From positions 1-64,000 of the forward strand of contig JAFTIA010000064.1 of assembly GCA_017457105.1 (NCBI GenBank): DNA of 64,000 nt. Reading direction: 5' to 3'. The notes below the pieces were generated by a model. It did no database searches. It was not told the DNA's origin and saw nothing but the letters and a program-made list of their open reading frames with translations. Both the position numbers and the translations under genes were made by a program. Source of the stretch: Lentisphaeria bacterium (GTDB lineage Bacteria > Verrucomicrobiota > Lentisphaeria > Victivallales > Victivallaceae). Shown piece by piece: positions 1 to 64,000 of the stretch. Every line of letters begins with the position of its first letter. Positions within the stretch are counted from its first letter, which is position 1.

Positions 1-15
1 GGCCGGGGCTTGCTA

Positions 16-94
16 TTTAAGGGCTGCTCGCCCTTAAAAATCCCCGCAAGGGGCGGTTGCCCCTTGACCCGTCGCTTGACGATTAAAAATCGTC
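16..94. repeat. Three consecutive short hairpins (REP-like intergenic element)
   Basis: Three perfect inverted repeats lie side by side: TTTAAGGGC/GCCCTTAAA (16-24 with 30-38), CAAGGGGC/GCCCCTTG (47-54 with 59-66) and GACGATT/AATCGTC (78-84 with 88-94). Loops are 3 to 5 bases. No open reading frame is supported in 1-193. The arrangement resembles dispersed palindromic intergenic elements, but only one copy is visible in this window, so repetition in the genome is an inference. Confidence 0.5.
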
Positions 95-141
95 TGCGCT
101 CCATAATATCAGTCTATGTTTAGTACAGAGCCAACAAAAAA

Positions 142-180
142 ATCCCTGCCCGTTTTCCTGCGGACAGGGATCTTTTTTTT
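142..180 (-). terminator. Rho-independent terminator, usable in both directions
   Basis: ATCCCTG at 142-148 pairs with CAGGGAT at 165-171, with a further CCG/CGG inside. Runs of T lie on the 3' side on both strands (173-180 on plus, and 136-142 read on minus). It sits 14 bases beyond the stop of the minus-strand lipoprotein gene and would end the prc-lipoprotein transcript. Confidence 0.8.
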
Positions 181-193
181 AGTATAAACGACT

Positions 194-838
194 TCAGTCA
201 ATAATGATTTTGACTTCGTTATTTTCAACCGGCTTGGATTCCGAAAGTTTCATGCTGTGAGTTTTCCACGGAATCAACAGCAAGGTCCAGTTGATAAATT
301 CAGACCGGGTACGGATGCCTTTCTGAATTTCGATGGGGGCAGCGTCCTTGGCATTCAGGATATTGACGCTGAAATGACCATAAGCAGACCGGGTAAGTTT
401 CAGGAACAGCGGAATTTCCGGAATGACGATCTGAACAGAGGTATCCGGAACCGGGATCGGCAGACTGGGCGTACCCAAAAGGAACTTGGACATATCCGTT
501 GCCAGCACCGGACAAACCAGCTGCACAATGATATCAGCATCCTTTTTATCCGTCACCACCGTCACGCCGCATTCAGCCAAACGGCGTTCAACAAGCCCTT
601 GAATGACCGGTTTGTCCACCTGGGGAGCCAGATAATTGTAATCCAGTACAGCTTTCTTGCCTTTGTAGGAGGCAAACTGCATCTGATCCGATGCCTGTTC
701 AATGACATCGCTCAACAGAAACTGTTCCACTGCGGTACGGGCAGTGTTGGAAACCATGGGGTCACTGCATCCGCAGAAAAACACACCCACTGCGGCAATT
801 CCGGCAACCAGCATTGCCTGCAATACATTCTTACGCAT
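194..838 (-). CDS. Hypothetical lipoprotein
   Basis: A 214-residue protein with a positively charged start, a hydrophobic segment (about residues 8-21) and a cysteine-containing lipobox-like end (FFCGC, Cys22/Cys24), so probably a lipid-anchored envelope protein. After the signal it has a mixed alpha/beta region with a stretch resembling conserved lipoproteins (residues about 60-110, containing DKKDADIIVQL), then a proline-rich segment and a C-terminal beta-rich part. I do not recognise a family with certainty. Its ATG shares one base with the stop of the upstream protease gene (TAATG), so the two are translationally coupled and probably act together in the envelope. Confidence 0.75.
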   Translation of the reverse strand: MRKNVLQAMLVAGIAAVGVFFCGCSDPMVSNTARTAVEQFLLSDVIEQASDQMQFASYKGKKAVLDYNYLAPQVDKPVIQGLVERRLAECGVTVVTDKKDADIIVQLVCPVLATDMSKFLLGTPSLPIPVPDTSVQIVIPEIPLFLKLTRSAYGHFSVNILNAKDAAPIEIQKGIRTRSEFINWTLLLIPWKTHSMKLSESKPVENNEVKIIID

Positions 839-2988
839 TATTTTTCCTTTCTTTTGGGGGTTAAAGATTTTTTCAATGTATAATAATCTATTGCAATATT
901 CTCACTTTCCTTTAAAATGGGATCTTGCGCTGTTTTCTTTTTGGAGAGGAGCGCATTTTCCATTTCTTCCTCCTGCAGTTTCTCCTCTGACAAGCCGACT
1001 TTCCGATCCGCCAGATATTCCTGCCAGCGTTTTTCTTCATTCAAAGATACCGCTTTGACGGCAATTTGATCCTGAAGACGGTTTTTCCGTTTGATCAACT
1101 TGCCATATTCGGCATCTTTGCGGATACGGTTTTCCGATTGCTGCCGGATCTGCGGCAGCAGTTTATCCACATCAGGATCCCAAATCCGGTAGGACTGGGC
1201 AGGAATGGAGTCCCACGGCAAATGATTGCTGCTGAACATTTCTCCGATTTCCAAAGGTTCAGTAAGCGAAGGAAGCACTATGTCCGGCTTCACCCCAAGC
1301 TGCTGAACAGAGTCTCCGTTGATCCGGAAAAACATCGCCGTTTCCAACCGGACGGAGCCTGCCGGGAATTTGCGGTTGATAAAGCCCAGCATCTTTTCCA
1401 GTTGAATCACAGAAAGCACTGTTCCTTTGCCGTAAGTCCGGCTGTCCCCAACAAGGATCCCCCGGCGGTAATCTTTGATAGCCGCCGCAAAAATTTCAGC
1501 CGCAGAGGCGGAAAGTTTACTGGTCAACACCACCAGAGGCCCCGTCCACACAATGCTTTCATCTTCATCGTTTTCCACTTCCGGATCCCGGTTGGCGGCA
1601 CGCACCTGTACCACGGGACCGGTTTTGATGAACAAGCCGGTCAGCATGATCGCCTCCGGCAAACTGCCGCCGGTATTGCGGCGCAGGTCCATCACCACAG
1701 TCTGAACGCCCTGTTTGCGGAAATCTTCCAGAATCTTCTTCACATCCCGGGAACAGCTTTTGTAGTTCGGGTCTCCCCGAAACATGGCGGTAAAGTCCAT
1801 ATAAAAACTGGGGAGTTCAATAGTGCCGACCTTGATTTTGGAACCATCCGGCTGAATGGCTTCCCGGACAGTTCCCTTCGCTTCGCTATCCTTCAAAACA
1901 ACCTTTTCCCGGGTGATCGTAATGTTTTCCGGAACAGCGTTGCGCCCCTTTTTGCCGGGAAGGATCGTCAGGGTAACTTTTGTCCCCTCCTTGCCGCGAA
2001 TCAATTTTACAGCGTTATCGACAGACATATCAACAACATCCACCGGTTCGCCTTTTTCCTGTGTAACAGCAATGATCCGGTCTTCCGCATGCAGTCTGCC
2101 ATCCCGGTCTGCCGGACCGCCGGGCACAATATTCACTACCCGGATGTAACCGTCTTCACTGGTCAGGGTTGCGCCGATCCCGATCAACGAGAGGGACATG
2201 TCGATATTGAAATCCTCATCCTGTTTCGGAGCCAGATAGCCCGTGTGCGGCCCGTATGCCGCCGCCACTGCCCCCAGATAGCCGCTCAGGATATCGATTT
2301 TATCCCGCTGACGGTAGAAATTCTGCAAATCACGCAAACGGCGAAGGATCTTTTCTTCCGGGGAACGCTTTTCCCAGAGTTTCCGGGTGGCAAGTTCTTC
2401 CTTGTTCTTTGTGTCCCCGGCTTTTAACGAAGCGGCATCCAAATCCAGCGCACGCTTTACGAGCCGATGATAAAGAAGATCATTTTTCAGCCGCCCCTGC
2501 CATAATTTATGCAATTCCCGGTCATCAGCGGCACGGGGGAGTTTCCGGCGGTCAGGGGTATAGGTTTCATCCGTAGAAAAATCCACCTTTTTCTGCAATT
2601 CCTTTTCTGCAAAAGCGCAATATTCATGAAAACGCTTGAGAAATTTCTCAAATACAACATATGCAAAAGAGGAATCCCCTTTCGCCAATTCTTTATGCAG
2701 ATTTGCCCGGCGGGGCAGAAATTCCTGAATATCCTGTTCCGTAAAAAACATCCGGTTCGGATCCAGCATCTTGAAATATTCGTCAAAAATCATGGCAGAT
2801 TTGACTTCATTCAGCGGATGCTGGCTGTAATGCTGCTCGCTGATCAACCGCCCTGTCAGGCGGGTAATGATGTAAATGCGATCCTTTTCCGGTACTTCCG
2901 CTCCGGTACATATCGAAATAAAAGCTGCCGCACAGAAAAGTGCCAGCAAACAAAATGTAAAACGCTTTTTCAAAATCCGATCCCCCAT
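838..2988 (-). CDS. prc: Carboxy-terminal processing protease, Prc/Tsp type (S41)
   Basis: A 716-residue periplasmic serine protease of the Tsp/Prc branch, which degrades or trims proteins from the C-terminus. A signal peptide covers residues 1-30. An N-terminal helical domain (containing the family phrase MLDPNRMFFTEQD) is followed by a PDZ domain at about 255-340, the S41 catalytic core at about 380-590, and a charged C-terminal domain of the DUF3340 kind. The Ser-Lys dyad is visible as SASAAE (Ser about 495) and YGKGT (Lys about 521). The length suits Gram-negative Prc (about 680) rather than the short CtpA forms. It is first in a two-gene unit with the lipoprotein, much as E. coli Prc works with the lipoprotein NlpI; that parallel is inference. 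Confidence 0.93.
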   Translation of the reverse strand: MGDRILKKRFTFCLLALFCAAAFISICTGAEVPEKDRIYIITRLTGRLISEQHYSQHPLNEVKSAMIFDEYFKMLDPNRMFFTEQDIQEFLPRRANLHKELAKGDSSFAYVVFEKFLKRFHEYCAFAEKELQKKVDFSTDETYTPDRRKLPRAADDRELHKLWQGRLKNDLLYHRLVKRALDLDAASLKAGDTKNKEELATRKLWEKRSPEEKILRRLRDLQNFYRQRDKIDILSGYLGAVAAAYGPHTGYLAPKQDEDFNIDMSLSLIGIGATLTSEDGYIRVVNIVPGGPADRDGRLHAEDRIIAVTQEKGEPVDVVDMSVDNAVKLIRGKEGTKVTLTILPGKKGRNAVPENITITREKVVLKDSEAKGTVREAIQPDGSKIKVGTIELPSFYMDFTAMFRGDPNYKSCSRDVKKILEDFRKQGVQTVVMDLRRNTGGSLPEAIMLTGLFIKTGPVVQVRAANRDPEVENDEDESIVWTGPLVVLTSKLSASAAEIFAAAIKDYRRGILVGDSRTYGKGTVLSVIQLEKMLGFINRKFPAGSVRLETAMFFRINGDSVQQLGVKPDIVLPSLTEPLEIGEMFSSNHLPWDSIPAQSYRIWDPDVDKLLPQIRQQSENRIRKDAEYGKLIKRKNRLQDQIAVKAVSLNEEKRWQEYLADRKVGLSEEKLQEEEMENALLSKKKTAQDPILKESENIAIDYYTLKKSLTPKRKEK

Positions 2989-3060
2989 GCAAAGTGTTGA
3001 TTCCAGTAATATATCACAATGTCAGAAGAAAAAAAGTTATTTTACAAAAAAAAAGAGAAT

Positions 3061-3630
3061 TTAGGCATTGGGGGCATAGACGATCAAAGCCTTGGCGTAA
3101 GTGCAATCCCCGGCAAGCACAACCCGGTGCGGAAGATTTGCCCGGAAATAAACCGTGTCCCCGGCTTTCATCCGGCGGCTGTGGGCTTCATCAGGCGCAC
3201 AGCAGATCACATCCCCCTCCAGCAACACAAAGAATTCCTCCGTATCATGCATCAAAAACGGACGGACCTCTTCTCCCGGACGGTACTCTACAATAAACGG
3301 ATTCATCTGACGGCCGATCTGCCGGTATGCCAGCGACAAATAACGCATCCCGTACCGGAGATTGTCATCCCGGACAAGTTCCTCCCCTTCGTCCAAGTGG
3401 CAATAAGAACACGCCGGGGCTTGATCCCCGTTTTGAAAGAGACCTCCCATATCCACGCCCAGCGCATCAGCGATTCTCTGAAGGACTTTCAAAGACGGAG
3501 TGGTCCGGAAATTTTCCACCTGAGAAATAAAACCCTTGCTCACGCCGCTCCGGGATGCCAGTTGTTCAACGGTCATCCCTTGTGCCTGCCTGAGTTGGCG
3601 GATTTTTTGAGAAATGTGCAACAGGTCCAT
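3061..3630 (-). CDS. XRE-family regulator with C-terminal cupin domain
   Basis: A 189-residue transcriptional regulator. Residues 5-60 form a classical Cro/C1 helix-turn-helix (MTVEQLASRSGVSKGFISQVE). Residues about 100-185 form a small cupin barrel (the phrases FIVEYRPGEEV, EEFFVLLEGDV and GDTVYFRANLPHRV), which in this family binds a small-molecule effector. The start at 3630 is preferred over an upstream ATG at 3696 because it lies just before the HTH and follows a GGAG. A promoter (TTGAAA-16-TATTTT) lies at 3665-3692, which would be inside the longer reading. Relatives control amino acid, polyamine or sugar metabolism; the target here is unknown. Confidence 0.88.
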   Translation of the reverse strand: MDLLHISQKIRQLRQAQGMTVEQLASRSGVSKGFISQVENFRTTPSLKVLQRIADALGVDMGGLFQNGDQAPACSYCHLDEGEELVRDDNLRYGMRYLSLAYRQIGRQMNPFIVEYRPGEEVRPFLMHDTEEFFVLLEGDVICCAPDEAHSRRMKAGDTVYFRANLPHRVVLAGDCTYAKALIVYAPNA

Positions 3631-3664
3631 ATTTTCCGGTTCTCCACAAAAATAAACATTGCAC

Positions 3665-3692
3665 AAAATAGCACGATATACCATTTTTTCAA
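3665..3692 (-). promoter_or_regulatory. Sigma-70-like promoter of the XRE-cupin gene
   Basis: Read on the minus strand: TTGAAA, 16 bases, TATTTT, with TGC directly before the -10 (extended -10 TGCTATTTT). It ends about 35 bases before the chosen start at 3630. The same TTGAAA-16-TGCTATTTT arrangement occurs before the GH2 gene. Confidence 0.65.
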
Positions 3693-3742
3693 GCAACGGC
3701 CTGTTTTTATCAAAAAAAGATCACTGTTTTATCGAAAATCGC

Positions 3743-3770
3743 TTGTAAATAAGCAAAAATGCGGTATAGT
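3743..3770 (+). promoter_or_regulatory. Promoter of rpsO
   Basis: TTGTAA, 16 bases, TATAGT. It lies about 93 bases before the rpsO start and leaves a leader of roughly 85 bases. Confidence 0.6.
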
Positions 3771-3788
3771 AATGGAATCAATAAAACG

Positions 3789-3840
3789 ACCGGATGGTAA
3801 GAAGAACATCAAAGCGGGTGTTTTTGAACGCTGTCCGGCA
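3789..3840 (+). promoter_or_regulatory. Possible S15 autoregulatory leader
   Basis: Within the rpsO leader CCGGA (3790-3794) can pair with TCCGG (3834-3838), enclosing AGCG/CGCT (3813-3816 with 829-832 of the same thousand). S15 commonly represses its own mRNA through a structured leader in many phyla. The structure here is only read by eye. Confidence 0.3.
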
Positions 3841-3862
3841 CGAAAACAAAGGAACATCTATC

Positions 3863-4132
3863 ATGATGGACAAAGCTGCAAAGTCTGCAATCATCGCCAA
3901 GTTCGCCCGTAAAGATGGTGACACCGGTTCCCCCGAAGTCCAGGTCGCTCTGCTGACCGCCCGGATCAAGGATCTGACCGAACACTTGCGCTCCAACCCG
4001 AAAGATCACAGCACCCGTCGCGGTCTGCTCGCTCTGGTTGCCAACCGCAAAAGTCTGCTCACCTATCTGGCCCGCGAAGATCATGACAAGTACATCGCTC
4101 TGACCGATGCACTGGAAATCCGCCGCAAGTAA
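3863..4132 (+). CDS. rpsO: 30S ribosomal protein S15
   Basis: An 89-residue protein, exactly the usual S15 length, that binds 16S rRNA early in small-subunit assembly. The family signature is clear: DTGSPEVQVALLTARI, then DHSTRRGLLALV and RKSLLTYL. The start is the ATG at 3863 (tandem ATGATG), 9 bases after AAAGGA; the longer reading from 3794 adds residues not found in the family. It is monocistronic, with its own promoter and terminator. Unlike many bacteria, pnp is not the next gene. Confidence 0.97.
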   Translation: MMDKAAKSAIIAKFARKDGDTGSPEVQVALLTARIKDLTEHLRSNPKDHSTRRGLLALVANRKSLLTYLAREDHDKYIALTDALEIRRK

Positions 4133-4153
4133 TTGCTGTTTGGATCCCCGAAG

Positions 4154-4182
4154 GCGCTGTGAAAAATCACAGCGCTTTTTTT
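4154..4182 (+). terminator. Rho-independent terminator of rpsO
   Basis: GCGCTGTG (4154-4161) and CACAGCGC (4168-4175) form an 8-bp stem with a 6-base loop, followed by seven T. Confidence 0.92.
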
Positions 4183-4269
4183 ATTGTCTAAAAATCTTTC
4201 AAAACTGGATTTTTCTTCTCTTTAATGTTATATTATATATAAATATACTATATAAGGGAGGAATTCTCT

Positions 4270-4821
4270 ATGAAAATATATCTTGGAACTGCCGCAACAG
4301 TATTGTTTCTTTTGTGCGGCTGTCTGTGGTCACCTTACCGGGAAACCGTCTATTATGACATTATGCCTGCGGATTCCGTGCCGGAACAGAGCATTGTGTA
4401 TCAGGTAACGGATTTCCGGAATTGTTCCGGTGCCGGAAGCCGGTTCCAATATAAAAATGCAGATGGACAGGTCGTCAGTGATCCGGATTGCAAATGGTTG
4501 ATGCAGCCGGGGGCTTTGGTGGCACGGGCGATCCGGCTTTCCCTGACTGCGCCTTCGAAAACAACGGGCATCACGGTCAAAAATGCGGACGCCGTAAAGC
4601 AATTCTATGTACGCGGCGAACTTCTGACATTTGAAACAGATCTGGAAAAAATGGAATTTGTTCTCCATGCCAAAATCCGGGTGGTGAGTCCGGGGGCCAA
4701 GGAGCATTTGCTGGATTGCAGCAGCCGGATCCCCTTGCAGGATATTGAGCCGGGAACCATCAGCCGTGCGGCGGGTATTGCCGTCAGTGAAATCGTAAAT
4801 CAATTAAAAAAGGTCCGCTGA
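4270..4821 (+). CDS. ABC-type transport auxiliary lipoprotein (PqiC/MlaB-region type)
   Basis: A 183-residue lipoprotein: charged N-terminus, hydrophobic core and lipobox LLCGC with Cys18 as acylation site. The mature part has the pattern of the ABC-transporter auxiliary component family found beside MCE systems (an early YYDIMPADSV strand, a mid FYVRGELLTFETD strand, and a C-terminal segment of the form SRAAGIAVSEIVNQL). Its position directly before an MlaE permease and an MCE protein supports that role: an outer-membrane or periplasmic partner in lipid transport. It starts the run; GGGAGG lies 9 bases upstream. Sequence similarity to named PqiC is weak, so the call rests partly on context. 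Confidence 0.7.
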   Translation: MKIYLGTAATVLFLLCGCLWSPYRETVYYDIMPADSVPEQSIVYQVTDFRNCSGAGSRFQYKNADGQVVSDPDCKWLMQPGALVARAIRLSLTAPSKTTGITVKNADAVKQFYVRGELLTFETDLEKMEFVLHAKIRVVSPGAKEHLLDCSSRIPLQDIEPGTISRAAGIAVSEIVNQLKKVR

Positions 4822-4822
4822 T

Positions 4823-5644
4823 ATGGCGAAAAGTCAATCCTTTATTGACTTATGTGAACAAACGGGGGAAGCTGGTTACCGGCTTTTGCGGGAAGCGGCG
4901 GCAATCATCCGTTTTTTCTTCCGTTTGTGCGGGATGGTCAAAGACTCCATTCTGCACCCGGGCAAAGTCCGGCTTCAGCAGGTGGCGTATCATTTGGATC
5001 ATTGCGGCAGCGATGCCGTGCCGATCATCAGTATGCTGGGGCTTCTGATCGGGGTGATCCTTGCCTTTCAGGCCATCACCCAGCTGGGGCGGTACGGAGT
5101 GCAGAACTATGTGGTCAGTCTGGTGGGGACGGTGATCGTGAATGAACTTGCCCCGCTGGTCACGGCGGTGGTGCTTGCCGGACGCTCCGGCTCTGCTTTT
5201 GCAGCGGAACTGGGAACCATGAAAACCAATGAAGAACTGGATGCCATGGTGACGATGGGCTTTGATACCGGCCGTTTTCTGATCCTGCCTAAAGTTCTGG
5301 CACTGCTGATGGCTCTGCCGGGGCTGACGATCATTGCAGACATCTGCGGAATCATCGGCGGGATGCTGGTGGTTTGCGGGCAGTTGAATATTACGGTTCC
5401 GGAATATGTCAATTCCGCCTTGCAGGTCATCAAGCCCATCGACTTGACCCAGGGATTGTTCAAAAGTTTTGTATTTGGATTTATTGTGGCGGCGATCGGC
5501 TGCCACAAAGGAATTTCTTCCGGGCGGGATGCCCAGGGGGTGGGCAGATCTGCCACCAGTGCGGTGGTGACCTCCATCTTTTTAATTGTGCTGGCGGATG
5601 CTTTGCTGACTGCGGTGTTCGCCGGGATCGAAAATTTGTGGTGA
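4823..5644 (+). CDS. mlaE: MlaE-family lipid transport permease
   Basis: A 273-residue inner-membrane permease with about five or six membrane segments. The most conserved family stretch is present at about residues 105-145: NELAPLVTAVVLAGRSGSAF then AELGTMKTNEELDAM. The family moves phospholipids between inner and outer membranes as part of an MlaFEDB-like complex. It starts one base after the stop of the lipoprotein and is followed 4 bases later by the MCE protein. The ATP-binding subunit MlaF, which must energise the permease, is not between or beside them in this window. Confidence 0.92.
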   Translation: MAKSQSFIDLCEQTGEAGYRLLREAAAIIRFFFRLCGMVKDSILHPGKVRLQQVAYHLDHCGSDAVPIISMLGLLIGVILAFQAITQLGRYGVQNYVVSLVGTVIVNELAPLVTAVVLAGRSGSAFAAELGTMKTNEELDAMVTMGFDTGRFLILPKVLALLMALPGLTIIADICGIIGGMLVVCGQLNITVPEYVNSALQVIKPIDLTQGLFKSFVFGFIVAAIGCHKGISSGRDAQGVGRSATSAVVTSIFLIVLADALLTAVFAGIENLW

Positions 5645-5648
5645 AATC

Positions 5649-6662
5649 ATGGAAAAAGCCAATAAGATCAAGTTGGGTGCCTTTATTCTGGTTTCGGGAT
5701 TTCTGCTGATCAGCGGATTTCTTGCAGTAGGGATTTTGCGGATCTTTGAACCCAAAGTACATGCGATCACGGTGTTGAATACCTCAGTGGAGGGATTGAG
5801 CGTGGGCTCCCCTGTCAAATATCTGGGCTTGCCGGTGGGGCGGGTTACCCGGATCGCCATGCGGGAAACGGATGGATATATTGCTGTTTATTTTGACTTG
5901 ACCACATCTGCCATGGATAACCTGCCGGCAGGAACACAGCGTTTGCGGGGCTCCGCTTCAGAACTGGCGGAAGTCTTGAAAAAACACAATCCCTCCTGCT
6001 TTATCAATGCCGCAGGGCTGATGGGCGGAACCTATCTGGAGTTGACGCTGGGCGGAATGATGCCCCCTGCCCTGCCGGATGTGAATGACCTTCCGCCGCA
6101 CCTGCTCTACATTCAGGCACGGCCATCCCACATCGGCAATGCGATTCAGAATATCAGCCGGGTCATCGAAGAACTCAGCAGTATCAATATCATCAAAATG
6201 GCAGACAAACTGGATCAGGCATTGGACAGCACCAACGATCTTTTGAGACACGGAGACCTGGTGGATATGTTGAAGCAGATGAACAGTATCAGCAGGGATC
6301 TGGAGTTTTCCATGCGGAATATGCGCAGTGCTCTTTCGGACCAGAATCTGGACAAAATCAACCGGACCATCGCCAATATCGAGCGCAGCACAGCAAGCAT
6401 CATGCAGGCGGCAAGTCAGGAGGAACTGGGGGAAACACTGCGAAACTTGAATTCCTTTTTGCAGGATACCCGGGATTTTCTGCCGGCAGCGGCTCGTCTG
6501 GCAGATCGTTTGACCGCGTCTGCCGGTCCCGCCGGAGCGCAATTGGCTGAAACGGTGACTCTTCTGCATAATCTGACTGCCCAGATCAGCACCCTTGTTG
6601 AGCGGCTTGATGACAATCCGGACGCCCTGCTCCGTGGAAACCGGGCACCGGAAGTAAAGTAA
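5649..6662 (+). CDS. mlaD: MlaD-like MCE-domain substrate-binding protein
   Basis: A 337-residue protein with one N-terminal membrane anchor (about residues 6-28) followed by a single MCE domain at about 38-115 (the phrase SVEGLSVGSPVKYLGLPVGRV is typical). The remainder is largely helical, with a long heptad-like stretch at about 165-300. In this family the MCE domain forms a hexameric ring through which lipids pass, and the helices form a channel or tether. It belongs with the permease before it. The long C-terminal helical part makes it closer to the Mce/PqiB-like elongated forms than to the 180-residue E. coli MlaD. Confidence 0.88.
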   Translation: MEKANKIKLGAFILVSGFLLISGFLAVGILRIFEPKVHAITVLNTSVEGLSVGSPVKYLGLPVGRVTRIAMRETDGYIAVYFDLTTSAMDNLPAGTQRLRGSASELAEVLKKHNPSCFINAAGLMGGTYLELTLGGMMPPALPDVNDLPPHLLYIQARPSHIGNAIQNISRVIEELSSINIIKMADKLDQALDSTNDLLRHGDLVDMLKQMNSISRDLEFSMRNMRSALSDQNLDKINRTIANIERSTASIMQAASQEELGETLRNLNSFLQDTRDFLPAAARLADRLTASAGPAGAQLAETVTLLHNLTAQISTLVERLDDNPDALLRGNRAPEVK

Positions 6663-6674
6663 GGAATTGCTACA

Positions 6675-7445
6675 ATGCTGAAAAAGATTTCTTTTCTGTT
6701 TTTTGCCGTTATACAGACCGGGTGTTGGGCGTTCAACCCGCAGGTGGATGCTCCGGCACCGGAAAATGAACTGAAAAAAATTGTAGAAAAGTTTGACAAA
6801 GTCAATAATCCTGACGGTATAAAATGCCGCAGTTATCATATCAAACTTTCTGCCGTTGCAGCAAACATCCAAATGGTGATCCAGATGGAAACGTATGGAA
6901 ATCTGGAAAAAAAACAAATCCGCACCACGCTTTCTCTGCCCGGTATGCCTATGCAGGTGCAGCTGTATGATGGACGGAATGGGTACAATATCGTTCCGGG
7001 ACTGCAGTCCAAAGTTTTACAGGGAGATGCTGTCACTTTTTTACGCTATTCTGCAAAATATGCCAAGCCGTGGAGCTGTTTGAGCGAAGAATATGAAAAA
7101 ATGGTACTGGATCAGAAAAATCATGTGATCAACGGCAAAAACTGTTACCGGATCGTTGCCCGGCCTGCCGGAGAGCCTTCGCTGTTGCCGGTGGAACTTT
7201 TTATTGACCGGGAAACGTATCTTCCCGTACGGACCCGGAGTGTTTCCGTTACGGAAATGGGAAAAATCCCCAATACGATAGATTATTTGACATTCCGGAA
7301 AATTCACGGCGTCATGGTGGGGAAAACGGTAAAAATACAGCAGTTAAACATTGTTTTAACGGCTGAATTGCAGGATTTGAAATTAAACTGCCCTATTCCG
7401 GACAGTATTTTTGATGCGGAGAAAATTGAGAATGAAGAAGAGTAA
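6675..7445 (+). CDS. LolA-like/outer-membrane lipoprotein-sorting-type protein
   Basis: A 256-residue exported protein (hydrophobic residues 4-16, then QTGC that could be a degenerate lipobox). The body reads as alternating beta strands of the LolA/LppX fold: MVIQMETYGNLEKKQIRTTL, MPMQVQLYDGRNGY, CYRIVARPAG, PVELFIDRETYLPVRT and KIHGVMVGKTVKI. The phrases on what the protein carries (VELFIDRETYLPVRT) are common in outer-membrane lipoprotein-sorting proteins. Such proteins shuttle lipids or lipoproteins through the periplasm, fitting the MlaE/MlaD genes before it. Its end overlaps the next gene by 14 bases. The fold call is by pattern only. Confidence 0.62.
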   Translation: MLKKISFLFFAVIQTGCWAFNPQVDAPAPENELKKIVEKFDKVNNPDGIKCRSYHIKLSAVAANIQMVIQMETYGNLEKKQIRTTLSLPGMPMQVQLYDGRNGYNIVPGLQSKVLQGDAVTFLRYSAKYAKPWSCLSEEYEKMVLDQKNHVINGKNCYRIVARPAGEPSLLPVELFIDRETYLPVRTRSVSVTEMGKIPNTIDYLTFRKIHGVMVGKTVKIQQLNIVLTAELQDLKLNCPIPDSIFDAEKIENEEE

Positions 7446-8685
7446 TTTTGTCATTCTTTGCCTCCTGCTGGCCGGTTTTATCTGTTCCGGAATGCCGATG
7501 GGGGAAAACTTTGCAGCAAAAGCCCTGGATGAAGTCTGGCAGGAAGTGGCTCGCAATCATTACCGGAAAGATTTCGATTCCGCATACCGGAAAAGCGTGT
7601 ACGAAAAGTTCCGTCCGGTCATTTTGAAGTCTGAAGATATTCCGGCATTGACGGAAAATCTGAATAAAATGCTGGATGCTGTCGGCGACAGTCATTTGCG
7701 GGTTTTCGGTCCGGATAACGGCCCGGATAAATCCATCCGTCCTGTGGAAAATCCGGGGGCTGTAAATTCTCCGGCAGATCCGGGTTTTTCTCTCCTCACC
7801 TGCGGAAAGGAACTGCAGGTCCGGCATGTCCGGCCCGGCTCTGCAGCGGCAAAAGAAAATGTCTGCCCCGGCGATGTACTTTTGGCAGTAGAGGGCTGGC
7901 AGGTAAAACAAACACAGGAAGATGTGTCCCCCATGGTGTTGATGGCAACATCTTTGCTGGAACGGGGCGGTGTGGGCAGTATATGTGAAGTGCAGATGCG
8001 GGGAAGAGACGGCAAAATCCGTCATTTACGGTTGAAACGCAGTGACAATGGCGGGATTTTTTTTCAGACAGCAGCTCTGCCGCGCATGGTATTGCGGTAC
8101 GAAACCCGGATGCTGAATGAAAAAACAGGGTATTTGCGCTTCAATATTTTTGCGCCGGATGTGGTACGGAAATTCCGTAAGGATCGTCGTTACGGCATTT
8201 TCAAAAATGCGGAAAATATTATTGTAGATTTGCGGGGCAACCCCGGCGGGATCCTGTTGACTGCCGAATGGCTTGGGGCGTGGTGCTTCCCTGTCAAAGT
8301 GCCGATGGGGACATTGATCGTGGACGGGGTAAAGCTGACGCCGGTTTCTGAACCGCAAAAGGACTGCTTTAACAAGCATGTGATCGTGCTGACAGACGGA
8401 GATTCCGCCAGTACCAGCGAAATTTTTGCTGCGGCCGTGCAGGACAGTAAAACCGGCATCGTTATCGGCAGCCGTACAGCGGGCAAGTGTTTACCGTCAC
8501 TGTTTCTGACTTTGCCGAGCGGCTTACGGATCCAGACGGTTTCCGGAGATGCCCGCCGTGCATCCGGAAAAAGTCTTGAAAAAATCGGGGTAACTCCGGA
8601 TATTTGGGTGGACAACGGGTTTGAAAACGGACAGGACAAGGTGCTTGCTAAAGCACTCTCTGTACTTGCAGAAAAAGGAAATTAA
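7432..8685 (+). CDS. S41-family periplasmic protease
   Basis: A 417-residue exported peptidase with a signal peptide (about residues 1-20), an N-terminal helical domain, a PDZ-like region around 115-200 (VRPGSAAAKENVCPGDVLL) and an S41 core with INIVDLRGNPGG-type sequence (IIVDLRGNPGGILL), DGDSASTSE (nucleophilic Ser) and TAGK (general-base Lys). The start at 7432 is chosen because GGAG lies 11 bases before it and the signal peptide begins there; it overlaps the previous gene by 14 bases. It is shorter than the Prc at 838-2988 and lacks its long N- and C-terminal domains. Link to the lipid transport genes suggests envelope maintenance. Confidence 0.88.
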   Translation: MKKSNFVILCLLLAGFICSGMPMGENFAAKALDEVWQEVARNHYRKDFDSAYRKSVYEKFRPVILKSEDIPALTENLNKMLDAVGDSHLRVFGPDNGPDKSIRPVENPGAVNSPADPGFSLLTCGKELQVRHVRPGSAAAKENVCPGDVLLAVEGWQVKQTQEDVSPMVLMATSLLERGGVGSICEVQMRGRDGKIRHLRLKRSDNGGIFFQTAALPRMVLRYETRMLNEKTGYLRFNIFAPDVVRKFRKDRRYGIFKNAENIIVDLRGNPGGILLTAEWLGAWCFPVKVPMGTLIVDGVKLTPVSEPQKDCFNKHVIVLTDGDSASTSEIFAAAVQDSKTGIVIGSRTAGKCLPSLFLTLPSGLRIQTVSGDARRASGKSLEKIGVTPDIWVDNGFENGQDKVLAKALSVLAEKGN

Positions 8686-8687
8686 AA

Positions 8688-9650
8688 ATGGATAGACCTT
8701 TAAAGATATATTTTCTGGGGTCGGGCGAAATCGGGCTGCCTGTTTTGCGGACGATCGCTCATGCTCCGGAGATCGAACTTGTGGGCATCGGCTCCCAGCC
8801 GGACCGTCCGGGGAAACGGGGAAAAAACCTGATCCCCACCCCCATTACGCAGGAAGCGGCAGTTCTGGGATATGCTGCAGATCGTCCGGCCTCAGTCAAC
8901 GATCCTGATTTTTTGCAAAAACTGCGTAATCTGGCACCGGATATAGTGCTGGTGATCGCTTACGGTCAGCTATTGAAAGCAGAAATCCTTGCTCTGCCCC
9001 GGTTCGGGTGCATCAATGTCCACGCTTCTCTGCTGCCGAAATACCGGGGAGCCTCCCCCATCCAGTCCGTGATTCTGGCAGGGGAAAAGGAAACCGGAGT
9101 ATGTTTTATGGAAATGGCCGCCGGGCTGGATACCGGGGCAGTCTATGCGTGCGAAAGACTGCCTTTGGTCGGCACGGAACGCGCTGATCTTCTGGAATCG
9201 GCGCTTGGGGAACTGGCGGCAAAGTCGGCGGTGGAAATTTTGTGCGGCATCGCTGACGGGCGTCTGGTCAAGCAGGAACAGGATCACGGATGTGCGACCG
9301 TGTGCCGGAAGATCTGCAAAGACTATGGTTTTATGGATTTCCGCCGTCCGGCGGCGGAGCTGTACGCTCAAATCCGGGCCTATTACCCCTGGCCGGGAGC
9401 GTATTTTGAATTGGAACTGCCGGAAAAAGAAGTCCGGATCACGGTATGCGATGCAGCAGTTGTGCCGGGATCCGGAGAACCGGGAAGCATCCTTTCCTGC
9501 GACAAGCGTGGATGGGTGATCATGTGTCAGGATGCGGCTTTATCGCTGAAAAGCGTATCCATTCCCGGAAAAAGAGTGATGCCCGTGACCGATTTTCTCA
9601 ACGGACTGCGGGGCGCATCCATGCGTATAAAAATGAAAGACAACGGATGA
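8688..9650 (+). CDS. fmt: Methionyl-tRNA formyltransferase
   Basis: A 320-residue cytoplasmic enzyme that formylates initiator Met-tRNA with 10-formyl-tetrahydrofolate. The N-terminal Rossmann-like domain begins IYFLGSGEIGLPVL; the catalytic signature is INVHASLLPKYRGASPIQ with the Asn-His pair, and GLDTGAVY follows. The C-terminal domain (about 210-310) carries AELYAQIRAYYPWPGAYF. It starts 2 bases after the S41 gene and overlaps the RNase gene by 4 bases (ATGA). def is not adjacent. Confidence 0.95.
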   Translation: MDRPLKIYFLGSGEIGLPVLRTIAHAPEIELVGIGSQPDRPGKRGKNLIPTPITQEAAVLGYAADRPASVNDPDFLQKLRNLAPDIVLVIAYGQLLKAEILALPRFGCINVHASLLPKYRGASPIQSVILAGEKETGVCFMEMAAGLDTGAVYACERLPLVGTERADLLESALGELAAKSAVEILCGIADGRLVKQEQDHGCATVCRKICKDYGFMDFRRPAAELYAQIRAYYPWPGAYFELELPEKEVRITVCDAAVVPGSGEPGSILSCDKRGWVIMCQDAALSLKSVSIPGKRVMPVTDFLNGLRGASMRIKMKDNG

Positions 9651-11257
9651 AAAAAGATCATACCAAACAAATCATCCTCAACTGCGAAAAGCTGGAGACC
9701 CGGTTCGCCCTGTTGAGTGATGGAGCCCTGGAGGAATACCGCATTGAACGGAAGGATTCCGGGCCGAAAGTAGGCTCCATCTATCTTGGCAAAATTGTGA
9801 ATCTGGAAACTTCTCTTCAGGCAGCATTTGTGGATATCGGGGCAGAGAAGCATGCTTTTCTGCATTTTCATGACATGATCCCGGAAAGTTTCCGGGGGAA
9901 TGAGGAAGAAGCCACCATTGCAGTGGAAAAAACCAGCCGTTCCAGCCGGAAAAAGAAATCCGGCTCCCGCTCCAGCGAACTGGAAAAACTGGAAACCGCA
10001 CGGCGGCGGGGTAAATTTACGGCGGCAGAAATCCCGGAATTTTTCAAGCCGGGGATGGAGATCCTTGTGCAGGTGGAAAAATCTCCCATCAGCACCAAGG
10101 GGGCAAGAGTTACAGCGAACATCTCTATTGCGGGGCGTTATCTGGTGTTGATGCCCTACTCGGATCATATCGGGCTTTCCAGCCGGATCGATAACGAAAC
10201 GGAGCGGACAAGGCTGAAAAAGATTCTTGGCGAACTGGATCTTCCGGAAGGAATGGGGTTGATCTGCCGGACCGTGGGAGAAGGCAGAAAAAGTGTTTTC
10301 TTCAAGCGGGATCTTGATTTGCTTCTGGATTCCTGGAATACGCTGGAAAAAGAGGTGGATTCCGGGAAAGCCCCCTGTCTTGTGTATGAAGAACCGGATT
10401 TGCTCTCCCGTTCCGTCCGGGATTTTATGACCGAGGAGATCGGAGATATTATTGTTGACGACAAGGATCAGTACAAAAAGATCCACGCCACCGTCAAAGC
10501 CTTCGGCGGCCGTGCCATGGCATCCCGGGTGCAGTGCTACAAAAAGCCGGAACCCATTTTTGAGCATTTCAAAATCAATGAGCAGCTTCAGGAAGTTTAC
10601 CGGCGGGAAGTTCGTCTTCCCAGCGGAGGCTGGCTCTGCATTGAAGAAACAGAGGCCTTGATCGCTATTGATGTCAATACCGGCAAAGGCCGCCGTACCG
10701 ATGATCAGCCGGAATTGATCCTCAAAACCAATCTGGAAGCCGTCACCGAAATCGCCCGGCAGCTCCGTTTGCGGAATGTGGGCGGGCTGGTCGTTCTGGA
10801 TTTGATCGATATGCGCAGTGCCCGTGACCGGGATGAAGTTTATAAAACCATGAAAAAGCTGGTCAAAGACGACCGGGCAAAGACGAAAGTCCTGCCCATC
10901 AGCAAATTCGGGCTTATGGAAATGACCCGTCAGCGGGAGGAGGAAAGTATTCTGGATAAAGTGTACGATCCCTGCCCCTACTGTAACGGCACCGGTCTGG
11001 TGAAGTCCCCCATGACGGTCAGCGTGGAAATTCAGAGAAGTCTGAATGCCATTTTCAAAAACCGCCGTTTCCGTGATGTGCCGGTACGGGTCATCATCCA
11101 CCCGGATGTGCTGGCGCGGCTGCGGAATGATGACGCTGCATTGCTGGACGAATTGGAACAGAAATATGGACACGCCCTATCCTTCCGGGCGGATCCGACC
11201 ATTCATTGCGAGGAATTCCGGCTCATCGATCCGGATACCGGAGCAGAAATCAAGTAA
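9647..11257 (+). CDS. rng: Ribonuclease E/G (RNase G-like)
   Basis: A 536-residue endoribonuclease of the RNase E/G family, for rRNA maturation and mRNA decay. The S1 domain is near the start (VGSIYLGKIVNLETSLQAAFVDIG), with a charged insertion at about residues 85-130. Catalytic acidic residues appear in AIDVNTGKG (about residue 341) and VLDLIDMR (about 385). The zinc-link motif CPYCNGTG follows at about 443. There is no long disordered scaffold, so it corresponds to RNase G or a minimal RNase E. The start ATG at 9647 overlaps the fmt stop; the longer reading frame upstream of it runs through fmt and is not used. Confidence 0.93.
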   Translation: MKKDHTKQIILNCEKLETRFALLSDGALEEYRIERKDSGPKVGSIYLGKIVNLETSLQAAFVDIGAEKHAFLHFHDMIPESFRGNEEEATIAVEKTSRSSRKKKSGSRSSELEKLETARRRGKFTAAEIPEFFKPGMEILVQVEKSPISTKGARVTANISIAGRYLVLMPYSDHIGLSSRIDNETERTRLKKILGELDLPEGMGLICRTVGEGRKSVFFKRDLDLLLDSWNTLEKEVDSGKAPCLVYEEPDLLSRSVRDFMTEEIGDIIVDDKDQYKKIHATVKAFGGRAMASRVQCYKKPEPIFEHFKINEQLQEVYRREVRLPSGGWLCIEETEALIAIDVNTGKGRRTDDQPELILKTNLEAVTEIARQLRLRNVGGLVVLDLIDMRSARDRDEVYKTMKKLVKDDRAKTKVLPISKFGLMEMTRQREEESILDKVYDPCPYCNGTGLVKSPMTVSVEIQRSLNAIFKNRRFRDVPVRVIIHPDVLARLRNDDAALLDELEQKYGHALSFRADPTIHCEEFRLIDPDTGAEIK

Positions 11258-11269
11258 AGGGAGGGATTT

Positions 11270-12649
11270 ATGACGAAGCCGGAAATCTTAATCGCAGACG
11301 ATGAACTGCATACCAGGGAAGCACTTATGCGCTATCTCCGGGGGCGTTTTTCGGTAACGGCCGCCGAAGACGGTGCTGAAGCCATTGCTTTTTTGCAGAA
11401 CCGGGATTTTGACCTGGTTTTGACGGATCTTCGGATGCCCGGAGCGGACGGGATGGGGGTGCTGGAAGCGGCATTGAGTAAAGCCGTCAAGCCGGAATGT
11501 ATCGTGTTTTCGGCCTACGGCTCCATCGAAAGTGCCGTGGCGGCAGTAAAAGCAGGGGCCTATGACTTTGTACCGAAACCGGTCCGTTTTGACAAATTGG
11601 ATGAAGTGATTGCTGGAGCCCTTGCAAGACGGGGTGCGGAAAAGGAAGAGAAAAAGGAAAAGTCGTTGAGTTCCTCCGGGGAAATCGTGGTGGGAAACTC
11701 TCCTGCCATGCAGAAAGTAGCGGAGCTTGTCAGAACCGCCGCCCCCAGCAGGATCAATATGCTTCTTACCGGAGAAAGCGGCACGGGGAAAGAAGTGATC
11801 GCCAGAGCGATCCACGATGCCAGCGGCCGCAAAGGATTGTTTGTCCCGGTCCATTGTGCGGCACTGCCGGCAACCTTGCTTGAAAGTGAACTTTTCGGCT
11901 ACGAAAAAGGGGCTTTTACCGGGGCAACGGAGCGGCACCGGGGGCGTTTTGAACTTGCCAGCGGGGGAACGATTTTTCTGGATGAGATCGGCGAAATCGA
12001 TCCCTCCATTCAAGTAAAACTCCTGCGGGTGCTGGAGACCCGGACGATCGAACGCATTGGGGGCTCGGAAGAGATCCAGTGCGATACCCGCCTTGTCAGT
12101 GCCACCAACCGGGATCTGGCGGCAATGGTCAGAGAAGGAACATTCCGGGAAGATCTTTTTTACCGTTTGGAAGGGGTGACGATCCAGATGCCGCCGCTCC
12201 GGGAAAGAAAAGACGATATTGCGCCTCTCGCGACCCGTTTTCTCCAGCAGGCGGCTCGGGAAAATGAGCGGAACGTTACCGGGATCGACCGCGAAGCAAT
12301 GGCTCTTCTGGAAGGGTATCCGTGGCCCGGCAATATCCGGGAACTGCGGCATACCATTGAACGGATGGTCGTACTTGCCAAAGGTGAAATCCTTACGGCG
12401 GAAGATGTGCCGGACAACATCCAAAACGGCATCCCTGCCACCACACGGAAACCGGAACAAACAACCGGAGCCGGGCAAGAAGCTGCTCCGGCAGCATCCG
12501 GAACGCTGAATGACAATGAACGGAAGTTGATCGAAGAAGCCTTGCAGCGTTGCGGAGGCAACCGCACCAGGGCGGCTCAAATGCTGGGCATCAGCCGCCG
12601 GACACTGCACAGGCGTTTGCAGGAATACGCATTATCTTCTGAAGAATAA
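11270..12649 (+). CDS. Sigma-54-dependent response regulator (NtrC family)
   Basis: A 459-residue three-domain activator. The receiver (1-115) has the acidic pair D10-D11, phospho-acceptor D53 (TDLRMP) and K103. The AAA+ domain (about 140-370) has Walker A GESGTGKE at 168, the sigma-54 loop GAFTGA at 214 and Walker B GGTIFLDE at 232. The C-terminus (about 415-455) has a Fis-type helix-turn-helix (NRTRAAQMLGISRRTLHRRL). It is preceded by a strong GGGAGG. No histidine kinase lies nearby, so its signal and targets cannot be read here. Its end is followed by a clear terminator. Confidence 0.95.
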   Translation: MTKPEILIADDELHTREALMRYLRGRFSVTAAEDGAEAIAFLQNRDFDLVLTDLRMPGADGMGVLEAALSKAVKPECIVFSAYGSIESAVAAVKAGAYDFVPKPVRFDKLDEVIAGALARRGAEKEEKKEKSLSSSGEIVVGNSPAMQKVAELVRTAAPSRINMLLTGESGTGKEVIARAIHDASGRKGLFVPVHCAALPATLLESELFGYEKGAFTGATERHRGRFELASGGTIFLDEIGEIDPSIQVKLLRVLETRTIERIGGSEEIQCDTRLVSATNRDLAAMVREGTFREDLFYRLEGVTIQMPPLRERKDDIAPLATRFLQQAARENERNVTGIDREAMALLEGYPWPGNIRELRHTIERMVVLAKGEILTAEDVPDNIQNGIPATTRKPEQTTGAGQEAAPAASGTLNDNERKLIEEALQRCGGNRTRAAQMLGISRRTLHRRLQEYALSSEE

Positions 12650-12666
12650 AATAATCAGAAGTCCCA

Positions 12667-12700
12667 AACGCACTCCGCACCACGGCAGAGTGCGTTTTTT
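12667..12700 (+). terminator. Rho-independent terminator after the NtrC-type gene
   Basis: AACGCACTC (12667-12675) pairs with GAGTGCGTT (12688-12696), followed by a T run. It lies between convergent genes and may also stop the GH2 transcript coming from the other side, although the T tract in that direction is short. Confidence 0.88.
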
Positions 12701-12713
12701 TGTATTCCATAAA

Positions 12714-14981
12714 CTATTTTGCAACCAAATCCACAAAAGCGGACCGGACATTTTCCCCGGTAACAGAAACCCGGATTGTCCCGGCTTCATCACAGCTCTG
12801 AATGATGGCAAGCAGTGATCCGCTGAATGTGAACATTTCCCGTGAACTTTCTTTTTCATGACTTGCGGGATCGCCGGAGCAAAGCCCCTTCAACTTTCCA
12901 CAACCGGTCACTTCCACACGGAGTTTCTCTCTGCCGTCCGGGACAAATGTGCCATTTTTATCCAGAAGATCGATGCGGATAAAACTCAAATCCTCCCCGT
13001 CGGCTTTCAATACATTCCTGTCAGCATCCAGTTTCAGGTGTTCCGCCTTTTCCGGTGTCCGCAAAACCTGACGGCAAACTTCCACTCCGCCATTTTTCCC
13101 GATTGCCACGACCTCCCCTTTTTCAAACGGGACCTGCCAGTTGAGATAAGGGAAACTGCTTCCTCTCTGCAGATAGTTCTGCAGTCCCGGAACAGCTTTC
13201 CCGTTGATGAAAAGTTCCACCGATTCACAGTTGGAAAAACAGCAGACTTCCACCTTTTTTCCTTCCGGAACAGCATGGTTCCACGGCGGGAACAAATGCA
13301 GTACCGGCGAATCGGACCACATTTTTTTGTAGTAAAAATAAGCATCTTTGGGGAACCTGCATAAATCCAATACGCCGAATTGACTTGTTACCACAGGCCA
13401 GCGGCATGTTTCGCCCCGGTACTCAATAGCGGACCACATCAGCCCGCCCGCAAGGTGTTTGCGAGGTTCGATATGGGACCATTCCCGTATATGGGAATTG
13501 ATCAATTCCTGTTCCGTCACCCGGCAGCCGTCACAGGGGAAAACTCTGCCGTCCCCAAGAGTTTCCATGGCATCGCCTTTTTCTTCCGCCTGATAGATCC
13601 CCCGGGCTCCACGGCCGGAAGAAAATTCGCTGATGACCATACAGCGGCGGGGATATTCCCGATGATCCCGGTCATCGATCCCAATGCCGCCGCCATTGTA
13701 GCCCACCACATCCGTCACCATGGCAAAACCATTCAAATTGGCATCGGCATTGGCCTCCAGACCGACCGCCGTCGGGCGGAAGGGATCAAGACTTTTTGCC
13801 AGATCATGAAGCTGCTGCAAGTGATTTGTCATCGTTCTATCCCCATCGCTGGAACCCGCCGTATTGGCAAGCCCCCAGAGAATGATGGACGGGTGATTGC
13901 GGTCCCGGCGGATAAGAGAAGTCAAATCTTCTTTTGCTCCGAAATCCGTCAGCAGATTGCGGGTTTCCGCCCATAAAAGCATCCCGAGGCGGTCGCACGC
14001 CTCCATCAGTGCCGGCGCGGCTGGATTATGTGCGGAACGGATGATATTGCACCCCATATTTTTGAGGACTTCCACATTTTTTTCGTGGGCACGATCCGGA
14101 AGAGCCGTCCCAAGCCCGCCGAAATCGTGGTGGATATTGCCGCCCCGCAGCTGCAAATGACGGCCATTCAGGAAAAATCCTTCGTCCGGGGTAAAATAAA
14201 ATTCCCGGATACCGAAAGAAACACATTCCGTTTCACTGCCGGAAGGCGTGGTCAGAGTAACTTGAGCCGTATAAAGATGAGGAGTATCCACATCCCAGCG
14301 CATGATTTTTTCAAGCAGAAATTCAACTTTGTTCGTGCCATTTTGCAAAGGAATGATTTGCTCTGCCGCCACCTTCCCAGCTGGATCGGAAATAGAGATT
14401 TTCATATTTCCAACACCCTTTGAACCTGCCGTATCCACAGCGCAAACGATCTTTGCCTGATCGCCCCGGATCTCCGGAGTTGTGATACCTATCCCCCACG
14501 GCTCAATGTAACACTCCGGCTTGATGATCAAATGGATATGCCGGTAGATCCCGGCGCCTTCGTACCACCACCCCTGCATCCGCTCTGCGGAAACATTCAT
14601 GGCAATTTCCACAGCATTTTTTCCGGCGGCAAAACGGGTAATGTCATATACTTTCCCGGTATATCCGGAATCATTTTTCCCCGCCTTTTCGCCATTGACC
14701 CAAAGAACGCTTTCGCCAAAAACACCTTCTGTTTCCAGAAAAACTTTCTGATTTTGATAGATTTGCGGAATATCCAACGTTTTGCGGTATTCGCCGGTCC
14801 CACGGGGGAGATAGGAATCATGCCGGAACACCAGCCGGCGTTCCGGATCGACCCAGTCCTGATAGCCCGATTCTTCAAAATCCGCCTCAATGGCCCAGTC
14901 ATGCGGCAAATCAAGCTGCCGCCAATCGTCTTCAATATCCGTCCGCCGGAATTCCCAGCTGCGATCTATTTTTATTTTCAT
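12714..14981 (-). CDS. Glycoside hydrolase family 2 protein, acid/base residue apparently missing
   Basis: A 755-residue protein with the GH2 layout: sugar-binding jelly roll (1-165), Ig-like domain (about 170-270), TIM barrel (about 275-570) and C-terminal beta domains. Beta-galactosidase-type phrases are clear: LRGGNIHHDFGGLG, NMGCNIIRSAHNPA, NHPSIILWGLAN and VISEFSSG. The usual acid/base motif is W-[SG]-[LI]-G-N-E; here it reads WGLANTAG, with Thr (codon ACG) where Glu belongs. The nucleophile-region Glu in VISEFSSG is kept. No signal peptide is evident. It is divergent from the heparinase-like gene and shares its regulatory region. It could be an inactive, binding or altered-mechanism GH2. 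Confidence 0.88.
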   Translation of the reverse strand: MKIKIDRSWEFRRTDIEDDWRQLDLPHDWAIEADFEESGYQDWVDPERRLVFRHDSYLPRGTGEYRKTLDIPQIYQNQKVFLETEGVFGESVLWVNGEKAGKNDSGYTGKVYDITRFAAGKNAVEIAMNVSAERMQGWWYEGAGIYRHIHLIIKPECYIEPWGIGITTPEIRGDQAKIVCAVDTAGSKGVGNMKISISDPAGKVAAEQIIPLQNGTNKVEFLLEKIMRWDVDTPHLYTAQVTLTTPSGSETECVSFGIREFYFTPDEGFFLNGRHLQLRGGNIHHDFGGLGTALPDRAHEKNVEVLKNMGCNIIRSAHNPAAPALMEACDRLGMLLWAETRNLLTDFGAKEDLTSLIRRDRNHPSIILWGLANTAGSSDGDRTMTNHLQQLHDLAKSLDPFRPTAVGLEANADANLNGFAMVTDVVGYNGGGIGIDDRDHREYPRRCMVISEFSSGRGARGIYQAEEKGDAMETLGDGRVFPCDGCRVTEQELINSHIREWSHIEPRKHLAGGLMWSAIEYRGETCRWPVVTSQFGVLDLCRFPKDAYFYYKKMWSDSPVLHLFPPWNHAVPEGKKVEVCCFSNCESVELFINGKAVPGLQNYLQRGSSFPYLNWQVPFEKGEVVAIGKNGGVEVCRQVLRTPEKAEHLKLDADRNVLKADGEDLSFIRIDLLDKNGTFVPDGREKLRVEVTGCGKLKGLCSGDPASHEKESSREMFTFSGSLLAIIQSCDEAGTIRVSVTGENVRSAFVDLVAK

Positions 14982-15006
14982 ATTTCAATCCCGCTTTTTT
15001 TTCCGT

Positions 15007-15034
15007 AAAATAGCATTGATTCGCATGTTTTCAA
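15007..15034 (-). promoter_or_regulatory. Promoter of the GH2 gene
   Basis: On the minus strand: TTGAAA, 16 bases, TATTTT with TGC before the -10. The -35 lies inside the shared motif at 15028-15041, so a protein bound there would block it. Confidence 0.6.
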
Positions 15035-15041
15035 TCATTAG
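15028..15041. promoter_or_regulatory. Candidate LacI-family operator, copy 1
   Basis: TTTTCAATCATTAG matches 13 of 14 bases with TTTTCAATCGTTAG in the lacI promoter at 18059-18072. It lies between the divergent GH2 and lyase promoters, where one bound repressor could control both. Confidence 0.55.
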
Positions 15042-15044
15042 GTC

Positions 15045-15073
15045 TTGACTTTCCGGCGCATTTGCTGTATTTT
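15045..15073 (+). promoter_or_regulatory. Promoter of the heparinase-like gene
   Basis: TTGACT, 17 bases, TATTTT, ending about 32 bases before the GTG start at 15106. Confidence 0.65.
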
Positions 15074-15105
15074 TCTATGATTTTATGCAAAGAAAGGAGT
15101 ACTCT

Positions 15106-17907
15106 GTGAAACACGTGATTTTCTGCATGGCTCTTGCCGGATGCGTCCTGGGCGTTTCTGCGGATGAACCGGTCAATCTCTATATGGACGGTGACTTTGA
15201 AAAAGTCAATAAAAAATGGTTTCTCCGGGCGCAGAAAAAGCCCATACCTCCGCAAAAACAACTGGAATATGTTACCACCCATCCGCATTCCGGCAAGTTT
15301 TGTTTAAAAGTCAGTGATATCCAAACCAATTCCGGGCATTACCTCTCTTACTTCCGGGAAGTCCCGCCGAATGTGGAAGTTTTGCAGCTGGAGTTTTATG
15401 CCCGGTCAGAAGAAACGCATTCATTCAAAGCGGGCCTGTTGTTCAATTCCGGAGATAAACCGGTCCGTTATCTCGGAGGAACGCAGCAAACATTTACCGT
15501 AACGCCGGAGTGGAAAAAATTTACAGTATTGTGCAAAGTCCCGGAAAAAGCAGCCACCATGGATCTTGCGATTTGCCCCACAATGCAGAAATATCCGGAA
15601 CAGGGTGTTCTTTTTGTGGATGATGTTACCCTTGCCCCTCTTGCTCAAGATGTTGTCACGGCAACAAAACTTGGTATTGACAGGCCCCCCGCCCCCCGGT
15701 ATGATGCGCCTTATGCTCCGGCAGACGGCGCGGTCGTCTTCCGCAATCCCCCCAGTTTCACCTTTCCCGCTGTTCACGGATGGAAGCGGGATAAATTTAC
15801 TTACAGCGTGGAATGGTCCCGGAACGCAGATTTTTCCGGAAAGGAAACCGGCAGGGTGACCGGGGCCATATATCACATCGTTATTCCGGAAACCGTATTG
15901 CCGCCCGGACAATGGTTCTGGCGGTACGGGGTGGAAAATCAGAAAGGTAAAACCATCTGGAGCAAGGCCCGCCGCTTTACGGTGCCGGAAAATGCTCCGC
16001 AGCAGGCATGGATCCCGGTGGAAGAACTGGCAAAACGCATCAGCAAAGAGGATTTGCGTTCTTATGTCACCAGAGATCAGCTTCCCGCCATCCGTGAACG
16101 GGCAAAAAACGGGGATTTGCGCCCGCTGGTGGAAAATATAAAAAAGGTCATGGATGCTCATCTCGGGAAAGAATTGCAGGAAGAGCCGCCCTTCCTGCCG
16201 GAAGATAAAAACGAGCGGCTGCTTGCCTTTGTAAAAGTCATGCGCTCCATGACTTTTCACCGGATGCAGATTTTTGCAGTGCTGTATCTTCTTACCGGCG
16301 AAGAGAAATACGGGCAGGAAGTCAAACGCAGATTACTTCATTTTTACGGCAAGTGGGACCCCAAAGGATCCACCCGCACCCGGCATAACGACGAACCAGG
16401 GATGCATATCAATTCTCACGGATTGCCGAGTTATGACCTTACCCGCTCGCTTTTTACACCGGAAGAACGCAAGATCGTGGAAAAAAGCATGCACATCCGG
16501 ATGATGGAGTTTTATGATATTCTGCGGGACATCCCCATTGAAGCCCATCCTTACAACAGCCACGCCATTTATTATGTGCAGCTGTTGGGGCGGCTGGGGC
16601 TGACATTGATCCACTCTTATCCGGAAGATTCTCTGAAAGCCATGGATCTTGCGCTGCGTTTCTTCTGGACCTATTTGCACCCCTTTGCCTTTGATGACGG
16701 CGGCTGGAGCGAAGGTCCTGCCTATGGCAGTTGGGGCGTGGAGCGCCTTGCCCGTTTTACCCACATCCTGCGGAAAACCACCGGACTGGATATGCAGAAG
16801 ATCCATCCATTCTTTGCGAAATGCGGATATTTCCAGCTTTACGGCTGGCCGGGGCGGTCACGGCTGACCAGTTTCGGGGATGATAACGGAACCAGCAAGG
16901 CAAGTCAGGTCAATATGATGCGGGTCTGCGCCGCCTTGAATCAGAATCCGGTCTTTTTGAAACCCGGAATAGACCGGAATATGCCTCTGGACTGGACGAT
17001 CTGGCCGGCATTGACAGATTTCAGTAAAGTCGGAGAACCGGACATGTCCAAATTGCCGCTGGCGTTTCACTTTAAGAGTGTCGGCTTTGCGGCAACAAGG
17101 ACGGATCTGCAAAATTATGCCAACGATATCGGGCTGATTTTTCAGAGCAATCCGGTGGGAGCCGTCAGTCATCACCATAACAGTCACAACTGTTTCCTGC
17201 TGGAAGCCTATGAGGAACCCCTTGCCATTTCCAGCGGATTTTACGATTATTACGGCAGCCCCCATCATGACGGCTGGACCCGCCAGACAAAATCCCGCAA
17301 CGGCATCACCGTGGATGGCGGACAGGGGCAGATGCGGGGCGGTCACGCTACGGGGAAATTATCCAAATTCGTCCACGGAAAAGACTTTGATATTATTGAA
17401 GGGGATGCCTCTCCGGCATACGCCATGCTGAAAACGGCGGTCCGCACCATTGTCCACGTCCGGCCGGGAATCTTTGTGATCCGTGACAAGGCGGTGAGCA
17501 ATAAAAACAAACATGTTTTTGAATACAACCTCCACAGTTTGAACCCCGGCATCATGGATGAAGCCAATCAAACCCTGACGCTTGTTATGCCCAAGGCGGA
17601 ATGTAAAGTTCTGTTCTTTGCTCCGGAAAAATGGAAATTCAGCAGTTTTGACAAGTTTCCCATTACGCCAGCCCGGAACGGCAAAAATATTTATCCGGAA
17701 CAGTGGCATTTCCGGGCATCCGCTCCGGAAGCCGCAAAGGAATTGGATTTGATCACGGTTCTGCTGCCGTACCGTACCGGTGAAGCGGCCAAACTCCCGA
17801 AAGTGGAAAAAATCTCTGACGGAGTAAAAATTATCCGGCAGGACGGGCGTACTGCAACGGTCCTTTTCCGGAACGATCAGGTTCTTACCGGAACATCCTC
17901 CCGCTGA
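15106..17907 (+). CDS. Secreted heparinase II/III-like polysaccharide lyase (DUF4962-type)
   Basis: A 933-residue exported protein. The start is taken as GTG at 15106 because AAAGGAG lies 6 bases upstream and would be inside the gene if the ATG at 15085 were used. After the signal peptide (about 1-20) come a beta-sandwich (25-190, carbohydrate-binding-like), a fibronectin-like segment (205-300), an (alpha/alpha) toroid of the DUF4962/heparinase kind (about 310-640: MHINSHGLPSYDL, HPYNSHAIYYVQLLGRLG, DDGGWSEGPAYGSWG) and a C-terminal beta-sheet domain of the heparinase II/III type (SHHHNSHNCFLLEAY, YYGSPHHDGW). Family members eliminate uronate-containing polysaccharides, such as alginate or glycosaminoglycans; the substrate here is not known. 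Confidence 0.85.
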   Translation: MKHVIFCMALAGCVLGVSADEPVNLYMDGDFEKVNKKWFLRAQKKPIPPQKQLEYVTTHPHSGKFCLKVSDIQTNSGHYLSYFREVPPNVEVLQLEFYARSEETHSFKAGLLFNSGDKPVRYLGGTQQTFTVTPEWKKFTVLCKVPEKAATMDLAICPTMQKYPEQGVLFVDDVTLAPLAQDVVTATKLGIDRPPAPRYDAPYAPADGAVVFRNPPSFTFPAVHGWKRDKFTYSVEWSRNADFSGKETGRVTGAIYHIVIPETVLPPGQWFWRYGVENQKGKTIWSKARRFTVPENAPQQAWIPVEELAKRISKEDLRSYVTRDQLPAIRERAKNGDLRPLVENIKKVMDAHLGKELQEEPPFLPEDKNERLLAFVKVMRSMTFHRMQIFAVLYLLTGEEKYGQEVKRRLLHFYGKWDPKGSTRTRHNDEPGMHINSHGLPSYDLTRSLFTPEERKIVEKSMHIRMMEFYDILRDIPIEAHPYNSHAIYYVQLLGRLGLTLIHSYPEDSLKAMDLALRFFWTYLHPFAFDDGGWSEGPAYGSWGVERLARFTHILRKTTGLDMQKIHPFFAKCGYFQLYGWPGRSRLTSFGDDNGTSKASQVNMMRVCAALNQNPVFLKPGIDRNMPLDWTIWPALTDFSKVGEPDMSKLPLAFHFKSVGFAATRTDLQNYANDIGLIFQSNPVGAVSHHHNSHNCFLLEAYEEPLAISSGFYDYYGSPHHDGWTRQTKSRNGITVDGGQGQMRGGHATGKLSKFVHGKDFDIIEGDASPAYAMLKTAVRTIVHVRPGIFVIRDKAVSNKNKHVFEYNLHSLNPGIMDEANQTLTLVMPKAECKVLFFAPEKWKFSSFDKFPITPARNGKNIYPEQWHFRASAPEAAKELDLITVLLPYRTGEAAKLPKVEKISDGVKIIRQDGRTATVLFRNDQVLTGTSSR

Positions 17908-17953
17908 TACAGGGATTTTCTTACACTGTGGCAATCATTGCTCACTCTTTTGA

Positions 17954-17981
17954 CCATGGTCCATACAAAAATGGACCGTGG
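17954..17981 (+). terminator. Hairpin after the heparinase-like gene (weak terminator)
   Basis: CCATGGTCCAT and ATGGACCGTGG form an 11-bp stem with one G-T pair and a 6-base loop. Only a short T run follows, so it may be a weak terminator or a protein site. Confidence 0.4.
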
Positions 17982-18052
17982 AATTTCTGCCGCAAAATCG
18001 GGAAAACAGTTCAAATCAACGGATTTTTTTTGCAAAAAAGTGCGATCCCGGC

Positions 18053-18080
18053 TTGACTTTTTCAATCGTTAGAATAAATT
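18053..18080 (+). promoter_or_regulatory. Promoter of the LacI-type regulator
   Basis: TTGACT (18053-18058), 16 bases, TAAATT (18075-18080). The candidate operator fills the spacer, consistent with autorepression. Confidence 0.55.
18059..18072. promoter_or_regulatory. Candidate LacI-family operator, copy 2 (autoregulation)
   Basis: TTTTCAATCGTTAG lies between -35 and -10 of the lacI promoter. Its core, TTCAATCGTTAGAA (18061-18074), is an imperfect dyad (10 of 14) centred on CG, as expected of LacI-family operators. Confidence 0.55.
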
Positions 18081-18107
18081 ATATTCCAGATACAACCGGA
18101 GGCAAAA

Positions 18108-19046
18108 ATGGCCGCAACACTCAAAGATGTGGCACAGGTTGCCGGAGTGAATTTCACTCTGGTATCCAAATTGATCAATCAGCCGGATATATCCATCCGG
18201 CCGGAGACCCGCAAGCGGATCGAAGATGCTATCCGCACCTTGAACTACCGCCCCAGCCGTTCGGCCCGGGCACTGCGTTTGGGCTGCAGTGATCTGATCG
18301 GCCTTGCGGTGGGCGACCTTACCAATGAATTCTTTGCCCACTACGCCGACTGTGCGCTGGAAGAATCGGAAAAATGCGGCGGCCGTCTGCTGATCAGCAT
18401 TGTCCGCAAACAGGATCCGGAAAAAGCCATCCATGACCTGATGAATGATCAGCTTTGCGGTATTTTAAGTTGTTTCCCCACGGAAAACAGCGGCTCTGCC
18501 ATCTGTCCCGTGCGGGAGGCGATTTCTTTCACGCCGGAAAGTATGCGGCAGCCGTTGGCGGAAGCAGCAGATTTTCTTTATCAGGAACGCAACTGCCGGA
18601 GTTCAGCGGTACTTTATACCGGTTCTCCGTGGCAGGCCGCCCTTGTTTCATCAGATTTTCAAAAAATCCTTCCGGGAACAGCGGAGCTGGCGAAAAACGG
18701 TGCGCAGGAACGGTTGGCACAACTTCATAAGATTTGTAAAGACCGCCCGGATGTGATTTTTACAACAGGATGGAAAGCCGCAGAAATGCTTTGTGATCTA
18801 CTGGATACAGTGTATTGCAATTACCGCCCCGCCGTGTTGTTGAGTGCCAACTGCCGGGGACCATTTCTGGAGCGGGAGCATATTGCAGGCGTCTTTTACC
18901 ACTCCACCCGGCAGGCGATCGCCCGGGCGGTGCAAGGTCTTTTAAGCCGCCGGGACTCTGCTGAATTTGTTCCGCCGGGGCAGTTTTTCCGGCGGGGGAC
19001 GGCAGAATTTCAAGAGCTGTATTCTGCTGAATTCTGTTTAACTTGA
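18108..19046 (+). CDS. LacI-family transcriptional regulator
   Basis: A 312-residue repressor. Residues 3-50 are a LacI-type helix-turn-helix and hinge: TLKDVAQVAGVNFTLVSKLI, then IRPETRKRIEDAIRTLNYRP and RSARALR. The rest resembles a periplasmic-binding-protein-like effector domain, starting LIGLAVGDLTNEFFA. It is slightly shorter than usual (330-340). The protein starts 9 bases after GGAGG and is followed by the U32-like gene 11 bases past its stop, so it heads the operon it probably controls. The effector is likely a sugar, given the neighbours, but this is inference. Confidence 0.9.
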   Translation: MAATLKDVAQVAGVNFTLVSKLINQPDISIRPETRKRIEDAIRTLNYRPSRSARALRLGCSDLIGLAVGDLTNEFFAHYADCALEESEKCGGRLLISIVRKQDPEKAIHDLMNDQLCGILSCFPTENSGSAICPVREAISFTPESMRQPLAEAADFLYQERNCRSSAVLYTGSPWQAALVSSDFQKILPGTAELAKNGAQERLAQLHKICKDRPDVIFTTGWKAAEMLCDLLDTVYCNYRPAVLLSANCRGPFLEREHIAGVFYHSTRQAIARAVQGLLSRRDSAEFVPPGQFFRRGTAEFQELYSAEFCLT

Positions 19047-19057
19047 GGTATCAAAAG

Positions 19058-20044
19058 ATGTCATTACCTTTTACCATAGGTTTTCAGCCCCGCCGGGGAC
19101 GGGAAATAACGGAAATCGTCCTGCAGAACAAAGATCGCATCCGGGAAGTTTATTTTGCCTGGGGCGATTTTTCCAGCGGCCGGGGACGGCTTAAATCAGA
19201 AGCCGAACAGCAGGCCACGGAAGATGCCCTTGCAAAATTCAGCGAGGCAAAGATCGGGCTGGATCTCCTGCTGAATGCAGAGTGTTTCGGCGGCGAAAGC
19301 CTTGCCCGGAAACTTTACATCAAAATCGGCGATACGGTGGATGATTTGCAGCAGCGGTTCGGGCTCACGGCAGTCACCACGGCCTCCCCTGTTGTAGCAA
19401 AGTTCCTCAAAAACAATTTTACCGATCTCCAGGTGCGGGCCTCTGTCAATATGGGGATCGGAGATCTTTCCAGCTTGGCTTATATGGCACCATATTTTGA
19501 CAGTTTCTGCCTCAAACGGGAATACAATCTTGATTTTGAAAAACTGCAAGCCGCCCGCAACTGGTGCAACGATCACGGAAAACACATGGTCATGCTTGCC
19601 AACAGCGGCTGTTTGAACGAGTGTCCGGCAAGGCATTTCCATGACAGTCTGGTGGCGCACGAGGAAGAGATCGCCGGGGAGGACAATGCCTTCGGGTTCG
19701 GCGGGATCTGCCGGGATTTTCTGGCGGGACAGGACGGGGCGGAAAAGTTTTTCCGGCACACCAATTTTGTCCGTCCGGAAGATTTGAAACTTTATGAAAA
19801 CTATTTTGATATGATCAAACTTGCCACCCGGACCAATCCGGATCCGGTACAAGTCATAAAAGCCTATCTTACGGGAAATTTCCGGGGCAGCCTCCCTGCC
19901 CTGCTGGAGCCGGATCATTCCGGCGTCCTCTACCCCCTGATTCTGGAAAATTCCATGCTTCCTGCAGAATTCGGGGCCAACCGGAAGGCAGTGGATTGGA
20001 GCAAATATTGCGTCATTGACATACAAAAAAGGAAAAAATCATGA
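19058..20044 (+). CDS. U32-peptidase-like protein, likely Fe-S binding
   Basis: A 328-residue protein of the general U32/UbiU-UbiV kind (TIM-barrel-like). The key phrase ANSGCLNECPARHFH (Cys185, Cys189) matches the conserved cysteine region of that group, and Cys218 and Cys318 could complete a four-cysteine cluster site as in UbiU/UbiV. The start ATG at 19058 follows GAGG; the in-frame TTG at 19043 overlaps the lacI stop and is less likely. It overlaps the next Fe-S gene by 4 bases. U32 members include rRNA/tRNA hydroxylation factors and ubiquinone hydroxylation factors that work with Fe-S partners; the reaction here is unknown. Confidence 0.6.
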   Translation: MSLPFTIGFQPRRGREITEIVLQNKDRIREVYFAWGDFSSGRGRLKSEAEQQATEDALAKFSEAKIGLDLLLNAECFGGESLARKLYIKIGDTVDDLQQRFGLTAVTTASPVVAKFLKNNFTDLQVRASVNMGIGDLSSLAYMAPYFDSFCLKREYNLDFEKLQAARNWCNDHGKHMVMLANSGCLNECPARHFHDSLVAHEEEIAGEDNAFGFGGICRDFLAGQDGAEKFFRHTNFVRPEDLKLYENYFDMIKLATRTNPDPVQVIKAYLTGNFRGSLPALLEPDHSGVLYPLILENSMLPAEFGANRKAVDWSKYCVIDIQKRKKS

Positions 20045-21111
20045 TCACATCAGCAGAAATCAAAGCCGCTGCCATCAAAGCAGGGGCGGATTTGTGCGGC
20101 ATCGGCGATCTCTCAAGATTTGACGGTGCCCCCAAAGAGATGGATCCCCGGGAACTTTTCCCGGAGGCAAAAACGGTTATCGGCATGGTCTTCCGTATTC
20201 CACGCGGCGTCCAGCGGGGGATCGAAGAAGGAACGCAGTTTTACCAGTATCCCTCCATGGCTTACGGCGGGATCAATGAGATCTACGCACCGGCAGTGCT
20301 GTACCGGGTCGGCCAATTACTGGAAGACTCCGGTTACGAAGCCATGGTTTACCGGAATACCGGGGCAAGAGGCTGTGTTTCCGATATGGATGGTTCGCCC
20401 GGCAACACCCTTTCGCCGGAAGAACAGATCGAAGTCAATACGCAGGCAAAAAGTAAAACCGCCCATCACCGTACCGTACAGTACACCCGTGCCGCCCGTG
20501 ATGGTCAGGTCCCGCCGGATCTGCAATTCCATTTCCGTCTGGCGGCTGTGGCGTGTGGACTGGGGGAAATCGGCTGGAGCAAAATGTTCCTCACTCCGGA
20601 ATTCGGGCCGCTGCAGCGGGTGGCATTTATCTTTACCGATGCTCCGCTGGAACCGGATCCCCTCTATCAGGGGCCGCCGTTGTGCCGCAAATGTATGGCA
20701 TGTGTGCGGGAGTGCCCCGGACAATGTCTGGATAAAAAGGAAAGTATCAAAGTTTATATCGGCGATAAACTTTGCGAGTGGGGCAAGCTGGATGAATGGA
20801 AGTGCTACGCCTTTTATACCCACGGCGGGCGGCATTACAACCCCTTTGTCCCCAAAGAAGTCTGGGATGCCAATGAAAATGGCGACTTGAACCTTCTGGA
20901 AGGCAAATGCGAAGCAAATGAAGCCGAAATCATGAAAGTTTACCGGGCACTGGAAAAGTATTTCCCCAGCTGGGTAGGCTATAACATGGCCAAGTGCGGC
21001 GGCTGTATCCGGGCGTGTGTCAGTATGCTGGAAAAGAAAGGCGGCTGTATGCACGAAAGATTCAAAACGCCCTTGCGTACCTCCGGCAAGGCGTGGAAAA
21101 TGGACCGTTAA
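20041..21111 (+). CDS. QueG-like 4Fe-4S protein, paralog A
   Basis: A 356-residue cytoplasmic protein resembling the epoxyqueuosine-reductase/reductive-dehalogenase group. N-terminal half: AGADLCGIGDLSRF and AKTVIGMVFRIP, as in COG1600 proteins. A ferredoxin motif CRKCMACVRECP (Cys215, 218, 221, 225) follows, and a second, different cysteine group KCGGCIRAC (319, 322, 326) plus CMHER near 336. It is longer than its two neighbours because of an insertion at about 240-315. It overlaps the U32-like gene by 4 bases. It lacks the HEAT-like C-terminus of true QueG, so a queuosine role is not assumed. Confidence 0.7.
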   Translation: MITSAEIKAAAIKAGADLCGIGDLSRFDGAPKEMDPRELFPEAKTVIGMVFRIPRGVQRGIEEGTQFYQYPSMAYGGINEIYAPAVLYRVGQLLEDSGYEAMVYRNTGARGCVSDMDGSPGNTLSPEEQIEVNTQAKSKTAHHRTVQYTRAARDGQVPPDLQFHFRLAAVACGLGEIGWSKMFLTPEFGPLQRVAFIFTDAPLEPDPLYQGPPLCRKCMACVRECPGQCLDKKESIKVYIGDKLCEWGKLDEWKCYAFYTHGGRHYNPFVPKEVWDANENGDLNLLEGKCEANEAEIMKVYRALEKYFPSWVGYNMAKCGGCIRACVSMLEKKGGCMHERFKTPLRTSGKAWKMDR

Positions 21112-21123
21112 GGAGATCGATCG

Positions 21124-22032
21124 ATGTTGAATGCTCAACTTATTAAAGAAAAAGCCCGTGAATTCGGTGCGGCTCTGGTGGGGATTGGCGACATTGCCCG
21201 CTTTGCCGGACAGCCCGCCCAGCGTGATCCCCTGCAGATCCTGCCCAATGCCAAATGCGTGATCGGCATGGCGATCCGGGTCCCCCGCGCCCTCTACCGG
21301 ACAATGGATTCCCAAACGCAATACACCAATTACACCCAGCTCGGCGTAAAATTTATTGATGAAGATCTTTCCGAGATCCTGCTTCTGAAAATGGCCGGCA
21401 TCATTGAGGATGAAGGATACGATGCCTGCGTCCAGCGCAACATTTCCAATTTGCGGATCAAAGGGGACACCTCAACAAACCCGGAAGTGCTGGACACCTA
21501 TGAACTGGTCCATGCGGAAGCCGTTGCCCCGGGGAAACCGGTTCCGGATATTATTATGGACTTCAACTTTGCAGCGCAGGCGTGCGGTCTTGGCTCGACC
21601 GGGCTCAGCGGCCATGTGCTGGTGCCGGGATTGGGGCCTTTTGTCCGGCTGGCATTCATTGTCACAGATGCCCCGCTGGAGTGTGATGAACCTTTCACCC
21701 GCTCCATGTGCGACCAGTGCGGCAAGTGCCTTTCCGCCTGTCCGGGGAATGCCATTTCTGCGGAAAACGGTCTGGATACCTGGCAGTGCGCGGTTTATTA
21801 CCGCGGAGCCCATAAGTCCAACCCGTTTATAACGGAAAAATTCCTTGCAGGACACCCGGAACGGGAGGCGATCCTGAATGGAGAAAAGCGTTTTGACAAA
21901 GAAAGTGCCCGGGCGATTTATCCCGAGATGGACTTTTTGCCCAGCCGTCCCACAGGTTATACGCCCTGTCTTTGCGGGAAAGCCTGTGATATGGCATGTT
22001 TTGAACATTTGAAGAAGGAGGGGCTGCTGTGA
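21124..22032 (+). CDS. QueG-like 4Fe-4S protein, paralog B
   Basis: A 302-residue paralog of the genes on either side: same N-terminus (GAALVGIGDIARF, AKCVIGMAIRVP), then VACGLG-like QACGLGSTGLSGH, and the cluster motif CDQCGKCLSACP (Cys196, 199, 202, 206). Near the C-terminus CLCGKACDMACFEHL may bind a second cluster. It has a canonical Shine-Dalgarno (AAGGAG) 8 bases upstream and overlaps paralog C by 4 bases (GTGA). Likely an electron-transfer or reductase subunit. Confidence 0.7.
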   Translation: MLNAQLIKEKAREFGAALVGIGDIARFAGQPAQRDPLQILPNAKCVIGMAIRVPRALYRTMDSQTQYTNYTQLGVKFIDEDLSEILLLKMAGIIEDEGYDACVQRNISNLRIKGDTSTNPEVLDTYELVHAEAVAPGKPVPDIIMDFNFAAQACGLGSTGLSGHVLVPGLGPFVRLAFIVTDAPLECDEPFTRSMCDQCGKCLSACPGNAISAENGLDTWQCAVYYRGAHKSNPFITEKFLAGHPEREAILNGEKRFDKESARAIYPEMDFLPSRPTGYTPCLCGKACDMACFEHLKKEGLL

Positions 22033-22973
22033 GCGATACCATGGATTTGCGAAAGGCTGTGATCCAGAGTCTGCAAGATGCCGGGGCGGACATTGTCCGG
22101 TTTGGCAATGTGGAGCGTTTCAGCGATCCCTGCCTGAAAAAGTTGATGCCGGAAGTCCGTACCGTAATCGCCGCCGCCTTCCGTCAGCTGCGCGGCTCCC
22201 GCCGGGGCATTGAAGAAGGGACAACCTATTACCAGTACACCACCATGTCGGTGGAAAATCTGGAAGAAGTCGTAATGCCCATGGCTCTGCATCAGGCGTG
22301 CGGGGTTCTGGAAATGGCAGGTTTTGAAGCCCTCCCCCAACGCAGAAATCTGCTGGTAATGGCGGAAAACGATGGAACCAATCCGGAAGTGGATTATACA
22401 GAAATTTACCGGGGGATCCCGCAGGAAAATCATCTGGATTTTGAGCAGTGCGCCATCGATGCAGGACTGGGTGAAAGGGGATTATCCGGTTCGATCCTCA
22501 CGGATGAATTCGGCCCCTGCATCCGCTGGGTCTTTATTCTGACAGATGCAGAATTGGAACCGGATCCGGTCGCAGTGCCGCATTTGTGCGACAAATGCGG
22601 TGCCTGTATTGCCGCCTGCCCCGGCAAAGCTCTTTCGGCAGACGGCAAGCGGGATAACTGGCAGTGTTCTGTTTATTATAACGGTGCCAACCGGTCGAAA
22701 AACCCCTTTATGCCGCCGGATGCTTTTGCAGACGATCCGGAACGGCTGGCGATCATTGCCGGGGAAGCGGAACTGACTCCGGAACGGGCACGGGAAGTAC
22801 TGGATCAGATCGTCTTTTATCCGCCGATCAAACACGCTTACCGGTCCAGTATTTGCGGGAAAGCGTGCGACACCGCCTGCTATATCCATTTGGAAGAAAC
22901 CGGAAAACTGACAAGAAAGTTCAAAACCCCTTTCCGGAAACGGCCGGAATGGAAACTTTCTGTGGAAGATTGA
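22029..22973 (+). CDS. QueG-like 4Fe-4S protein, paralog C
   Basis: A 314-residue third paralog, starting with GTG at 22029 (GGAGG lies 9 bases before; the ATG at 22041 is too far). It carries GADIVRFGNVERF and VRTVIAAAFRQL, cluster motif CDKCGACIAACP, and C-terminal ICGKACDTACYIHLEE. B and C share the C-terminal CGKACD-AC pattern; A does not, so B and C are closer. It ends the lacI-U32-ABC run; the propeller gene that follows has its own promoter. Confidence 0.7.
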   Translation: MSDTMDLRKAVIQSLQDAGADIVRFGNVERFSDPCLKKLMPEVRTVIAAAFRQLRGSRRGIEEGTTYYQYTTMSVENLEEVVMPMALHQACGVLEMAGFEALPQRRNLLVMAENDGTNPEVDYTEIYRGIPQENHLDFEQCAIDAGLGERGLSGSILTDEFGPCIRWVFILTDAELEPDPVAVPHLCDKCGACIAACPGKALSADGKRDNWQCSVYYNGANRSKNPFMPPDAFADDPERLAIIAGEAELTPERAREVLDQIVFYPPIKHAYRSSICGKACDTACYIHLEETGKLTRKFKTPFRKRPEWKLSVED

Positions 22974-22985
22974 CGGCTATTTTGC

Positions 22986-23014
22986 TTGACAAACTCCGGA
23001 AACAATGCTAATTT
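22986..23014 (+). promoter_or_regulatory. Promoter of the first propeller gene
   Basis: TTGACA, 17 bases, TAATTT with TGC before the -10 (extended -10). It lies 42 bases before the start at 23056 and is one of the strongest promoter matches in the window. Confidence 0.8.
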
Positions 23015-23055
23015 TGCTTCCGGATTTTTTTTTCTTTTGAACAACAGGAGTCATT

Positions 23056-25890
23056 ATGAGCAAGTTCTTATTTGCCGGACTGTTGTGCCTCGGCATTTTG
23101 AATGCAGTCATTGCTGCAGATACCTTACCGCAACTGCCGGGTACCCCGCTGAAACCGGTTTGGAAAGCCCATGCCGTCGCCGCCGTTCAGGACGGAGTTT
23201 ACCGTCTGGCCGCCATCCCCACAAAAGCAGGAGTCAATTACGCCGGATTCCGGGTCAGCATGACCGGCTCCATAAAAGAACAGGCCATTGCCTTTACTGT
23301 AAAAACCGCCGAACCCGGCGCGCCGACCGCTTTGTATGTGCGTATTTATGACAAAAAGAATAAATGTATCGGCTCCTGGTGGAGCTGGAACGCAAACCTT
23401 TCGCCGCAAGCCACAGAATTTACACTGATCCCCGGGGAAAACGCCGGGCGGCTTCCCTGGCAGGAGGCGGATGTAAAATCGCAGGATACGGAAGTTGCCC
23501 GGATCGATTTTATTTTCGGTCAGCGCAACACGGTGGGGAAGCTCTTTCAGGTGGAAGTGACCAATCTCCGGTTTATCAGGGCCGCAGAAATCAAAAAAGC
23601 GGATGTCCCGGAAAAAGCAAAAAAAATCGACATTACCGCCCTGTCCGACAAAGGTTTTGAAGATCTGGGGATCCCTGCCCTGTCAGCGGAACTCCGGGGG
23701 TCCATCGCTTACATGGAAAAAGGCAGGCATTATCTTCTGACCCGTCCCCAGGATCATGGAAAAACCGGATATCTTCTCCTGACGGATCTGGATTCCGGCA
23801 AAACCGAACAGTATTTCAACCCGCCGGAGATCCATCAGCGGGACAATTTCGGCTCCATTCTCACCAGCCGGGGCCTCTTCCTTTATGACCACGGCGGCAA
23901 GATCATCGCCTTTGATACCAAGAGCCGCAAGACCACATATCTCGGTCAGCCGGACAAATCTACAAGTCATTACATGGTTTGTACCGAAGCCCCGGATGGT
24001 ACGGTGTATTTCGGCGGCACCTATACCGCTGTACTGGTATCCTGGAACCCGGATACCGGCAAGTTCCGCAATTACGGCAGAATGGATCCCAAAGAAAAGT
24101 ATGTCAGCACACTGGCCACGGATAAAAACGGCTATGTCTATTGCGGGATCTCCTACGCCCGTGCCAATCTGGTGGCGCTGGATCCAAAGACCGGCAAGAT
24201 CACCCAAATCATTCCGGAAAACATGCGGGGTGTCGGAAAAGGCGAAGTCCGTTCCGGTGCAGATGGATATGCGTATGTAAAATACGGAAAATTTTCTGCC
24301 AAAATGCTGAATGGCAAAATCGTGGAAGAAAATACGGGGCTCCCGGCCGCAAAGGATTTGCGCCCCATCAAAGCCGCTGCTTACGGCGGGAAGTTATGGC
24401 GATTCCCGGATGGAGCAAGGGTATTGAATTTAAGTCTGGACGATAAAACCATTACTTATGAAGATCCGCGGGGAAAACAGAAAGTGATCGATATGCCTTA
24501 TCGGTCCAACGGACTGCATTTCACCAGCATGGGAGGCGGCAATGGCAGGATTTTCGGCTCCACCAGTCACCCCATGCACTTTGTAGAATATAATGTCAGG
24601 GAGAACAAACTTACAGATCATGGCGCACACCCCGCCGTCGGCGGCGGGAATTTCTGCAATATCACGGCAGGTCAGGACGGCAAAGTTTATATGTGCCAGT
24701 ATCCTGCAGGAAAGCTGTGGCAGTTTGATCCGGAAAAACCCTTTCTGGCGCAGTTGCGCGGCATCATTCTTCCCCCCGGCGCACTGGACCCTGCCGATCT
24801 CAGCAAAATCGGCAAAGTAAAAAACGGAAAACTCTCTCTGCTCAGCGGCAATAAGATCCTGCTTTGTCTGGGCTGGAAAGACGGTGCAGAATTTACCTTT
24901 CCTTTGAAAGTGGAAAAGGCGGGGACTTATTACCTGAATGTACAGGCGTACGAACACAGCATTTACGGATCGGCAACTTTTGCGTTTCAGGGCAAAAAGA
25001 AAAAGATGAACCTGCAAAATGTCCATGACAGATCCACGGGCTTTCATCTGGGGCCCTTCAAACTTGCACCGGGAACCTATCCGCTATCCATCGTCAGCAG
25101 GTCCAACGGAAAATCCTCCAAGCCCATGTTCGGCTTGAACGGTCTTCTGCTCTCGCAGGACAAGCCCCTTTCCATGCAGAAAACCGGCAAAAATGACGCC
25201 AATCCCAAAACACTCGGTCAATGGAAACTGGATGTAACACGCCCCCGGGCGGTGCAAATGCACCCGGATGGAAAACATGTAGTCATTTCCGGCTACCCGG
25301 ATTACGGCTATTGCGGAGGCGGCTTCGGCATCCACAACCTTGCCACCGGCAAAAACACGCTGATCAAAGACTGGCTGAACGGACACAGCTGCATTACTTT
25401 CCGCTTTGCGGATAATGGTGACATTGTTGGCGGCACCGACATTGCCGCCCCCGGCGGCGGACATCAGGTGGCAAAGGCCCCCGCCATCTTCCGGCTGGAT
25501 TGGAAAACCGGAAAAGTTACTGCTTTTACAGAATTCCCCGGTTACTCGCTTGTTGCCGATGTGGAATTGTGGAAAAATAAACTTTATGCGGTGCTGCCCA
25601 ACGGCGATCTTGCCGTTGCAGATCCGGGGACTATGAAGATCGAGAAAAAAATCCCCAACGGGAGTTTGGGATACGGCCGCCGCAATACGCTTCTGAAAAC
25701 ATCGGATGACCGGCTCTTTTTCCTGCAAACCAATGCAATATCGGAGATCCATCCGGTCACCGGGGAAAAAATCCCCCTCGCCCGGATGAAATATCCTCTT
25801 TCTTCTGCCGGCGCAGTGGATTCAGGACACATCTATTACTCGTCCGGAACCCATGTGATCCGCTGGCAAATCCCGGCACCGTTAAAGTAA
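23056..25890 (+). CDS. Secreted multi-domain propeller protein, copy 1
   Basis: A 944-residue exported protein; signal peptide at 1-20. After a jelly-roll-like domain (25-185) it has repeated strands of a beta-propeller type (about 200-560, with DLDSGKTEQYFNPPE, SWNPDTGKFRNYGRMDP and LVALDPKTGKI). A beta-sandwich (about 600-725, FPLKVEKAGTYYLNVQAYEH) resembles carbohydrate-binding modules. The C-terminal part (735-944) has further propeller-like strands (RPRAVQMHPDGKHVVI, GFGIHNLATGKN, IVGGTDIAAPGGG). The layout recalls SMP/YncE-like or virginiamycin-B-lyase-like propellers. It is the most divergent of three tandem copies. No catalytic motif is recognised. Confidence 0.6.
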   Translation: MSKFLFAGLLCLGILNAVIAADTLPQLPGTPLKPVWKAHAVAAVQDGVYRLAAIPTKAGVNYAGFRVSMTGSIKEQAIAFTVKTAEPGAPTALYVRIYDKKNKCIGSWWSWNANLSPQATEFTLIPGENAGRLPWQEADVKSQDTEVARIDFIFGQRNTVGKLFQVEVTNLRFIRAAEIKKADVPEKAKKIDITALSDKGFEDLGIPALSAELRGSIAYMEKGRHYLLTRPQDHGKTGYLLLTDLDSGKTEQYFNPPEIHQRDNFGSILTSRGLFLYDHGGKIIAFDTKSRKTTYLGQPDKSTSHYMVCTEAPDGTVYFGGTYTAVLVSWNPDTGKFRNYGRMDPKEKYVSTLATDKNGYVYCGISYARANLVALDPKTGKITQIIPENMRGVGKGEVRSGADGYAYVKYGKFSAKMLNGKIVEENTGLPAAKDLRPIKAAAYGGKLWRFPDGARVLNLSLDDKTITYEDPRGKQKVIDMPYRSNGLHFTSMGGGNGRIFGSTSHPMHFVEYNVRENKLTDHGAHPAVGGGNFCNITAGQDGKVYMCQYPAGKLWQFDPEKPFLAQLRGIILPPGALDPADLSKIGKVKNGKLSLLSGNKILLCLGWKDGAEFTFPLKVEKAGTYYLNVQAYEHSIYGSATFAFQGKKKKMNLQNVHDRSTGFHLGPFKLAPGTYPLSIVSRSNGKSSKPMFGLNGLLLSQDKPLSMQKTGKNDANPKTLGQWKLDVTRPRAVQMHPDGKHVVISGYPDYGYCGGGFGIHNLATGKNTLIKDWLNGHSCITFRFADNGDIVGGTDIAAPGGGHQVAKAPAIFRLDWKTGKVTAFTEFPGYSLVADVELWKNKLYAVLPNGDLAVADPGTMKIEKKIPNGSLGYGRRNTLLKTSDDRLFFLQTNAISEIHPVTGEKIPLARMKYPLSSAGAVDSGHIYYSSGTHVIRWQIPAPLK

Positions 25891-25899
25891 ATGAATATC

Positions 25900-25930
25900 C
25901 AGGAGATTTTGGCGAACCTCCTGTTTCTTT
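25900..25930 (+). terminator. Hairpin with T tract after propeller copy 1
   Basis: CAGGAG (25900-25905) pairs with CTCCTG (25918-25923), followed by TTTCTTTT. The stem is short (6 bp), so termination is probably partial. Confidence 0.5.
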
Positions 25931-25969
25931 TGACATAAACAATATCTTATAAAACGAAAGGATTTTTTC

Positions 25970-28795
25970 ATGAAAAAACAGCTTTGGGCGGGGATTCTTG
26001 CCGGATGCCTCGTTTTCTCCGCATCAGCGGCAGAAGATTTCTCCGGGAAACTCCCGCAGCTTGCGGGGCAGAAAATCAAAACCACATGGAACGCCCCGGC
26101 CGCAGCCGCCGTGCAGAATGGCACCTACACCCTTGCGGCAGTTCTTCCCAAAGAGATGGTACATTACGCCGGATTCCGGATCAATATGACCGGTGACCTT
26201 TCTAAAGAAGCATTGCGCTTTGATATTTCCAGCAGTACGCCGGAAAAAAGCCGGGCTCTCTACATCCGCTGTTTTGATGCTCAAAACAAGTGTGTTGCCT
26301 CCTGGAAAACATGGAGTTCCCCTGCCACCACCAAAACTGCAACAGTCATTTTGGCAGCAGAACGCAACAGTCACGGTCTGGTTTGGGAACCGGAAATGGT
26401 CAAGTCTGCAAGTAAAACGTTTACCAAAATTGAATTCATTATCGGTCACAAGGGTAAAGCCGGGACTGTTTACGATGCAAAATTCAGCAAGATCGGCATG
26501 TGCGCGATCCCCAAAACGGCAACCATGACTAAAACCGCAGTTCCTGCCAAACTTTCCAGCGAAGGCTTTGAAATTCTCGGCATCCCGGCCAAATCGGCAG
26601 AAATCCGGAGTTCTATCGGCTACATCGATAATGGCCGTCATTACCTCCTGACCCGTCCCCAGGATCACGGCAAGACCGGCTATCTCCTGCTGACGGATCT
26701 TGATTCCGGCAAAACCGAACAGTATTTCAACCCCAAAGAAGTCCGGCAGGGGGACAGTTTCGGCTCCATTCTCACCAGCAAAGGGCTTTTTATCTACGAC
26801 CAGCAGGGGGCAAATGTGGTGGTGTTTGATACAAAAACACAGAAATACCGCAATCTTGGCCGCCCGGAACCGCGTGCACAGCATTTTATGGTTTATACCG
26901 AAGCCCCGGACGGCACGGTGTATCTGGGGGGCTATCCCCGGGCAACGATCACCTCATGGAACCCCGAAACCGGAGAGTTCCGCAACTATGGCCGCATGGA
27001 TCCCAAAGAAAGCTATCTCAACCAGATCGCAACGGACAAAAACGGCTATGTCTATTGCGGTATCGGTTCTGCCCGTGCCAATCTTGTCGCTCTTGACCCC
27101 AAAACCGGAAAAGTAACGCAGATCATCCCGGAAAATTTGCGCAAGCTGGGCTGGGGCAACGCCATTTCCGGTGAAGACGGCTATGCGTACCTTGTCTTTG
27201 GCGGCTTTTCTGCCAAAATGCTGGATGGAAAAATCGTGGAAACCAATGTTACTCCGGCCGCTCCCCGCAAGATCCTCGCCGCCAAATACGGCGGGAGATT
27301 GTGGAAATTTGATGACGGCACAAGAGTTCTCAATGTGGATTTGTATAAAAATATCGTTACTTATCAGGGCTTGAACGGCAAACGCCGTGATATTCCTTTT
27401 GACTATGTGTCCGGCGGGCTGCATTACACCAGTATGGGCGGCGATGGTAAAGGCAAGGTTTTCGGCTCCACCAGCCACCCCATGCACTTTGCGGAATATG
27501 ATGCCAACTCCGGCAAAATCACCGACCACGGCCCCCATGCCATCGTTTCCGGCGGGAACTTCTGCAACATTACATACGCCAAAGACGGCACCGTTTATAT
27601 GTGTGAATACGCAGGCGGCCGCTTGTGGAAGTATGATACAACAAAAGCCTTTGACGGCGGCAAAACTGATACGCTGCCGAAAATCCCCGGCATGATGAAT
27701 GTTTCGGAGCTCCACCAGATCGGCAAGGCACAGAAGGGGCATTTCACACTCGTTTCCCACCGTATCCTGCTTTGCTACGGTGATCAGGAAAACGCCACAT
27801 TCACCTTCCCGCTTCAAGTTACTAAAACAGGAGAAACCCATGTAAACATCCTTGCTTATGAACACGGCATTTACGGAACTGCAACGTTTGAGTTTCAGGG
27901 GAAATCCCGCAAAGTTAATCTGCAGAATATTGTCAACCGCAACAAAATGGTCAATATGCCTCCGGTATTTTTAAAGCCGGGAACCTATCCATTGAAAGTC
28001 ACCGTCCGCAGTCACGGCGGGGACTCCCGCCCCATGGTGGGGCTCCTCGGGATCGCTGTTACAGACAGCAGACTCGTCCTGCCGAAAAAACAGAAAATCG
28101 AAACCAATCCGAAGATCCTCGGGGCATGGCCCCAGCAGGTCACGCGCCCCCGTGCGGTGCAAGTGCATCCGGATGGCAAACATGTAGTGATCGCCGGATA
28201 TGCCGGATACGGTCTTTGCGGAGGGAGTTTCGGGATCCACAACCTTGCCACCGGCAAGAACAGTGTTCTCTCGGACTGGCTGGAAGGACACAGCTGTATC
28301 ACTTTCCGGTTTGACAACAACGGTGATATCGTTGGCGGAACAGACATTTCCGCTCCCGGCGGCGGCCACACCGTGGCGACCAGGCCCGCCATTTTCCGAA
28401 TCGACTGGAAAACAAAAAAAGTTGCGGCTTACACGGAAATCGAAAATGTCCGCTATGTCGCCGCCGTGGAATTGTGGAACGGCAAACTCTATGCGGCACT
28501 GGCTGACAGCCGGGTGATCGTGGCAGATCCCCAAACGATGAAGGTGGAACGGGTCTTTGCCGCAAACGGATTGGGAACACCGGTCCGCAATGCACTGATG
28601 AAGTCGGCAGACAACCGGCTTTTCTTCCTGCAGACAAACGGCATTTCGGAATTCCATCCCAAATCCGGAGATATGGTTCCCCGCTGCAGACCGCTGCAGG
28701 GGATCGGCACTGCGGGCACGATCAATAACGGCTATATTTATTTCGCCTGCAATGTTCACTTTGCCCGCTGGAAAATTCCGGCGCCGTTAAAGTAA
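25970..28795 (+). CDS. Secreted multi-domain propeller protein, copy 2
   Basis: A 941-residue paralog of the protein before it, with the same signal peptide plus four-part layout. Identity to copy 3 is visibly high, for instance HPDGKHVVIAGYAGYGLCGG and SVLSDWLEGHSCITFRF, each identical in the two. The N-terminal domain is less conserved. It starts 79 bases after copy 1, with AAAGGA before the ATG and TTGACA at 25930 as a possible -35 for a separate promoter without a clear -10. Expressed as an exported surface or periplasmic protein; function unknown, likely glycan binding or processing. Confidence 0.6.
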   Translation: MKKQLWAGILAGCLVFSASAAEDFSGKLPQLAGQKIKTTWNAPAAAAVQNGTYTLAAVLPKEMVHYAGFRINMTGDLSKEALRFDISSSTPEKSRALYIRCFDAQNKCVASWKTWSSPATTKTATVILAAERNSHGLVWEPEMVKSASKTFTKIEFIIGHKGKAGTVYDAKFSKIGMCAIPKTATMTKTAVPAKLSSEGFEILGIPAKSAEIRSSIGYIDNGRHYLLTRPQDHGKTGYLLLTDLDSGKTEQYFNPKEVRQGDSFGSILTSKGLFIYDQQGANVVVFDTKTQKYRNLGRPEPRAQHFMVYTEAPDGTVYLGGYPRATITSWNPETGEFRNYGRMDPKESYLNQIATDKNGYVYCGIGSARANLVALDPKTGKVTQIIPENLRKLGWGNAISGEDGYAYLVFGGFSAKMLDGKIVETNVTPAAPRKILAAKYGGRLWKFDDGTRVLNVDLYKNIVTYQGLNGKRRDIPFDYVSGGLHYTSMGGDGKGKVFGSTSHPMHFAEYDANSGKITDHGPHAIVSGGNFCNITYAKDGTVYMCEYAGGRLWKYDTTKAFDGGKTDTLPKIPGMMNVSELHQIGKAQKGHFTLVSHRILLCYGDQENATFTFPLQVTKTGETHVNILAYEHGIYGTATFEFQGKSRKVNLQNIVNRNKMVNMPPVFLKPGTYPLKVTVRSHGGDSRPMVGLLGIAVTDSRLVLPKKQKIETNPKILGAWPQQVTRPRAVQVHPDGKHVVIAGYAGYGLCGGSFGIHNLATGKNSVLSDWLEGHSCITFRFDNNGDIVGGTDISAPGGGHTVATRPAIFRIDWKTKKVAAYTEIENVRYVAAVELWNGKLYAALADSRVIVADPQTMKVERVFAANGLGTPVRNALMKSADNRLFFLQTNGISEFHPKSGDMVPRCRPLQGIGTAGTINNGYIYFACNVHFARWKIPAPLK

Positions 28796-28810
28796 ATCGT
28801 TTTTTCGCAA

Positions 28811-28838
28811 GTCCGGCAGAAATGCCGGACTTTTTTTT
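28811..28838 (+). terminator. Rho-independent terminator after propeller copy 2
   Basis: GTCCGGCA and TGCCGGAC (28811-28818 with 28823-28830) form an 8-bp stem with a GAAA loop, followed by eight T. Confidence 0.93.
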
Positions 28839-28864
28839 GCAAAAAAATAAAATAATGCTATCTT
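28836..28864 (+). promoter_or_regulatory. Promoter of propeller copy 3
   Basis: TTTGCA, 17 bases, TATCTT with TGC before it. The -35 overlaps the end of the preceding terminator. A leader of about 200 bases follows before the ATG at 29080. Confidence 0.55.
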
Positions 28865-28871
28865 AAGAGAT

Positions 28872-28885
28872 GATTTCAAAAGTCA
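28872..28885. promoter_or_regulatory. Candidate operator, TTTCAAAAGTCA family, copy 1
   Basis: GATTTCAAAAGTCA lies just downstream of the -10, where a repressor would block initiation. The same core occurs at 35593-35609 and, inverted, at 35629-35645. Confidence 0.45.
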
Positions 28886-29079
28886 TTCAAAAAATGGTAA
28901 AGATGTCATTCGCGAAGAAAAGCAAAGGATAATTTGAGGTTGCTGCCCGTAAGACAACAGCCGGAAACGCGCCCTTTGCAGATCAAAAAAGGGGACTCTT
29001 CAGCCATTTTGAGGAGTTTTGAAAATACCGCTCTAACTTATCATTTTTAATTCAATATTATTAGGAAAAGGAGTTGATG
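28886..29079 (+). other. Long leader before propeller copy 3, no gene seen
   Basis: These 194 bases hold no supported reading frame. GGTTGCTG and CAACAGCC around 28939-28967 could pair imperfectly. I recognise no riboswitch or attenuator. Confidence 0.4.
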
Positions 29080-31902
29080 ATGAAAAAAATATTGCTGGCA
29101 TATCTGCTTGCCGGATATGCAGTTTTCTCCGCATCTGCCGCAGAAAATCATGCGGCAAAACTTCCTGTACTTGCCGGGGAAAAAGTTCAGACCACATGGA
29201 GCGGCCCGTCTGTCGCCACGGTAAAGAATGGGGTCTATACCCTTTATGCCGTTCTGCCGGACAACATGATCCATTATGCCGGATTCAAATTCAAAATGCA
29301 GGGCGATTTGGCAAAACAGGCGTTGCAGTTTACCGTTTCCAGCACTGCACCGGGCAAGACCCGGGCTCTCTATGTCCGGTGTTATGACAAGCAGAATAAG
29401 TGTATCGCCTCCTGGTCAACATGGAATTCGCCTGTAACATCCGCCCCGCAAACGCTGACAGTTGCGCCCGGAATCGGATACAAAAGTCTGGAGTGGGAAC
29501 CGGGTGTGGTGAATGCTGACGGCACGGCCTTTGAAACGATCGAATTCATTTTCGGACACAAGGGAAAAGCCGGAGCGGTTTATGATGCCAAAATTGAAAA
29601 AATTGGATTTTGCGCCATCCCCAAAGAGGATAAGTCTTTTTCCAGACCCAAAATCACGGCAAATATATCCAGAGAAAAAATTGAACTTCTCGGCATTGCG
29701 GCTAAATCTTCTGAACTGCGCGGCTCCATTGCATTTATGGAAAACGGCCGCCGTTACCTCCTTACCCGTCCGCAGGATCACGGTCAAACAGGGTACATTC
29801 TGCTGACTGATTTGGAAAGCGGCAAGACGGAACAGTTCTTCAACCCTCCGGAAGTCCGTCAAGGCGACAGTTTTGGCGCGATCCTGACCGGTAAAGGTTA
29901 TTATCTATATGATCAACAGGGAGGCAATGTAGTCCTTTTTGACCTCAAGACCCGGAAATTCCGCAATCTGGGGCGCCCGGAATCCAGGGCGATGCATTTC
30001 ATGGTTTATACCGAAGCCCCGGATGGCACTGTATATCTGGGGGGCTATCCGCAAGCCACCCTCACTGCGTGGAATCCGGAAACCGGAAAATTCCGCAACT
30101 ACGGACGCATGGATCCCAAAGAAAGTTATCTGAACAAAATCGCTACGGATAAGAACGGCTATGTTTATTGCGGCATCGGTTCTGCCCGTGCCAATCTGGT
30201 TGCCCTCGATCCCAAAACCGGCAAAGTAACACAAATCATTCCGGAAAACATGCGCAGCATCGGCTGGGGGGAAGCCATTACCGGGAGTGACGGCTATGCC
30301 TATCTTATCTTCGGTAAATTCCGGGCCAAAATGCTGGACGGAAAAATCGTGGCAACGGATGTTGCGCTCCCCGCTCCGAAAAAAATCCTTGCCACCAAAT
30401 ACGGCGAAAAAATGTGGCAATTTGAAAACGGCACCCGGGTCACCGGTGTGGATCTGTATAAAAAAGTGATCACCTATCAGGGGCTTGATGGTAAAAAGAA
30501 AGAAATTCCCTTTGATTATCAGTCTGGCGGGCTTTCCTATACCAGCATTGGTGCTGACGGCAAAGGCAGGATCTACGGCTCCACCAATCACCCCATGCAC
30601 TTTGTGGAATATAATGCCAATGCCGGAAAAATGACAGATCACGGCCCGCACACCGTTGTTAGCGGCGGTAATTTCTGCAATATGACTTATGCAAAAGACG
30701 GCACTGTTTATCTGTGTGAATACGCGGGCGGCCGCTTGTGGAAATTCAACCCGGGAAAGCCCTTTGACGGCGGAAATAATGTCGCCCCGCCCCTGCCCGC
30801 CTCCATCGGCGCCCCGGAAATGCAGCAGATCGGCAAAGCGGAAAAGGGCCATTTCACCCTCATCGGGAACTCTATTCTTCTTTGTTTCGGGGATCAGGAT
30901 GGAGCGACCTTTACATTCCCGGTCAACATCAAAAAATCCGGCAAATATTTTGTAAATATGCTTGCCTTTGAACATGCTGTATATGGCACAGCCACCTTTG
31001 ATTTTCAGGGGCAAAAACAAACAGTCAATCTGCAGAAAACACTGGACCGTTCCAGGTTGATCACGCTTGGCCCTGTTGACTTGACGCCCGGCTCATATCC
31101 TCTGGCAATCACGGTCAAAAGCCATGGCGGAAGCTCCAAACCCATGGCAGGGATCCTTGCCATGTCCGTAACCGATAAACCTGCCAAACTGGCAGCACAC
31201 ACAGAAGAAACCAACCCCAAGGTTCTTGGGGTATGGAACCTGCAAGTGACCCGCCCCCGGGCTGTGCAGATCCATCCGGATGGCAAACATGTGGTCATTG
31301 CCGGATATGCCGGATACGGCTTGTGTGGAGGCAGTTTCGGGATCCATAACCTTGCCACCGGAAAAAACAGTGTTCTTTCGGACTGGCTGGAAGGTCACAG
31401 TTGTATTACATTCCGCTTTACGGAAAAAGGTGATATTGTGGGAGGCAGTGACATTTCCGCACCGGGGGGCGGCTATGTCAAAGCAGTGCATCCCGCCATC
31501 TTCCGCATTGACTGGAAAACGAAAAAAGTCGTTGCATCCAAAGAACTTCCAGACATCTCCTATGTTGCGGCGGTGGAATTGTGGAATGGCAAACTTTATG
31601 CGGCGTTAAGCAATGGACAAGTTGTGGTGGCAGATCCGGAAACCATGAACATTGAACGGACTTTTGCCTCCAACGGGAAAGGCACTCCCGTGCGGAACGC
31701 CTTGATGAAAACCCCGGACAACCGGCTTTTCCTCCTGCAATATGGCGGCATATCGGAATTCCATCCCCAATCCGGCGACCTGTATTTGCGGTGCGTTCCC
31801 CAAGCCGCTATTTCGACAGGCGGCGCCGTTTATAACGGCTATCTGTACTTTGCATGCAAAGTCCAATATGCCCGCTGGAAAATTCCGGCACCGCTGAAAT
31901 AA
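29080..31902 (+). CDS. Secreted multi-domain propeller protein, copy 3
   Basis: A 940-residue paralog of copies 1 and 2, with the same layout: signal peptide, jelly roll, propeller-like repeats, a beta-sandwich, and the conserved C-terminal region. The start at 29080 is chosen because GGAG lies 6 bases before it; ATG 29077 and TTG 29074 are too close. It has its own promoter and a candidate operator, unlike copy 2. Near-identical short stretches with copy 2 imply recent duplication or gene conversion in the C-terminal half. Its end is followed by a symmetrical terminator. Confidence 0.6.
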   Translation: MKKILLAYLLAGYAVFSASAAENHAAKLPVLAGEKVQTTWSGPSVATVKNGVYTLYAVLPDNMIHYAGFKFKMQGDLAKQALQFTVSSTAPGKTRALYVRCYDKQNKCIASWSTWNSPVTSAPQTLTVAPGIGYKSLEWEPGVVNADGTAFETIEFIFGHKGKAGAVYDAKIEKIGFCAIPKEDKSFSRPKITANISREKIELLGIAAKSSELRGSIAFMENGRRYLLTRPQDHGQTGYILLTDLESGKTEQFFNPPEVRQGDSFGAILTGKGYYLYDQQGGNVVLFDLKTRKFRNLGRPESRAMHFMVYTEAPDGTVYLGGYPQATLTAWNPETGKFRNYGRMDPKESYLNKIATDKNGYVYCGIGSARANLVALDPKTGKVTQIIPENMRSIGWGEAITGSDGYAYLIFGKFRAKMLDGKIVATDVALPAPKKILATKYGEKMWQFENGTRVTGVDLYKKVITYQGLDGKKKEIPFDYQSGGLSYTSIGADGKGRIYGSTNHPMHFVEYNANAGKMTDHGPHTVVSGGNFCNMTYAKDGTVYLCEYAGGRLWKFNPGKPFDGGNNVAPPLPASIGAPEMQQIGKAEKGHFTLIGNSILLCFGDQDGATFTFPVNIKKSGKYFVNMLAFEHAVYGTATFDFQGQKQTVNLQKTLDRSRLITLGPVDLTPGSYPLAITVKSHGGSSKPMAGILAMSVTDKPAKLAAHTEETNPKVLGVWNLQVTRPRAVQIHPDGKHVVIAGYAGYGLCGGSFGIHNLATGKNSVLSDWLEGHSCITFRFTEKGDIVGGSDISAPGGGYVKAVHPAIFRIDWKTKKVVASKELPDISYVAAVELWNGKLYAALSNGQVVVADPETMNIERTFASNGKGTPVRNALMKTPDNRLFLLQYGGISEFHPQSGDLYLRCVPQAAISTGGAVYNGYLYFACKVQYARWKIPAPLK

Positions 31903-31910
31903 GCGGCACA

Positions 31911-31946
31911 ACAAAATCCCGGCGCTGAACGCTTCCGGGATTTTGT
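31911..31946. terminator. Bidirectional terminator between convergent genes
   Basis: ACAAAATCCCGG (31911-31922) and CCGGGATTTTGT (31935-31946) form a 12-bp stem with A and T on opposite flanks, suiting both the propeller gene and the CYTH gene. Confidence 0.88.
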
Positions 31947-31947
31947 T

Positions 31948-32412
31948 TTACTTGCGCATCGACCATGGCAGACGGGCTAGCGAGCCATTATAATACTGCC
32001 CCTCCCCCGTGACTTCTTTCCCGATCCACGGGGGGAGTTCAAATACTTCATCTTCACGGATAAGTTCTATTTCCGCCAGTTCCAAGCCCGCATTGACACC
32101 TTCAAAAATGTCTATTTCCCAGATTTTACCGCCGAACGGCACAATGTGCCGGGTCTTGCAGACTTCATATCCGGCACATAATGTATCCAGCATTTCAACA
32201 GCATCTTCTGCCGGGATCGCATACTCATATTCTGCCCGTGAACAACCTCTGGTTACACTTTTGATCGTGATAAACCCTTCGCTTCCGGCAAGCCGCACCC
32301 GGACTGTCGGCCGTTGAGAAAGATAATTCTGCCGCATTTTGATAGAACGGACAACATGTTTTTTCCAGGAATCATCCGCCAGCAAAAACTTGCGTTCGAT
32401 CTCGGATGCCAT
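31948..32412 (-). CDS. CYTH-domain protein (ygiF/triphosphatase-like)
   Basis: A 154-residue single-domain protein of the CYTH family, which binds triphosphates through a tunnel of charged strands; members act as inorganic triphosphatases, thiamine triphosphatases or class IV adenylate cyclases. The family signature EIERKFLL is at residues 4-11; alternating Arg/Lys/Glu strands (VRVRLAG, EGFITIKS, AEYEYAIP, WEIDIFEG, LELAEIEL) complete the fold. It starts one base after the stop of the glycosidase gene (reading minus) and is co-transcribed with it. The substrate is not predictable. Confidence 0.88.
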   Translation of the reverse strand: MASEIERKFLLADDSWKKHVVRSIKMRQNYLSQRPTVRVRLAGSEGFITIKSVTRGCSRAEYEYAIPAEDAVEMLDTLCAGYEVCKTRHIVPFGGKIWEIDIFEGVNAGLELAEIELIREDEVFELPPWIGKEVTGEGQYYNGSLARLPWSMRK

Positions 32413-32413
32413 T

Positions 32414-33928
32414 TTATTTTTCTCCTGCGGGAATTACTGTTTTTCCGGCCGGGATGGCATATTTTTCCCCGGAAAGGATCAGGGTAAACGGTTTTGCCGC
32501 CCGGACAGTCACCTGACTGTTTTCAGACAGCAGGTCCACCCGGTTCCCGCCGAAGGAAAGGTTGCAAATACCCAGTTTCCCGACATGTTCCGGCAAATTC
32601 CATGCCACTTCATTTTTGAACGCATCCACCGAATAGATCCCGATCACATCCTCTATCAAAAGTGCAATGGGCCCCAATGCCGACCAACCGCAGAAGTCCG
32701 GACGGACAATGCGGTTGTTTTCATCGCAGGACCGTGCCGGTTCCGGCTTATTGGGGTTATAACACTCCCAGATCGTATGGGGTGAATATTGCTCAAATGT
32801 CTTGGACATGTGACCGATGATCCGGAGTGCAAGCTCCCGGGCAAGGTCATGCATGCCATATCTGCCAATGGCTTTCAGTGCCATGTATGCCGTGGGAAGC
32901 CACATGGATCCCCGCCAGTACATGCCGTTTTCACCGTTGAAATCCGGGTCATTCCGGGAAAGCGATACGGCGGGAACTGCCCCTCCGAGAGTTTCCGGAT
33001 CCAGCAGATACTGCGCCTGTTTTTCCGCCTGTTCCGGCGAAGCGATCCCCGCCAGCAGGGGCCAGAAGGAAGCAATGGTCAAAACCTCATGCCTTTCCCC
33101 ATTGGTCATAGAATCAAAGTAACTGCCTTTTTCTTCATTCCAGTAATGGGCATTGACCGTATCCTTCAATGCTTCAAAGGTTTTCTGCCAATGGAGAGCC
33201 ATCTCTTTTTCGCCGATGATCTCTGCCATTTCAGAAATCAGACGGGCACTCAATGCCTGCTGGCAAATGGCATCCAGCCACAACATATCCGGATTGTTCG
33301 GCCGGGGCATGAAAGCGTGTTCCCCCACCCTGCCGCGGGGAGTATTGTCCATGCCGGAACTGCCGCCTTCCCAGTGGTAACCGTGACCATCTTTGCGCCA
33401 CCAGACAGGGGCAAAAACACATTCTGGGGGCGTGGTATCCTGCACCGTTTCCAGCCATTCAAAATGTTTCTGCAAATACTGTTTTTCCAGAAGCAGCGTC
33501 CGCAAATGCTCCCTGCTGCCGTGGAACATGGCATTGGCATGTTCCGACCAGGCAAAAAGCGGCGGATTGGAACCGTGACAAATCTTCATCCGTACCCGAT
33601 CCCCCACGGAATACCCGGTCCAATCCAAATCGTTTTCCACCGTAAGATACGGCAGTTTTTCTGTTCCATGCAGAGGTTCATAGAAATTTTTCAAAGACTG
33701 ATATCCGGGAAACTCCGGTTGGGCATATTTGCAGAAAAGCGCCATAAAACAGGTATCCCAAACCCAGATGAATTCTTTGCAGAATGCCTCGTCCATATAC
33801 GGGGTCTGCGGCATCCCCGGAAGATCCACCACATGTTTATGGGCACATTCCCACGCAAAATCATACAACTTCAAAAATTCCGGATGCTCATCATACACCA
33901 CTTGCGGAAGTGCGGCATGCCAAGTCAT
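32414..33928 (-). CDS. GH63/MGH-like (alpha/alpha)6 glycoside hydrolase
   Basis: A 504-residue protein of the six-hairpin glycosidase group related to GH63 and mannosylglycerate/glucosylglycerate hydrolases. The signature EFIWVWDTCFMALFCKYA is near residues 52-70. GGSSGMDNTPR (Asp, proposed general acid) and IWECYNPNKPEPARS (Glu, proposed base) are the catalytic regions, and DFCGWSALGPIALLIEDVIGI follows the family pattern near the end. No signal peptide, so cytoplasmic and acting on short imported oligosaccharides. GAGGTG lies before the start. It is 8 bases after the MurQ-like gene. Confidence 0.85.
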   Translation of the reverse strand: MTWHAALPQVVYDEHPEFLKLYDFAWECAHKHVVDLPGMPQTPYMDEAFCKEFIWVWDTCFMALFCKYAQPEFPGYQSLKNFYEPLHGTEKLPYLTVENDLDWTGYSVGDRVRMKICHGSNPPLFAWSEHANAMFHGSREHLRTLLLEKQYLQKHFEWLETVQDTTPPECVFAPVWWRKDGHGYHWEGGSSGMDNTPRGRVGEHAFMPRPNNPDMLWLDAICQQALSARLISEMAEIIGEKEMALHWQKTFEALKDTVNAHYWNEEKGSYFDSMTNGERHEVLTIASFWPLLAGIASPEQAEKQAQYLLDPETLGGAVPAVSLSRNDPDFNGENGMYWRGSMWLPTAYMALKAIGRYGMHDLARELALRIIGHMSKTFEQYSPHTIWECYNPNKPEPARSCDENNRIVRPDFCGWSALGPIALLIEDVIGIYSVDAFKNEVAWNLPEHVGKLGICNLSFGGNRVDLLSENSQVTVRAAKPFTLILSGEKYAIPAGKTVIPAGEK

Positions 33929-33936
33929 CGTTCACC

Positions 33937-35568
33937 TCACTTTTTCAATAAACCAAGAGTGTACTGCACAGGGGACGGCTTTTCTTTGTCGGGCGGCATG
34001 GCATCCAGATCTTCCATGGCACGGAATAGTGTTTCGGCAGCAGTTACATAATCCACTTCGCCCAATTCGGAAATAAGCCGGATGGCACGGTCGATCAGTT
34101 TTTTGTTGGACACTGCCACATAACTCATCCAGTTCCCCGCTACCCGCCCGAAAAGAACCATGGTTCCGGTGGAAATGGTGTTGAACATCAGCTTCACCGC
34201 CAGATGTTCAAAGACATGCATCCGGGTTGCTTCCGGAGTAAAGGGGACGGAAAGACGGTATGTATGGGCAAACGCCGCAGCTTCTTTATTGTAAGCCCCG
34301 CTCAACTCCCCACGGGGAGCGGAGAAACTGAACAGCACTGCGGCATCTTTCCCCGTGGCATAACGGCTGGGCAGAGGTTCATTGCCCACAGGGATCTGCA
34401 TCATATCCGCCAGAGAAACTTTCGGGGGATTGGCCGTTACAGGAGAATCCGCCCCCACCATCCGGCTGTAATCCTCCACGGTCCACTCCAGACAACGGGG
34501 CAGACGGTTGCCGAATGCCCGCTTCATGGCATCCGTTGTACAATAAAGCGGGTTCCGGGCAAAGGCCCATGGTTCAGGGAGAATATTGTCCGTTATTTTT
34601 TTGAATCCGGGCAGCATAAAGGTTGGGGAGCGTTCTGTGGTGTCCGTAAAGATATCCAGCAAATAATCATCCACAAAATAGGTCACCCGACCGCCCTGCT
34701 TGTAAATGCCGCACTCAAACTGCATATAATCAGCAAGGATTCCAACATTGCGCTCACTTTCCACCTGATCCAACAGAGATTCAAAGCAACCAGCGTAATC
34801 CACCGTTCCGGGTTCTCCGGAAAGATTCCGCAAAACAGCATCCAGTGCCGCAGATGCGATCAACTGTTCCGACGTCGTTGCCTGCATCCGTGTGGATCCT
34901 GCAAGAGCCATGGGCCCGCAGGAAAGGTCAAGCACGGTCACCATGGGGTTGGTGATCGCCTCCCGGGAACGGGCAAGATGTTCCTTCAAAATCTCCGCAG
35001 GGTTGTTGAAAAGAAGAAAAGCGCGGCATCCGCGGCGGGTGGCTTCTGCAACAGTCCCCAGAACGGAACTTGTTTCGCCGCCCTCTGTAATGGCGACCAG
35101 CAAATCCGCAGGCCCCATATTCCGGTCCGCCACCTGCCGTGCCCCGAATACCGCAAAATCCTCAAAAGATTCCACAGATTTGATCAGAGCGTAATCGCCG
35201 CCGGTCATAATGCTTTCCACATGGGAGGCATATTTCTCCCCTGCATAAGACCGCCACATGGCCTCCAGCAAAATGGAAAGCCGCCCGGTGGCTCCGCATC
35301 CGGAAAAAATGATCCGGCCGCCATTGCTGATAACACGGGTCCCGGTTGCAACAAAATCAGCAAAGGCCTCTGATGCCAAAACCTTCTTTGCCATCTCCAG
35401 CACATTACGGTCCACCCGCTGAAGCATCCGGACACCGTCTTCCGGAGAACCGGCAAACACTTTATCCATCCCCCGGGTCAGCGGATTGGATTGTTCCGTA
35501 GGCAGAAACCCCAGATGAAACGGTTTCTCATTTTCCACAAAATCGCGGGCTTTTTCCAAATATGTCAT
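33937..35568 (-). CDS. MurQ/GckR-like double-SIS sugar-phosphate protein
   Basis: A 543-residue protein with two SIS-type regions. The first has GGRIIFSGCGATGRLSILLEA and TEGGETSSVLG; a MurQ-type GSTRMQATTSEQLIAS follows. A second region carries KLMFNTISTGTMVLFGR and GNWMSYVAVSNKKL, also as in MurQ. MurQ itself is about 300 residues and cleaves N-acetylmuramate-6-phosphate; the doubled size recalls glucokinase regulatory proteins. The start at 35568 is preferred (GGAG before it; family-like MTYLEKA); the 35613 start crosses the putative promoter. With the glycosidase and CYTH genes it forms one operon, probably salvaging a sugar phosphate. Confidence 0.78.
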   Translation of the reverse strand: MTYLEKARDFVENEKPFHLGFLPTEQSNPLTRGMDKVFAGSPEDGVRMLQRVDRNVLEMAKKVLASEAFADFVATGTRVISNGGRIIFSGCGATGRLSILLEAMWRSYAGEKYASHVESIMTGGDYALIKSVESFEDFAVFGARQVADRNMGPADLLVAITEGGETSSVLGTVAEATRRGCRAFLLFNNPAEILKEHLARSREAITNPMVTVLDLSCGPMALAGSTRMQATTSEQLIASAALDAVLRNLSGEPGTVDYAGCFESLLDQVESERNVGILADYMQFECGIYKQGGRVTYFVDDYLLDIFTDTTERSPTFMLPGFKKITDNILPEPWAFARNPLYCTTDAMKRAFGNRLPRCLEWTVEDYSRMVGADSPVTANPPKVSLADMMQIPVGNEPLPSRYATGKDAAVLFSFSAPRGELSGAYNKEAAAFAHTYRLSVPFTPEATRMHVFEHLAVKLMFNTISTGTMVLFGRVAGNWMSYVAVSNKKLIDRAIRLISELGEVDYVTAAETLFRAMEDLDAMPPDKEKPSPVQYTLGLLKK

Positions 35569-35592
35569 TTTCCTATACTCCGATTCATTTGT

Positions 35593-35645
35593 GATCATTT
35601 CAAAAGTCATCAAAATAAAGAAATTGTCTGACCTTTGAAATTACC
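35593..35645. promoter_or_regulatory. Inverted pair of TTTCAAAAGTCA-type motifs before the MurQ-like operon
   Basis: GATCATTTCAAAAGTCA (35593-35609) faces TGACCTTTGAAATTACC (35629-35645), whose reverse complement matches at most positions, with 19 bases between them. A minus-strand promoter TTTCAA-17-TATTTT would fall between and over the arms. A single copy of the same core lies at 28872-28885. Confidence 0.5.
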
Positions 35646-35660
35646 ACATGCTATATAATG

Positions 35661-35693
35661 AAAAGACGCACACTTGTTTAAAGCAAGTGTACG
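35661..35693 (-). terminator. Terminator of the oxidoreductase-isomerase operon
   Basis: CGCACACTTG (35667-35676) and CAAGTGTACG (35684-35693) form a 10-bp stem with one G-T pair. On the minus strand it is followed by TCTTTTCATT, just after the isomerase stop at 35719. Confidence 0.8.
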
Positions 35694-35718
35694 CCCTTCA
35701 TCTTCAAACTATAACAGC

Positions 35719-36609
35719 TTATTCAAACAAAGCCTTAACATTGCCCAAGCTGACTTCCGCCCCTTCGAGGCAGGGTTCTTTGCCTTCGTATTCCACAGAA
35801 ATGAAGCCCTTGTACTTCACTTCCTTGAGGAAGGCAACGATCTCACGCAAGTTTACATCGCCGCAACCGGTCATGGCTCCGCGCAAATAACGACCGTGAA
35901 GTGACTTGAAATGCATTGCGGGAGTAGGCACCCAGTCACGGATATGGAAATCCTTGAAGTGGATGATACCGGAAGCGATGTCGATATTGTTCATCAAACC
36001 GGTCATGGGCTGTTCATCGGCACAGAGGAAGTTCCCCACGTCAATAGTGTGCTTGTAGTTGGGGCGGTTCACGCCCAACACCAGACGGCGGACGCGTTCA
36101 CTGCCCTGAAAATGGAAACCGTGATTTTCCACACTGGTGGTGATGCCGAACCCGGCAGCATAATCAGCAATTTCCTGACATGCCTTGATGACTTTCGGCA
36201 GGTCTTTTTCAAACTGTTCCAGCGAGCATTTGTCCTGCGCCCGGTAGCAAACGTCGTGACGCATCAGCTTCACGCCAAGAGCGGCGGCAATATCCACCTG
36301 ACCTTTGACCCGTTCGATTTCTTTGCGGTATTCAGTCTTGGTGGTATCGTGGGCATCTTCACCTGCGGTGATAAAGTTGGCACCGATGGTGTAGCTGGAA
36401 AGAGCGATCTTGCACTTCTTTGCCTTTGCCTTGATCGCTTTTACAACTTTGGGATCGTCCACATCAATATAGTTGCCGGGAACAACTTCGGCGTGCTCCC
36501 CGCCGTGATCGGCGATCCATTCAATAGCACTCAATACATCCAGTTCCCCGGCACGGATGGCACGGGACAAACTGTAAATACTCATACCGACTTTCATCGT
36601 ACTGCTCAT
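35719..36609 (-). CDS. Sugar phosphate isomerase/epimerase (TIM barrel)
   Basis: A 296-residue AP-endonuclease-2-like TIM barrel of the xylose isomerase-like family. Metal-binding positions are visible: SVENHGFHFQG (Glu), HTIDVGNFL (Asp), IIHFKDFH (His) and ISVEYEGKEP (Glu). Such enzymes isomerise or epimerise sugars, inositols or keto-sugars, often together with a Gfo/Idh/MocA dehydrogenase, which is exactly the gene before it (22 bases away). AGGAG precedes the start. The substrate is unknown. Confidence 0.9.
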   Translation of the reverse strand: MSSTMKVGMSIYSLSRAIRAGELDVLSAIEWIADHGGEHAEVVPGNYIDVDDPKVVKAIKAKAKKCKIALSSYTIGANFITAGEDAHDTTKTEYRKEIERVKGQVDIAAALGVKLMRHDVCYRAQDKCSLEQFEKDLPKVIKACQEIADYAAGFGITTSVENHGFHFQGSERVRRLVLGVNRPNYKHTIDVGNFLCADEQPMTGLMNNIDIASGIIHFKDFHIRDWVPTPAMHFKSLHGRYLRGAMTGCGDVNLREIVAFLKEVKYKGFISVEYEGKEPCLEGAEVSLGNVKALFE

Positions 36610-36631
36610 TTTTTATCTCCTGAAAAGTAGG

Positions 36632-37840
36632 TTATTTTTTCTTGGCTGCAGTTTTCTTTGCCGGAGCCTTCTTTGCCGGAGCAGCAGCTTTTTTGGCAAC
36701 GGCCTTCTTTACCGGAGCGGCTGCTTTTTTGGCAACGGTCTTCTTTGCCGGAGCGGCTGCTTTTTTGGCAACGGTCTTCTTTGCCGGAGCAGCTTTCTTC
36801 ACAGCGGCTTTTTTCGGAGCGGCTTTTTTCGGAGCGGCCTTCTTTTCCACCCGGTTGCGGGGAACTTCACCCTTGCCGGAAGCATTGGAGTCACGGATCG
36901 CAGTTACCAGTGCGATTGCCTGACGGCCCGCCATCCAGTTCTGATTGCCGCCATTGAGGATGGAATCCACAAAGACTTCCTGGGAATTCGGGTGGGCCGG
37001 GAAGGATTCCGCTGAATAAAGTTTGGTCGCCGTCGTGGAACCGGCAGGAATAAAGGCAAAGCCGCCGTCAATGGATTTAAGGGAGCCTTTGGTACCATAA
37101 ATTTCAATGGACCACCAGCTGGTGGGATAGGTCCAGCTCAATTCCAGGAACCCGGTGGCACCGTTTTCAAAATCCAGCAGAGCATTCACATTGTCTTCCA
37201 CCTTGTGCTCACGGGTACGGGTGATGCCCAGCACTCGCTTGGCAGGAGAATTCAACATCCACTGCATCAAATCTGCCATGTGAACAGCAATATCCCCCAC
37301 AAGACTGCCCTCAAATTTGGGATCAACAAACCAGTCCGCCCCCGGAGACCAGCCCTTGTTCGGGGCCTGCATTCCGGCACGCTGGCTGCGGAAAGTCAGC
37401 ACATCCCCCAGCAACCCATCCTGAATAAGCTGACGGAGTCCGACATAAAGCGGAATATAACGGAAAGACTGATTGACCTGCAGGATCAAACCATTCTTTT
37501 CAGCCAGATCGATCATTTCATCCGCCTGTTCCGGGGTGTAAGACATGGGTTTTTCCACCAGAACATGTTTGCCGGCCTTGAGGGCGCGGATGGTCTGCGG
37601 ATAATGGCAGCTGTTGGGCGTGGCGATGATCACGGCATCCACGGCATCAAACAATTCCTGTTCACTCTTGCAGAACTTCGGCTTCATACCGAATTTCTTT
37701 GCAAGTTCCTTTGCCTTTTCCGGCACAATGTCATACATGGCTGTAATGGAGGCATTTGCCTTGACTTTTTCCATTCCGGGCACATGATTCCGGGTGGCGA
37801 TCGCACCGCAACCGATCAAACCAAACTTCAGCTTAGCCAT
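36632..37840 (-). CDS. Gfo/Idh/MocA oxidoreductase with histone-H1-like C-terminal tail
   Basis: A 402-residue NAD(P)-dependent sugar or inositol dehydrogenase. The Rossmann domain begins GLIGCGAIATRNHVPG; the family lysine motif is VLVEKPMSYT. The second domain (about 125-325) carries DIAVHMADLMQWML with the catalytic-like His. The final 70 or so residues are a low-complexity run of Lys, Ala and Pro, with units like APAKKTVAKKA, as in histone H1 or bacterial H1-like proteins. This tail is no part of the enzyme family. It is encoded by three 36-base tandem repeats and degenerate flanks. The gene has a good Shine-Dalgarno (AGAGGAG) and a promoter at 37885-37912. Confidence 0.92.
   Translation of the reverse strand: MAKLKFGLIGCGAIATRNHVPGMEKVKANASITAMYDIVPEKAKELAKKFGMKPKFCKSEQELFDAVDAVIIATPNSCHYPQTIRALKAGKHVLVEKPMSYTPEQADEMIDLAEKNGLILQVNQSFRYIPLYVGLRQLIQDGLLGDVLTFRSQRAGMQAPNKGWSPGADWFVDPKFEGSLVGDIAVHMADLMQWMLNSPAKRVLGITRTREHKVEDNVNALLDFENGATGFLELSWTYPTSWWSIEIYGTKGSLKSIDGGFAFIPAGSTTATKLYSAESFPAHPNSQEVFVDSILNGGNQNWMAGRQAIALVTAIRDSNASGKGEVPRNRVEKKAAPKKAAPKKAAVKKAAPAKKTVAKKAAAPAKKTVAKKAAAPVKKAVAKKAAAPAKKAPAKKTAAKKK
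36668..36775 (-). repeat. Three tandem 36-base repeats coding the H1-like tail
   Basis: Units 36668-36703, 36704-36739 and 36740-36775 are nearly identical, in frame, and each encode twelve residues of Lys/Ala/Pro/Val/Thr. Degenerate copies continue on both sides (to about 36640 and 36850). Repeat number is likely variable between strains. Confidence 0.9.
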
Positions 37841-37884
37841 AAAATTTCTCCTCTTGTTTGTTGAATTTTCAGGCTGTTGCCGCT

Positions 37885-37912
37885 ACAATACATCTCCAAA
37901 ATAAAAATGCAA
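37885..37912 (-). promoter_or_regulatory. Promoter of the oxidoreductase operon
   Basis: On minus: TTGCAT, 16 bases, TATTGT. It lies 45 bases before the start at 37840. Confidence 0.55.
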
Positions 37913-37956
37913 CCCCGGCAAAACATAATTTTATCTTTTTTTCGTGCATAAATGCT

Positions 37957-37983
37957 TGCAATCTGCCTGAAAAAAAGTATATT
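37957..37983 (+). promoter_or_regulatory. Possible promoter of the esterase-like gene
   Basis: TTGCAA is followed after about 15 bases by TATATT, some 34 bases before the start at 38017. The spacing is shorter than ideal. Confidence 0.4.
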
Positions 37984-38016
37984 GCAACAAATGTCTTTGA
38001 AAAACAGGAGGTTTTT

Positions 38017-40017
38017 ATGTTGACGAACAGTCTGTATGGGACGATGCTGCAGGACTATTACACCTCTGCGGCGGCAGAAATCATGGAAAAACGCCGGGCG
38101 GAACTTGCCGCCATCGACACGCCGGAAGCGGCACGGGCATATGTGGAAAAAGTTCGTGAAAAATACCGCAGTTCCTTCGGCCCCTTCCCGAAAAAAACAG
38201 CCTTGAAACCGGTCATTGCTGCCCAAACTGTCAAAGACGGGATCAAAATCGACCGCTTGCATTTTGAAAGCCGCCCCGGCTACAAAGTTTCCGCCCTGTT
38301 CTACCGGCCTGAAAAATTCACAGGCAAACTGCCGGGTGTCCTCGGCGTCCTCGGTCATGCCGAAGATGGATTTCTCTCCGGGGCCTATCAATCCTATGCG
38401 CTGGGGCTGGCAAAGAAAAAGTTTGCGGTCCTGATGATCGAACCTGCCGGACAGGGCGAACGCAAACAGTTGTGGAACACCCCCGGGATCAAACAGGGCG
38501 ATCTCCACTGCTGTGCCGAACACAATCTTTTCAATAAACAGCTCCTGATGATGGGGGATGCCTTCTGCAACTGGCGGCTCTGGGACGGCATCCGGGGATT
38601 GGATTATCTGCTGACCCGCCCGGAAGTGGATACCACCCGTGTGGGCGTAACAGGCAATTCCGGAGGCGGCACCATGACCGCTTATCTCTGGGCGTATGAT
38701 GACCGCTTTACCATGGGGGCCTCCAGCTGCTACATCACCAGTTTCGAGCGCAATCTGGATAATGAACTGCCCGTGGATGCCGAACAGATCATCCCCGGTC
38801 TGGCGGCAAAGCAGTTTGAAATGGCGGATATGCTGATCGCCCGGGCTCCGCACCCCTTTATCATGATGGGTCAGAGCAATGACTTCTTCGATATTCGCGG
38901 CACGGCGGCCACCTATGCAGAAGTTTCCAGAATCTACCGGCTTCTGGGCGCGGAAGAAAATGTCCGCATGTTTATCGGAGGCGGGAACCACGGTTATTCG
39001 CAGGAAAACCGGGAAGCCATGTACGGCTTCTTTACGGAACACGCCTGCAAGCGAAAATCTGCAAAAGAACCGGCTCTTGTCATTCCTGCGCCGGAAGAAC
39101 TGCAAGTTTCCCCCAACCGGCGGGTGATCGATCTTCCGGGAGCAGTTTCTCTCCCGCAAATCATCAACAAAATGACGGAAAAGGTTCAAAAATCCTCCGG
39201 CAGAGGAAAAGCCTCCGCACTGCGGAAATATCTGGCAGAAGCTCAGCAGATCGCAGTCCCGGAAGATGTCCCGGATTATCAGGTTTTGCGGGCCCACTTT
39301 AAAGATGACGGCACTACGGTTTCCCGTTTCGGCATCCGTACAGAACCCGGGATCCGGGGATTTCTCCATCTTTATGAAGGGACGCCCCGCGGGAAAGGCG
39401 ATATTGATGAAGAAACAGGGAAATTTTATTTTCAGATCCCGGCATTTGATACCATGACCCTCTATGTGGCTCACTCCAGTGCAGAAGATGAACTGGTTTC
39501 CGGCATGGCTGTCGGCGAAGGCAAAATCGCCGCACTGGATGTGCGTGGTGTGGGGAAATCCCGGCCGACTACAACGGATGTTATGCCCTTTGATGTCCTT
39601 GCTTCTTACAATGCAGAATATTTCTACGATGCCTGCGGACTTCTCTTCCATAAACCGCTCCCCGGCGGCCGTGCCAATGATGTACTGGCGGCGGCAAAAC
39701 TCCTGAAGGCACGAGGCGTAAAAAAACTTTATCTGACAGGCAGGGGGATCGGTGCAATTTCCGCATTGCTGGCAAGTGCGGCAGAACCCGCTTTGTTTGC
39801 CGGGGTGAAACTCTACAACATGCCCCTCTCTTACACCGCCATGTGCAAGCGGGGCATTACCAAATGGCCGCAATCCACCATGCCCCGCAATCTTCTGAAA
39901 TTCGGCGATATTGCGGATCTGGCCAAAATGGCAAAAGCGGACATTCTGGAACCGTGGGATGACAACCTGCAGCCCATGCCCGCAAAACAGGCAGAAAAAG
40001 ACTGTCTGGAAAAATAA
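38017..40017 (+). CDS. Acetyl-xylan-esterase-like alpha/beta hydrolase
   Basis: A 666-residue protein with an N-terminal helical region (1-70), an alpha/beta-hydrolase domain (about 75-345) and a second domain of unknown role (about 400-666). The nucleophile elbow is GVTGNSGGGTMT (Ser in GNSGG); the acid is probably in NDFFDIRG and the His in GGGNHGYS. No signal peptide, so acts inside the cell. The start at 38017 follows CAGGAGG. The second half ends with YLTGRGIGAISALLASAAEP, itself reminiscent of a hydrolase fold (G-R-G in place of GxSxG), suggesting a degenerate second hydrolase domain. Confidence 0.78.
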   Translation: MLTNSLYGTMLQDYYTSAAAEIMEKRRAELAAIDTPEAARAYVEKVREKYRSSFGPFPKKTALKPVIAAQTVKDGIKIDRLHFESRPGYKVSALFYRPEKFTGKLPGVLGVLGHAEDGFLSGAYQSYALGLAKKKFAVLMIEPAGQGERKQLWNTPGIKQGDLHCCAEHNLFNKQLLMMGDAFCNWRLWDGIRGLDYLLTRPEVDTTRVGVTGNSGGGTMTAYLWAYDDRFTMGASSCYITSFERNLDNELPVDAEQIIPGLAAKQFEMADMLIARAPHPFIMMGQSNDFFDIRGTAATYAEVSRIYRLLGAEENVRMFIGGGNHGYSQENREAMYGFFTEHACKRKSAKEPALVIPAPEELQVSPNRRVIDLPGAVSLPQIINKMTEKVQKSSGRGKASALRKYLAEAQQIAVPEDVPDYQVLRAHFKDDGTTVSRFGIRTEPGIRGFLHLYEGTPRGKGDIDEETGKFYFQIPAFDTMTLYVAHSSAEDELVSGMAVGEGKIAALDVRGVGKSRPTTTDVMPFDVLASYNAEYFYDACGLLFHKPLPGGRANDVLAAAKLLKARGVKKLYLTGRGIGAISALLASAAEPALFAGVKLYNMPLSYTAMCKRGITKWPQSTMPRNLLKFGDIADLAKMAKADILEPWDDNLQPMPAKQAEKDCLEK

Positions 40018-40025
40018 ATCTGAAC

Positions 40026-40053
40026 TTGTATAAACGCTCAAAAGTGCTATATT
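40026..40053 (+). promoter_or_regulatory. Promoter of the rhomboid-queA run
   Basis: TTGTAT, 16 bases, TATATT with TGC before the -10. It lies 40 bases before the rhomboid start. Confidence 0.7.
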
Positions 40054-40092
40054 ACCTCCGGGGGGAAAGATTATTTTTCAACGGAGAATTTT

Positions 40093-40959
40093 ATGGGTCT
40101 TTATGAGCGTTCTTATATGCGCTCCGGCGGCGATGCCGGAGCAGGCAGCAAAGCAATGATCAAGAATCTGATCATCGCCAATATCGTCATTTTCTTTGCG
40201 GCAAAAATCGCCCCGGAACTGGGGGCGGCATTGATCCTTACCGGAGCAAGTATGCACCGGTTTGAACTCTACCGGATCGTTACTGCTGCATTTTTGCATT
40301 TTGATTTCTGGCACATCGTCCTGAATATGTGGGGACTTTATCTCTTTGGATCCGTGGTGGCACCCTATTTGCGGGGCAGACAGATTTTCTGGCTGTATCT
40401 GATGGGCGGGGTCATAGGGAATCTCCTCTTTGTGGCATTCAACCTGAACAGTTTCTTTGCCCTGCTGGGTGCCTCCGGCGCAGTATATGCAATCACCATT
40501 GCCGCCGCCATGCTGGAACCGGAACGGCGTTTTGTCATGATTTTCATGCCGTTCCGGCCGGTCAAAACAAGCACCATGGTGATCGTTTTTACGATCATTG
40601 AGGTTTTGAGTACGCTTGGCAATCATGACGGAGTGGCACATCTGGCACATCTGGGGGGCTTCATCGGCGGGTATCTTTATCTGAAACTGGCAAAAGTTCC
40701 CCTCGCCTGGGATCCTCTCCGGAAACTCCTTCCCAAACGCAACCCCGTAAGTTTTGACCGTGAAGGATACGGCAGAAATTACGATAAACAAAGTTACCGT
40801 ACCGGCGGCAGCTCGTCCTTTTCCGGCGGTTTTGTCCCCCAGCAGGAAGTGGACCGTCTGCTGGATAAGATCTCGGCAACCGGGATCAATTCTCTTACGG
40901 AAGAAGAGCTTGCCACTCTGCGCAAAGTCCGTGAACACATGAATCATCCGGGGCGGTAA
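40093..40959 (+). CDS. Rhomboid-family intramembrane serine protease
   Basis: A 288-residue membrane protein with about six transmembrane segments between residues 22 and 205. The active-site Ser lies in LGASGAVYA and the His in HLAHLGGFIGG; the conserved HFDFWHIVLNMWGLYLFG of loop 1 and TM2 is present. Family enzymes cut single-pass membrane proteins within the bilayer. The C-terminal cytoplasmic tail (about 215-288) includes QQEVDRLLDKISATGINSLT, a short domain found at the end of many bacterial rhomboids. It is followed one base later by queA. Confidence 0.95.
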   Translation: MGLYERSYMRSGGDAGAGSKAMIKNLIIANIVIFFAAKIAPELGAALILTGASMHRFELYRIVTAAFLHFDFWHIVLNMWGLYLFGSVVAPYLRGRQIFWLYLMGGVIGNLLFVAFNLNSFFALLGASGAVYAITIAAAMLEPERRFVMIFMPFRPVKTSTMVIVFTIIEVLSTLGNHDGVAHLAHLGGFIGGYLYLKLAKVPLAWDPLRKLLPKRNPVSFDREGYGRNYDKQSYRTGGSSSFSGGFVPQQEVDRLLDKISATGINSLTEEELATLRKVREHMNHPGR

Positions 40960-40960
40960 A

Positions 40961-42022
40961 ATGACAGCACTTTCTGCATCTTTATTTGACTACATCCTGC
41001 CGGAAGACCTGATCGCCCAGCGGCCCGCAGACAAACGGGACGGCTCCCGGATGATGGCTTTTGAACGCATCTCCGGTAAAACGGAGATTCTCGCCTTCCC
41101 CCGGATCACAGATTTCCTCCAGCCGGGAGATGCCATGATCTTTAACGACACCCGTGTATTGCACGGGCGCATGTTTGCCCGCAAAAACGGGGATCCGGCA
41201 GGTGCGGCATTTGAACTTCTTCTGGTGGAAGAACTTTCTCCCCGACGGTGGAAAGTTCTCCTGAAACCGGGGAAACGGGCACTGCCCGGTGTCCGGGGCG
41301 CATTGCTTAAAGCCGATGGCAGTATCAATACCAGAGGGGACTTCTTTACTGTGATCGGCAGATATGAGCAGGAAGCGTTTGAAGTGGAATTTTCCGGTGA
41401 TGTTACAGAAATGCAGACCCGCTACGGCCATGTGCCGCTTCCGCCCTACATTCAGCGTGGAGATGAAAATGCAGACAGCGAGCGTTATCAAACCATCTTT
41501 GCAGCCAAACCCGGTGCCGTGGCTGCCCCCACTGCGGGACTGCACTTTACGCCGGAGATTTTGCAGGAACTGGAAAACAAAGGTGTTCGCAATGCTGCAG
41601 TAACACTCCATGTAGGCCCCGGCACATTCAAGCCGGTCAGCGTGGAAGATGTTACACAGCATAAAATGCATTCCGAAGAATTTTTCCTGCCGGAAGCCAC
41701 GGCAAACTTGATTGAAGAAACCCACCGGAATGGCCATAAAGTTCTGGCAGTAGGGACAACGACAGTACGGGTTCTGGAAAGCTGCGTTGGTGCGGATGGC
41801 AAACTCAATCCCGGTCACGGCAGAACGGAAATCTTTCTCTATCCGCCCTACCGCCCGCGGGTGACGGACATGCTTCTGACCAATTTCCATTTGCCCAAAA
41901 GTACGCTGCTGATGCTGGTATCCTGCTACGCAGAACGGGATACCGTTCTGGCGGCTTATCAAAAAGCCATTGAAAACCACATGCGTTTTTACAGTTATGG
42001 AGATTGCATGCTCTTTTATTAG
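40961..42022 (+). CDS. queA: S-adenosylmethionine:tRNA ribosyltransferase-isomerase
   Basis: A 353-residue enzyme of queuosine synthesis, transferring and isomerising the ribosyl part of SAM onto preQ1 in tRNA. Recognisable stretches: FDYILPEDLIAQRPADKRDGSRMM at the N-terminus (split signature), FNDTRVLHGRM, GHVPLPPYIQR, AAPTAGLHFT and VGPGTFKPVS. It starts one base after the rhomboid stop. Its product needs a queuosine reductase (QueG or QueH); true QueG is not obvious in this window. Confidence 0.97.
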   Translation: MTALSASLFDYILPEDLIAQRPADKRDGSRMMAFERISGKTEILAFPRITDFLQPGDAMIFNDTRVLHGRMFARKNGDPAGAAFELLLVEELSPRRWKVLLKPGKRALPGVRGALLKADGSINTRGDFFTVIGRYEQEAFEVEFSGDVTEMQTRYGHVPLPPYIQRGDENADSERYQTIFAAKPGAVAAPTAGLHFTPEILQELENKGVRNAAVTLHVGPGTFKPVSVEDVTQHKMHSEEFFLPEATANLIEETHRNGHKVLAVGTTTVRVLESCVGADGKLNPGHGRTEIFLYPPYRPRVTDMLLTNFHLPKSTLLMLVSCYAERDTVLAAYQKAIENHMRFYSYGDCMLFY

Positions 42023-42032
42023 GAGGCTTGTC

Positions 42033-42665
42033 ATGAAATTCTGTACCAAAAAAGCGTGGATGACACTGGGGATTCTTTGGGGAGCCGTCTTGCTTCTCCC
42101 CGCATGGGAACTTGGTGAAAAAATCAATATCCAAACGCTGGACGGGTACTATTTTCCCAATGCCGAACTCATGAGTGTCAATGCAGGCGGCATCACCATC
42201 TGTTACAATAATTTTAAAAATGAACCGGTTGTACGGGGCATCACCTTTGACCGGCTTCCGGTGGAGCTGCGTGTCCGTTACGGCTATGATCCGGAAGAAT
42301 TTGCGGCTTATCAGAAAGGGGTTGGCACATACGCCCCCCCGGCGCAACCCAAACCGGCTCCAACGGCCGCGCCGGAAGTATCTGTGCAAAAAAAAACAAG
42401 CAACGGCAATACAGAAAAAGAGGAAAGCCGCCCCAACTTGACAGTAGTTCCATGGGACTGGTATTATTACAGCCCGCCGACCTATATCATTTCCAACATC
42501 CCCGGGCGTCCGGGACACAGACCCCGGCCGCCGCATCGTCCCCGGCCGCCCCGGCCGCCGGCGATGCACAAACCGCAGAAACCGGTACTCCGGCCACCCA
42601 TCATGCCTGCGCCATCCCGTCCATCCGGCAGACCGGCTTTCCCTGCCTTGCGCCCCGGACGGTGA
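42033..42665 (+). CDS. Secreted proline/arginine-rich protein
   Basis: A 210-residue exported protein of unknown function. The start at 42033 is chosen for the GGAGG 8 bases before it. Residues 1-26 are a signal peptide; 27-90 a small beta domain (LDGYYFPNAELMSVNAGGI, VELRVRYGYDP). The rest is low complexity: a Pro/Ala linker and, from about 155, a run of Pro, Arg and His such as RPGHRPRPPHRPRPP. That tail is strongly basic and could bind nucleic acid, glycan or the outer surface. It lies between queA and the phosphofructokinase gene. Confidence 0.7.
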   Translation: MKFCTKKAWMTLGILWGAVLLLPAWELGEKINIQTLDGYYFPNAELMSVNAGGITICYNNFKNEPVVRGITFDRLPVELRVRYGYDPEEFAAYQKGVGTYAPPAQPKPAPTAAPEVSVQKKTSNGNTEKEESRPNLTVVPWDWYYYSPPTYIISNIPGRPGHRPRPPHRPRPPRPPAMHKPQKPVLRPPIMPAPSRPSGRPAFPALRPGR

Positions 42666-42696
42666 CCTTGAAAAAAAATCTCAATAAGGAGGATAT

Positions 42697-43971
42697 ATGA
42701 AATATACCGATTTTGCCATTGAAAGACTGGGAACCCCCACCATTGCATCCCCCGTAAAAAATCTGGACTTTGTCCGGGATGATGCCAATGTGGTTTTTTA
42801 TAAGGACACCCGGGATATTATCCCGGCAAACGGTGAACCGATCCTGACCTTCGAGCAGGCAGGTCCCCGGGATACGATCTATCATGACCCATCCTGGAGC
42901 CGTGCGGCGATCCTGACCGCAGGCGGTCTTTGCCCCGGACTGAATGATGTTATCAAATTCATCACCCGTACGCTCCGCACACAGTACGGCGTGCCGGTGG
43001 TTTACGGCATCCCCTACGGGTACCGGGGATTGAATCCGGAATTCAAACATGAACCGAGGATCCTGACTGAAGCCGATGTGGATCACATCCATGAAGACGG
43101 AGGCTCCGTTCTGGGCTCCTCCCGGGGGCGTCAGCCGGAAAAGATCATGGTGGATACCCTTGCCCGCATGAATATCAACATGCTGTTCTGTATCGGCGGA
43201 GACGGTACCCTGCGGGGGGCTCATGCCATTGCCGAGGAAGTGCGCCGCCGCAATATGGCCATCAGCGTGATCGGCATTCCCAAAACCATTGATAACGATA
43301 TCAGTTTTATTGATAAATCTTTCGGCTTTGAAACGGCGGTTTATACCTCTTCCCACTTTATCACCTCTGCCCACAATGAGGCGGAGGGTGCGTATAACGG
43401 GATCGGGCTGGTCAAAGTAATGGGCCGTGACAGCGGATTTATTGCCGCCTACGCCACGCTGGCAAACTCCCATGTTACCTACTGCCTTGTTCCGGAGAAT
43501 CCCTTTAAGCTGGATGGACCGGACGGCTTGCTTCAGAATTTGGAAAACCGGTTGAAACAGCGGCATCACGCCGTGATCGTGGTGGCGGAAGGTGCGGGGC
43601 AGGAACTCTTCAAGGAACAGGAAAAATCAAAAGATGCCTCCGGGAACATTCTCCATAACGACATCGGACTTCTGCTTAAAGACCGGATCAACGCATATTT
43701 CAAGGAACGGAACATGGAAGTCAATCTGAAATATTTTGATCCCTCGTATGCCATCCGCAGTGTGCCTGCCATGGGAACGGATGCCGTGTTCTGTACCATG
43801 CTTGCCCAGAATGCCGTCCATGCCGCCATGTCAGGAAGAACGGATATGGTTGTGGGTCATTGGAACGACGCCTTTACCCATGTACCCATTGCCCTCGCCA
43901 CCAGCAGCCGGAAAAAGATTGACATCAATGGCCTGCTCTGGAACAGTGTTGCCTCTACGGTATGGATGTGA
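42697..43971 (+). CDS. pfkA: 6-phosphofructokinase (group with GGDGT and PKTIDND)
   Basis: A 424-residue glycolytic enzyme phosphorylating fructose-6-phosphate. Conserved elements are TAGGLCPGLN, IGGDGTLRGAH, GIPKTIDNDI and MGRDSGFIA. In this family Gly at the GGDG position favours ATP, and Lys in PKTIDND is usual in PPi-dependent forms; the combination of both is known from ATP-dependent plant and trypanosome-type enzymes. So ATP use is likely, but the phosphoryl donor is not certain. It begins a short run with the prenyl synthase. Confidence 0.92.
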   Translation: MKYTDFAIERLGTPTIASPVKNLDFVRDDANVVFYKDTRDIIPANGEPILTFEQAGPRDTIYHDPSWSRAAILTAGGLCPGLNDVIKFITRTLRTQYGVPVVYGIPYGYRGLNPEFKHEPRILTEADVDHIHEDGGSVLGSSRGRQPEKIMVDTLARMNINMLFCIGGDGTLRGAHAIAEEVRRRNMAISVIGIPKTIDNDISFIDKSFGFETAVYTSSHFITSAHNEAEGAYNGIGLVKVMGRDSGFIAAYATLANSHVTYCLVPENPFKLDGPDGLLQNLENRLKQRHHAVIVVAEGAGQELFKEQEKSKDASGNILHNDIGLLLKDRINAYFKERNMEVNLKYFDPSYAIRSVPAMGTDAVFCTMLAQNAVHAAMSGRTDMVVGHWNDAFTHVPIALATSSRKKIDINGLLWNSVASTVWM

Positions 43972-43974
43972 TTT

Positions 43975-45042
43975 ATGCGGCAATCTTTAAAAAAAATCGC
44001 CGGGCTCATCGACCGGGTTATTGCCAATGATGCCTTTCCGGAAGGGATCAAGCCGGATTATTTGAAAAATGCCGTCCGGGATTATCCTATGCGGAAAGGC
44101 AAAAGACTGCGCCCTGCCCTGGTTTTCTGGTGCGGAACGCTTTTTGATGCCGGAGCAGAAGATCGCCTGACCTATCCCGCCGCAGCGGTGGAGATATTCC
44201 ATAACTGGACACTTGTCCACGATGATATTATCGACAGGGACGATTTGCGCCGGGGGGAACCATCCTGCCATATCCGCCTTGCCGGGGATTTGAAAAAATT
44301 TGAATTACCGGAACAGGAATGTAAACACATGGCAAGCAGTTTTGCCATTCTTGCCGGGGATTTGCAACAGGCTTGGGCGGTGGATCTTTTGCGCCGCAGC
44401 ACGACCCGCGGGGTCAGGCAGGATGTTGTTTCCGCCATGATCGCCAATATGCTGCATCTGGGGAGTCATGAACTGATTTCCGGGGAAGCATTGGATATGG
44501 AATTGAGTATGCGTCCCCTGGAATCCGTTTCCCCGGAAGAAGCAGATACCATGATCGACCTCAAAACAGGTGCATTGCTGCGACTTGCGGCGGAAACCGG
44601 AGCCATGGCGGCACTGCAAACAGACGATCCGGAAACACCGGAAGTCGTCCGCATCGGAAAATTTGCACTGCATTGCGGCAGAGCGTTCCAAATGCAGGAT
44701 GATTTGCTGGGGATCTACGGCAACGAGCCGGAACTGGGGAAACCCATCGGCAACGATTTACGGGAAGCCAAGCGCACGCCGCTTTTACTGACCGCCCTGC
44801 AGCTTTTACCGCTTTCCGGCAAAAAAGAGCTGATTTCTCTGCTGCATCAGGATCAATACTCGCCGGAAATGCTCCGGCAGGCGCAGCAGTTGATTGCAGA
44901 AAGCGGCGCAAAAACTCTTATTGAAAAAAAGATCGCTGAGCTTGCCCGCTCCTGTGAAGAGGAATTGCAGATATTCCCGGATTGTCCTGCAAGAAAATAT
45001 TTGCAGGAATTTGCCCAATATCTGACGACCCGGGCTTATTGA
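43975..45042 (+). CDS. Polyprenyl diphosphate synthase
   Basis: A 355-residue trans-prenyltransferase. The first aspartate-rich motif is LVHDDIIDRDDLRRG (DDxxD); the second is AFQMQDDLLGI (DDxxG); GKRLRPALVF near residue 40 binds the diphosphate. It elongates allylic diphosphates for quinone or lipid carriers; chain length cannot be read. It starts 3 bases after the phosphofructokinase stop. Together with dxr, ispG and ispF it completes much of isoprenoid synthesis in this window. Confidence 0.92.
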   Translation: MRQSLKKIAGLIDRVIANDAFPEGIKPDYLKNAVRDYPMRKGKRLRPALVFWCGTLFDAGAEDRLTYPAAAVEIFHNWTLVHDDIIDRDDLRRGEPSCHIRLAGDLKKFELPEQECKHMASSFAILAGDLQQAWAVDLLRRSTTRGVRQDVVSAMIANMLHLGSHELISGEALDMELSMRPLESVSPEEADTMIDLKTGALLRLAAETGAMAALQTDDPETPEVVRIGKFALHCGRAFQMQDDLLGIYGNEPELGKPIGNDLREAKRTPLLLTALQLLPLSGKKELISLLHQDQYSPEMLRQAQQLIAESGAKTLIEKKIAELARSCEEELQIFPDCPARKYLQEFAQYLTTRAY

Positions 45043-45054
45043 AGCACAAAAAAA

Positions 45055-45090
45055 GCACCTCTGCCCAATCTGGCGGAGGTGCTTTTTTTT
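45055..45090. terminator. Strong bidirectional terminator
   Basis: GCACCTCTGCC (45055-45065) and GGCGGAGGTGC (45072-45082) form an 11-bp stem with one G-T pair. Poly-A precedes and eight T follow, serving both converging genes. Confidence 0.92.
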
Positions 45091-45102
45091 CCGTTCCGGA
45101 AA

Positions 45103-45627
45103 TCAGAAAAAGTCGTTACGCTGTTTGCGAACTTCCAATGTGGCAAGTTCCACCACATTCAGCAGAAATGCCTCCTGCTGATCCGCCGGAACTGCATCAA
45201 ACAACCCAAGCAGACGGTTTTCATCTTCCGTCAGACTTTTCAATTCATAGGCCCGGACGTCCCCCGTAACAATTTTCTGCAACTTGGCAAAAACATCTTT
45301 CCGGTCACCGTCATCCAGCACATCAAAAGTATCCAGCAGGATCTTCTGGTCGCTGAGAAGATCCACAAGTTCGGCGTGACGCCGTGCCGTCGGCCCTACC
45401 CGCCGGGGAAGTTCCGGCTTATCCGGCTCATCCGTTCCAATAAGATACGGCTTCAGATACGGATAAATTTTATCCCATGTTTCTTCCCGGATACTGTTGC
45501 TCTGCCGGGTGGCAAACTTCCGCAGGGTATAGATCCCGATACCGGTACGGCGGGACATTTCATGCAAAGAAAGCGCATTCAGGCAATTATCAAAAGCCTT
45601 TACAATATCATCCGTGATCTTTTTCAT
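45103..45627 (-). CDS. HTH-domain protein of unknown function
   Basis: A 174-residue protein with an N-terminal helix-turn-helix-like region (about 5-55: CLNALSLHEMSRRTGIGIYT, then IREETWDKIYPYL) and an all-helical C-terminal domain. I do not recognise the family. It follows a 71-residue membrane protein by 9 bases and is preceded by GAGGAG. The palindrome at the head of this unit makes an autoregulating DNA-binding role plausible. Confidence 0.6.
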   Translation of the reverse strand: MKKITDDIVKAFDNCLNALSLHEMSRRTGIGIYTLRKFATRQSNSIREETWDKIYPYLKPYLIGTDEPDKPELPRRVGPTARRHAELVDLLSDQKILLDTFDVLDDGDRKDVFAKLQKIVTGDVRAYELKSLTEDENRLLGLFDAVPADQQEAFLLNVVELATLEVRKQRNDFF

Positions 45628-45636
45628 CGGTACTCC

Positions 45637-45852
45637 TCAAAATAAAACACTACAAAAACCGGCCGCAGCCAGAACAGATACGCAAACCACAAGTACAACC
45701 CGGGCCCGGATCCTGTCCGGCTCCCGGCGATCCATCCGATTATTCCTGTATCCGGCAATTTGCCGGTAACTCTGCGTGTACCAATATCGTTTCAGGTTTT
45801 TACGCCCGATCCGCTGCCGTTCCCGCAGAAAATCAACATCTTTAGCAGTCAT
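45637..45852 (-). CDS. Small basic single-pass membrane protein
   Basis: A 71-residue protein with a strongly basic N-terminal 48 residues, including QSYRQIAGYRNNRMDRR, and one C-terminal membrane segment (about 50-69, VVLVVCVSVLAAAGF). It has an AAGGAAG Shine-Dalgarno and a promoter with a perfect palindrome, which supports a real gene despite its size. Function unknown; with the HTH protein it forms a two-gene unit. Confidence 0.55.
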   Translation of the reverse strand: MTAKDVDFLRERQRIGRKNLKRYWYTQSYRQIAGYRNNRMDRREPDRIRARVVLVVCVSVLAAAGFCSVLF

Positions 45853-45871
45853 TACTGCATTCTTCCTTCAC

Positions 45872-45887
45872 TTTATACATGTATAAA
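45872..45887. promoter_or_regulatory. Perfect 16-base palindrome at a promoter
   Basis: TTTATACATGTATAAA touches the downstream end of the -10 (45887-45892 on minus), the usual site of a repressor operator. Confidence 0.6.
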
Positions 45888-45914
45888 ATATACTTGCAAA
45901 TATCATTTTTTCAA
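45887..45914 (-). promoter_or_regulatory. Promoter of the small membrane/HTH unit
   Basis: On minus: TTGAAA, 16 bases, TATATT. The start codon at 45852 follows 35 bases later. Confidence 0.65.
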
Positions 45915-45975
45915 GAAAAAATACAAAAAATCAAGCCCTGCCGGCAGCCCTTCCAGCAGAAACAGAAACACTTTC

Positions 45976-46629
45976 TCATTTTTGCGGAGCAAATGCCGGA
46001 AACGCTACTACAGAAGACTCCCATTTGGTAATATCGATATTCTGAACATTGAACCATCCCCCCTGATGCAAATTCTGCTTGAACGCCTCTTTATTTTTCA
46101 TTTCTCTCAACAGATAAATTTGTTCAGATGTTTCCAGCACAGGAGCTTGCAAATGCAATGATGCCAGAATGGCAGTATTATACCACCAGATACGGCGGCT
46201 GACCACCGGATCAAATGACTGCCACAGATAATCCGCCTCCACTTCCGCCGTTGCCCTGTCCGGCTGTACAGACAATGATGGAGAAACCGCCTGAAGATAA
46301 TCGGAACCGAGATCCTCCCGAACAGTCATTGATTCATCGTCCGCCAAAAAAGGAATAACGATCTTCCGGTCACCATCCACCCTTTTTTGAACAACAGTGG
46401 AGTGCCCCCAGAGGCGTATCTGGCGGGATGTGGATGAAGAGCCGAACACTTTTGTTTCCGCATTTTTTTCTGCATGATAGCGGGTCAAAATCAAGGATTT
46501 TATACTGGTGATCCCGATCCCGCCCAAAGTAAAAAATCCGGCCACAAGAAAAACAATGGCCACAAGAGCAATGGCAATCTCCATGGTTGCCTGCCCGCGT
46601 GCGCTTCTGTATCCTGTTCTTCTTTTCAT
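45976..46629 (-). CDS. TadE-like pseudopilin-type protein
   Basis: A 217-residue protein: short basic head, then RGQATMEIAIALVAIVFLVAGFF, the TadE-type N-terminal helix, followed by an exported domain rich in strands. The start at 46629 has GAGG at a workable distance (46632 is too close). It overlaps the upstream TadG-like gene (ATGATGA). TadE proteins are minor pilins of type IVb pili or export substrates. Confidence 0.72.
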   Translation of the reverse strand: MKRRTGYRSARGQATMEIAIALVAIVFLVAGFFTLGGIGITSIKSLILTRYHAEKNAETKVFGSSSTSRQIRLWGHSTVVQKRVDGDRKIVIPFLADDESMTVREDLGSDYLQAVSPSLSVQPDRATAEVEADYLWQSFDPVVSRRIWWYNTAILASLHLQAPVLETSEQIYLLREMKNKEAFKQNLHQGGWFNVQNIDITKWESSVVAFPAFAPQK

Positions 46630-48719
46630 CATAACCTCGTCGGTCCGGATTCAATTCCCAAGTTCATCCCGCCACCCGGCGGCACATACTGGTGACTGTT
46701 GCAGGCAATATCCTCGTTATTCTGGATCTTTCCGTTTTTCCGGCAGCAATACCAGTATCCGCTTTCGGCATTTCCGTAATAAATACGACTGATCCCATCA
46801 TAATCCCGGAAATATCGCCGGGCAACCCCTTTTTCGTCCACATAAGTTTGCGGCAACTCTGTCGGTTCATTATCCGGAACAGCAGGTTCAAGAGTTGTTT
46901 CCCATGTTCCGCAAGAGGATTTATCCATTTTCTTCTTGATCCATGTTGCCTGATATTTACACACATCACAGTCGCCGCATTTGAACCGCTTGCCGGTATA
47001 AACAACTTTCTGGGGGCAACGAGGAGTAAAGACCCGATATGCCTGCTGCAGCCACCCAGCCCCGTCTGAACGGGCCGGGTAAAGATAATTTTCCTCCATC
47101 AGATCCATAAAATCCAAAGTGTGCAGACCGGGAAAATCACGATTGTAAATCGATAAAATAAAATCCGGATCCATCAGTTTCCGTAATTGCTCCAAATACC
47201 AGGCGGTCCCTTCCGGCGGAGACTCTCTGTCAATATCCGGCCAGGTGGCAAGCCATTGCAGAAAACGCTTCAAATCATGATCCCCCTTGGTCAACATGGT
47301 AACACTGTACGGCATGGCACTTGGAATCAGCAACCCTCGGGAAAAAACAGGAAGGATCACCGGGGTGGCAATCGGAGCATCATCTACGGACCGCAAATCA
47401 TGAAATCCGCCGAAAACTTTTGCAACCACCCCCAGGTTGACACCTCGTTGTGTGGAAGTGCGTCCTACGGTGACATGCGTACTGTATTTTTTTTCCAGAG
47501 GCTCCCGGATCTCCATCCTTCCGCCTTCCTGCGCAGTTTTCTGCGGCTTTACCCGGAAGGTCAGCACCCGGTTGGAGCCGATCGCACAGTCCACTGCTGT
47601 GACTGCGCCCTCATACAAAAAACCGGGCAACCGGTCATTGCGTAACCAACGGCCACCGCGCCAGTTGGTCTGCTGACTTTCATAAGCCTCCATTGTCCAG
47701 GCTGTACTGTACCATTTCTGATCATAAATGCACCAGGTGTCCGGCTGAAACTCTTCATCCAAATTCCAATCCGTCGGACCGCTCAAACCATTCAAATAAC
47801 CTTTTTGGAGCAATTCAGGGACACTGCTTCCCCCGGAATAACGGACACCCAACGGCAATATTTCACTTTCTTCAATAAAGACACCGGGAATATAGGTTAT
47901 TTTCCACCAGGGCGAAGTCAGGTAAACACCCTTTTTTGCTATATTTATCAACTGCCAGTGACAGAAATTTTTATTGGAAATAGCATCATACAACGATTCT
48001 TCACTCAATAAGAGAGCAAAAGAAGACTCTCCGCCTCCGTGGATCAAACGGCTCCCTTCCAGATTGCTCCAGACCTCCGGCAACTCCGCCACCCGGGCAT
48101 TACAGCGGATAACAGCCCGCTGGTCAACGATTTCCCCCAGCAAACGACGATAGGGCTCATACCAGAAATAACCGTGATAATGTTTTTCCTTGTGATCGCT
48201 TAACGGCAACACTTCTTCATAATAGTGCCGAACCGCAGGTTCTTCATCATTCATACCATTCTGTTTTGCCGTCTGCTGAACAGCGGCATATCCCAAAAGC
48301 GGCAGAATAAATGTCACCCGGGCCTGCGCTTCATTCAAGGTTCGCATCCGGGAATGCAGTCTGTGCCGTTTTTCTTCCTTTTCCAGTTCTTCCTTTGTGA
48401 ATTTTTTCTGCTCCGGAGTCGGGACAAAAGGTGTAGCTTCGATCACACTGTCTTCATCCAGCATCAAAGTACAGGCTTTTGCAATGTTCAATTCCCCCAA
48501 CATATTCAATCCGGCGACCTGCCATTGCGCTCCGGCAAGGGCCGCCGCCTGCTGTGCGGTTTCCACCTTGATTTTTGCCCGCATGCCATTGTGCAGATCA
48601 AACAGCAGCAATGCAGCAAGCAGCAGCACGATCAGGACTGCCACGCCAAGCAGTAAAACCTGTCCATGTGAAGATTTTTTATGATTGACCCGACCTGTTT
48701 TCATCATTCGTCCAGCCAT
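46629..48719 (-). CDS. TadG-like (DUF2134-type) protein with CxxCxxC motif
   Basis: A 696-residue protein with an N-terminal membrane helix (VLLLGVAVLIVLLLAALLLFD, residues about 21-41) then MRAKIKVETAQQAAALAGAQ, the pattern of TadG/TadE-like proteins. The long exported part has no family match I can name; around residue 565-590 it carries CGDCDVC then a Cys at SSCGTW, a possible metal or disulfide knot. Start is uncertain: ATG 48719 has no clear Shine-Dalgarno, while ATG 48707/48704 are nearer a GGA. It overlaps both neighbours. Confidence 0.72.
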   Translation of the reverse strand: MAGRMMKTGRVNHKKSSHGQVLLLGVAVLIVLLLAALLLFDLHNGMRAKIKVETAQQAAALAGAQWQVAGLNMLGELNIAKACTLMLDEDSVIEATPFVPTPEQKKFTKEELEKEEKRHRLHSRMRTLNEAQARVTFILPLLGYAAVQQTAKQNGMNDEEPAVRHYYEEVLPLSDHKEKHYHGYFWYEPYRRLLGEIVDQRAVIRCNARVAELPEVWSNLEGSRLIHGGGESSFALLLSEESLYDAISNKNFCHWQLINIAKKGVYLTSPWWKITYIPGVFIEESEILPLGVRYSGGSSVPELLQKGYLNGLSGPTDWNLDEEFQPDTWCIYDQKWYSTAWTMEAYESQQTNWRGGRWLRNDRLPGFLYEGAVTAVDCAIGSNRVLTFRVKPQKTAQEGGRMEIREPLEKKYSTHVTVGRTSTQRGVNLGVVAKVFGGFHDLRSVDDAPIATPVILPVFSRGLLIPSAMPYSVTMLTKGDHDLKRFLQWLATWPDIDRESPPEGTAWYLEQLRKLMDPDFILSIYNRDFPGLHTLDFMDLMEENYLYPARSDGAGWLQQAYRVFTPRCPQKVVYTGKRFKCGDCDVCKYQATWIKKKMDKSSCGTWETTLEPAVPDNEPTELPQTYVDEKGVARRYFRDYDGISRIYYGNAESGYWYCCRKNGKIQNNEDIACNSHQYVPPGGGMNLGIESGPTRL

Positions 48720-49273
48720 ATTTTTGCATAATTAAACATCCGGGTATCGCCTTCCGGCTCCGGAACTCTTCCCGGAGCGGATAAATTCATTAACTTCTTC
48801 ATGGCCTCCATCAAAAAAGGAGGATCTTTAAAAACAAAAACACAACGGACAAAATCATCATAGGGGCTTAATCCCCAATCAAACCGGGGCCCATCCCCGC
48901 TGGAGAACCAATATTCATACTCCACGCCGCTGGCCCGCCCCAAGGACATGTAACGGGCCGCTTGCATACGTAATTTATCCCGGACCTCGGCACTGGATTG
49001 GGATAACGGCACTTGATATTCCGAATCAGATGTAATATCTCTTCCGGCAATCCCGCTTGCGGCAATGCGGGTGGCTTTAAAACAATTTTCCCCGGCAAAC
49101 CCCAATGCCAGAGCCTTTGCCCCGTAAAAGGAAGAATAATCCATGATCATCTGGCGACCGATCATCAGAAAAAGCTCCACCAGCGCAAAACACAGAAACA
49201 AAAGAAAGCACATCCCGATCAGGCTTTCCAATATCACGCCGCCACGCTGTTTTCTGTATTTCCGGTGCAACAC
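48704..49273 (-). CDS. TadE-like protein
   Basis: A 189-residue protein: basic head (HRKYRKQRGG), then VILESLIGMCFLLFLCFALVEL, a TadE-type helix with the conserved E, followed by an exported region. It starts 3 bases after the ispG stop and so belongs to the same transcript. No TadA-type ATPase or platform gene is visible in the window. Confidence 0.75.
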   Translation of the reverse strand: MLHRKYRKQRGGVILESLIGMCFLLFLCFALVELFLMIGRQMIMDYSSFYGAKALALGFAGENCFKATRIAASGIAGRDITSDSEYQVPLSQSSAEVRDKLRMQAARYMSLGRASGVEYEYWFSSGDGPRFDWGLSPYDDFVRCVFVFKDPPFLMEAMKKLMNLSAPGRVPEPEGDTRMFNYAKIWLDE

Positions 49274-49276
49274 GAT

Positions 49277-50353
49277 TCAGCACTCCGTATATTTCAGGAT
49301 CTCTTCCCGCAAAAGGGCAAATCCCTCTTCCGGATCAAATGTTCCCATGATCTCTCCCCGCCGGAACAGGACGACCTTCCCCCTGCCCCCGGCAAGGCCT
49401 ATATCCGCATCCCTCGCTTCGCCGGGACCATTGACCACGCATCCCATAACTGCGATTTTTTTCAACCGGATCTTCTTCCCTGAACTTTTGATGCTGGCAA
49501 CAAGATCTTCCACCTTTTCTGCCAGACCGACAAGGTCGATCTCCGTTCTGCCGCAAGTGGGACAGGAAACGATTTCCGGCTCGGCAGCCCGCAATCCGCA
49601 ACTTTCCAGAATACGGATACCTGCACGCACCTCTTCCAGCGGATCCGCCGTTAAGCTGACCCGGATGGTATCGCCGATCCCGCTCAACAGCAATGCGCCG
49701 ATCCCCACAGCGGATTTTACGATCCCACGCCCCGGCGTACCGGCTTCGGTAACGCCGATGTGCATGGGATAATCGGATCTTTCCGCAAAATACCGGCAGG
49801 CTTCAATCGTAGACGCCACATCCGATGATTTCAGAGAAACTTTGATATTGGAAAAACCATACTTTTCCAGCATGGCGCACTGCCCCAGCACACTTCGGGT
49901 CAATGCTCCGGCGTGACCGTGTGCCAGTAGATCACTTTGCACACTTCCTCCATTGGCTCCGACACGAATGGGGATCCCCGCATTCCCGGCGGCTTCCGCT
50001 ACCAGCCGGACAGACTCTTCCCCGCCGGAAAGATTCCCCGGGTTCAAACGGACCGCAGCAGCACCGGAAGCAATGGAAGCCAGTGCCAGACGGTGATCAA
50101 AATGGATATCCGCCACCACCGGCAGTGGACTTCCTGAAACGATCTCCCGCAGAGATTCTGCCGCCTTCATATCCGGCACGGCCACACGGATAATGTCACA
50201 CCCTGCCGCAGCAAGAGCCCGGATTTGTGTCAGTGTTGTCTGAGCATCCCGGGTATCGGTATTGCACATGGACTGCACCGATACAGGGGCATCACCGCCC
50301 ACCGGGACAGTGCCGACAAAGATTTTACGGCTGAGCCTTCTGGACCGGAACAT
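49277..50353 (-). CDS. ispG: 4-hydroxy-3-methylbut-2-enyl diphosphate synthase (GcpE)
   Basis: A 358-residue MEP-pathway enzyme converting MEcPP to HMBPP using a 4Fe-4S cluster. N-terminal VQSMCNTDTRDAQTT and QIRALAAAGCDIIRVAVPD are typical; the cluster ligands are in CPTCGR and GCVVNGPGEA. The start at 50353 (AAGGCGG before it) removes a run of residues not seen in the family; this makes a 29-base overlap with rseP. It is part of the folE-dtd-dxr-rseP-ispG run. Confidence 0.95.
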   Translation of the reverse strand: MFRSRRLSRKIFVGTVPVGGDAPVSVQSMCNTDTRDAQTTLTQIRALAAAGCDIIRVAVPDMKAAESLREIVSGSPLPVVADIHFDHRLALASIASGAAAVRLNPGNLSGGEESVRLVAEAAGNAGIPIRVGANGGSVQSDLLAHGHAGALTRSVLGQCAMLEKYGFSNIKVSLKSSDVASTIEACRYFAERSDYPMHIGVTEAGTPGRGIVKSAVGIGALLLSGIGDTIRVSLTADPLEEVRAGIRILESCGLRAAEPEIVSCPTCGRTEIDLVGLAEKVEDLVASIKSSGKKIRLKKIAVMGCVVNGPGEARDADIGLAGGRGKVVLFRRGEIMGTFDPEEGFALLREEILKYTEC

Positions 50354-51983
50354 TTTTATTAACCGCCTTTTTTGCCGGCAGAAGCCGGAGCACATCAAAA
50401 TATGTTACATATAACATCAGCAAAATCAACAAGCCAATAAAAAGCATGGATAAATACCGGATCACCACCGTTGGAAGCGGTTTGCGGAAAATGATTTCAA
50501 TCAATGCAAAGGTAATGTGTCCCCCGTCCAAAACCGGCAGCGGCAGGAGATTGAAAATCGCCAAAGCAAACATGAATACCACCACAAAATGGATCGCCAT
50601 CATGATCGGGGCCCGGCGGAACATGCCGTAAAGCACCGTCCCGATACCGATAGGTCCGGACATGTGCCGGGGCTTGAGGGTGCTTGTTTTTTCCGTCAAC
50701 CCCACAGAATGGGCTCCGCTTATCACCATCCCCCGCAATGCTTTCCACGTCTGCAGGAAAACATTATTGAACTGTTCGATCGGAGTGGGATGTGTCAGAA
50801 AGAGAAACTCCACACCGGCAGTCCGGGGAAGATACTTCTGGGGCGTCAGCAGAAAACTCACCTGCTTTCCATCCCGTTCCACGGTTACATTCATGGGGTT
50901 GGCTCCGTGAGCGTGAACAAGCTTCATCACTTCCCCGGATTCGTTCACCGGTTTTCCTTCAATGATTTTAACAACATCCCCGCTTTTGAGCCCTGCCTTT
51001 TTTGCGGCGGAATAGGGGAATACAAATTCCACTTCCGTATTGGAACTCCCGGCAAAAAGAATACCGATTTTATAAGAAACCTCTGCCCCGGGCACGACAT
51101 CCGGAGTCACAGGAATATCCATGACTTTACCATCCCGGCGGATCAGGAAGGATACCGGACTTTTTTCCGTTGTTGCCAACAACTGATGCAGGTCGTAATT
51201 TCCGGAAACATGTTTTTTATCCACCAGCAGAAGGACATCCCCCTTGCGTATCCCGGCACGGTCAGCAGGACCGCCCTTGACCGGCTGGAGTTCCAGCGGG
51301 ATCTCTACTGCAAAAAAGGGATAGCCGATTTTTTCCCTGCCGAGCCGTCCCGGAGCATTGGGGTTATCCACCGGCGTATATTCAATATCCAGCAGTTGCC
51401 CGTTACGCTCAACACCAAGCCGCACCGGACCAACAGTGTACATGATATTTTCCGCAAATTTGCTCCATGCCATATTAAAAGGCTTGCCGTTAAGAGAAAC
51501 GATCACATCCCCCTTGCGGAGTCCTGCTTTGTATTCGGGGCTGCCCGCCTCCACTTTTGCCACAGTCATCCGTTTCATTTGAGGAGTGTCCTGCGGGAAT
51601 CCGAAATACCAGACAAAACAGGCCAGTACCATCCCGCAAACAATATTCGCCAACGGCCCGGCGGCTGCAGTAATGATCCGGTCCAGCGGCTTTGCTCTGG
51701 GCAGCACAGTCCCGTCCGCCGCCTTGATTTCCTCATCTGCGGCATCCACCTGCGGCAGTTCCACATACCCCCCAAGCGGCAGCCAGCCGATACGGTATTC
51801 AATACCGTTGATTTTTTTCCACCAGATCTTCCGGAAGCCGATGGAAAAGGCATCGATATGAAGTTTCCGCCATTTTCCGGCAAGAAAATGCCCCAATTCA
51901 TGAGAAAAAATACAAAACCCCACCACCAGCACCACCACAATAATGGCACCGATGCTTGACAAATATTCCCAAATAATATCCAA
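50325..51983 (-). CDS. rseP: Site-2 metalloprotease RseP with three PDZ domains
   Basis: A 552-residue membrane zinc protease that cuts anti-sigma or other membrane proteins. HELGH at residues 28-32 (His28, Glu29, His32) is in the first membrane segment; the LDG motif (PLPVLDGGHITF) is near the C-terminus. Three PDZ-like regions are visible (AGLRKGDVIVSLNG, AGIRKGDVLLLVDK, AGLKSGDVVKIIEG), one more than E. coli RseP. The start codon is TTG at 51983, with GAGGGG 5 bases before it. dxr is immediately upstream. Confidence 0.94.
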   Translation of the reverse strand: MDIIWEYLSSIGAIIVVVLVVGFCIFSHELGHFLAGKWRKLHIDAFSIGFRKIWWKKINGIEYRIGWLPLGGYVELPQVDAADEEIKAADGTVLPRAKPLDRIITAAAGPLANIVCGMVLACFVWYFGFPQDTPQMKRMTVAKVEAGSPEYKAGLRKGDVIVSLNGKPFNMAWSKFAENIMYTVGPVRLGVERNGQLLDIEYTPVDNPNAPGRLGREKIGYPFFAVEIPLELQPVKGGPADRAGIRKGDVLLLVDKKHVSGNYDLHQLLATTEKSPVSFLIRRDGKVMDIPVTPDVVPGAEVSYKIGILFAGSSNTEVEFVFPYSAAKKAGLKSGDVVKIIEGKPVNESGEVMKLVHAHGANPMNVTVERDGKQVSFLLTPQKYLPRTAGVEFLFLTHPTPIEQFNNVFLQTWKALRGMVISGAHSVGLTEKTSTLKPRHMSGPIGIGTVLYGMFRRAPIMMAIHFVVVFMFALAIFNLLPLPVLDGGHITFALIEIIFRKPLPTVVIRYLSMLFIGLLILLMLYVTYFDVLRLLPAKKAVNKNVPVQKAQP

Positions 51984-51984
51984 T

Positions 51985-53139
51985 TTATCCCCTCAATCTG
52001 GCGGCAAATTCCCGGGCCTCCCGGTCGGCAGCCTCTATTTCTGCAAAGTCTTGCTGGGTGCGGACATCGTGCGCATCCATCGTCTTTTCAACAATACTCC
52101 ATATTTCCGGAAATGCAATCTCTCCATGCTTGAATTTTTCAACAGCGACTTCGTTAGCGGCATTCATCACTGTCGGCAGCGTGCCGCCCGTCCGCAAGGC
52201 TTCTTCTGCAAAATCCAAAGACGGAAATTTACGATGATCCGGTTCTTCAAAAGTCAGTGGCGCAAGGTTGGCCCAGTCCAGTTTCGGCAAATTCCCGTTG
52301 CACCGCTCCGGAAAAGTCAGTGCGTACTGGATGGCAAACCGCATATCCGGCGGAGCAAGCTGGGCGATCAATGCGCCGTCCGTCATCTCCACCATGGAGT
52401 GAACAATGGATTGCGGATGGATCACTACTGCAAGTTTTTCCGGCTTTACACGAAAAAGATACCGGGCCTCCACAAGCTCCAAAGCCTTATTCATCATGGA
52501 TGCCGAGTCAATTGTGACTTTTGCCCCCATGCGCCAGGTGGGGTGCTGCATAGCCTTTTCCCAGGTGGCGTTGCGGATCTCTTCCAGAGATGCCTGCCGG
52601 AACGGGCCGCCGGAAGCGGTCAAAACAAGTTTTGCAACCTCCTCTTCACTCCGGCCTGTCAAACACTGAAAAATCGCGCTGTGTTCACTATCCACCGGCA
52701 CGATTTTAGCGGCAGGATATTTTTTCAAAAGGGCATTGATCCATTCTCCGCCCATAACCATGATCTCTTTGCTGGCAAGGGCAATGGTTTTCCCGTGACG
52801 GATCGCCTCTGCCACCGGCTGAAAACCGGCGGTCCCCACAATGGCACAGACAACAATATCCACATCCGGCCGGGATGCCAGTTCAGCCATAGCAGCCGTT
52901 CCGGCGGCAACCTGAACTCCGGCAGGGGCAAGACGGGCAAGGTCATCCCGGTACTGTTCACTCCCCGTAACAACCGCTTTTGCACCGAGGAGAGCCGCCT
53001 GTTCCGCCAGTCTTCCGGTCTGTGTACAGGCGGCAAGCCCCACTACTTCAAACCGATCCGGCAGAGTTTGCAGGATCCGGAATGTATTTTCTCCGATCGT
53101 CCCGGTAGAACCCAGAACGACTACCCGTTTTTTATTCAT
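51985..53139 (-). CDS. dxr: 1-deoxy-D-xylulose 5-phosphate reductoisomerase
   Basis: A 384-residue NADPH-dependent enzyme forming MEP, second step of the isoprenoid pathway. The nucleotide loop VVVLGSTGTIGENTF is at the start; ALASKEIMVMGGEWIN, PVDSEHSAIFQCL and TASGGPFRQ are conserved metal/substrate regions. Its ATG overlaps the dtd stop (ATGA). The dxr-rseP order is common in many bacteria. Confidence 0.97.
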   Translation of the reverse strand: MNKKRVVVLGSTGTIGENTFRILQTLPDRFEVVGLAACTQTGRLAEQAALLGAKAVVTGSEQYRDDLARLAPAGVQVAAGTAAMAELASRPDVDIVVCAIVGTAGFQPVAEAIRHGKTIALASKEIMVMGGEWINALLKKYPAAKIVPVDSEHSAIFQCLTGRSEEEVAKLVLTASGGPFRQASLEEIRNATWEKAMQHPTWRMGAKVTIDSASMMNKALELVEARYLFRVKPEKLAVVIHPQSIVHSMVEMTDGALIAQLAPPDMRFAIQYALTFPERCNGNLPKLDWANLAPLTFEEPDHRKFPSLDFAEEALRTGGTLPTVMNAANEVAVEKFKHGEIAFPEIWSIVEKTMDAHDVRTQQDFAEIEAADREAREFAARLRG

Positions 53140-53582
53140 TTTACTTTAGACTCCAACATCAGTGTCACCGGGCCGTCGTTATGGATCTCCACAGCCATTT
53201 CCGCACCGAAAATGCCGCTTTCCACATGGATCCCGTACTCCCGGACAAGTTCCATAAACTTTTCATAAAGTTTGACCGCTTCCTCCGGACGGGCGGCGGC
53301 GCCGTAAAAAGGGCGGCGGCCCTTCACGGTATCCGCATACAGCGTAAACTGGGAAATCGCCAGCATCCCCCCCTGAATATCCAGCAGAGAACGGTTCATC
53401 ACACCGGCTTCATCATCATAGATCCGGAGATTGACACATTTTTCAGCAAGATACCGGGCATCAGCTTCGGTATCGGTGTGGGTCACCCCCACCAGAACCA
53501 CCATGCCTTTTGCCACAGAGCCGGTCACTTTGCCGGCCACCTCGACTTTTCCGGAAGTCACCCGCTGGACCAATGCTCGCAT
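53136..53582 (-). CDS. dtd: D-aminoacyl-tRNA deacylase
   Basis: A 148-residue enzyme removing D-amino acids from tRNA. Catalytic and family motifs: [13 protein letters not shown] at the start, ISQFTLYAD and HNDGPVTLML (the cross-subunit Gly-x-Pro is in NDGPVT). Its ATG shares a base with the folE stop (TGATG). Confidence 0.96.
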   Translation of the reverse strand: MRALVQRVTSGKVEVAGKVTGSVAKGMVVLVGVTHTDTEADARYLAEKCVNLRIYDDEAGVMNRSLLDIQGGMLAISQFTLYADTVKGRRPFYGAAARPEEAVKLYEKFMELVREYGIHVESGIFGAEMAVEIHNDGPVTLMLESKVK

Positions 53583-54121
53583 CAGCGGATCAACCGGGTA
53601 AATTCGTTGCGCGTAGCCAATTCACGGCGGAAAGACCCCACCATGGAACTGGTGGTCATCACGGAGTGCTGTTTTTCCACCCCCCGCATCTGCATACACA
53701 AGTGGCGGGCTTCAATGACCACGCCCACGCCTTCAGCGCCGGTGATCTCCATAATAGCTTCAGAGATTTGCTGGGTAAGGCGTTCCTGGATCTGCAGCCG
53801 GCGTGCAAACATATCCACGATGCGGGCAACCTTGCTCACACCAAGAATTTTCCCGCGGGGAATGTAGCCGATATCGCACTTTCCAAAAAAAGGCAGCATG
53901 TGATGTTCGCACATACTGAAAAATTCAATATCTTTTACGATCACCATATCATCGGATGTTGCATCAAAAAGTGCGCCATTGACCACTTCTTCCAATGTCT
54001 GTTTATAGCCCCGGGTCAAAAAATGCCACGCTTTTTCCACCCGTTTCGGGGTATCCACCAAACCCTGCCGGGTCGGATCTTCGCCGATTTCCAACAAGAT
54101 AGATTTAATTTCGTCCTGCAT
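53582..54121 (-). CDS. folE: GTP cyclohydrolase I
   Basis: A 179-residue enzyme making dihydroneopterin triphosphate, the first step to folate. The zinc site is visible as [11 protein letters not shown] and [11 protein letters not shown] (Cys, His, Cys). The start at 54121 is chosen because GGAGG lies 5 bases before it; ATG 54133 is also possible. It heads the operon of eight genes down to 45976. Presence of folE with QueA fits queuosine precursor supply (GTP cyclohydrolase is also the first queuosine step). Confidence 0.95.
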
Positions 54122-54152
54122 AGAATCCTCCATAATGTCTACACCTTATAAT

Positions 54153-54180
54153 ACTATAGCATGAAGCCGGTCTTTTTCCA
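54153..54180 (-). promoter_or_regulatory. Promoter of the folE operon
   Basis: On minus: TGGAAA, 16 bases, TATAGT with TGC before the -10. It ends some 30 bases before the start. Confidence 0.55.
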
Positions 54181-54199
54181 GTTTTTTTCTGCCCCCGGC

Positions 54200-54228
54200 T
54201 TGACAAAAGAAGCGGGAAATATTATATT
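54200..54228 (+). promoter_or_regulatory. Promoter of the 54.26 kb gene and ispF
   Basis: TTGACA, 17 bases, TATATT, a near-consensus promoter with the start codon at 54261. Confidence 0.82.
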
Positions 54229-54260
54229 CCAGCCGTCATGAAAAACAGGATTTGAAATCA

Positions 54261-55466
54261 ATGCCTTTTTATCTTCAGGAAGCCTGGGAACGGACCTGGC
54301 AAGCGTTTTACCATCCGGCAACATCTCTTTTTTACGATTGCCTGACGGAAAATGGCTTGGATACCCTCCCGTCGGCAGATGAAATTGCCCGGCAATACCC
54401 CAATCCCTGCGGCTGGGGAACAGGGATGGAAGACAGCATGCTTTCTGCGGGAGCGGTTATGGATATTCTTTGTTTCCGCAAAGCCGCAGGAGCCCCTCGG
54501 GCAGCCAAACAGGCAGAGGATGTTTTGAAGGGGCTGGTTCTTGCCTCCACCTGTCACGGCAAACCGGGGTTCTTTGCCCGGAGCGTCAGTCCCTTTGATG
54601 GCAAAAGCTGTTATATCGACAGTTCCCGGGATCAGTTCACTCTGGCAGTGTATGCGCTCTGGCGCTGTTTCAAGAACTTTCCGGAATGCAGAGATACAGC
54701 AAGGGAGCTATTGGTCAATACCGCCCGGTATTGTGAACAAGTCATTACGCCGGAAGGCAACGGCAATCTGCTGCGGCTGGACGGCCGCCCGGGAGTTGTT
54801 TCCACCGTCTGGCACGCGGCTCCCCATGAAATGCTGCGGCTCCCCATGTTTTATGCGGCGGCGTGGGAAGCCTCCGGAGACGGGCATTGGCAGGAACTTG
54901 CTCTGCAATACGCCCTCCCCGGCATAGAAGCAACCCTGAAAATGAACGAAGCCGATCTGTGGTGGTGGGATATAACGGTATCCCAGATGCAGATCTCACT
55001 GGCAGTACTTTCCGCAATCCCCATCGGGGATACGCTTCTGCATGAAAAATACCGTCAGGCCATGCAGATGACAACGGCTCATGCACTGAAACTTTTCCGG
55101 AAAGAGCTTGAAGAAGCAGAAGCCTTTACGGGGGATTGGACTACCCCTGCCCCGGATTGGCGGAATTGCCCCATGCGCCTGCTGCAGCCGCCCCATGCCC
55201 CGGCAAAAGACGGCGTATGGGAAGGTTTCATCTATGCCAATCCCCGGCGGCCGGAAGAATTTCAACAGGTTATGGATCATACCAGAAGTTTGGGAAATCT
55301 GCTTTTCACCCTGACACTGGATCAGGAAGCTGTGCCGGATGCGGATATGCTGCCGCGTTACCGGAAACTGCTTGAAAAGATGGATTTCGAAAATATGAAT
55401 GTGAACGGCATCCTTCAGCTTCAACAGGGGTTGTGGAGTGCAGTAAACCGTCATTGGACGGAATAG
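54261..55466 (+). CDS. Six-hairpin glycosidase-like protein of unknown function
   Basis: A 401-residue cytoplasmic protein. The repeating helical segments with aromatic patches (WERTWQAFYHP, CYIDSSRDQFTLAVYALWRCF, LWWWDITVSQMQISLAVL) resemble (alpha/alpha)6 barrels such as unsaturated glucuronyl hydrolases, but no catalytic motif is certain. The start at 54261 is preferred to TTG 54252 because AGGA lies 10 bases before it. It is followed 12 bases later by ispF and shares its promoter. A role in glycan breakdown is inference. Confidence 0.6.
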   Translation: MPFYLQEAWERTWQAFYHPATSLFYDCLTENGLDTLPSADEIARQYPNPCGWGTGMEDSMLSAGAVMDILCFRKAAGAPRAAKQAEDVLKGLVLASTCHGKPGFFARSVSPFDGKSCYIDSSRDQFTLAVYALWRCFKNFPECRDTARELLVNTARYCEQVITPEGNGNLLRLDGRPGVVSTVWHAAPHEMLRLPMFYAAAWEASGDGHWQELALQYALPGIEATLKMNEADLWWWDITVSQMQISLAVLSAIPIGDTLLHEKYRQAMQMTTAHALKLFRKELEEAEAFTGDWTTPAPDWRNCPMRLLQPPHAPAKDGVWEGFIYANPRRPEEFQQVMDHTRSLGNLLFTLTLDQEAVPDADMLPRYRKLLEKMDFENMNVNGILQLQQGLWSAVNRHWTE

Positions 55467-55478
55467 AAAGGGTTGAAA

Positions 55479-55952
55479 ATGTCATTCCGTATCGGTCAGG
55501 GTTTTGATGTCCACCGTCTGGTGGAGGGTCGTAAATGTATTCTGTGCGGCATTGAGATTCCCCACCGCAGGGGACTTCTGGGACACAGCGATGCAGATGC
55601 GGCGGTCCATGCCCTGATGGATGCCATTCTGGGAGCGGCCGCCGCCGGAGATATCGGGCAGCTTTTCCCGGATAAAGATCCGGAATGGAAAGGGGCGGAC
55701 AGTATGGAACTTCTTGCCAAAGTCCTTGCCCATCCCCAAGTTGCCCCCTACCGGGTCGTCAATGCAGACATTACCATCATAGCGCAGGAACCAAAAATCG
55801 CTCCTCACCGGGAGGCCATGCAGGAACGCCTTGCCAATGCCCTTGATTGTGAAGCAGTAAGCGTTAAAGCAACCACCACGGAAAAACTGGGTTTTACCGG
55901 CAGGGGCGAAGGCATTGCCGCCTCCGCCGTGGTCCTGCTGGAAAAACGCTGA
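55479..55952 (+). CDS. ispF: 2-C-methyl-D-erythritol 2,4-cyclodiphosphate synthase
   Basis: A 157-residue MEP-pathway enzyme. The zinc ligands are in GFDVHRL (Asp, His) and [36 protein letters not shown] is the family signature, and [14 protein letters not shown] is near the end. The start at 55479 follows AAAGGG. The length is typical. Confidence 0.97.
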
Positions 55953-55960
55953 TCAGCGTT
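55945..55960. terminator. Palindrome across two convergent stop codons
   Basis: AACGCTGATCAGCGTT is a perfect palindrome covering the ispF stop and touching the stop of the opposite gene. It gives a 6-bp stem with a GATC loop but no T tract on either side, so it may be only a weak end signal. Confidence 0.35.
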
Positions 55961-57545
55961 ACCGGAAAAAAACATTGTACCGGTATTTCAGCACCTTTTC
56001 TGCCCGGGCGGGCAATTCCAGTTCCCATGTAAGACATGTTTGGGGATTGATGGAGAGCCCCCGGTCAACCATGGTGTTTTCCGGGTTGCCGTCTGCGGAA
56101 ACAAGCGTTCCGGCATAGTTCAGTTTGATCAGAATACGGGCGGCTTTTTCCCGGTGATTTTTCAAATGCAGTTCCCCCTGCACATCCGTCACCCGGTAAT
56201 TGCGCCCGGCAAGAACGCCGGAAACGATTTGCCCATGCTTGTTCCGAACCACGGAATCAAACATCTTTTCCGCCCGGGCGGTATTCTGCGGAGGGGCTTC
56301 GTATTCCACCACTTTTCCGGTCACAGTCAACGCTTTGGTAATATTCACGATCGCCGTATCTCCCCGGTTGACCCACGGGAGCTGTACCTGCGAAAGCACT
56401 GCACCGCCATCCAGAATTTCAAGAAGACCGGAAGTAATGGCCCGGTCAAAAGGATTTTTGAACCGCAAAGCATCCATAGGCTCCGGCGCGCCGGAATGAT
56501 AAATCCGGCCGCTGTCCGCGTTCCGTCTGGCCGGGATCTGCCAGAGGACAAGTCTCTCAAAAGTTCCTTCCGCACGGTCCAGAACCCGGTGGCAGACTTC
56601 GCCCTTTTTCAGCGTAAACTCCGGCAAATGCAGAAGAGTGATATCTTCCGTTTCCCCGGTTGCTGTTTCTCCGAATGAAGCCGGGGCAGAAAGAGCGACC
56701 CTATCATTGGCAGCGTAAGAAGCTGCACTTTTCCTTTGTAAGGAATAACGGGCAGGAGCGGCGGATTCCGGCACAGGTTCATTCTCCTGATCCGGCTGGA
56801 TCATAGCCATGGGGCTTTTTATACCTGATCCGGCAAAATTGGCATAGCCGCTTGCCAGAAAAAGGTCAATATTTTTCATGTCCGCCAGCTTGTTTATAAT
56901 CTCCGCATCCATGGCAAGCCGCATTTTATTTTCCTTCCCCAACTCAAGCCGGTAGGCACTCTGCCAGGAGATCCCCTGTGTAAGATAATCCACAAAAATG
57001 GGCTGTTCTGCCGGTTTCGACAAAGTAAATTCCCATACGGGCCGTTTGTCAAACTTTTCCGGGCGGTTCGCCTGTTTCGGCTGCCCTTTTACCTGAATAC
57101 TCCGGACGGCGTTCTGTTGCAGCATTATAAATTGCCCGTTTGCCAGTTTCAGCCAGATATCCCCCTCTTCCCCATCCTTTCCCGGATCAGGATCCCAAAC
57201 GGTGCCGGAAAGTTCCCGGGTTGTCTGCCCGCAGGAAACAAGCAATGTCACATCCTGCCCTGCAAAAGTTTTAGTGATATTGGAAAGGGGATACTTCCCC
57301 GGAACAGGCTTTTTCCCCTCTTTGCGGATAACGGACAAAACAGGCCCGGTAAACCACAGCGATCCCTGCTGCGGCTCGATCGTATCAGCCAGTTCAAACG
57401 CCGTCAGTTTTCCCGGCTGTACGGTCCGGCGCACAGCAGAAACACCATTCTTGAATACCATCGCCCCGGTCACAGGAGCTTTTACCTCTTTCGCCGCAAG
57501 CGGCAGCAGAGATGCCGCCAAAAAAGCAAAAACTATATTCTTCAT
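55959..57545 (-). CDS. DUF4139-domain protein (secreted)
   Basis: A 528-residue exported protein with a signal peptide (1-18). The C-terminal half resembles the DUF4139 family: VDYLTQGISWQSAYRLELGK, QIPARRNADSGRIYHSGAP, and the end ELELPARAEKVLKYRYNV. The N-terminal domain (20-190) may be the partner DUF4140-like strand region. The start at 57545 is an ATG with AAGGAG 10 bases before it (a TTG at 57551 is less likely). The family has no clear biochemical role; members are found in envelopes of several phyla. It is divergent from the panE-like gene. Confidence 0.75.
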   Translation of the reverse strand: MKNIVFAFLAASLLPLAAKEVKAPVTGAMVFKNGVSAVRRTVQPGKLTAFELADTIEPQQGSLWFTGPVLSVIRKEGKKPVPGKYPLSNITKTFAGQDVTLLVSCGQTTRELSGTVWDPDPGKDGEEGDIWLKLANGQFIMLQQNAVRSIQVKGQPKQANRPEKFDKRPVWEFTLSKPAEQPIFVDYLTQGISWQSAYRLELGKENKMRLAMDAEIINKLADMKNIDLFLASGYANFAGSGIKSPMAMIQPDQENEPVPESAAPARYSLQRKSAASYAANDRVALSAPASFGETATGETEDITLLHLPEFTLKKGEVCHRVLDRAEGTFERLVLWQIPARRNADSGRIYHSGAPEPMDALRFKNPFDRAITSGLLEILDGGAVLSQVQLPWVNRGDTAIVNITKALTVTGKVVEYEAPPQNTARAEKMFDSVVRNKHGQIVSGVLAGRNYRVTDVQGELHLKNHREKAARILIKLNYAGTLVSADGNPENTMVDRGLSINPQTCLTWELELPARAEKVLKYRYNVFFR

Positions 57546-57569
57546 AAGCAAGGATCTCCTTCTTTCATT

Positions 57570-57597
57570 ACAATAGCACAGAGGTTGATTTTTGCAA
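57570..57597 (-). promoter_or_regulatory. Promoter of the DUF4139 gene
   Basis: On minus: TTGCAA, 16 bases, TATTGT with TGC before the -10. It overlaps the divergent promoter on the other strand. Confidence 0.6.
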
Positions 57598-57613
57598 CAA
57601 ATTGCAGTATATT
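57585..57613 (+). promoter_or_regulatory. Promoter of the panE-like gene
   Basis: TTGATT, 17 bases, TATATT. It overlaps the divergent promoter by 13 bases, so the two probably exclude one another. Confidence 0.7.
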
Positions 57614-57632
57614 ATATGCAGGAGGCTGACGA

Positions 57633-58559
57633 ATGATCCATGTAACGATTTTAGGCGCAGGTGCCATGGGGTGTCTTTATGCGTCATATCTTTCCCGCAA
57701 TCCGGAAGTAAAGCTGCTTCTGCTGGATCACAATCCGGAAAAAGTTGCAGAGATCGAAAAAGATGGTCTTGTCATGCAGGAAAACGGGCACACCATCCGG
57801 ACAAAAGTCCATGCCGCCCGGAGCGGCCTCGGGGGGGACGCCACGGATGTTTTGATCGTCTTTGTCAAGGCCCACCAAACCTACATGGCAATGAAAAGCA
57901 ACCGCTTTCTTATCGGGCCGGACACCACAGTGGTATCTCTCCAGAACGGCATGGGAAACTATCTTGAAATCAATAAATTTGTTCCGCTTGACCGTATTGT
58001 GATCGGTACGTCCAACCATAACAGCACATTGCAGGGCTATGGTAAATTCCTCCATGCGGCAGACGGCAAAACCATTATCGGCGCATTTGATCCAGCCAAT
58101 CCCAGAGTGGAACTGGTCAAATCTTTATTTGCCGGAACCGGGCTGGATATTGCTTCTTCGCCGGATGTGCGGCGGCTGATCTGGCGAAAACTCCTGATCA
58201 ATATGGCAGTCAATCCCCTGACCATGCTGATGGAAGTCCGAAACGGGTTTCTGCAGGCGGACCGCCCCAGCTGGGATTGCGTTTCAGGTGTGGTTCGTGA
58301 GGGGATCGCCGTGGCCAAAGCCGACGGAGTGGAGTTTGAAGAAGAGGAAATCCTGGAGTTGATCCGGATGATCTGCCTTGTGACACAATCCGGATGCTCC
58401 TCCATGTATCAGGACAGACTGCACAAACGCCATACAGAAATCGACTTTATCAACGGAACCGTGGTCAAACTGGCAAGAAAATACCGTATCCCGGTCCCAT
58501 TCAATACTTTATTGGTCAATATGGTACATGGCGTGGAAAACTCTTTCGCCCACCGTTAA
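57633..58559 (+). CDS. panE: Ketopantoate reductase family protein
   Basis: A 308-residue NADPH enzyme of the 2-dehydropantoate 2-reductase family. The nucleotide loop ILGAGAMGCLYASYL begins it; VKAHQT and VSLQNGMGNYLEI are conserved, WRKLLINMAVNPLTML carries the catalytic Lys, and CSSMYQDRLHKRHTEIDFINGTVV is the substrate region. It can be pantothenate synthesis or a related hydroxy-acid reductase. It ends in an overlapping convergent stop with the DUF362 gene. Confidence 0.88.
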   Translation: MIHVTILGAGAMGCLYASYLSRNPEVKLLLLDHNPEKVAEIEKDGLVMQENGHTIRTKVHAARSGLGGDATDVLIVFVKAHQTYMAMKSNRFLIGPDTTVVSLQNGMGNYLEINKFVPLDRIVIGTSNHNSTLQGYGKFLHAADGKTIIGAFDPANPRVELVKSLFAGTGLDIASSPDVRRLIWRKLLINMAVNPLTMLMEVRNGFLQADRPSWDCVSGVVREGIAVAKADGVEFEEEEILELIRMICLVTQSGCSSMYQDRLHKRHTEIDFINGTVVKLARKYRIPVPFNTLLVNMVHGVENSFAHR

Positions 58560-59599
58560 AGCGTAACCAATTCCACAGTCCGGGTCCCCAGACCGATCTT
58601 TTGAGCGTAGTCCAGTTGAGCTTCCCCCTTGAAGCGTTTTCCGGCCTTCAAAACGGCGGCATAACAGGCACTGTCCACCGCCACCGGATCCAGCGAAGCA
58701 AAGATCCCGATATTGGGAACCACCTGCCGCATGGGCCGGGGTTCGCAATCGCATCCGGCAGTGATATTTACTGCAAAATTAAGATAAATATGCTTTTTGC
58801 CATGGGCTGCAGCATAAGCGTATTCCACCAGTTTTTCCCGGAAATGTTCCCGGTGGAACAAGGCATTGCAAAGTCCTTTCAATGACCAGACCGAAATCCC
58901 GTGATGGGGACAAATGGAAAAACACGCCCCGCACCCGATACATTGATCCGAGTCGATCACCGCCTTTTTGCCGTTCAGCGTGACCGCCCCAACCTGACAG
59001 CGGCGGATGCACAGCCCGCACCCTTTGCAAAGCCACTTGCGGACAACCGGCTTTACACTCATGTGCATCGCCAGTTTGCCGCCTTTGGCAGCAAACCCCA
59101 TGGAAAGCTGCTTGATCGCCCCGCCAAAACCGGCAAGGGCGTGCCCCTTGAAGTGCGATGCCACCAAAACCTGATCGGCTTCCGCCAGTTTGCGGGCAAC
59201 GGCACAGGACTTGAAGTGCTTCAAGCCAACAGGTATATCCAAAGCATCTTCCCCTTTGTCACCGTCAGCGATCACCACCGGCAGACGGGTAAAACCGTGA
59301 GAAGCGGCAAGGCGTTCATGCTTTTCCCGGGTAAAACGCTCGCCGCCATAAAGGACACTGGTTTCGGCAAAAGCAGAAGTCACCTCCCGGGATTCCAGAA
59401 AATCAATGATCCCGTCATAAAATTCCGGCTTGAGATAGGTGCGGTTGCCCTTCTCGCCGAAGTGAACTTTCATGGGAACATGTTTTTCCAGAGCTGCAGC
59501 CTCCTGATCCGTCAGCGCAGCAAGGACCTCCTGCGCCGCACGGGAGATCTCTTCCGGCGACGCATGACACGACAACGCTTTGAAATATACTTTTGCCAT
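58556..59599 (-). CDS. DUF362-domain 4Fe-4S protein
   Basis: A 347-residue cytoplasmic protein with an N-terminal DUF362 domain (VLVASHFKGHALAGFGGAIK and SLDPVAVDSACYAAV) with a ferredoxin insert: CKGCGLCIRRCQ and CIGCGACFSICP (two 4Fe-4S sites, about residues 195-235). Family function is unknown, though it occurs with anaerobic metabolism. The start at 59599 is preferred over 59641, which would overlap pgi; no good Shine-Dalgarno is seen for either. It shares its stop with the panE gene as TTAA. Confidence 0.85.
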   Translation of the reverse strand: MAKVYFKALSCHASPEEISRAAQEVLAALTDQEAAALEKHVPMKVHFGEKGNRTYLKPEFYDGIIDFLESREVTSAFAETSVLYGGERFTREKHERLAASHGFTRLPVVIADGDKGEDALDIPVGLKHFKSCAVARKLAEADQVLVASHFKGHALAGFGGAIKQLSMGFAAKGGKLAMHMSVKPVVRKWLCKGCGLCIRRCQVGAVTLNGKKAVIDSDQCIGCGACFSICPHHGISVWSLKGLCNALFHREHFREKLVEYAYAAAHGKKHIYLNFAVNITAGCDCEPRPMRQVVPNIGIFASLDPVAVDSACYAAVLKAGKRFKGEAQLDYAQKIGLGTRTVELVTL

Positions 59600-59619
59600 T
59601 TCAGTGATACCGCAATAAA

Positions 59620-61191
59620 TTACTTGACCGTATAGATCCATTCGCCGCGCTTGGCATCAAAAGTCCGCCGGACTTTTCCGCCGTTGCAGGCAGCCTTATC
59701 CAGCCAGCCCTGCACCGCCACGGCATCGTCTTCCAGTCCCAGTTTTGCGGCCAGCTCCACGGCTGTACCGCTTTCCAGCGACTTGCCCACCAGTGCGGCA
59801 TTGAGTTTTTCACGCAAAGCCAGCACATCCTTGGCGGCCAGTTTGTACGCCTGCACGCCGGGCTGATGGAAGGCATTGATATGAATGTATTCAGCATACA
59901 TCGCCACCGCCCGTTCATAAAGGGCGATCAGCATCCCCAGCTCCGCCGCACCGAGTTTGGCGATCTGGATACGGATGACCTGCCGGTTCTTGCTCCGCAG
60001 AGCGGCAGACAGACCTTCCAGGAAGCCATGCAGATAATCCCCCATGGCGATATCCCCGGAAATGGTATAGCGGGCAGAATCTTTCAGGACTTCAATAAAG
60101 GTCACAAAGAAATCGTCACGGCCGTCATTCAACTGCTGAATGAAAGCGTGAGCATCCGTGCCGCCCTTGTTGCCGAAAACGGACAAACCCTGATGAACCG
60201 TTTTACCGTCCAGATCCAGTTCTTTACCAAGACTTTCCATCACAAGCTGCTGGAGATAGCGGCTCATAAGAACCAAACGGTCGGAATAAGGAACGATGAC
60301 CATGTTCCGGTCCCCCCTGCCCTTCCCGGCAATGTACCACATGGCACTCAACATGGCGGCAGGGTTTTTCAGCGGATCAGCGGTACGGGTCCATTCGTCC
60401 ATCCGGCAGGCCCCGTTGAGGAATTCACGGAAATCCACGCCGGTCAATGCGGCGGGGAGATGCCCCACAATACTGGTTTCGCTGGTACGGCCGCCGATGG
60501 ATTCAGCCATTTCAAATACACGGAGCCAGCCTTCGCCGCGGGCCTTGCGGTCCAGTTCGCTGTCCTTCATGGTGATCGCCACGGCAAACTTGGCAAAGGG
60601 CAGACTGTTCTGTGCATAGAAGTTTTCCATGGCGATCAGGTTGTTCTTGGTTTCCTGCGTCCCGCCGGACTTGGAAATGACGACATGCAAAGTTTCTTCC
60701 GGATCCATCACCGCAAAAAGATCGGTCATTTCTGCGGCATCGGTATTGTCCAGAAAATAGATCTTCAAATAATTCCGGCGTTTGCTGTCCGAAAGTTCAT
60801 TCCAGTAAGGCCCGTTCATGGCAAACTGCATCAGCTGCGGCCCCAGCGCAGAACCGCCGATGCCATTGACCACCACGGCTTTGAACTGCTTGCCGGTGGG
60901 GCCCAGAAGCGCACCGCTGTGGATATCTTCCACAAAGGCTTCCACGGTTTCAAAAAGCGTACTGTTTACATAAGAAGCTCGGTCAGAAAAATGCGTGACC
61001 TTCCGGTTTTCATCCGGATTCTTGATTTTCCCGGCTTCAATATCTGCCATACCCTGTGCGGCAGCGGCAAACAGAGGAGCCATTTCCTGCAAATCTTTTT
61101 CGCTGAAATCCATCCCGGCAAAGCCGATGGAAAATGCCCCGGCTCCGTCCACCAATGTATACAACTGATTCCGTTTCGTCCATTCGTTCAT
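59620..61191 (-). CDS. pgi: Glucose-6-phosphate isomerase
   Basis: A 523-residue glycolytic enzyme. SIS-type phosphate sites are visible: VVNGIGGSALGPQL and ISKSGGTQETKNN; the catalytic Glu lies in IGGRTSETS and the His/Lys regions in GNKGGTDAHAFIQQLNDG and AYKLAAKDV. GGGGG precedes the start. It is followed by DUF362 and preceded by gph, all on minus. Confidence 0.95.
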   Translation of the reverse strand: MNEWTKRNQLYTLVDGAGAFSIGFAGMDFSEKDLQEMAPLFAAAAQGMADIEAGKIKNPDENRKVTHFSDRASYVNSTLFETVEAFVEDIHSGALLGPTGKQFKAVVVNGIGGSALGPQLMQFAMNGPYWNELSDSKRRNYLKIYFLDNTDAAEMTDLFAVMDPEETLHVVISKSGGTQETKNNLIAMENFYAQNSLPFAKFAVAITMKDSELDRKARGEGWLRVFEMAESIGGRTSETSIVGHLPAALTGVDFREFLNGACRMDEWTRTADPLKNPAAMLSAMWYIAGKGRGDRNMVIVPYSDRLVLMSRYLQQLVMESLGKELDLDGKTVHQGLSVFGNKGGTDAHAFIQQLNDGRDDFFVTFIEVLKDSARYTISGDIAMGDYLHGFLEGLSAALRSKNRQVIRIQIAKLGAAELGMLIALYERAVAMYAEYIHINAFHQPGVQAYKLAAKDVLALREKLNAALVGKSLESGTAVELAAKLGLEDDAVAVQGWLDKAACNGGKVRRTFDAKRGEWIYTVK

Positions 61192-61203
61192 TTTTTACCC
61201 CCT

Positions 61204-61839
61204 TTATTTCAATAACCAATTTGTCAACGCCGGAAAATCCGGTGCTGCATAATCCCATTTTTCGCCCCGGGGCTCACCAAACCCCCAGAGAGCCAGAACA
61301 CGGCGCATTCCCGCACGGCGGCCGACTTCCAGATCGGCATAGTGGTCCCCCACCATCACAGCATCCGCAGGCTTCACGCCAAATTCGTTCAACAAAGCAA
61401 GACACCCTGCCGGGTCCGGTTTCAGGGGATACTTCCCCTCCCCTCCAATGATGCCGTCAAAATACGGCAGGACTGCCAGCTTGTCCAGCAAAAACCGGGC
61501 GGCAGACTCCTGTTTATTGGTCACCAGAGCCACCAGCCAACCGGCTTCTTTCATCCGTTTCAAACCTTCTGCAACGCCGGGATAAAGTCCCGTAGTATCC
61601 AGAAAATGCGCTTCATAATTCTTCAACTGCCGTTGAAGTGCCTCCTCCGGATCATGAGGCACACCTTCAAGCATACGCTCCACCAGAAGCCGCACACCGT
61701 CACCGATGCAACTGCGCACCTCTTCCAGTGCCAGCGGCCCTGCCCCGTAAGAAGCCCGGGTCAGATTGACTGCCGTCCGCAAATCGCCGATGGAATCCAA
61801 CAATGTACCGTCCAAATCAAAAAAGATCGCTTTTTTCAT
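61204..61839 (-). CDS. gph: Phosphoglycolate phosphatase-like HAD hydrolase
   Basis: A 211-residue HAD phosphatase. Motif I FFDLDGTLLDS, motif II LVTNKQES, motif III region IIGGEGKYPLKPDPAG and motif IV VMVGDHYADLEVGRRAG are all present with a small helical cap (about 20-85). Substrate could be phosphoglycolate or another small phosphate. It overlaps tsaD by 4 bases. Confidence 0.85.
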   Translation of the reverse strand: MKKAIFFDLDGTLLDSIGDLRTAVNLTRASYGAGPLALEEVRSCIGDGVRLLVERMLEGVPHDPEEALQRQLKNYEAHFLDTTGLYPGVAEGLKRMKEAGWLVALVTNKQESAARFLLDKLAVLPYFDGIIGGEGKYPLKPDPAGCLALLNEFGVKPADAVMVGDHYADLEVGRRAGMRRVLALWGFGEPRGEKWDYAAPDFPALTNWLLK

Positions 61840-62903
61840 AAAAAAGGAACTTTCGTGATCTGCGGCAGACGGGCAAAGGAATCCATATCCGCCCCGGCAA
61901 ACAGTTCTTTCTTAAAATAATGATACCCGCACCCTGCCACCATGGCGGCATTGTCCGTACAGAATTTCCGCTCCGTCAAATGCAAGCCGATGTGCTTGGG
62001 AACACATTCCGTAAACCGTTCCCGCAAAGCGGAATTGCAGGCGACCCCGCCGGATACCACAATACTGCGGACACCGAATGCTTTAGCTGCAGAAAGCGTC
62101 TTACGGACAAGAACATCCACCACCGCCTCCTGATAACTTGCCGCAGTATCACGCAGCCATTCCGGCGTGCGATCCATTTCCGGCGTATTCCGGACATGGT
62201 ACAGAAGAGCCGTCTTGATCCCGCTGAAACTGAAATTATACAGATTTTCAGGAGCCAGCGGCTTCCCTGCCGCTCCGGTAAGCGGGCGGGGGAAGTTGAA
62301 TTTCCGGATATCGCCTCCTTCAGCCGTCCGCTGAATGATCGGCCCGCCGGGATAGCCCAACCCCAAAAGTTTGGAGGCTTTATCCAGGGCTTCTCCGGCG
62401 GCATCGTCAATGGTGCATCCCAACTGACGGGCATTGCCGTCTTTGTCGATCAGCAAGAGAGAAGTATGCCCGCCGGAAACCACCAGAGCCAGCAGAGGAT
62501 ATGCCCCCGGATCGGTCAGCACATTGTTCCCGGATTCCAGAAAGGCGGCGTAAATGTGCGCCAGAAAGTGATTGACCCCGATCAGCGGTTTCCGGTTCCC
62601 AAGCGCCAGACCTTTGGCAAAATTGAGCCCGACAAGCAAAGCGGGCATCAAGCCGGGGCCCTGTGTTACCGCCACAGCATCAATATCTTTCATGGTCACA
62701 TCAGCAACCGATAACGCCTCCTGAAGTACCGGCTCCAACGCCGTCAAATGCTCCCGTGCCGCCAGTTCCGGCACCACGCCGCCGTGGGCCGCATGTTTGG
62801 CGATCTGGGATGCAACAGCGTTGGAAAGGACTTTGCACCCGTCCAGCACCACAGAGGCCGCAGTTTCATCGCAACTGCTTTCTATTCCGAGGATCAGACT
62901 CAT
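61836..62903 (-). CDS. tsaD: tRNA N6-adenosine threonylcarbamoyltransferase
   Basis: A 355-residue ASKHA-fold enzyme for t6A in tRNA. LGIESSCDETAAS is at the start, HGGVVPELAAREH is the family signature, VNHFLAHIYA contains the metal-binding His pair, and LVVSGGHTSLL follows. TsaB, TsaE or TsaC are not in this window. It is 12 bases after the ygiN-like gene. Confidence 0.96.
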   Translation of the reverse strand: MSLILGIESSCDETAASVVLDGCKVLSNAVASQIAKHAAHGGVVPELAAREHLTALEPVLQEALSVADVTMKDIDAVAVTQGPGLMPALLVGLNFAKGLALGNRKPLIGVNHFLAHIYAAFLESGNNVLTDPGAYPLLALVVSGGHTSLLLIDKDGNARQLGCTIDDAAGEALDKASKLLGLGYPGGPIIQRTAEGGDIRKFNFPRPLTGAAGKPLAPENLYNFSFSGIKTALLYHVRNTPEMDRTPEWLRDTAASYQEAVVDVLVRKTLSAAKAFGVRSIVVSGGVACNSALRERFTECVPKHIGLHLTERKFCTDNAAMVAGCGYHYFKKELFAGADMDSFARLPQITKVPFL

Positions 62904-62915
62904 GGCAAAAACTTT

Positions 62916-63212
62916 TTACGCAGGGGTCACGACCGAAAGCGACGAAGAAACCCGCATATCGCGGACATCTTCAATGAACTTCTTCATGTGCGGAGCCGCC
63001 AGGTGCGCCTTCAGGTGTTCCGGGCTTTCCCAGCATTCCACAATGGTCACGGAATCTTCATTGATGCCGCTGCCCATGTCCACATCCGTACAGGGGTTGT
63101 AGAAAATACAGCCGTCTTCCGCCAGAACATTGGGGACATTGGCCTTGAAGATCTTCAAAAATTCTTCTTTCATGCCCGGCTTCAACACAGAATTGGCGAT
63201 CACATAAATCAT
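62916..63212 (-). CDS. Antibiotic biosynthesis monooxygenase (ABM) domain protein
   Basis: A 98-residue ferredoxin-like dimeric-barrel protein with the ABM layout: MIYVIANSVLKPGMKEEFLK, NVLAEDGCIFYNPC, VTIVECWESPEHLKAHLAAPH. Such small proteins act as quinol monooxygenases or bind haem/quinones; a role is not predicted. It is 24 bases downstream of pheT on the same strand. Confidence 0.85.
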   Translation of the reverse strand: MIYVIANSVLKPGMKEEFLKIFKANVPNVLAEDGCIFYNPCTDVDMGSGINEDSVTIVECWESPEHLKAHLAAPHMKKFIEDVRDMRVSSSLSVVTPA

Positions 63213-63236
63213 TTTCGTTCTCCTTGTTCAACTTAT

Positions 63237-64000
63237 TTACCGCAAGGTCACATGCAGATCATCCGTCAACTTTTTGCGGAGTTTTTCCACAGCATTGTTC
63301 ACTTCATCATCCCGGAGTGTCCGTTCCGCATGGCGGAAGGTCAGGCCGTAAGCCATACTCTTGACACCTTTGCCCAGAGTCTTTTCATCTTCAAAGATGT
63401 CAAAGATCCGGACGGATTCCAGATTGGCAAGTCCGCTGCGGCGGATGAATTCCACCACATCGCCATGCCGCAATTCCTGGGGCGCAAGGAACGCCACATC
63501 CCGGCTCACTGCCGGATACTGGGAAAGTGCCGTCATCTGTTCATTCCGGGTCTTGGCACGGAACAAAGGATCCACTTCGATCACCGCCGCCCAGACCGGC
63601 ATGGTGGTGCGCCACCCCTTGGTCAGAGCCGGAGCGACCTGCCCCATACAACCGATGACTTTGCCGTTAACTTCAATGGCAGCCGCCGTTCCGGCAGCAA
63701 ATCTGCCGTCTTCTGCGGGCTTGAAGGAGAAGGTTTTGACCCGGCGTTTTTCAAGCCAGCATTCCAGAAGACCTTTCAAGTCAAAGAAATCATAGGCAAG
63801 ATCCCGTTCCCCGGAATAACGCTCCGGATACCGGCAGCCCGTCAACACAATGCAGCACTCCAGCCGTTCTTCGGGATACATTTCTGCATTGCCGCAGAAA
63901 ACTCTGCCGACTTCAAAAAGCCGCAGATTCAAATTCCGCCGGGCAATATTGCGTTCCACCGAACCCAGCATTTCGCCGTACAGAGAGGGACGCATCAATG
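63237..64000 (-). CDS. pheT: Phenylalanine-tRNA ligase beta subunit, C-terminal part
   Basis: The last 254 residues of PheT; the gene continues beyond the window edge. The visible part begins inside the catalytic-like domain (SVERNIARRNLNLRLFEVGRVF), then IGCMGQVAP, TALSQYPAVSRDVAFLAP and the C-terminal anticodon-binding ferredoxin-like domain (AYGLTFRHAERTLRDDEVNNAVEKL), ending in DLHVTLR. Confidence 0.94.
   Translation of the reverse strand, partial: LMRPSLYGEMLGSVERNIARRNLNLRLFEVGRVFCGNAEMYPEERLECCIVLTGCRYPERYSGERDLAYDFFDLKGLLECWLEKRRVKTFSFKPAEDGRFAAGTAAAIEVNGKVIGCMGQVAPALTKGWRTTMPVWAAVIEVDPLFRAKTRNEQMTALSQYPAVSRDVAFLAPQELRHGDVVEFIRRSGLANLESVRIFDIFEDEKTLGKGVKSMAYGLTFRHAERTLRDDEVNNAVEKLRKKLTDDLHVTLR

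Follow-up and report, generated by a model that had tools for sequence, protein, structure and literature searches.

Organization of the locus

The window, i.e., the whole 64,000-nucleotide stretch analyzed here, contains on its forward strand a lacI regulator gene followed by genes for a U32-fold protein and for three paralogous reductases, designated A, B and C. The features are as follows.

18053..18082, + strand: promoter-like element upstream of lacI (TTGACT, 16-18 nt, TAAATT/AATTAT), from a consensus scan only, which shuffled sequences match as often
18108..19046, + strand: lacI, first gene of the operon (ORF call; PF00356, 46.4 bits)
19043..20044, + strand: gene for the U32-fold protein, TTG start (ORF call; TIM barrel; Cys81, Cys190, Cys194 and Cys223)
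20041..21111, + strand: reductase A, 356 aa (class III cobalamin-type fold; Cys215, 218, 221, 225, 255, 319, 322 and 326; Tyr70 and Arg193)
21124..22032, + strand: reductase B, 302 aa (paralog of A and C; cluster ligands as in A; Arg175)
22029..22973, + strand: reductase C, 314 aa (paralog of A and B; cluster ligands as in A; Arg166)
22995..23033, + strand: terminator-like hairpin with T9, 3' of C, closing the operon (-12.5 kcal/mol, z = -4.25)

All five genes and the ATGA and GTGA overlaps, which had been described in an earlier note made from the sequence, were present in the ORF calls. Overlaps occur at the LacI/U32 (TTGA), U32/A (ATGA) and B/C (GTGA) junctions, and the gap between A and B is 12 bases. 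Since C is followed by the hairpin and T9 and then, from 23056 onward, by the gene for a repeat protein of 944 aa, the operon was delimited as lacI-U32-A-B-C. In Pfam searches of the operon, the LacI helix-turn-helix (46.4 bits against a cut-off of 27) and ferredoxin-type motifs were detected.

The repeat-protein gene is the first of three tandem genes (23056-25890, 25970-28795 and 29074-31902) coding for proteins of ~942 aa with 53-68% mutual identity, which have repeat/propeller-like matches and signal-like N-termini and fall into no confident Pfam family. Further along, a minus-strand cluster encodes a GH63/trehalase-like glycosidase (32414-33928), a GKRP-type SIS-domain protein (33937-35613) and a Gfo/Idh/MocA oxidoreductase (36632-37840). 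A relative of this glycosidase is located directly downstream of the operon in one other locus (L048).

A divergent U32 protein

Pfam, PF01136 included, gave no match for the U32 protein of the window, and among its relatives PF01136 matched weakly in 14 of 26 (best value, 0.0016). Its assignment is therefore based on fold and profile comparison. The structural model (pLDDT 92) has a TIM-barrel fold, for which the U32 peptidase Mk0906 was the top hit in the PDB (5d88; 8.5e-11, the next match being at 8.2e-6), and comparison with an alignment holding genuine U32 proteins of the same genome gave a probability of 99.9%. We place the window protein in the U32 Fe-S TIM-barrel family as a divergent member. 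The idea of a U32-type protein with four well-placed cysteines is thus borne out by fold and profile and by the invariance of Cys81, Cys190, Cys194 and Cys223 in 59 relatives; however, Pfam does not recognize the protein, and the spacing C-X108-C-X3-C-X28-C is not the canonical CX6CX15CX3/4C.

UbiV also deviates from the canonical U32 Cys spacing, with its first Cys located far upstream (PMC6747719), and the mechanism of U32 Fe-S chemistry is unresolved (PMC11574389). The window protein resembles UbiU-UbiV, TrhP, RlhA and Mk0906 in its TIM barrel and four invariant Cys, the first of which is far upstream as in UbiV, whereas it differs from this group in the spacing of these residues, in being Pfam-blank and in being partnered by cobalamin-type reductases instead of a second U32 protein. 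A C-terminal CxxxCxxCxYC tail occurs in 53 of 80 relatives and is lost in the window copy; it was rejected as an essential U32 feature because it is missing in the other 27.

Reductases A, B and C are placed outside QueG and RdhA

When compared with NCBIfam models, A, B and C scored 44.4, 46.7 and 45.8 bits, respectively, with the RdhA model TIGR02486 (cut-off 160) and 26, 53 and 39 bits with the QueG model TIGR00276 (cut-off 200). In the phylogenetic tree, they form a clade with 100% support apart from QueG and from RdhA, the RdhA clade having a support of 97. An AlphaFold model of A (pLDDT 83) yielded 46 matches at E<=0.001, all of which were RdhA or QueG; the next were the B12 chaperones CblD and MMACHC. 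Beyond class III enzymes, A had no homology to PDB entries except for ferredoxin-type cluster motifs. TM-scores of the A model against class III enzymes were ~0.4 over the whole chain, and poorly modelled loops (residues 109-148) and differing insertions are the likely cause of these low values. With the assignment made by model fold for A and by sequence for B and C, all three belong to the class III cobalamin-type reductases, where their branch is distinct from both QueG and the reductive dehalogenases.

The earlier note had labeled the three proteins as QueG-like. This identity was rejected because the scores are below the profile cut-off, the DYH motif and HEAT repeats are absent (no Pfam match for the latter; the 302-356 aa chains end soon after the cluster domain) and the tree separates them from QueG at 100%, with none of the paralogs grouping with functional QueG. 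RdhA membership was likewise rejected by cut-off and tree, despite the dehalogenase-like active site.

Eight cysteines, the ligands for two [4Fe-4S] clusters, are invariant in an alignment of 75 A, 67 B and 63 C sequences. Each reductase thus has two ligand sets and not, as first described, a single CxxCxxCxxxCP cluster with extra C-terminal groups; the CGKACD-AC group of B and C and the CGGCIRAC group of A, which had been considered different, are variants of one second-cluster site. The Arg aligned with PceA Arg305 is also invariant in these sequences, with the one exception of a Lys in a C sequence. Tyr70 is found in all 75 A sequences, in 66 of 67 B and in 56 of 63 C, the remaining 7 having Phe. 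This residue of A aligns with the Tyr of the QueG DYH motif (QueG Tyr101), whose Asp and His are absent in A, B and C, and the putative equivalence of the active-site Tyr is derived from this alignment. Tyr75, Asn79, Glu80, Asn106 and Lys181 are additionally invariant in A, and B and C lack some of them.

A structural study of QueG states that PceA Arg305 has no counterpart in this enzyme and proposes the Tyr common to QueG and RdhA as proton donor (PMC4646009). As judged from sequence, the active site of A, B and C appears closer to the reductive-dehalogenase side, with Arg replacing the QueG aromatic residue and with neither DYH nor HEAT. The class III cobalamin fold, ligands for two [4Fe-4S] clusters and, putatively, the conserved Tyr are common to RdhA (PceA, 4uqu/8q4h; NpRdhA, 4ras) and the three reductases, which also have Arg at the PceA Arg305/NpRdhA Lys488 position. 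Unlike RdhA, however, they score far under the cut-off, form their own clade at 100%, have a second-cluster site without the terminal CP motif, lack a TAT signal and RdhB, and occur as three paralogs in one operon with U32 under sugar-type regulation. With QueG (TIGR00276, 5d08/5d6s) they share the class III fold, ligands for two clusters and the Tyr aligned with Tyr101, and they differ from it in the absence of D-Y-H and HEAT repeats, in the Arg, in scores under the cut-off and in forming a separate clade.

We infer that each of the three reductases would bind a cobamide in its base-off form together with two [4Fe-4S] clusters. No cobalamin riboswitch was detected in the window or in 33 loci. 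In the genome of the window (86.7% complete), neither CobS nor a QueG above the cut-off was found, and another B12-binding protein is present. Proteins that are QueG-like and do have DYH, but fall under the QueG cut-off (about 130-180 bits), were observed in relatives (L162, L163, L165, L166, L168 and L172); they may belong to a diverged branch of QueG or differ from it in function.

U32, A, B and C form a conserved unit

A search for U32 relatives with one genome per species found 403, and neighborhoods were analyzed for the best 80 of these. In this set, 70 loci had the whole neighborhood visible and 10 were cut by contig ends. U32, A, B and C occurred together in 66 of the 70 fully visible loci: 63 had the four genes in order, two had B and C fused (L101 and L122; one Lachnospiraceae contig and one Victivallales contig) and one had C-B-A divergent from U32. 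The other four comprised one locus with U32, A and C in which no B frame was found and three with U32 alone. The median spacing in U32-A-B-C loci was 6, 12 and -4 bases. The U32 and QueG-like genes, whose co-occurrence the earlier note had proposed to check, are therefore not scattered in relatives, and its view of a sugar-regulated, multi-subunit anaerobic redox system is supported to the extent that the four enzyme genes make up one conserved unit of this kind.

According to record labels, the hosts are Clostridia, Oscillospiraceae, Lachnospiraceae, Lentisphaeria, Opitutales, Verrucomicrobiaceae and Planctomycetia, mostly metagenome assemblies from herbivore gut. The gene set and its order recur in at least four phyla, which is more than expected by chance. 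Identity across four phyla is highest for A (about 70-86%) and lowest for U32 (42-50%). Among 60 relatives, U32-A-B-C was present in eight genomes, with identities of 80-85% for A, 66-70% for B, 62-71% for C and 44-48% for U32.

In a 241-genome sample of the phylum of the window, we detected 17 A orthologs at 80% or more, the next match being at 49%, and a U32 gene adjoins A in 15 of these 17 genomes. In the two exceptions (L173 and L174), A-B-C lies close to an isomerase-type TIM-barrel gene and has no U32 gene adjoining it. Since A-B-C can occur in this way and U32 can occur alone (L083, L096 and L146), adjacency of the two parts is not strictly required. The close U32 relatives in the latter three loci are found beside DUF5696 and acetyl xylan esterase-type genes.

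Related gene arrangements

A simpler pair, designated A'-U32', was found in ~15 further loci, where one A-like reductase gene adjoins a U32-like gene or lies close to it; the regulators at these loci are IclR, AraC or others. The A' reductases mostly have 35-41% identity to A. One such pair is present in the genome of the window itself (contig C11; L010, 6407-9233), where genes for an A-like reductase, an IclR-type protein and a U32-like protein follow one another close to a GH106 (alpha-L-rhamnosidase) gene. This genome also has a second tandem reductase trio with an IclR gene and no adjoining U32 (contig C97; L009, 7442-10214), in which two of the three reductases are divergent and short.

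One locus (L175, 7722-10761) consists of an MFS gene, U32 and two reductases, one A-like and one B/C-like. In the tree, the first reductase is sister to A (100) and the second is sister to B plus C (100); therefore, B and C derive from a single gene that duplicated once the A lineage had diverged. This two-reductase operon looks like an evolutionary intermediate that would predate the B/C split. In genomes of one genus, g40, three to five U32-like genes stand in tandem with no reductase gene among them (L179, 6295-12297, and L180, 8628-12091).

Genomic context

In clostridial loci, a divergent AraC gene is common (~43 loci). A LacI gene was found in ~10 loci, and IclR is also among the regulators. 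A small cupin gene lies between A and B in ~10 loci, and DUF5696 glycosidase-like proteins neighbor the unit in 19. Other neighbors include Gfo/Idh/MocA, IolE-like, MFS, GH28, GH106 and GH116 proteins, acetyl xylan esterase, aldose epimerase and isomerase-like TIM barrels. Regulators and neighbors point to carbohydrate catabolism, and the neighborhoods favor a carbohydrate context over tRNA. However, the glycosidases and dehydrogenases differ among loci and none is constant, so that no single substrate is indicated; an attempt to name one from the neighborhood failed for this reason.

Proposed function and alternatives

We propose, with a probability of roughly one half, that the four proteins work together, either as subunits or as successive enzymes, in a single undescribed O2-independent redox system in which cobamide/Fe-S reductases and U32 act on a carbohydrate-derived substrate. 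In such a system, low-potential electrons (from ferredoxin or a similar donor) would pass through the clusters of A, B and C to generate Co(I), which would attack a substrate carbon and expel an oxygen leaving group. By analogy with what has been proposed for dehalogenases and QueG, the Tyr70/Arg193 pair of A may give the proton. A, in which all key residues are invariant, is probably the main catalytic subunit, a role suggested by its high conservation. B and C would have originated by duplication and would work with A, probably as a complex; a complex of U32, A, B and C is supported by the B-C fusions and the fixed gene order. U32 would share their substrate, its most likely role being that of an O2-independent hydroxylase or a substrate-activating Fe-S partner. 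The substrate would most likely be a sugar, a cyclitol or part of a glycoside from plant material, sensed by LacI or AraC. The recurrence of the four-gene set and of the A'-U32' pair speaks for this proposal, as does the other B12-binding protein of the genome. Counting against it are the low TM-scores of the A model and the negative results for a cobalamin riboswitch and for CobS, all of which bear on cobamide binding, as well as the loci in which U32 or A-B-C stands apart, the variable neighboring enzymes and the Phe in 7 of 63 C sequences.

It is also conceivable, if unlikely, that A, B and C serve mainly as an electron-transfer and assembly chain, with cobamide or not, that reduces U32 as the real catalyst. 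The presence of three paralogs with two clusters each, the recurrence of the A'-U32' pair by itself and the B-C fusion would all fit such a chain. However, A is by far the most conserved component (about 70-86%) and U32 the least (42-50%), A-B-C is found without adjoining U32, and A has invariant non-cluster residues, as expected for a substrate-binding enzyme.

Another possibility is modification of RNA or a cofactor, in which U32 would hydroxylate, like TrhP and RlhA, and the reductases would finish the reaction, like QueG, to give a modified nucleotide or cofactor. RNA-modifying enzymes do occur in both parent families (PMC4646009, PMC11574389), and the genome of the window has no QueG above the cut-off. 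On the other hand, A, B and C have neither a HEAT/tRNA-binding domain nor DYH, and patchy occurrence (17 of 241 genomes), sugar-type regulators and glycosidase neighbors are at odds with a housekeeping modification; we consider this explanation quite improbable.

The context would also agree with a cobamide-dependent reaction on plant sugars or cyclitols (e.g., methylated uronic acids and inositols) in which O-methyl or other ether groups are taken off, given the inositol-dehydrogenase-like, IolE-like and xylan-esterase neighbors and the occurrence in herbivore gut. We regard this reaction as very doubtful, as no corrinoid methyltransferase genes were recognized among the neighbors scanned and, to our knowledge, the known anaerobic O-demethylases are unrelated. 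Finally, that A, B and C are three RdhA-like enzymes dehalogenating organohalides is most improbable: RdhA does provide the best profile and fold matches, and the active-site Arg and probably the Tyr are retained, but the scores are 44-47 bits against a cut-off of 160, the clade is separate at 100%, the sequences lack a twin-arginine signal and an adjoining small membrane gene, the context is sugar-type and, as far as we know, dehalogenase operons do not include a U32 partner.

Implications

We found no description of an operon combining U32 with QueG/RdhA-like proteins in the open-access literature. Its parts belong to known superfamilies, in branches outside the named families. We know of only two functions of class III cobalamin enzymes, dehalogenation and epoxyqueuosine reduction (PMC4646009). 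More tentatively than the redox system proposed above, A, B and C may represent a third functional class of cobamide/Fe-S reductases, acting as a three-paralog complex with U32 in a new C-O bond transformation on plant sugars or cyclitols in gut anaerobes of several phyla.

The fixed unit joins new branches of the class III cobalamin and U32 families and is common in herbivore-gut anaerobes. A new anaerobic reaction thereby becomes directly testable, with the regulator as a means of finding the substrate, and the conservation of A is high enough for a single active enzyme to represent the whole group.

Follow-up and report, generated by a model that had tools for sequence, protein, structure and literature searches.

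Histone-H1-like tails have been described in bacteria mainly on proteins that bind nucleic acids or granules. In HbhA, the C-terminal Lys-Pro-Ala domain, which contains AKKA motifs, is both required and sufficient to bind DNA (PMC10665949), and the C-terminal lysine-rich repeats of HBHA bind heparin fragments (PMC3293801). The KPAA tails of AlgP and PhaF were reported to bind DNA and to position granules, the tail being thought to hold granules to the nucleoid; AlgP also associates with polyphosphate granules (PMC9239181). The length of chlamydial Hc2 varies by repeat number (PMC2848022). Among prokaryotic low-complexity regions, Lys-rich ones have been linked to nucleic-acid binding, and in eukaryotes such regions are depleted in metabolic proteins (PMC6821194). 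The open-access literature was searched for Gfo/Idh/MocA enzymes with tails of this kind and for the exact repeat peptides described below, and no report concerning metabolic enzymes was found. Here, such tails were found repeatedly within one bacterial order, attached to either terminus of cytosolic metabolic enzymes.

The window, that is, the whole stretch of 64,000 nucleotides analysed, contains an open reading frame at 36632-37840 (minus strand) that runs from ATG to TAA in a single unbroken frame of 402 amino acids. Residues 1-330 (36851-37840, minus strand) form a Gfo/Idh/MocA oxidoreductase core, consisting of an N-terminal Rossmann NAD-binding domain and a C-terminal alpha/beta domain. 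Pfam placed GFO_IDH_MocA at residues 4-123 (E 1e-30) and GFO_IDH_MocA_C3 at residues 135-254 (E 4e-28). The Rossmann domain (PF01408) scored 107 bits against a gathering score of 24, and the C-terminal domain exceeded the cutoffs of both PF22725 (98.5 bits against 27) and PF02894 (70 bits against 22.9). The EKP motif was found at residues 96-98, within HVLVEKPMS (92-100). When the AlphaFold2 core was searched with Foldseek, the Gfo/Idh/MocA structures 1zh8, 2glx, and DgpA were matched. The nearest solved relatives are DgpA1 (9m3d) and the oxidoreductase 1zh8. Every NCBIfam equivalog scored below its cutoff for this protein, and no substrate was assigned. The gene product is best explained as an ordinary NAD-dependent Gfo/Idh/MocA dehydrogenase, its activity being predicted from these matches.

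The remaining residues, 331-402 (36635-36850, minus strand), form a C-terminal tail composed of 28 Ala, 27 Lys, 7 Pro, 6 Val, 3 Thr, and 1 Glu and ending in AKKTAAKKK. Its net charge is +26, whereas that of the core is +2. Tandem Repeats Finder detected a 36-bp repeat at 36666-36794 (minus strand) with 3.6 copies of KTVAKKAAAPAK-type units, 93% matches, and a score of 216. The units are almost identical to each other in DNA, so the tail expanded recently. AlphaFold2 predicted residues 321-402 as coil with a pLDDT of about 33, that is, as disordered; since the model is shallow, built on an alignment of three sequences, only the contrast between core and tail was taken from it. The tail scored 22.1 bits with the HC2 profile (PF07382; cutoff 40) and 23.2 bits with the NCBIfam profile NF038053 (cutoff 80), and these sub-cutoff scores indicate a resemblance in composition only. 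A folded domain followed by a terminal disordered Lys/Ala/Pro repeat is the architecture of the AKKA- and KPAA-tailed proteins mentioned above. The preliminary description, which had placed an H1-like repeat over the last 70 residues of a Gfo/Idh/MocA protein, was thus borne out by the frame and the composition. Its coordinates were also correct, the tail proper beginning near 36850 on the minus strand, and its term "histone-H1-like" is apt as a description of the Lys/Ala/Pro composition.

The dehydrogenase ends with TAA at 36632-36634 (minus strand), followed by 22 bases, including AGGAGA, before the ATG of the next gene. Because stop, AGGAGA, and ATG stand in this order, the tail ends within a normal operon. 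The next gene (35719-36609, minus strand; PF01261) encodes a xylose-isomerase-like TIM-barrel protein and is a conserved operon partner. It is followed by genes for a MurQ/GKRP-like double SIS protein (33937-35613, minus strand; PF22645, with the NCBIfam MurQ-like model below cutoff) and a GH63/trehalase-like glycoside hydrolase (32414-33928, minus strand; PF22422 and PF01204). None of the three products carries a tail. The dehydrogenase and its isomerase/dehydratase-like TIM-barrel partner probably belong to a sugar-catabolism operon. Beside it, at 23056-31902 on the plus strand, lie three tandem paralogous open reading frames of about 942 amino acids each, which appear to encode signal peptides and contain propeller-like motifs in repeated form. 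The Gfo-TIM pair was kept in five other genomes (G161, G170, G016, G028, and G065) and, with a gap, at a paralogous locus of the window genome (G000). Untailed relatives, for example that in G016, retain the same Gfo-TIM operon, and the TIM gene is not adjacent to the tailed orthologues of genus g36. The tail therefore does not track its context, and genomic context was rejected as its explanation.

Homologues of the dehydrogenase were compared across 198 genomes of the class, where the nearest showed 48-53% identity. All four g36 species searched (G171, G076, G081, and G084) have orthologues with tails of about 137-173 amino acids. Genus g36 belongs to f4, another family of the same order as the window genome. 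In G169 (genus g45), the orthologue bears a tail of 33 residues whose end, KTAAKKK, is close to the KKTAAKKK end of the window protein, and that in G161 has a short basic extension that is not H1-like. The tail is missing in G170, in genomes of genus g16 in family f1 (one of the sequences being truncated at a contig end), and in a paralogue of the window genome itself (contig C39). When the cores were placed in a maximum-likelihood tree, the window gene grouped with this untailed paralogue (99/96), separate from the g36 clade. Nearer homologues of the window gene, this paralogue among them, are thus untailed. The branches concerned have good support and require the tail state to have changed at least twice, so that, on the core tree, the tail has been gained, or lost, more than once. 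A single ancestral tail without losses was rejected, since the tree puts the window gene beside an untailed sister in its own genome and hence needs independent gain or repeated loss. Furthermore, most homologues are without a tail, so that it is dispensable for the activity of the core. The claim in the preliminary description that the tail is absent from the family was wrong in this order, in which both orthologues and other Gfo/Idh/MocA subfamilies carry such tails. That relatives might lack the tail, which it had also considered, was true of the sister paralogue, of g16, and of most other homologues, and untrue of the four g36 species and the one g45 species.

Other carriers in the order were sought with a DNA pattern for KK-x-A-P-A-KK in 137 genomes, using the reversed pattern as a control. 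DNA patterns were used because a protein query with the tail missed an AK-rich gene of the window genome owing to composition bias. The pattern matched 43 of the 137 genomes, and the control matched almost none. By family, the matches comprised 27 of 36 genomes in f4, 15 of 78 in f1, and 1 of 23 in the remaining families. Tails were found on at least three other Gfo/Idh/MocA subfamilies, at the N- or the C-terminus. G062 has an N-terminally tailed member, G164 has another with a tail of about 160 residues, and a third subfamily has C-terminal tails in G164 and G180 and a shorter one in G062. Pfam identified unrelated tailed enzymes among the hit loci, namely a DegT aminotransferase, pyruvate phosphate dikinase (PPDK), GH39, and GGGtGRT. 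A second DNA pattern, for proteins ending in [AT]-A-K-K-K-stop, added S-adenosylmethionine synthetase (MetK) in G096 and an alpha-L-arabinofuranosidase (GH51-type) in G175. Tails were also found on the nucleic-acid proteins DksA/TraR, RpoD, and RsfS, as well as on an AsnC-type domain, SecG, and a protein kinase, and free H1-like proteins such as L093 and L119 occur in the order. In subfamily B, the one read in most depth, with about 52 loci, four (L115, L137, L175, and L236) have extended Lys-rich tails and about 48 have no H1-like tail, most of the latter ending at or near YF-NGQKK. With few members tailed and most ending near NGQKK, the tails have been gained or lost sporadically, starting from a short basic end.

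Several further tailed proteins were observed during this search. The GH39 enzymes of G090 and G094 (L126 and L133) have C-terminal Lys/Ala/Pro tails of about 180-210 amino acids. Proteins of 720-760 amino acids with short N-terminal H1-like tails (L083 and L084 in G062; L116 and L117 in G166) are unassigned; G062 has three, some in tandem, with counterparts in G166, and the Pfam scan gave no match for the G062 copies. A small protein family of genus g41 beginning with MKEIF.DG (L105, L107, L127, and L132) has C-terminal Lys/Ala/Pro tails of about 100-135 amino acids, with no Pfam match in the two copies scanned. In the window genome, the start of a Lys/Ala/Glu-rich protein is cut by a contig end (L081; G000:C55, 2-406, minus strand).

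Elsewhere in the phylum, 20 loci with the KK-x-A-P-A-KK motif were sampled outside the order, in other families and other classes. The carriers identified by Pfam were HU, DksA/TraR, GyrA, and RsfS, and most of the others were free H1-like proteins. This range of carriers links the module to nucleic-acid proteins. Metabolic carriers made up 17 of the 53 proteins read in the order and none of the 18 read outside (Fisher p 0.003); this excess is indicative only, as the outside sample favoured loci in which the motif occurs many times, and related species do not count as independent.

It is plausible that the tail tethers the enzyme to DNA, RNA, or some other polyanion. A nucleic-acid tether is favoured because near-identical published tails, those of HbhA and AlgP, bind DNA, and we infer nucleic-acid binding here from HbhA, AlgP, and PhaF. 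We accordingly give an even chance to the reading that a disordered H1-like tail was grafted onto a metabolic dehydrogenase and probably acts as a non-specific nucleic-acid tether. Such tails would have arisen when short basic C-termini (RKK, GQKK) were repeatedly lengthened to Lys/Ala/Pro tails, partly by in-frame tandem duplication. The tail would bind nucleoid DNA or RNA by charge, without specificity, and several tails on an oligomeric enzyme would be expected to raise the avidity. Some of the enzyme would presumably stay at the nucleoid or in zones rich in RNA, perhaps to some benefit, with its catalysis unaltered.

The sporadic tails of subfamily B (4 tailed against about 48 untailed loci), the untailed sister paralogue in the same genome, the youth of the 36-bp repeats in the window, and the position of tails after short basic C-termini such as GQKK would also fit near-neutral growth, in which repeats coding for Lys and Ala lengthen through replication slippage wherever a protein end tolerates it, without any selected role. 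This is the main rival, above all for the young repeat of the window, and polyanion binding in vitro would be compatible with it; as a general explanation we hold it possible but on the doubtful side. The g36 orthologues argue against it, as all four species keep the tail and its K/A/P composition while synonymous positions have diversified. Their cores are 83-91% identical in DNA with a pS of about 0.34-0.56, whereas their tails consist of 94-100% K/A/P/T/V/S with almost no Arg and with three acidic residues in all, confined to one species. The Ala, Lys, and Pro codons in these tails are mixed. These values are consistent with selection on composition, to which homogenisation of the repeats could contribute; a self-offset pN/pS test of the repeats was blurred by phase shifts, and only the composition and the core pS were taken from it. 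In a test of cassette copying between genes, blastn among the tails gave roughly the similarity expected for a shared peptide with mixed codons. Tails of similar composition are concentrated on the soluble enzymes of a single order and occur at either terminus; this concentration and the strong clade bias towards f4 also speak against neutral growth. As a separate observation, the tail of the G081 orthologue shifts frame close to its end at a run of C (L067; G081:C26, about 6120-6176) and continues in the other frame as PVKAAPAKKAAKKK, reflecting either an assembly error or a real frameshift.

The target of the tail could alternatively be another polyanion, such as polyphosphate granules, an anionic membrane, or a glycan that is sulfated or contains uronic acid. 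The heparin binding of HBHA (PMC3293801), the presence of AlgP with polyphosphate granules (PMC9239181), and the glycan activity of several carriers (GH39, GH51-type, and Gfo/Idh) would agree with such a target. An extracellular glycan is, however, unlikely, because the N-terminus of the dehydrogenase goes straight into the Rossmann fold (MAKLKFGLIGCG) and leaves no room for a signal peptide. The carriers identified in the loci sampled outside the order are nucleic-acid proteins, and we regard another polyanion as quite improbable. Finally, the dehydrogenase could have been joined to a separate H1-like gene by misassembly or by a frameshift, the latter having been raised by the preliminary description; the free H1-like proteins of relatives (L093 and L119) would be conceivable partners. 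Such an artefact is scarcely credible and was rejected, given the one clean frame, the proper operon junction, and the same architecture with different repeat units in at least four independent genomes.

A wider proposal, which we consider unlikely, is that the portable H1-like tail serves as a general localisation tag across the order, by which part of metabolism would be held on the nucleoid or in nucleic-acid condensates. If so, unrelated enzymes of central and sugar metabolism (several Gfo/Idh/MocA subfamilies, DegT, PPDK, MetK, GH39, GH51-type, and GGGtGRT) and the transcription proteins DksA and RpoD would share this polycationic tag. Tailed and untailed orthologues form pairs that amount to a natural experiment, in which one enzyme could be compared in both states for DNA or RNA binding, localisation, and kinetics. 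The repeated gains, for their part, show a way in which a short basic C-terminus may grow into a disordered tail.

Compared with known systems, the window protein shares its whole core, the EKP motif, and a TIM-barrel operon partner with DgpA, 1,5-anhydrofructose reductase, and inositol dehydrogenase, whereas matches to the solved Gfo/Idh/MocA relatives are confined to the core and none of these is named for a histone-like tail. Hc2 (PF07382) and the Burkholderiales proteins of NF038053 resemble the tail in their Lys/Ala repeat composition, with weak profile scores; however, they are stand-alone nucleoid proteins, and the tail falls far below the curated cutoffs. Pseudomonas AlgP and PhaF likewise combine a non-histone domain with a long, disordered C-terminal tail rich in KPAA, but their units are KPAA instead of KKAAPA, and they are granule proteins, not enzymes. 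In HbhA and HupB of M. tuberculosis, a Lys-Pro-Ala tail with AKKA/PAKKA repeats is attached, as here, to an unrelated folded domain, although this domain belongs to a coiled-coil adhesin/NAP in the one and to HU in the other, instead of to a metabolic dehydrogenase. Taken together, we judge the tail to be a known kind of module, of the type found in HbhA, HupB, AlgP, PhaF, and Hc2, that has been recurrently grafted onto metabolic enzymes.
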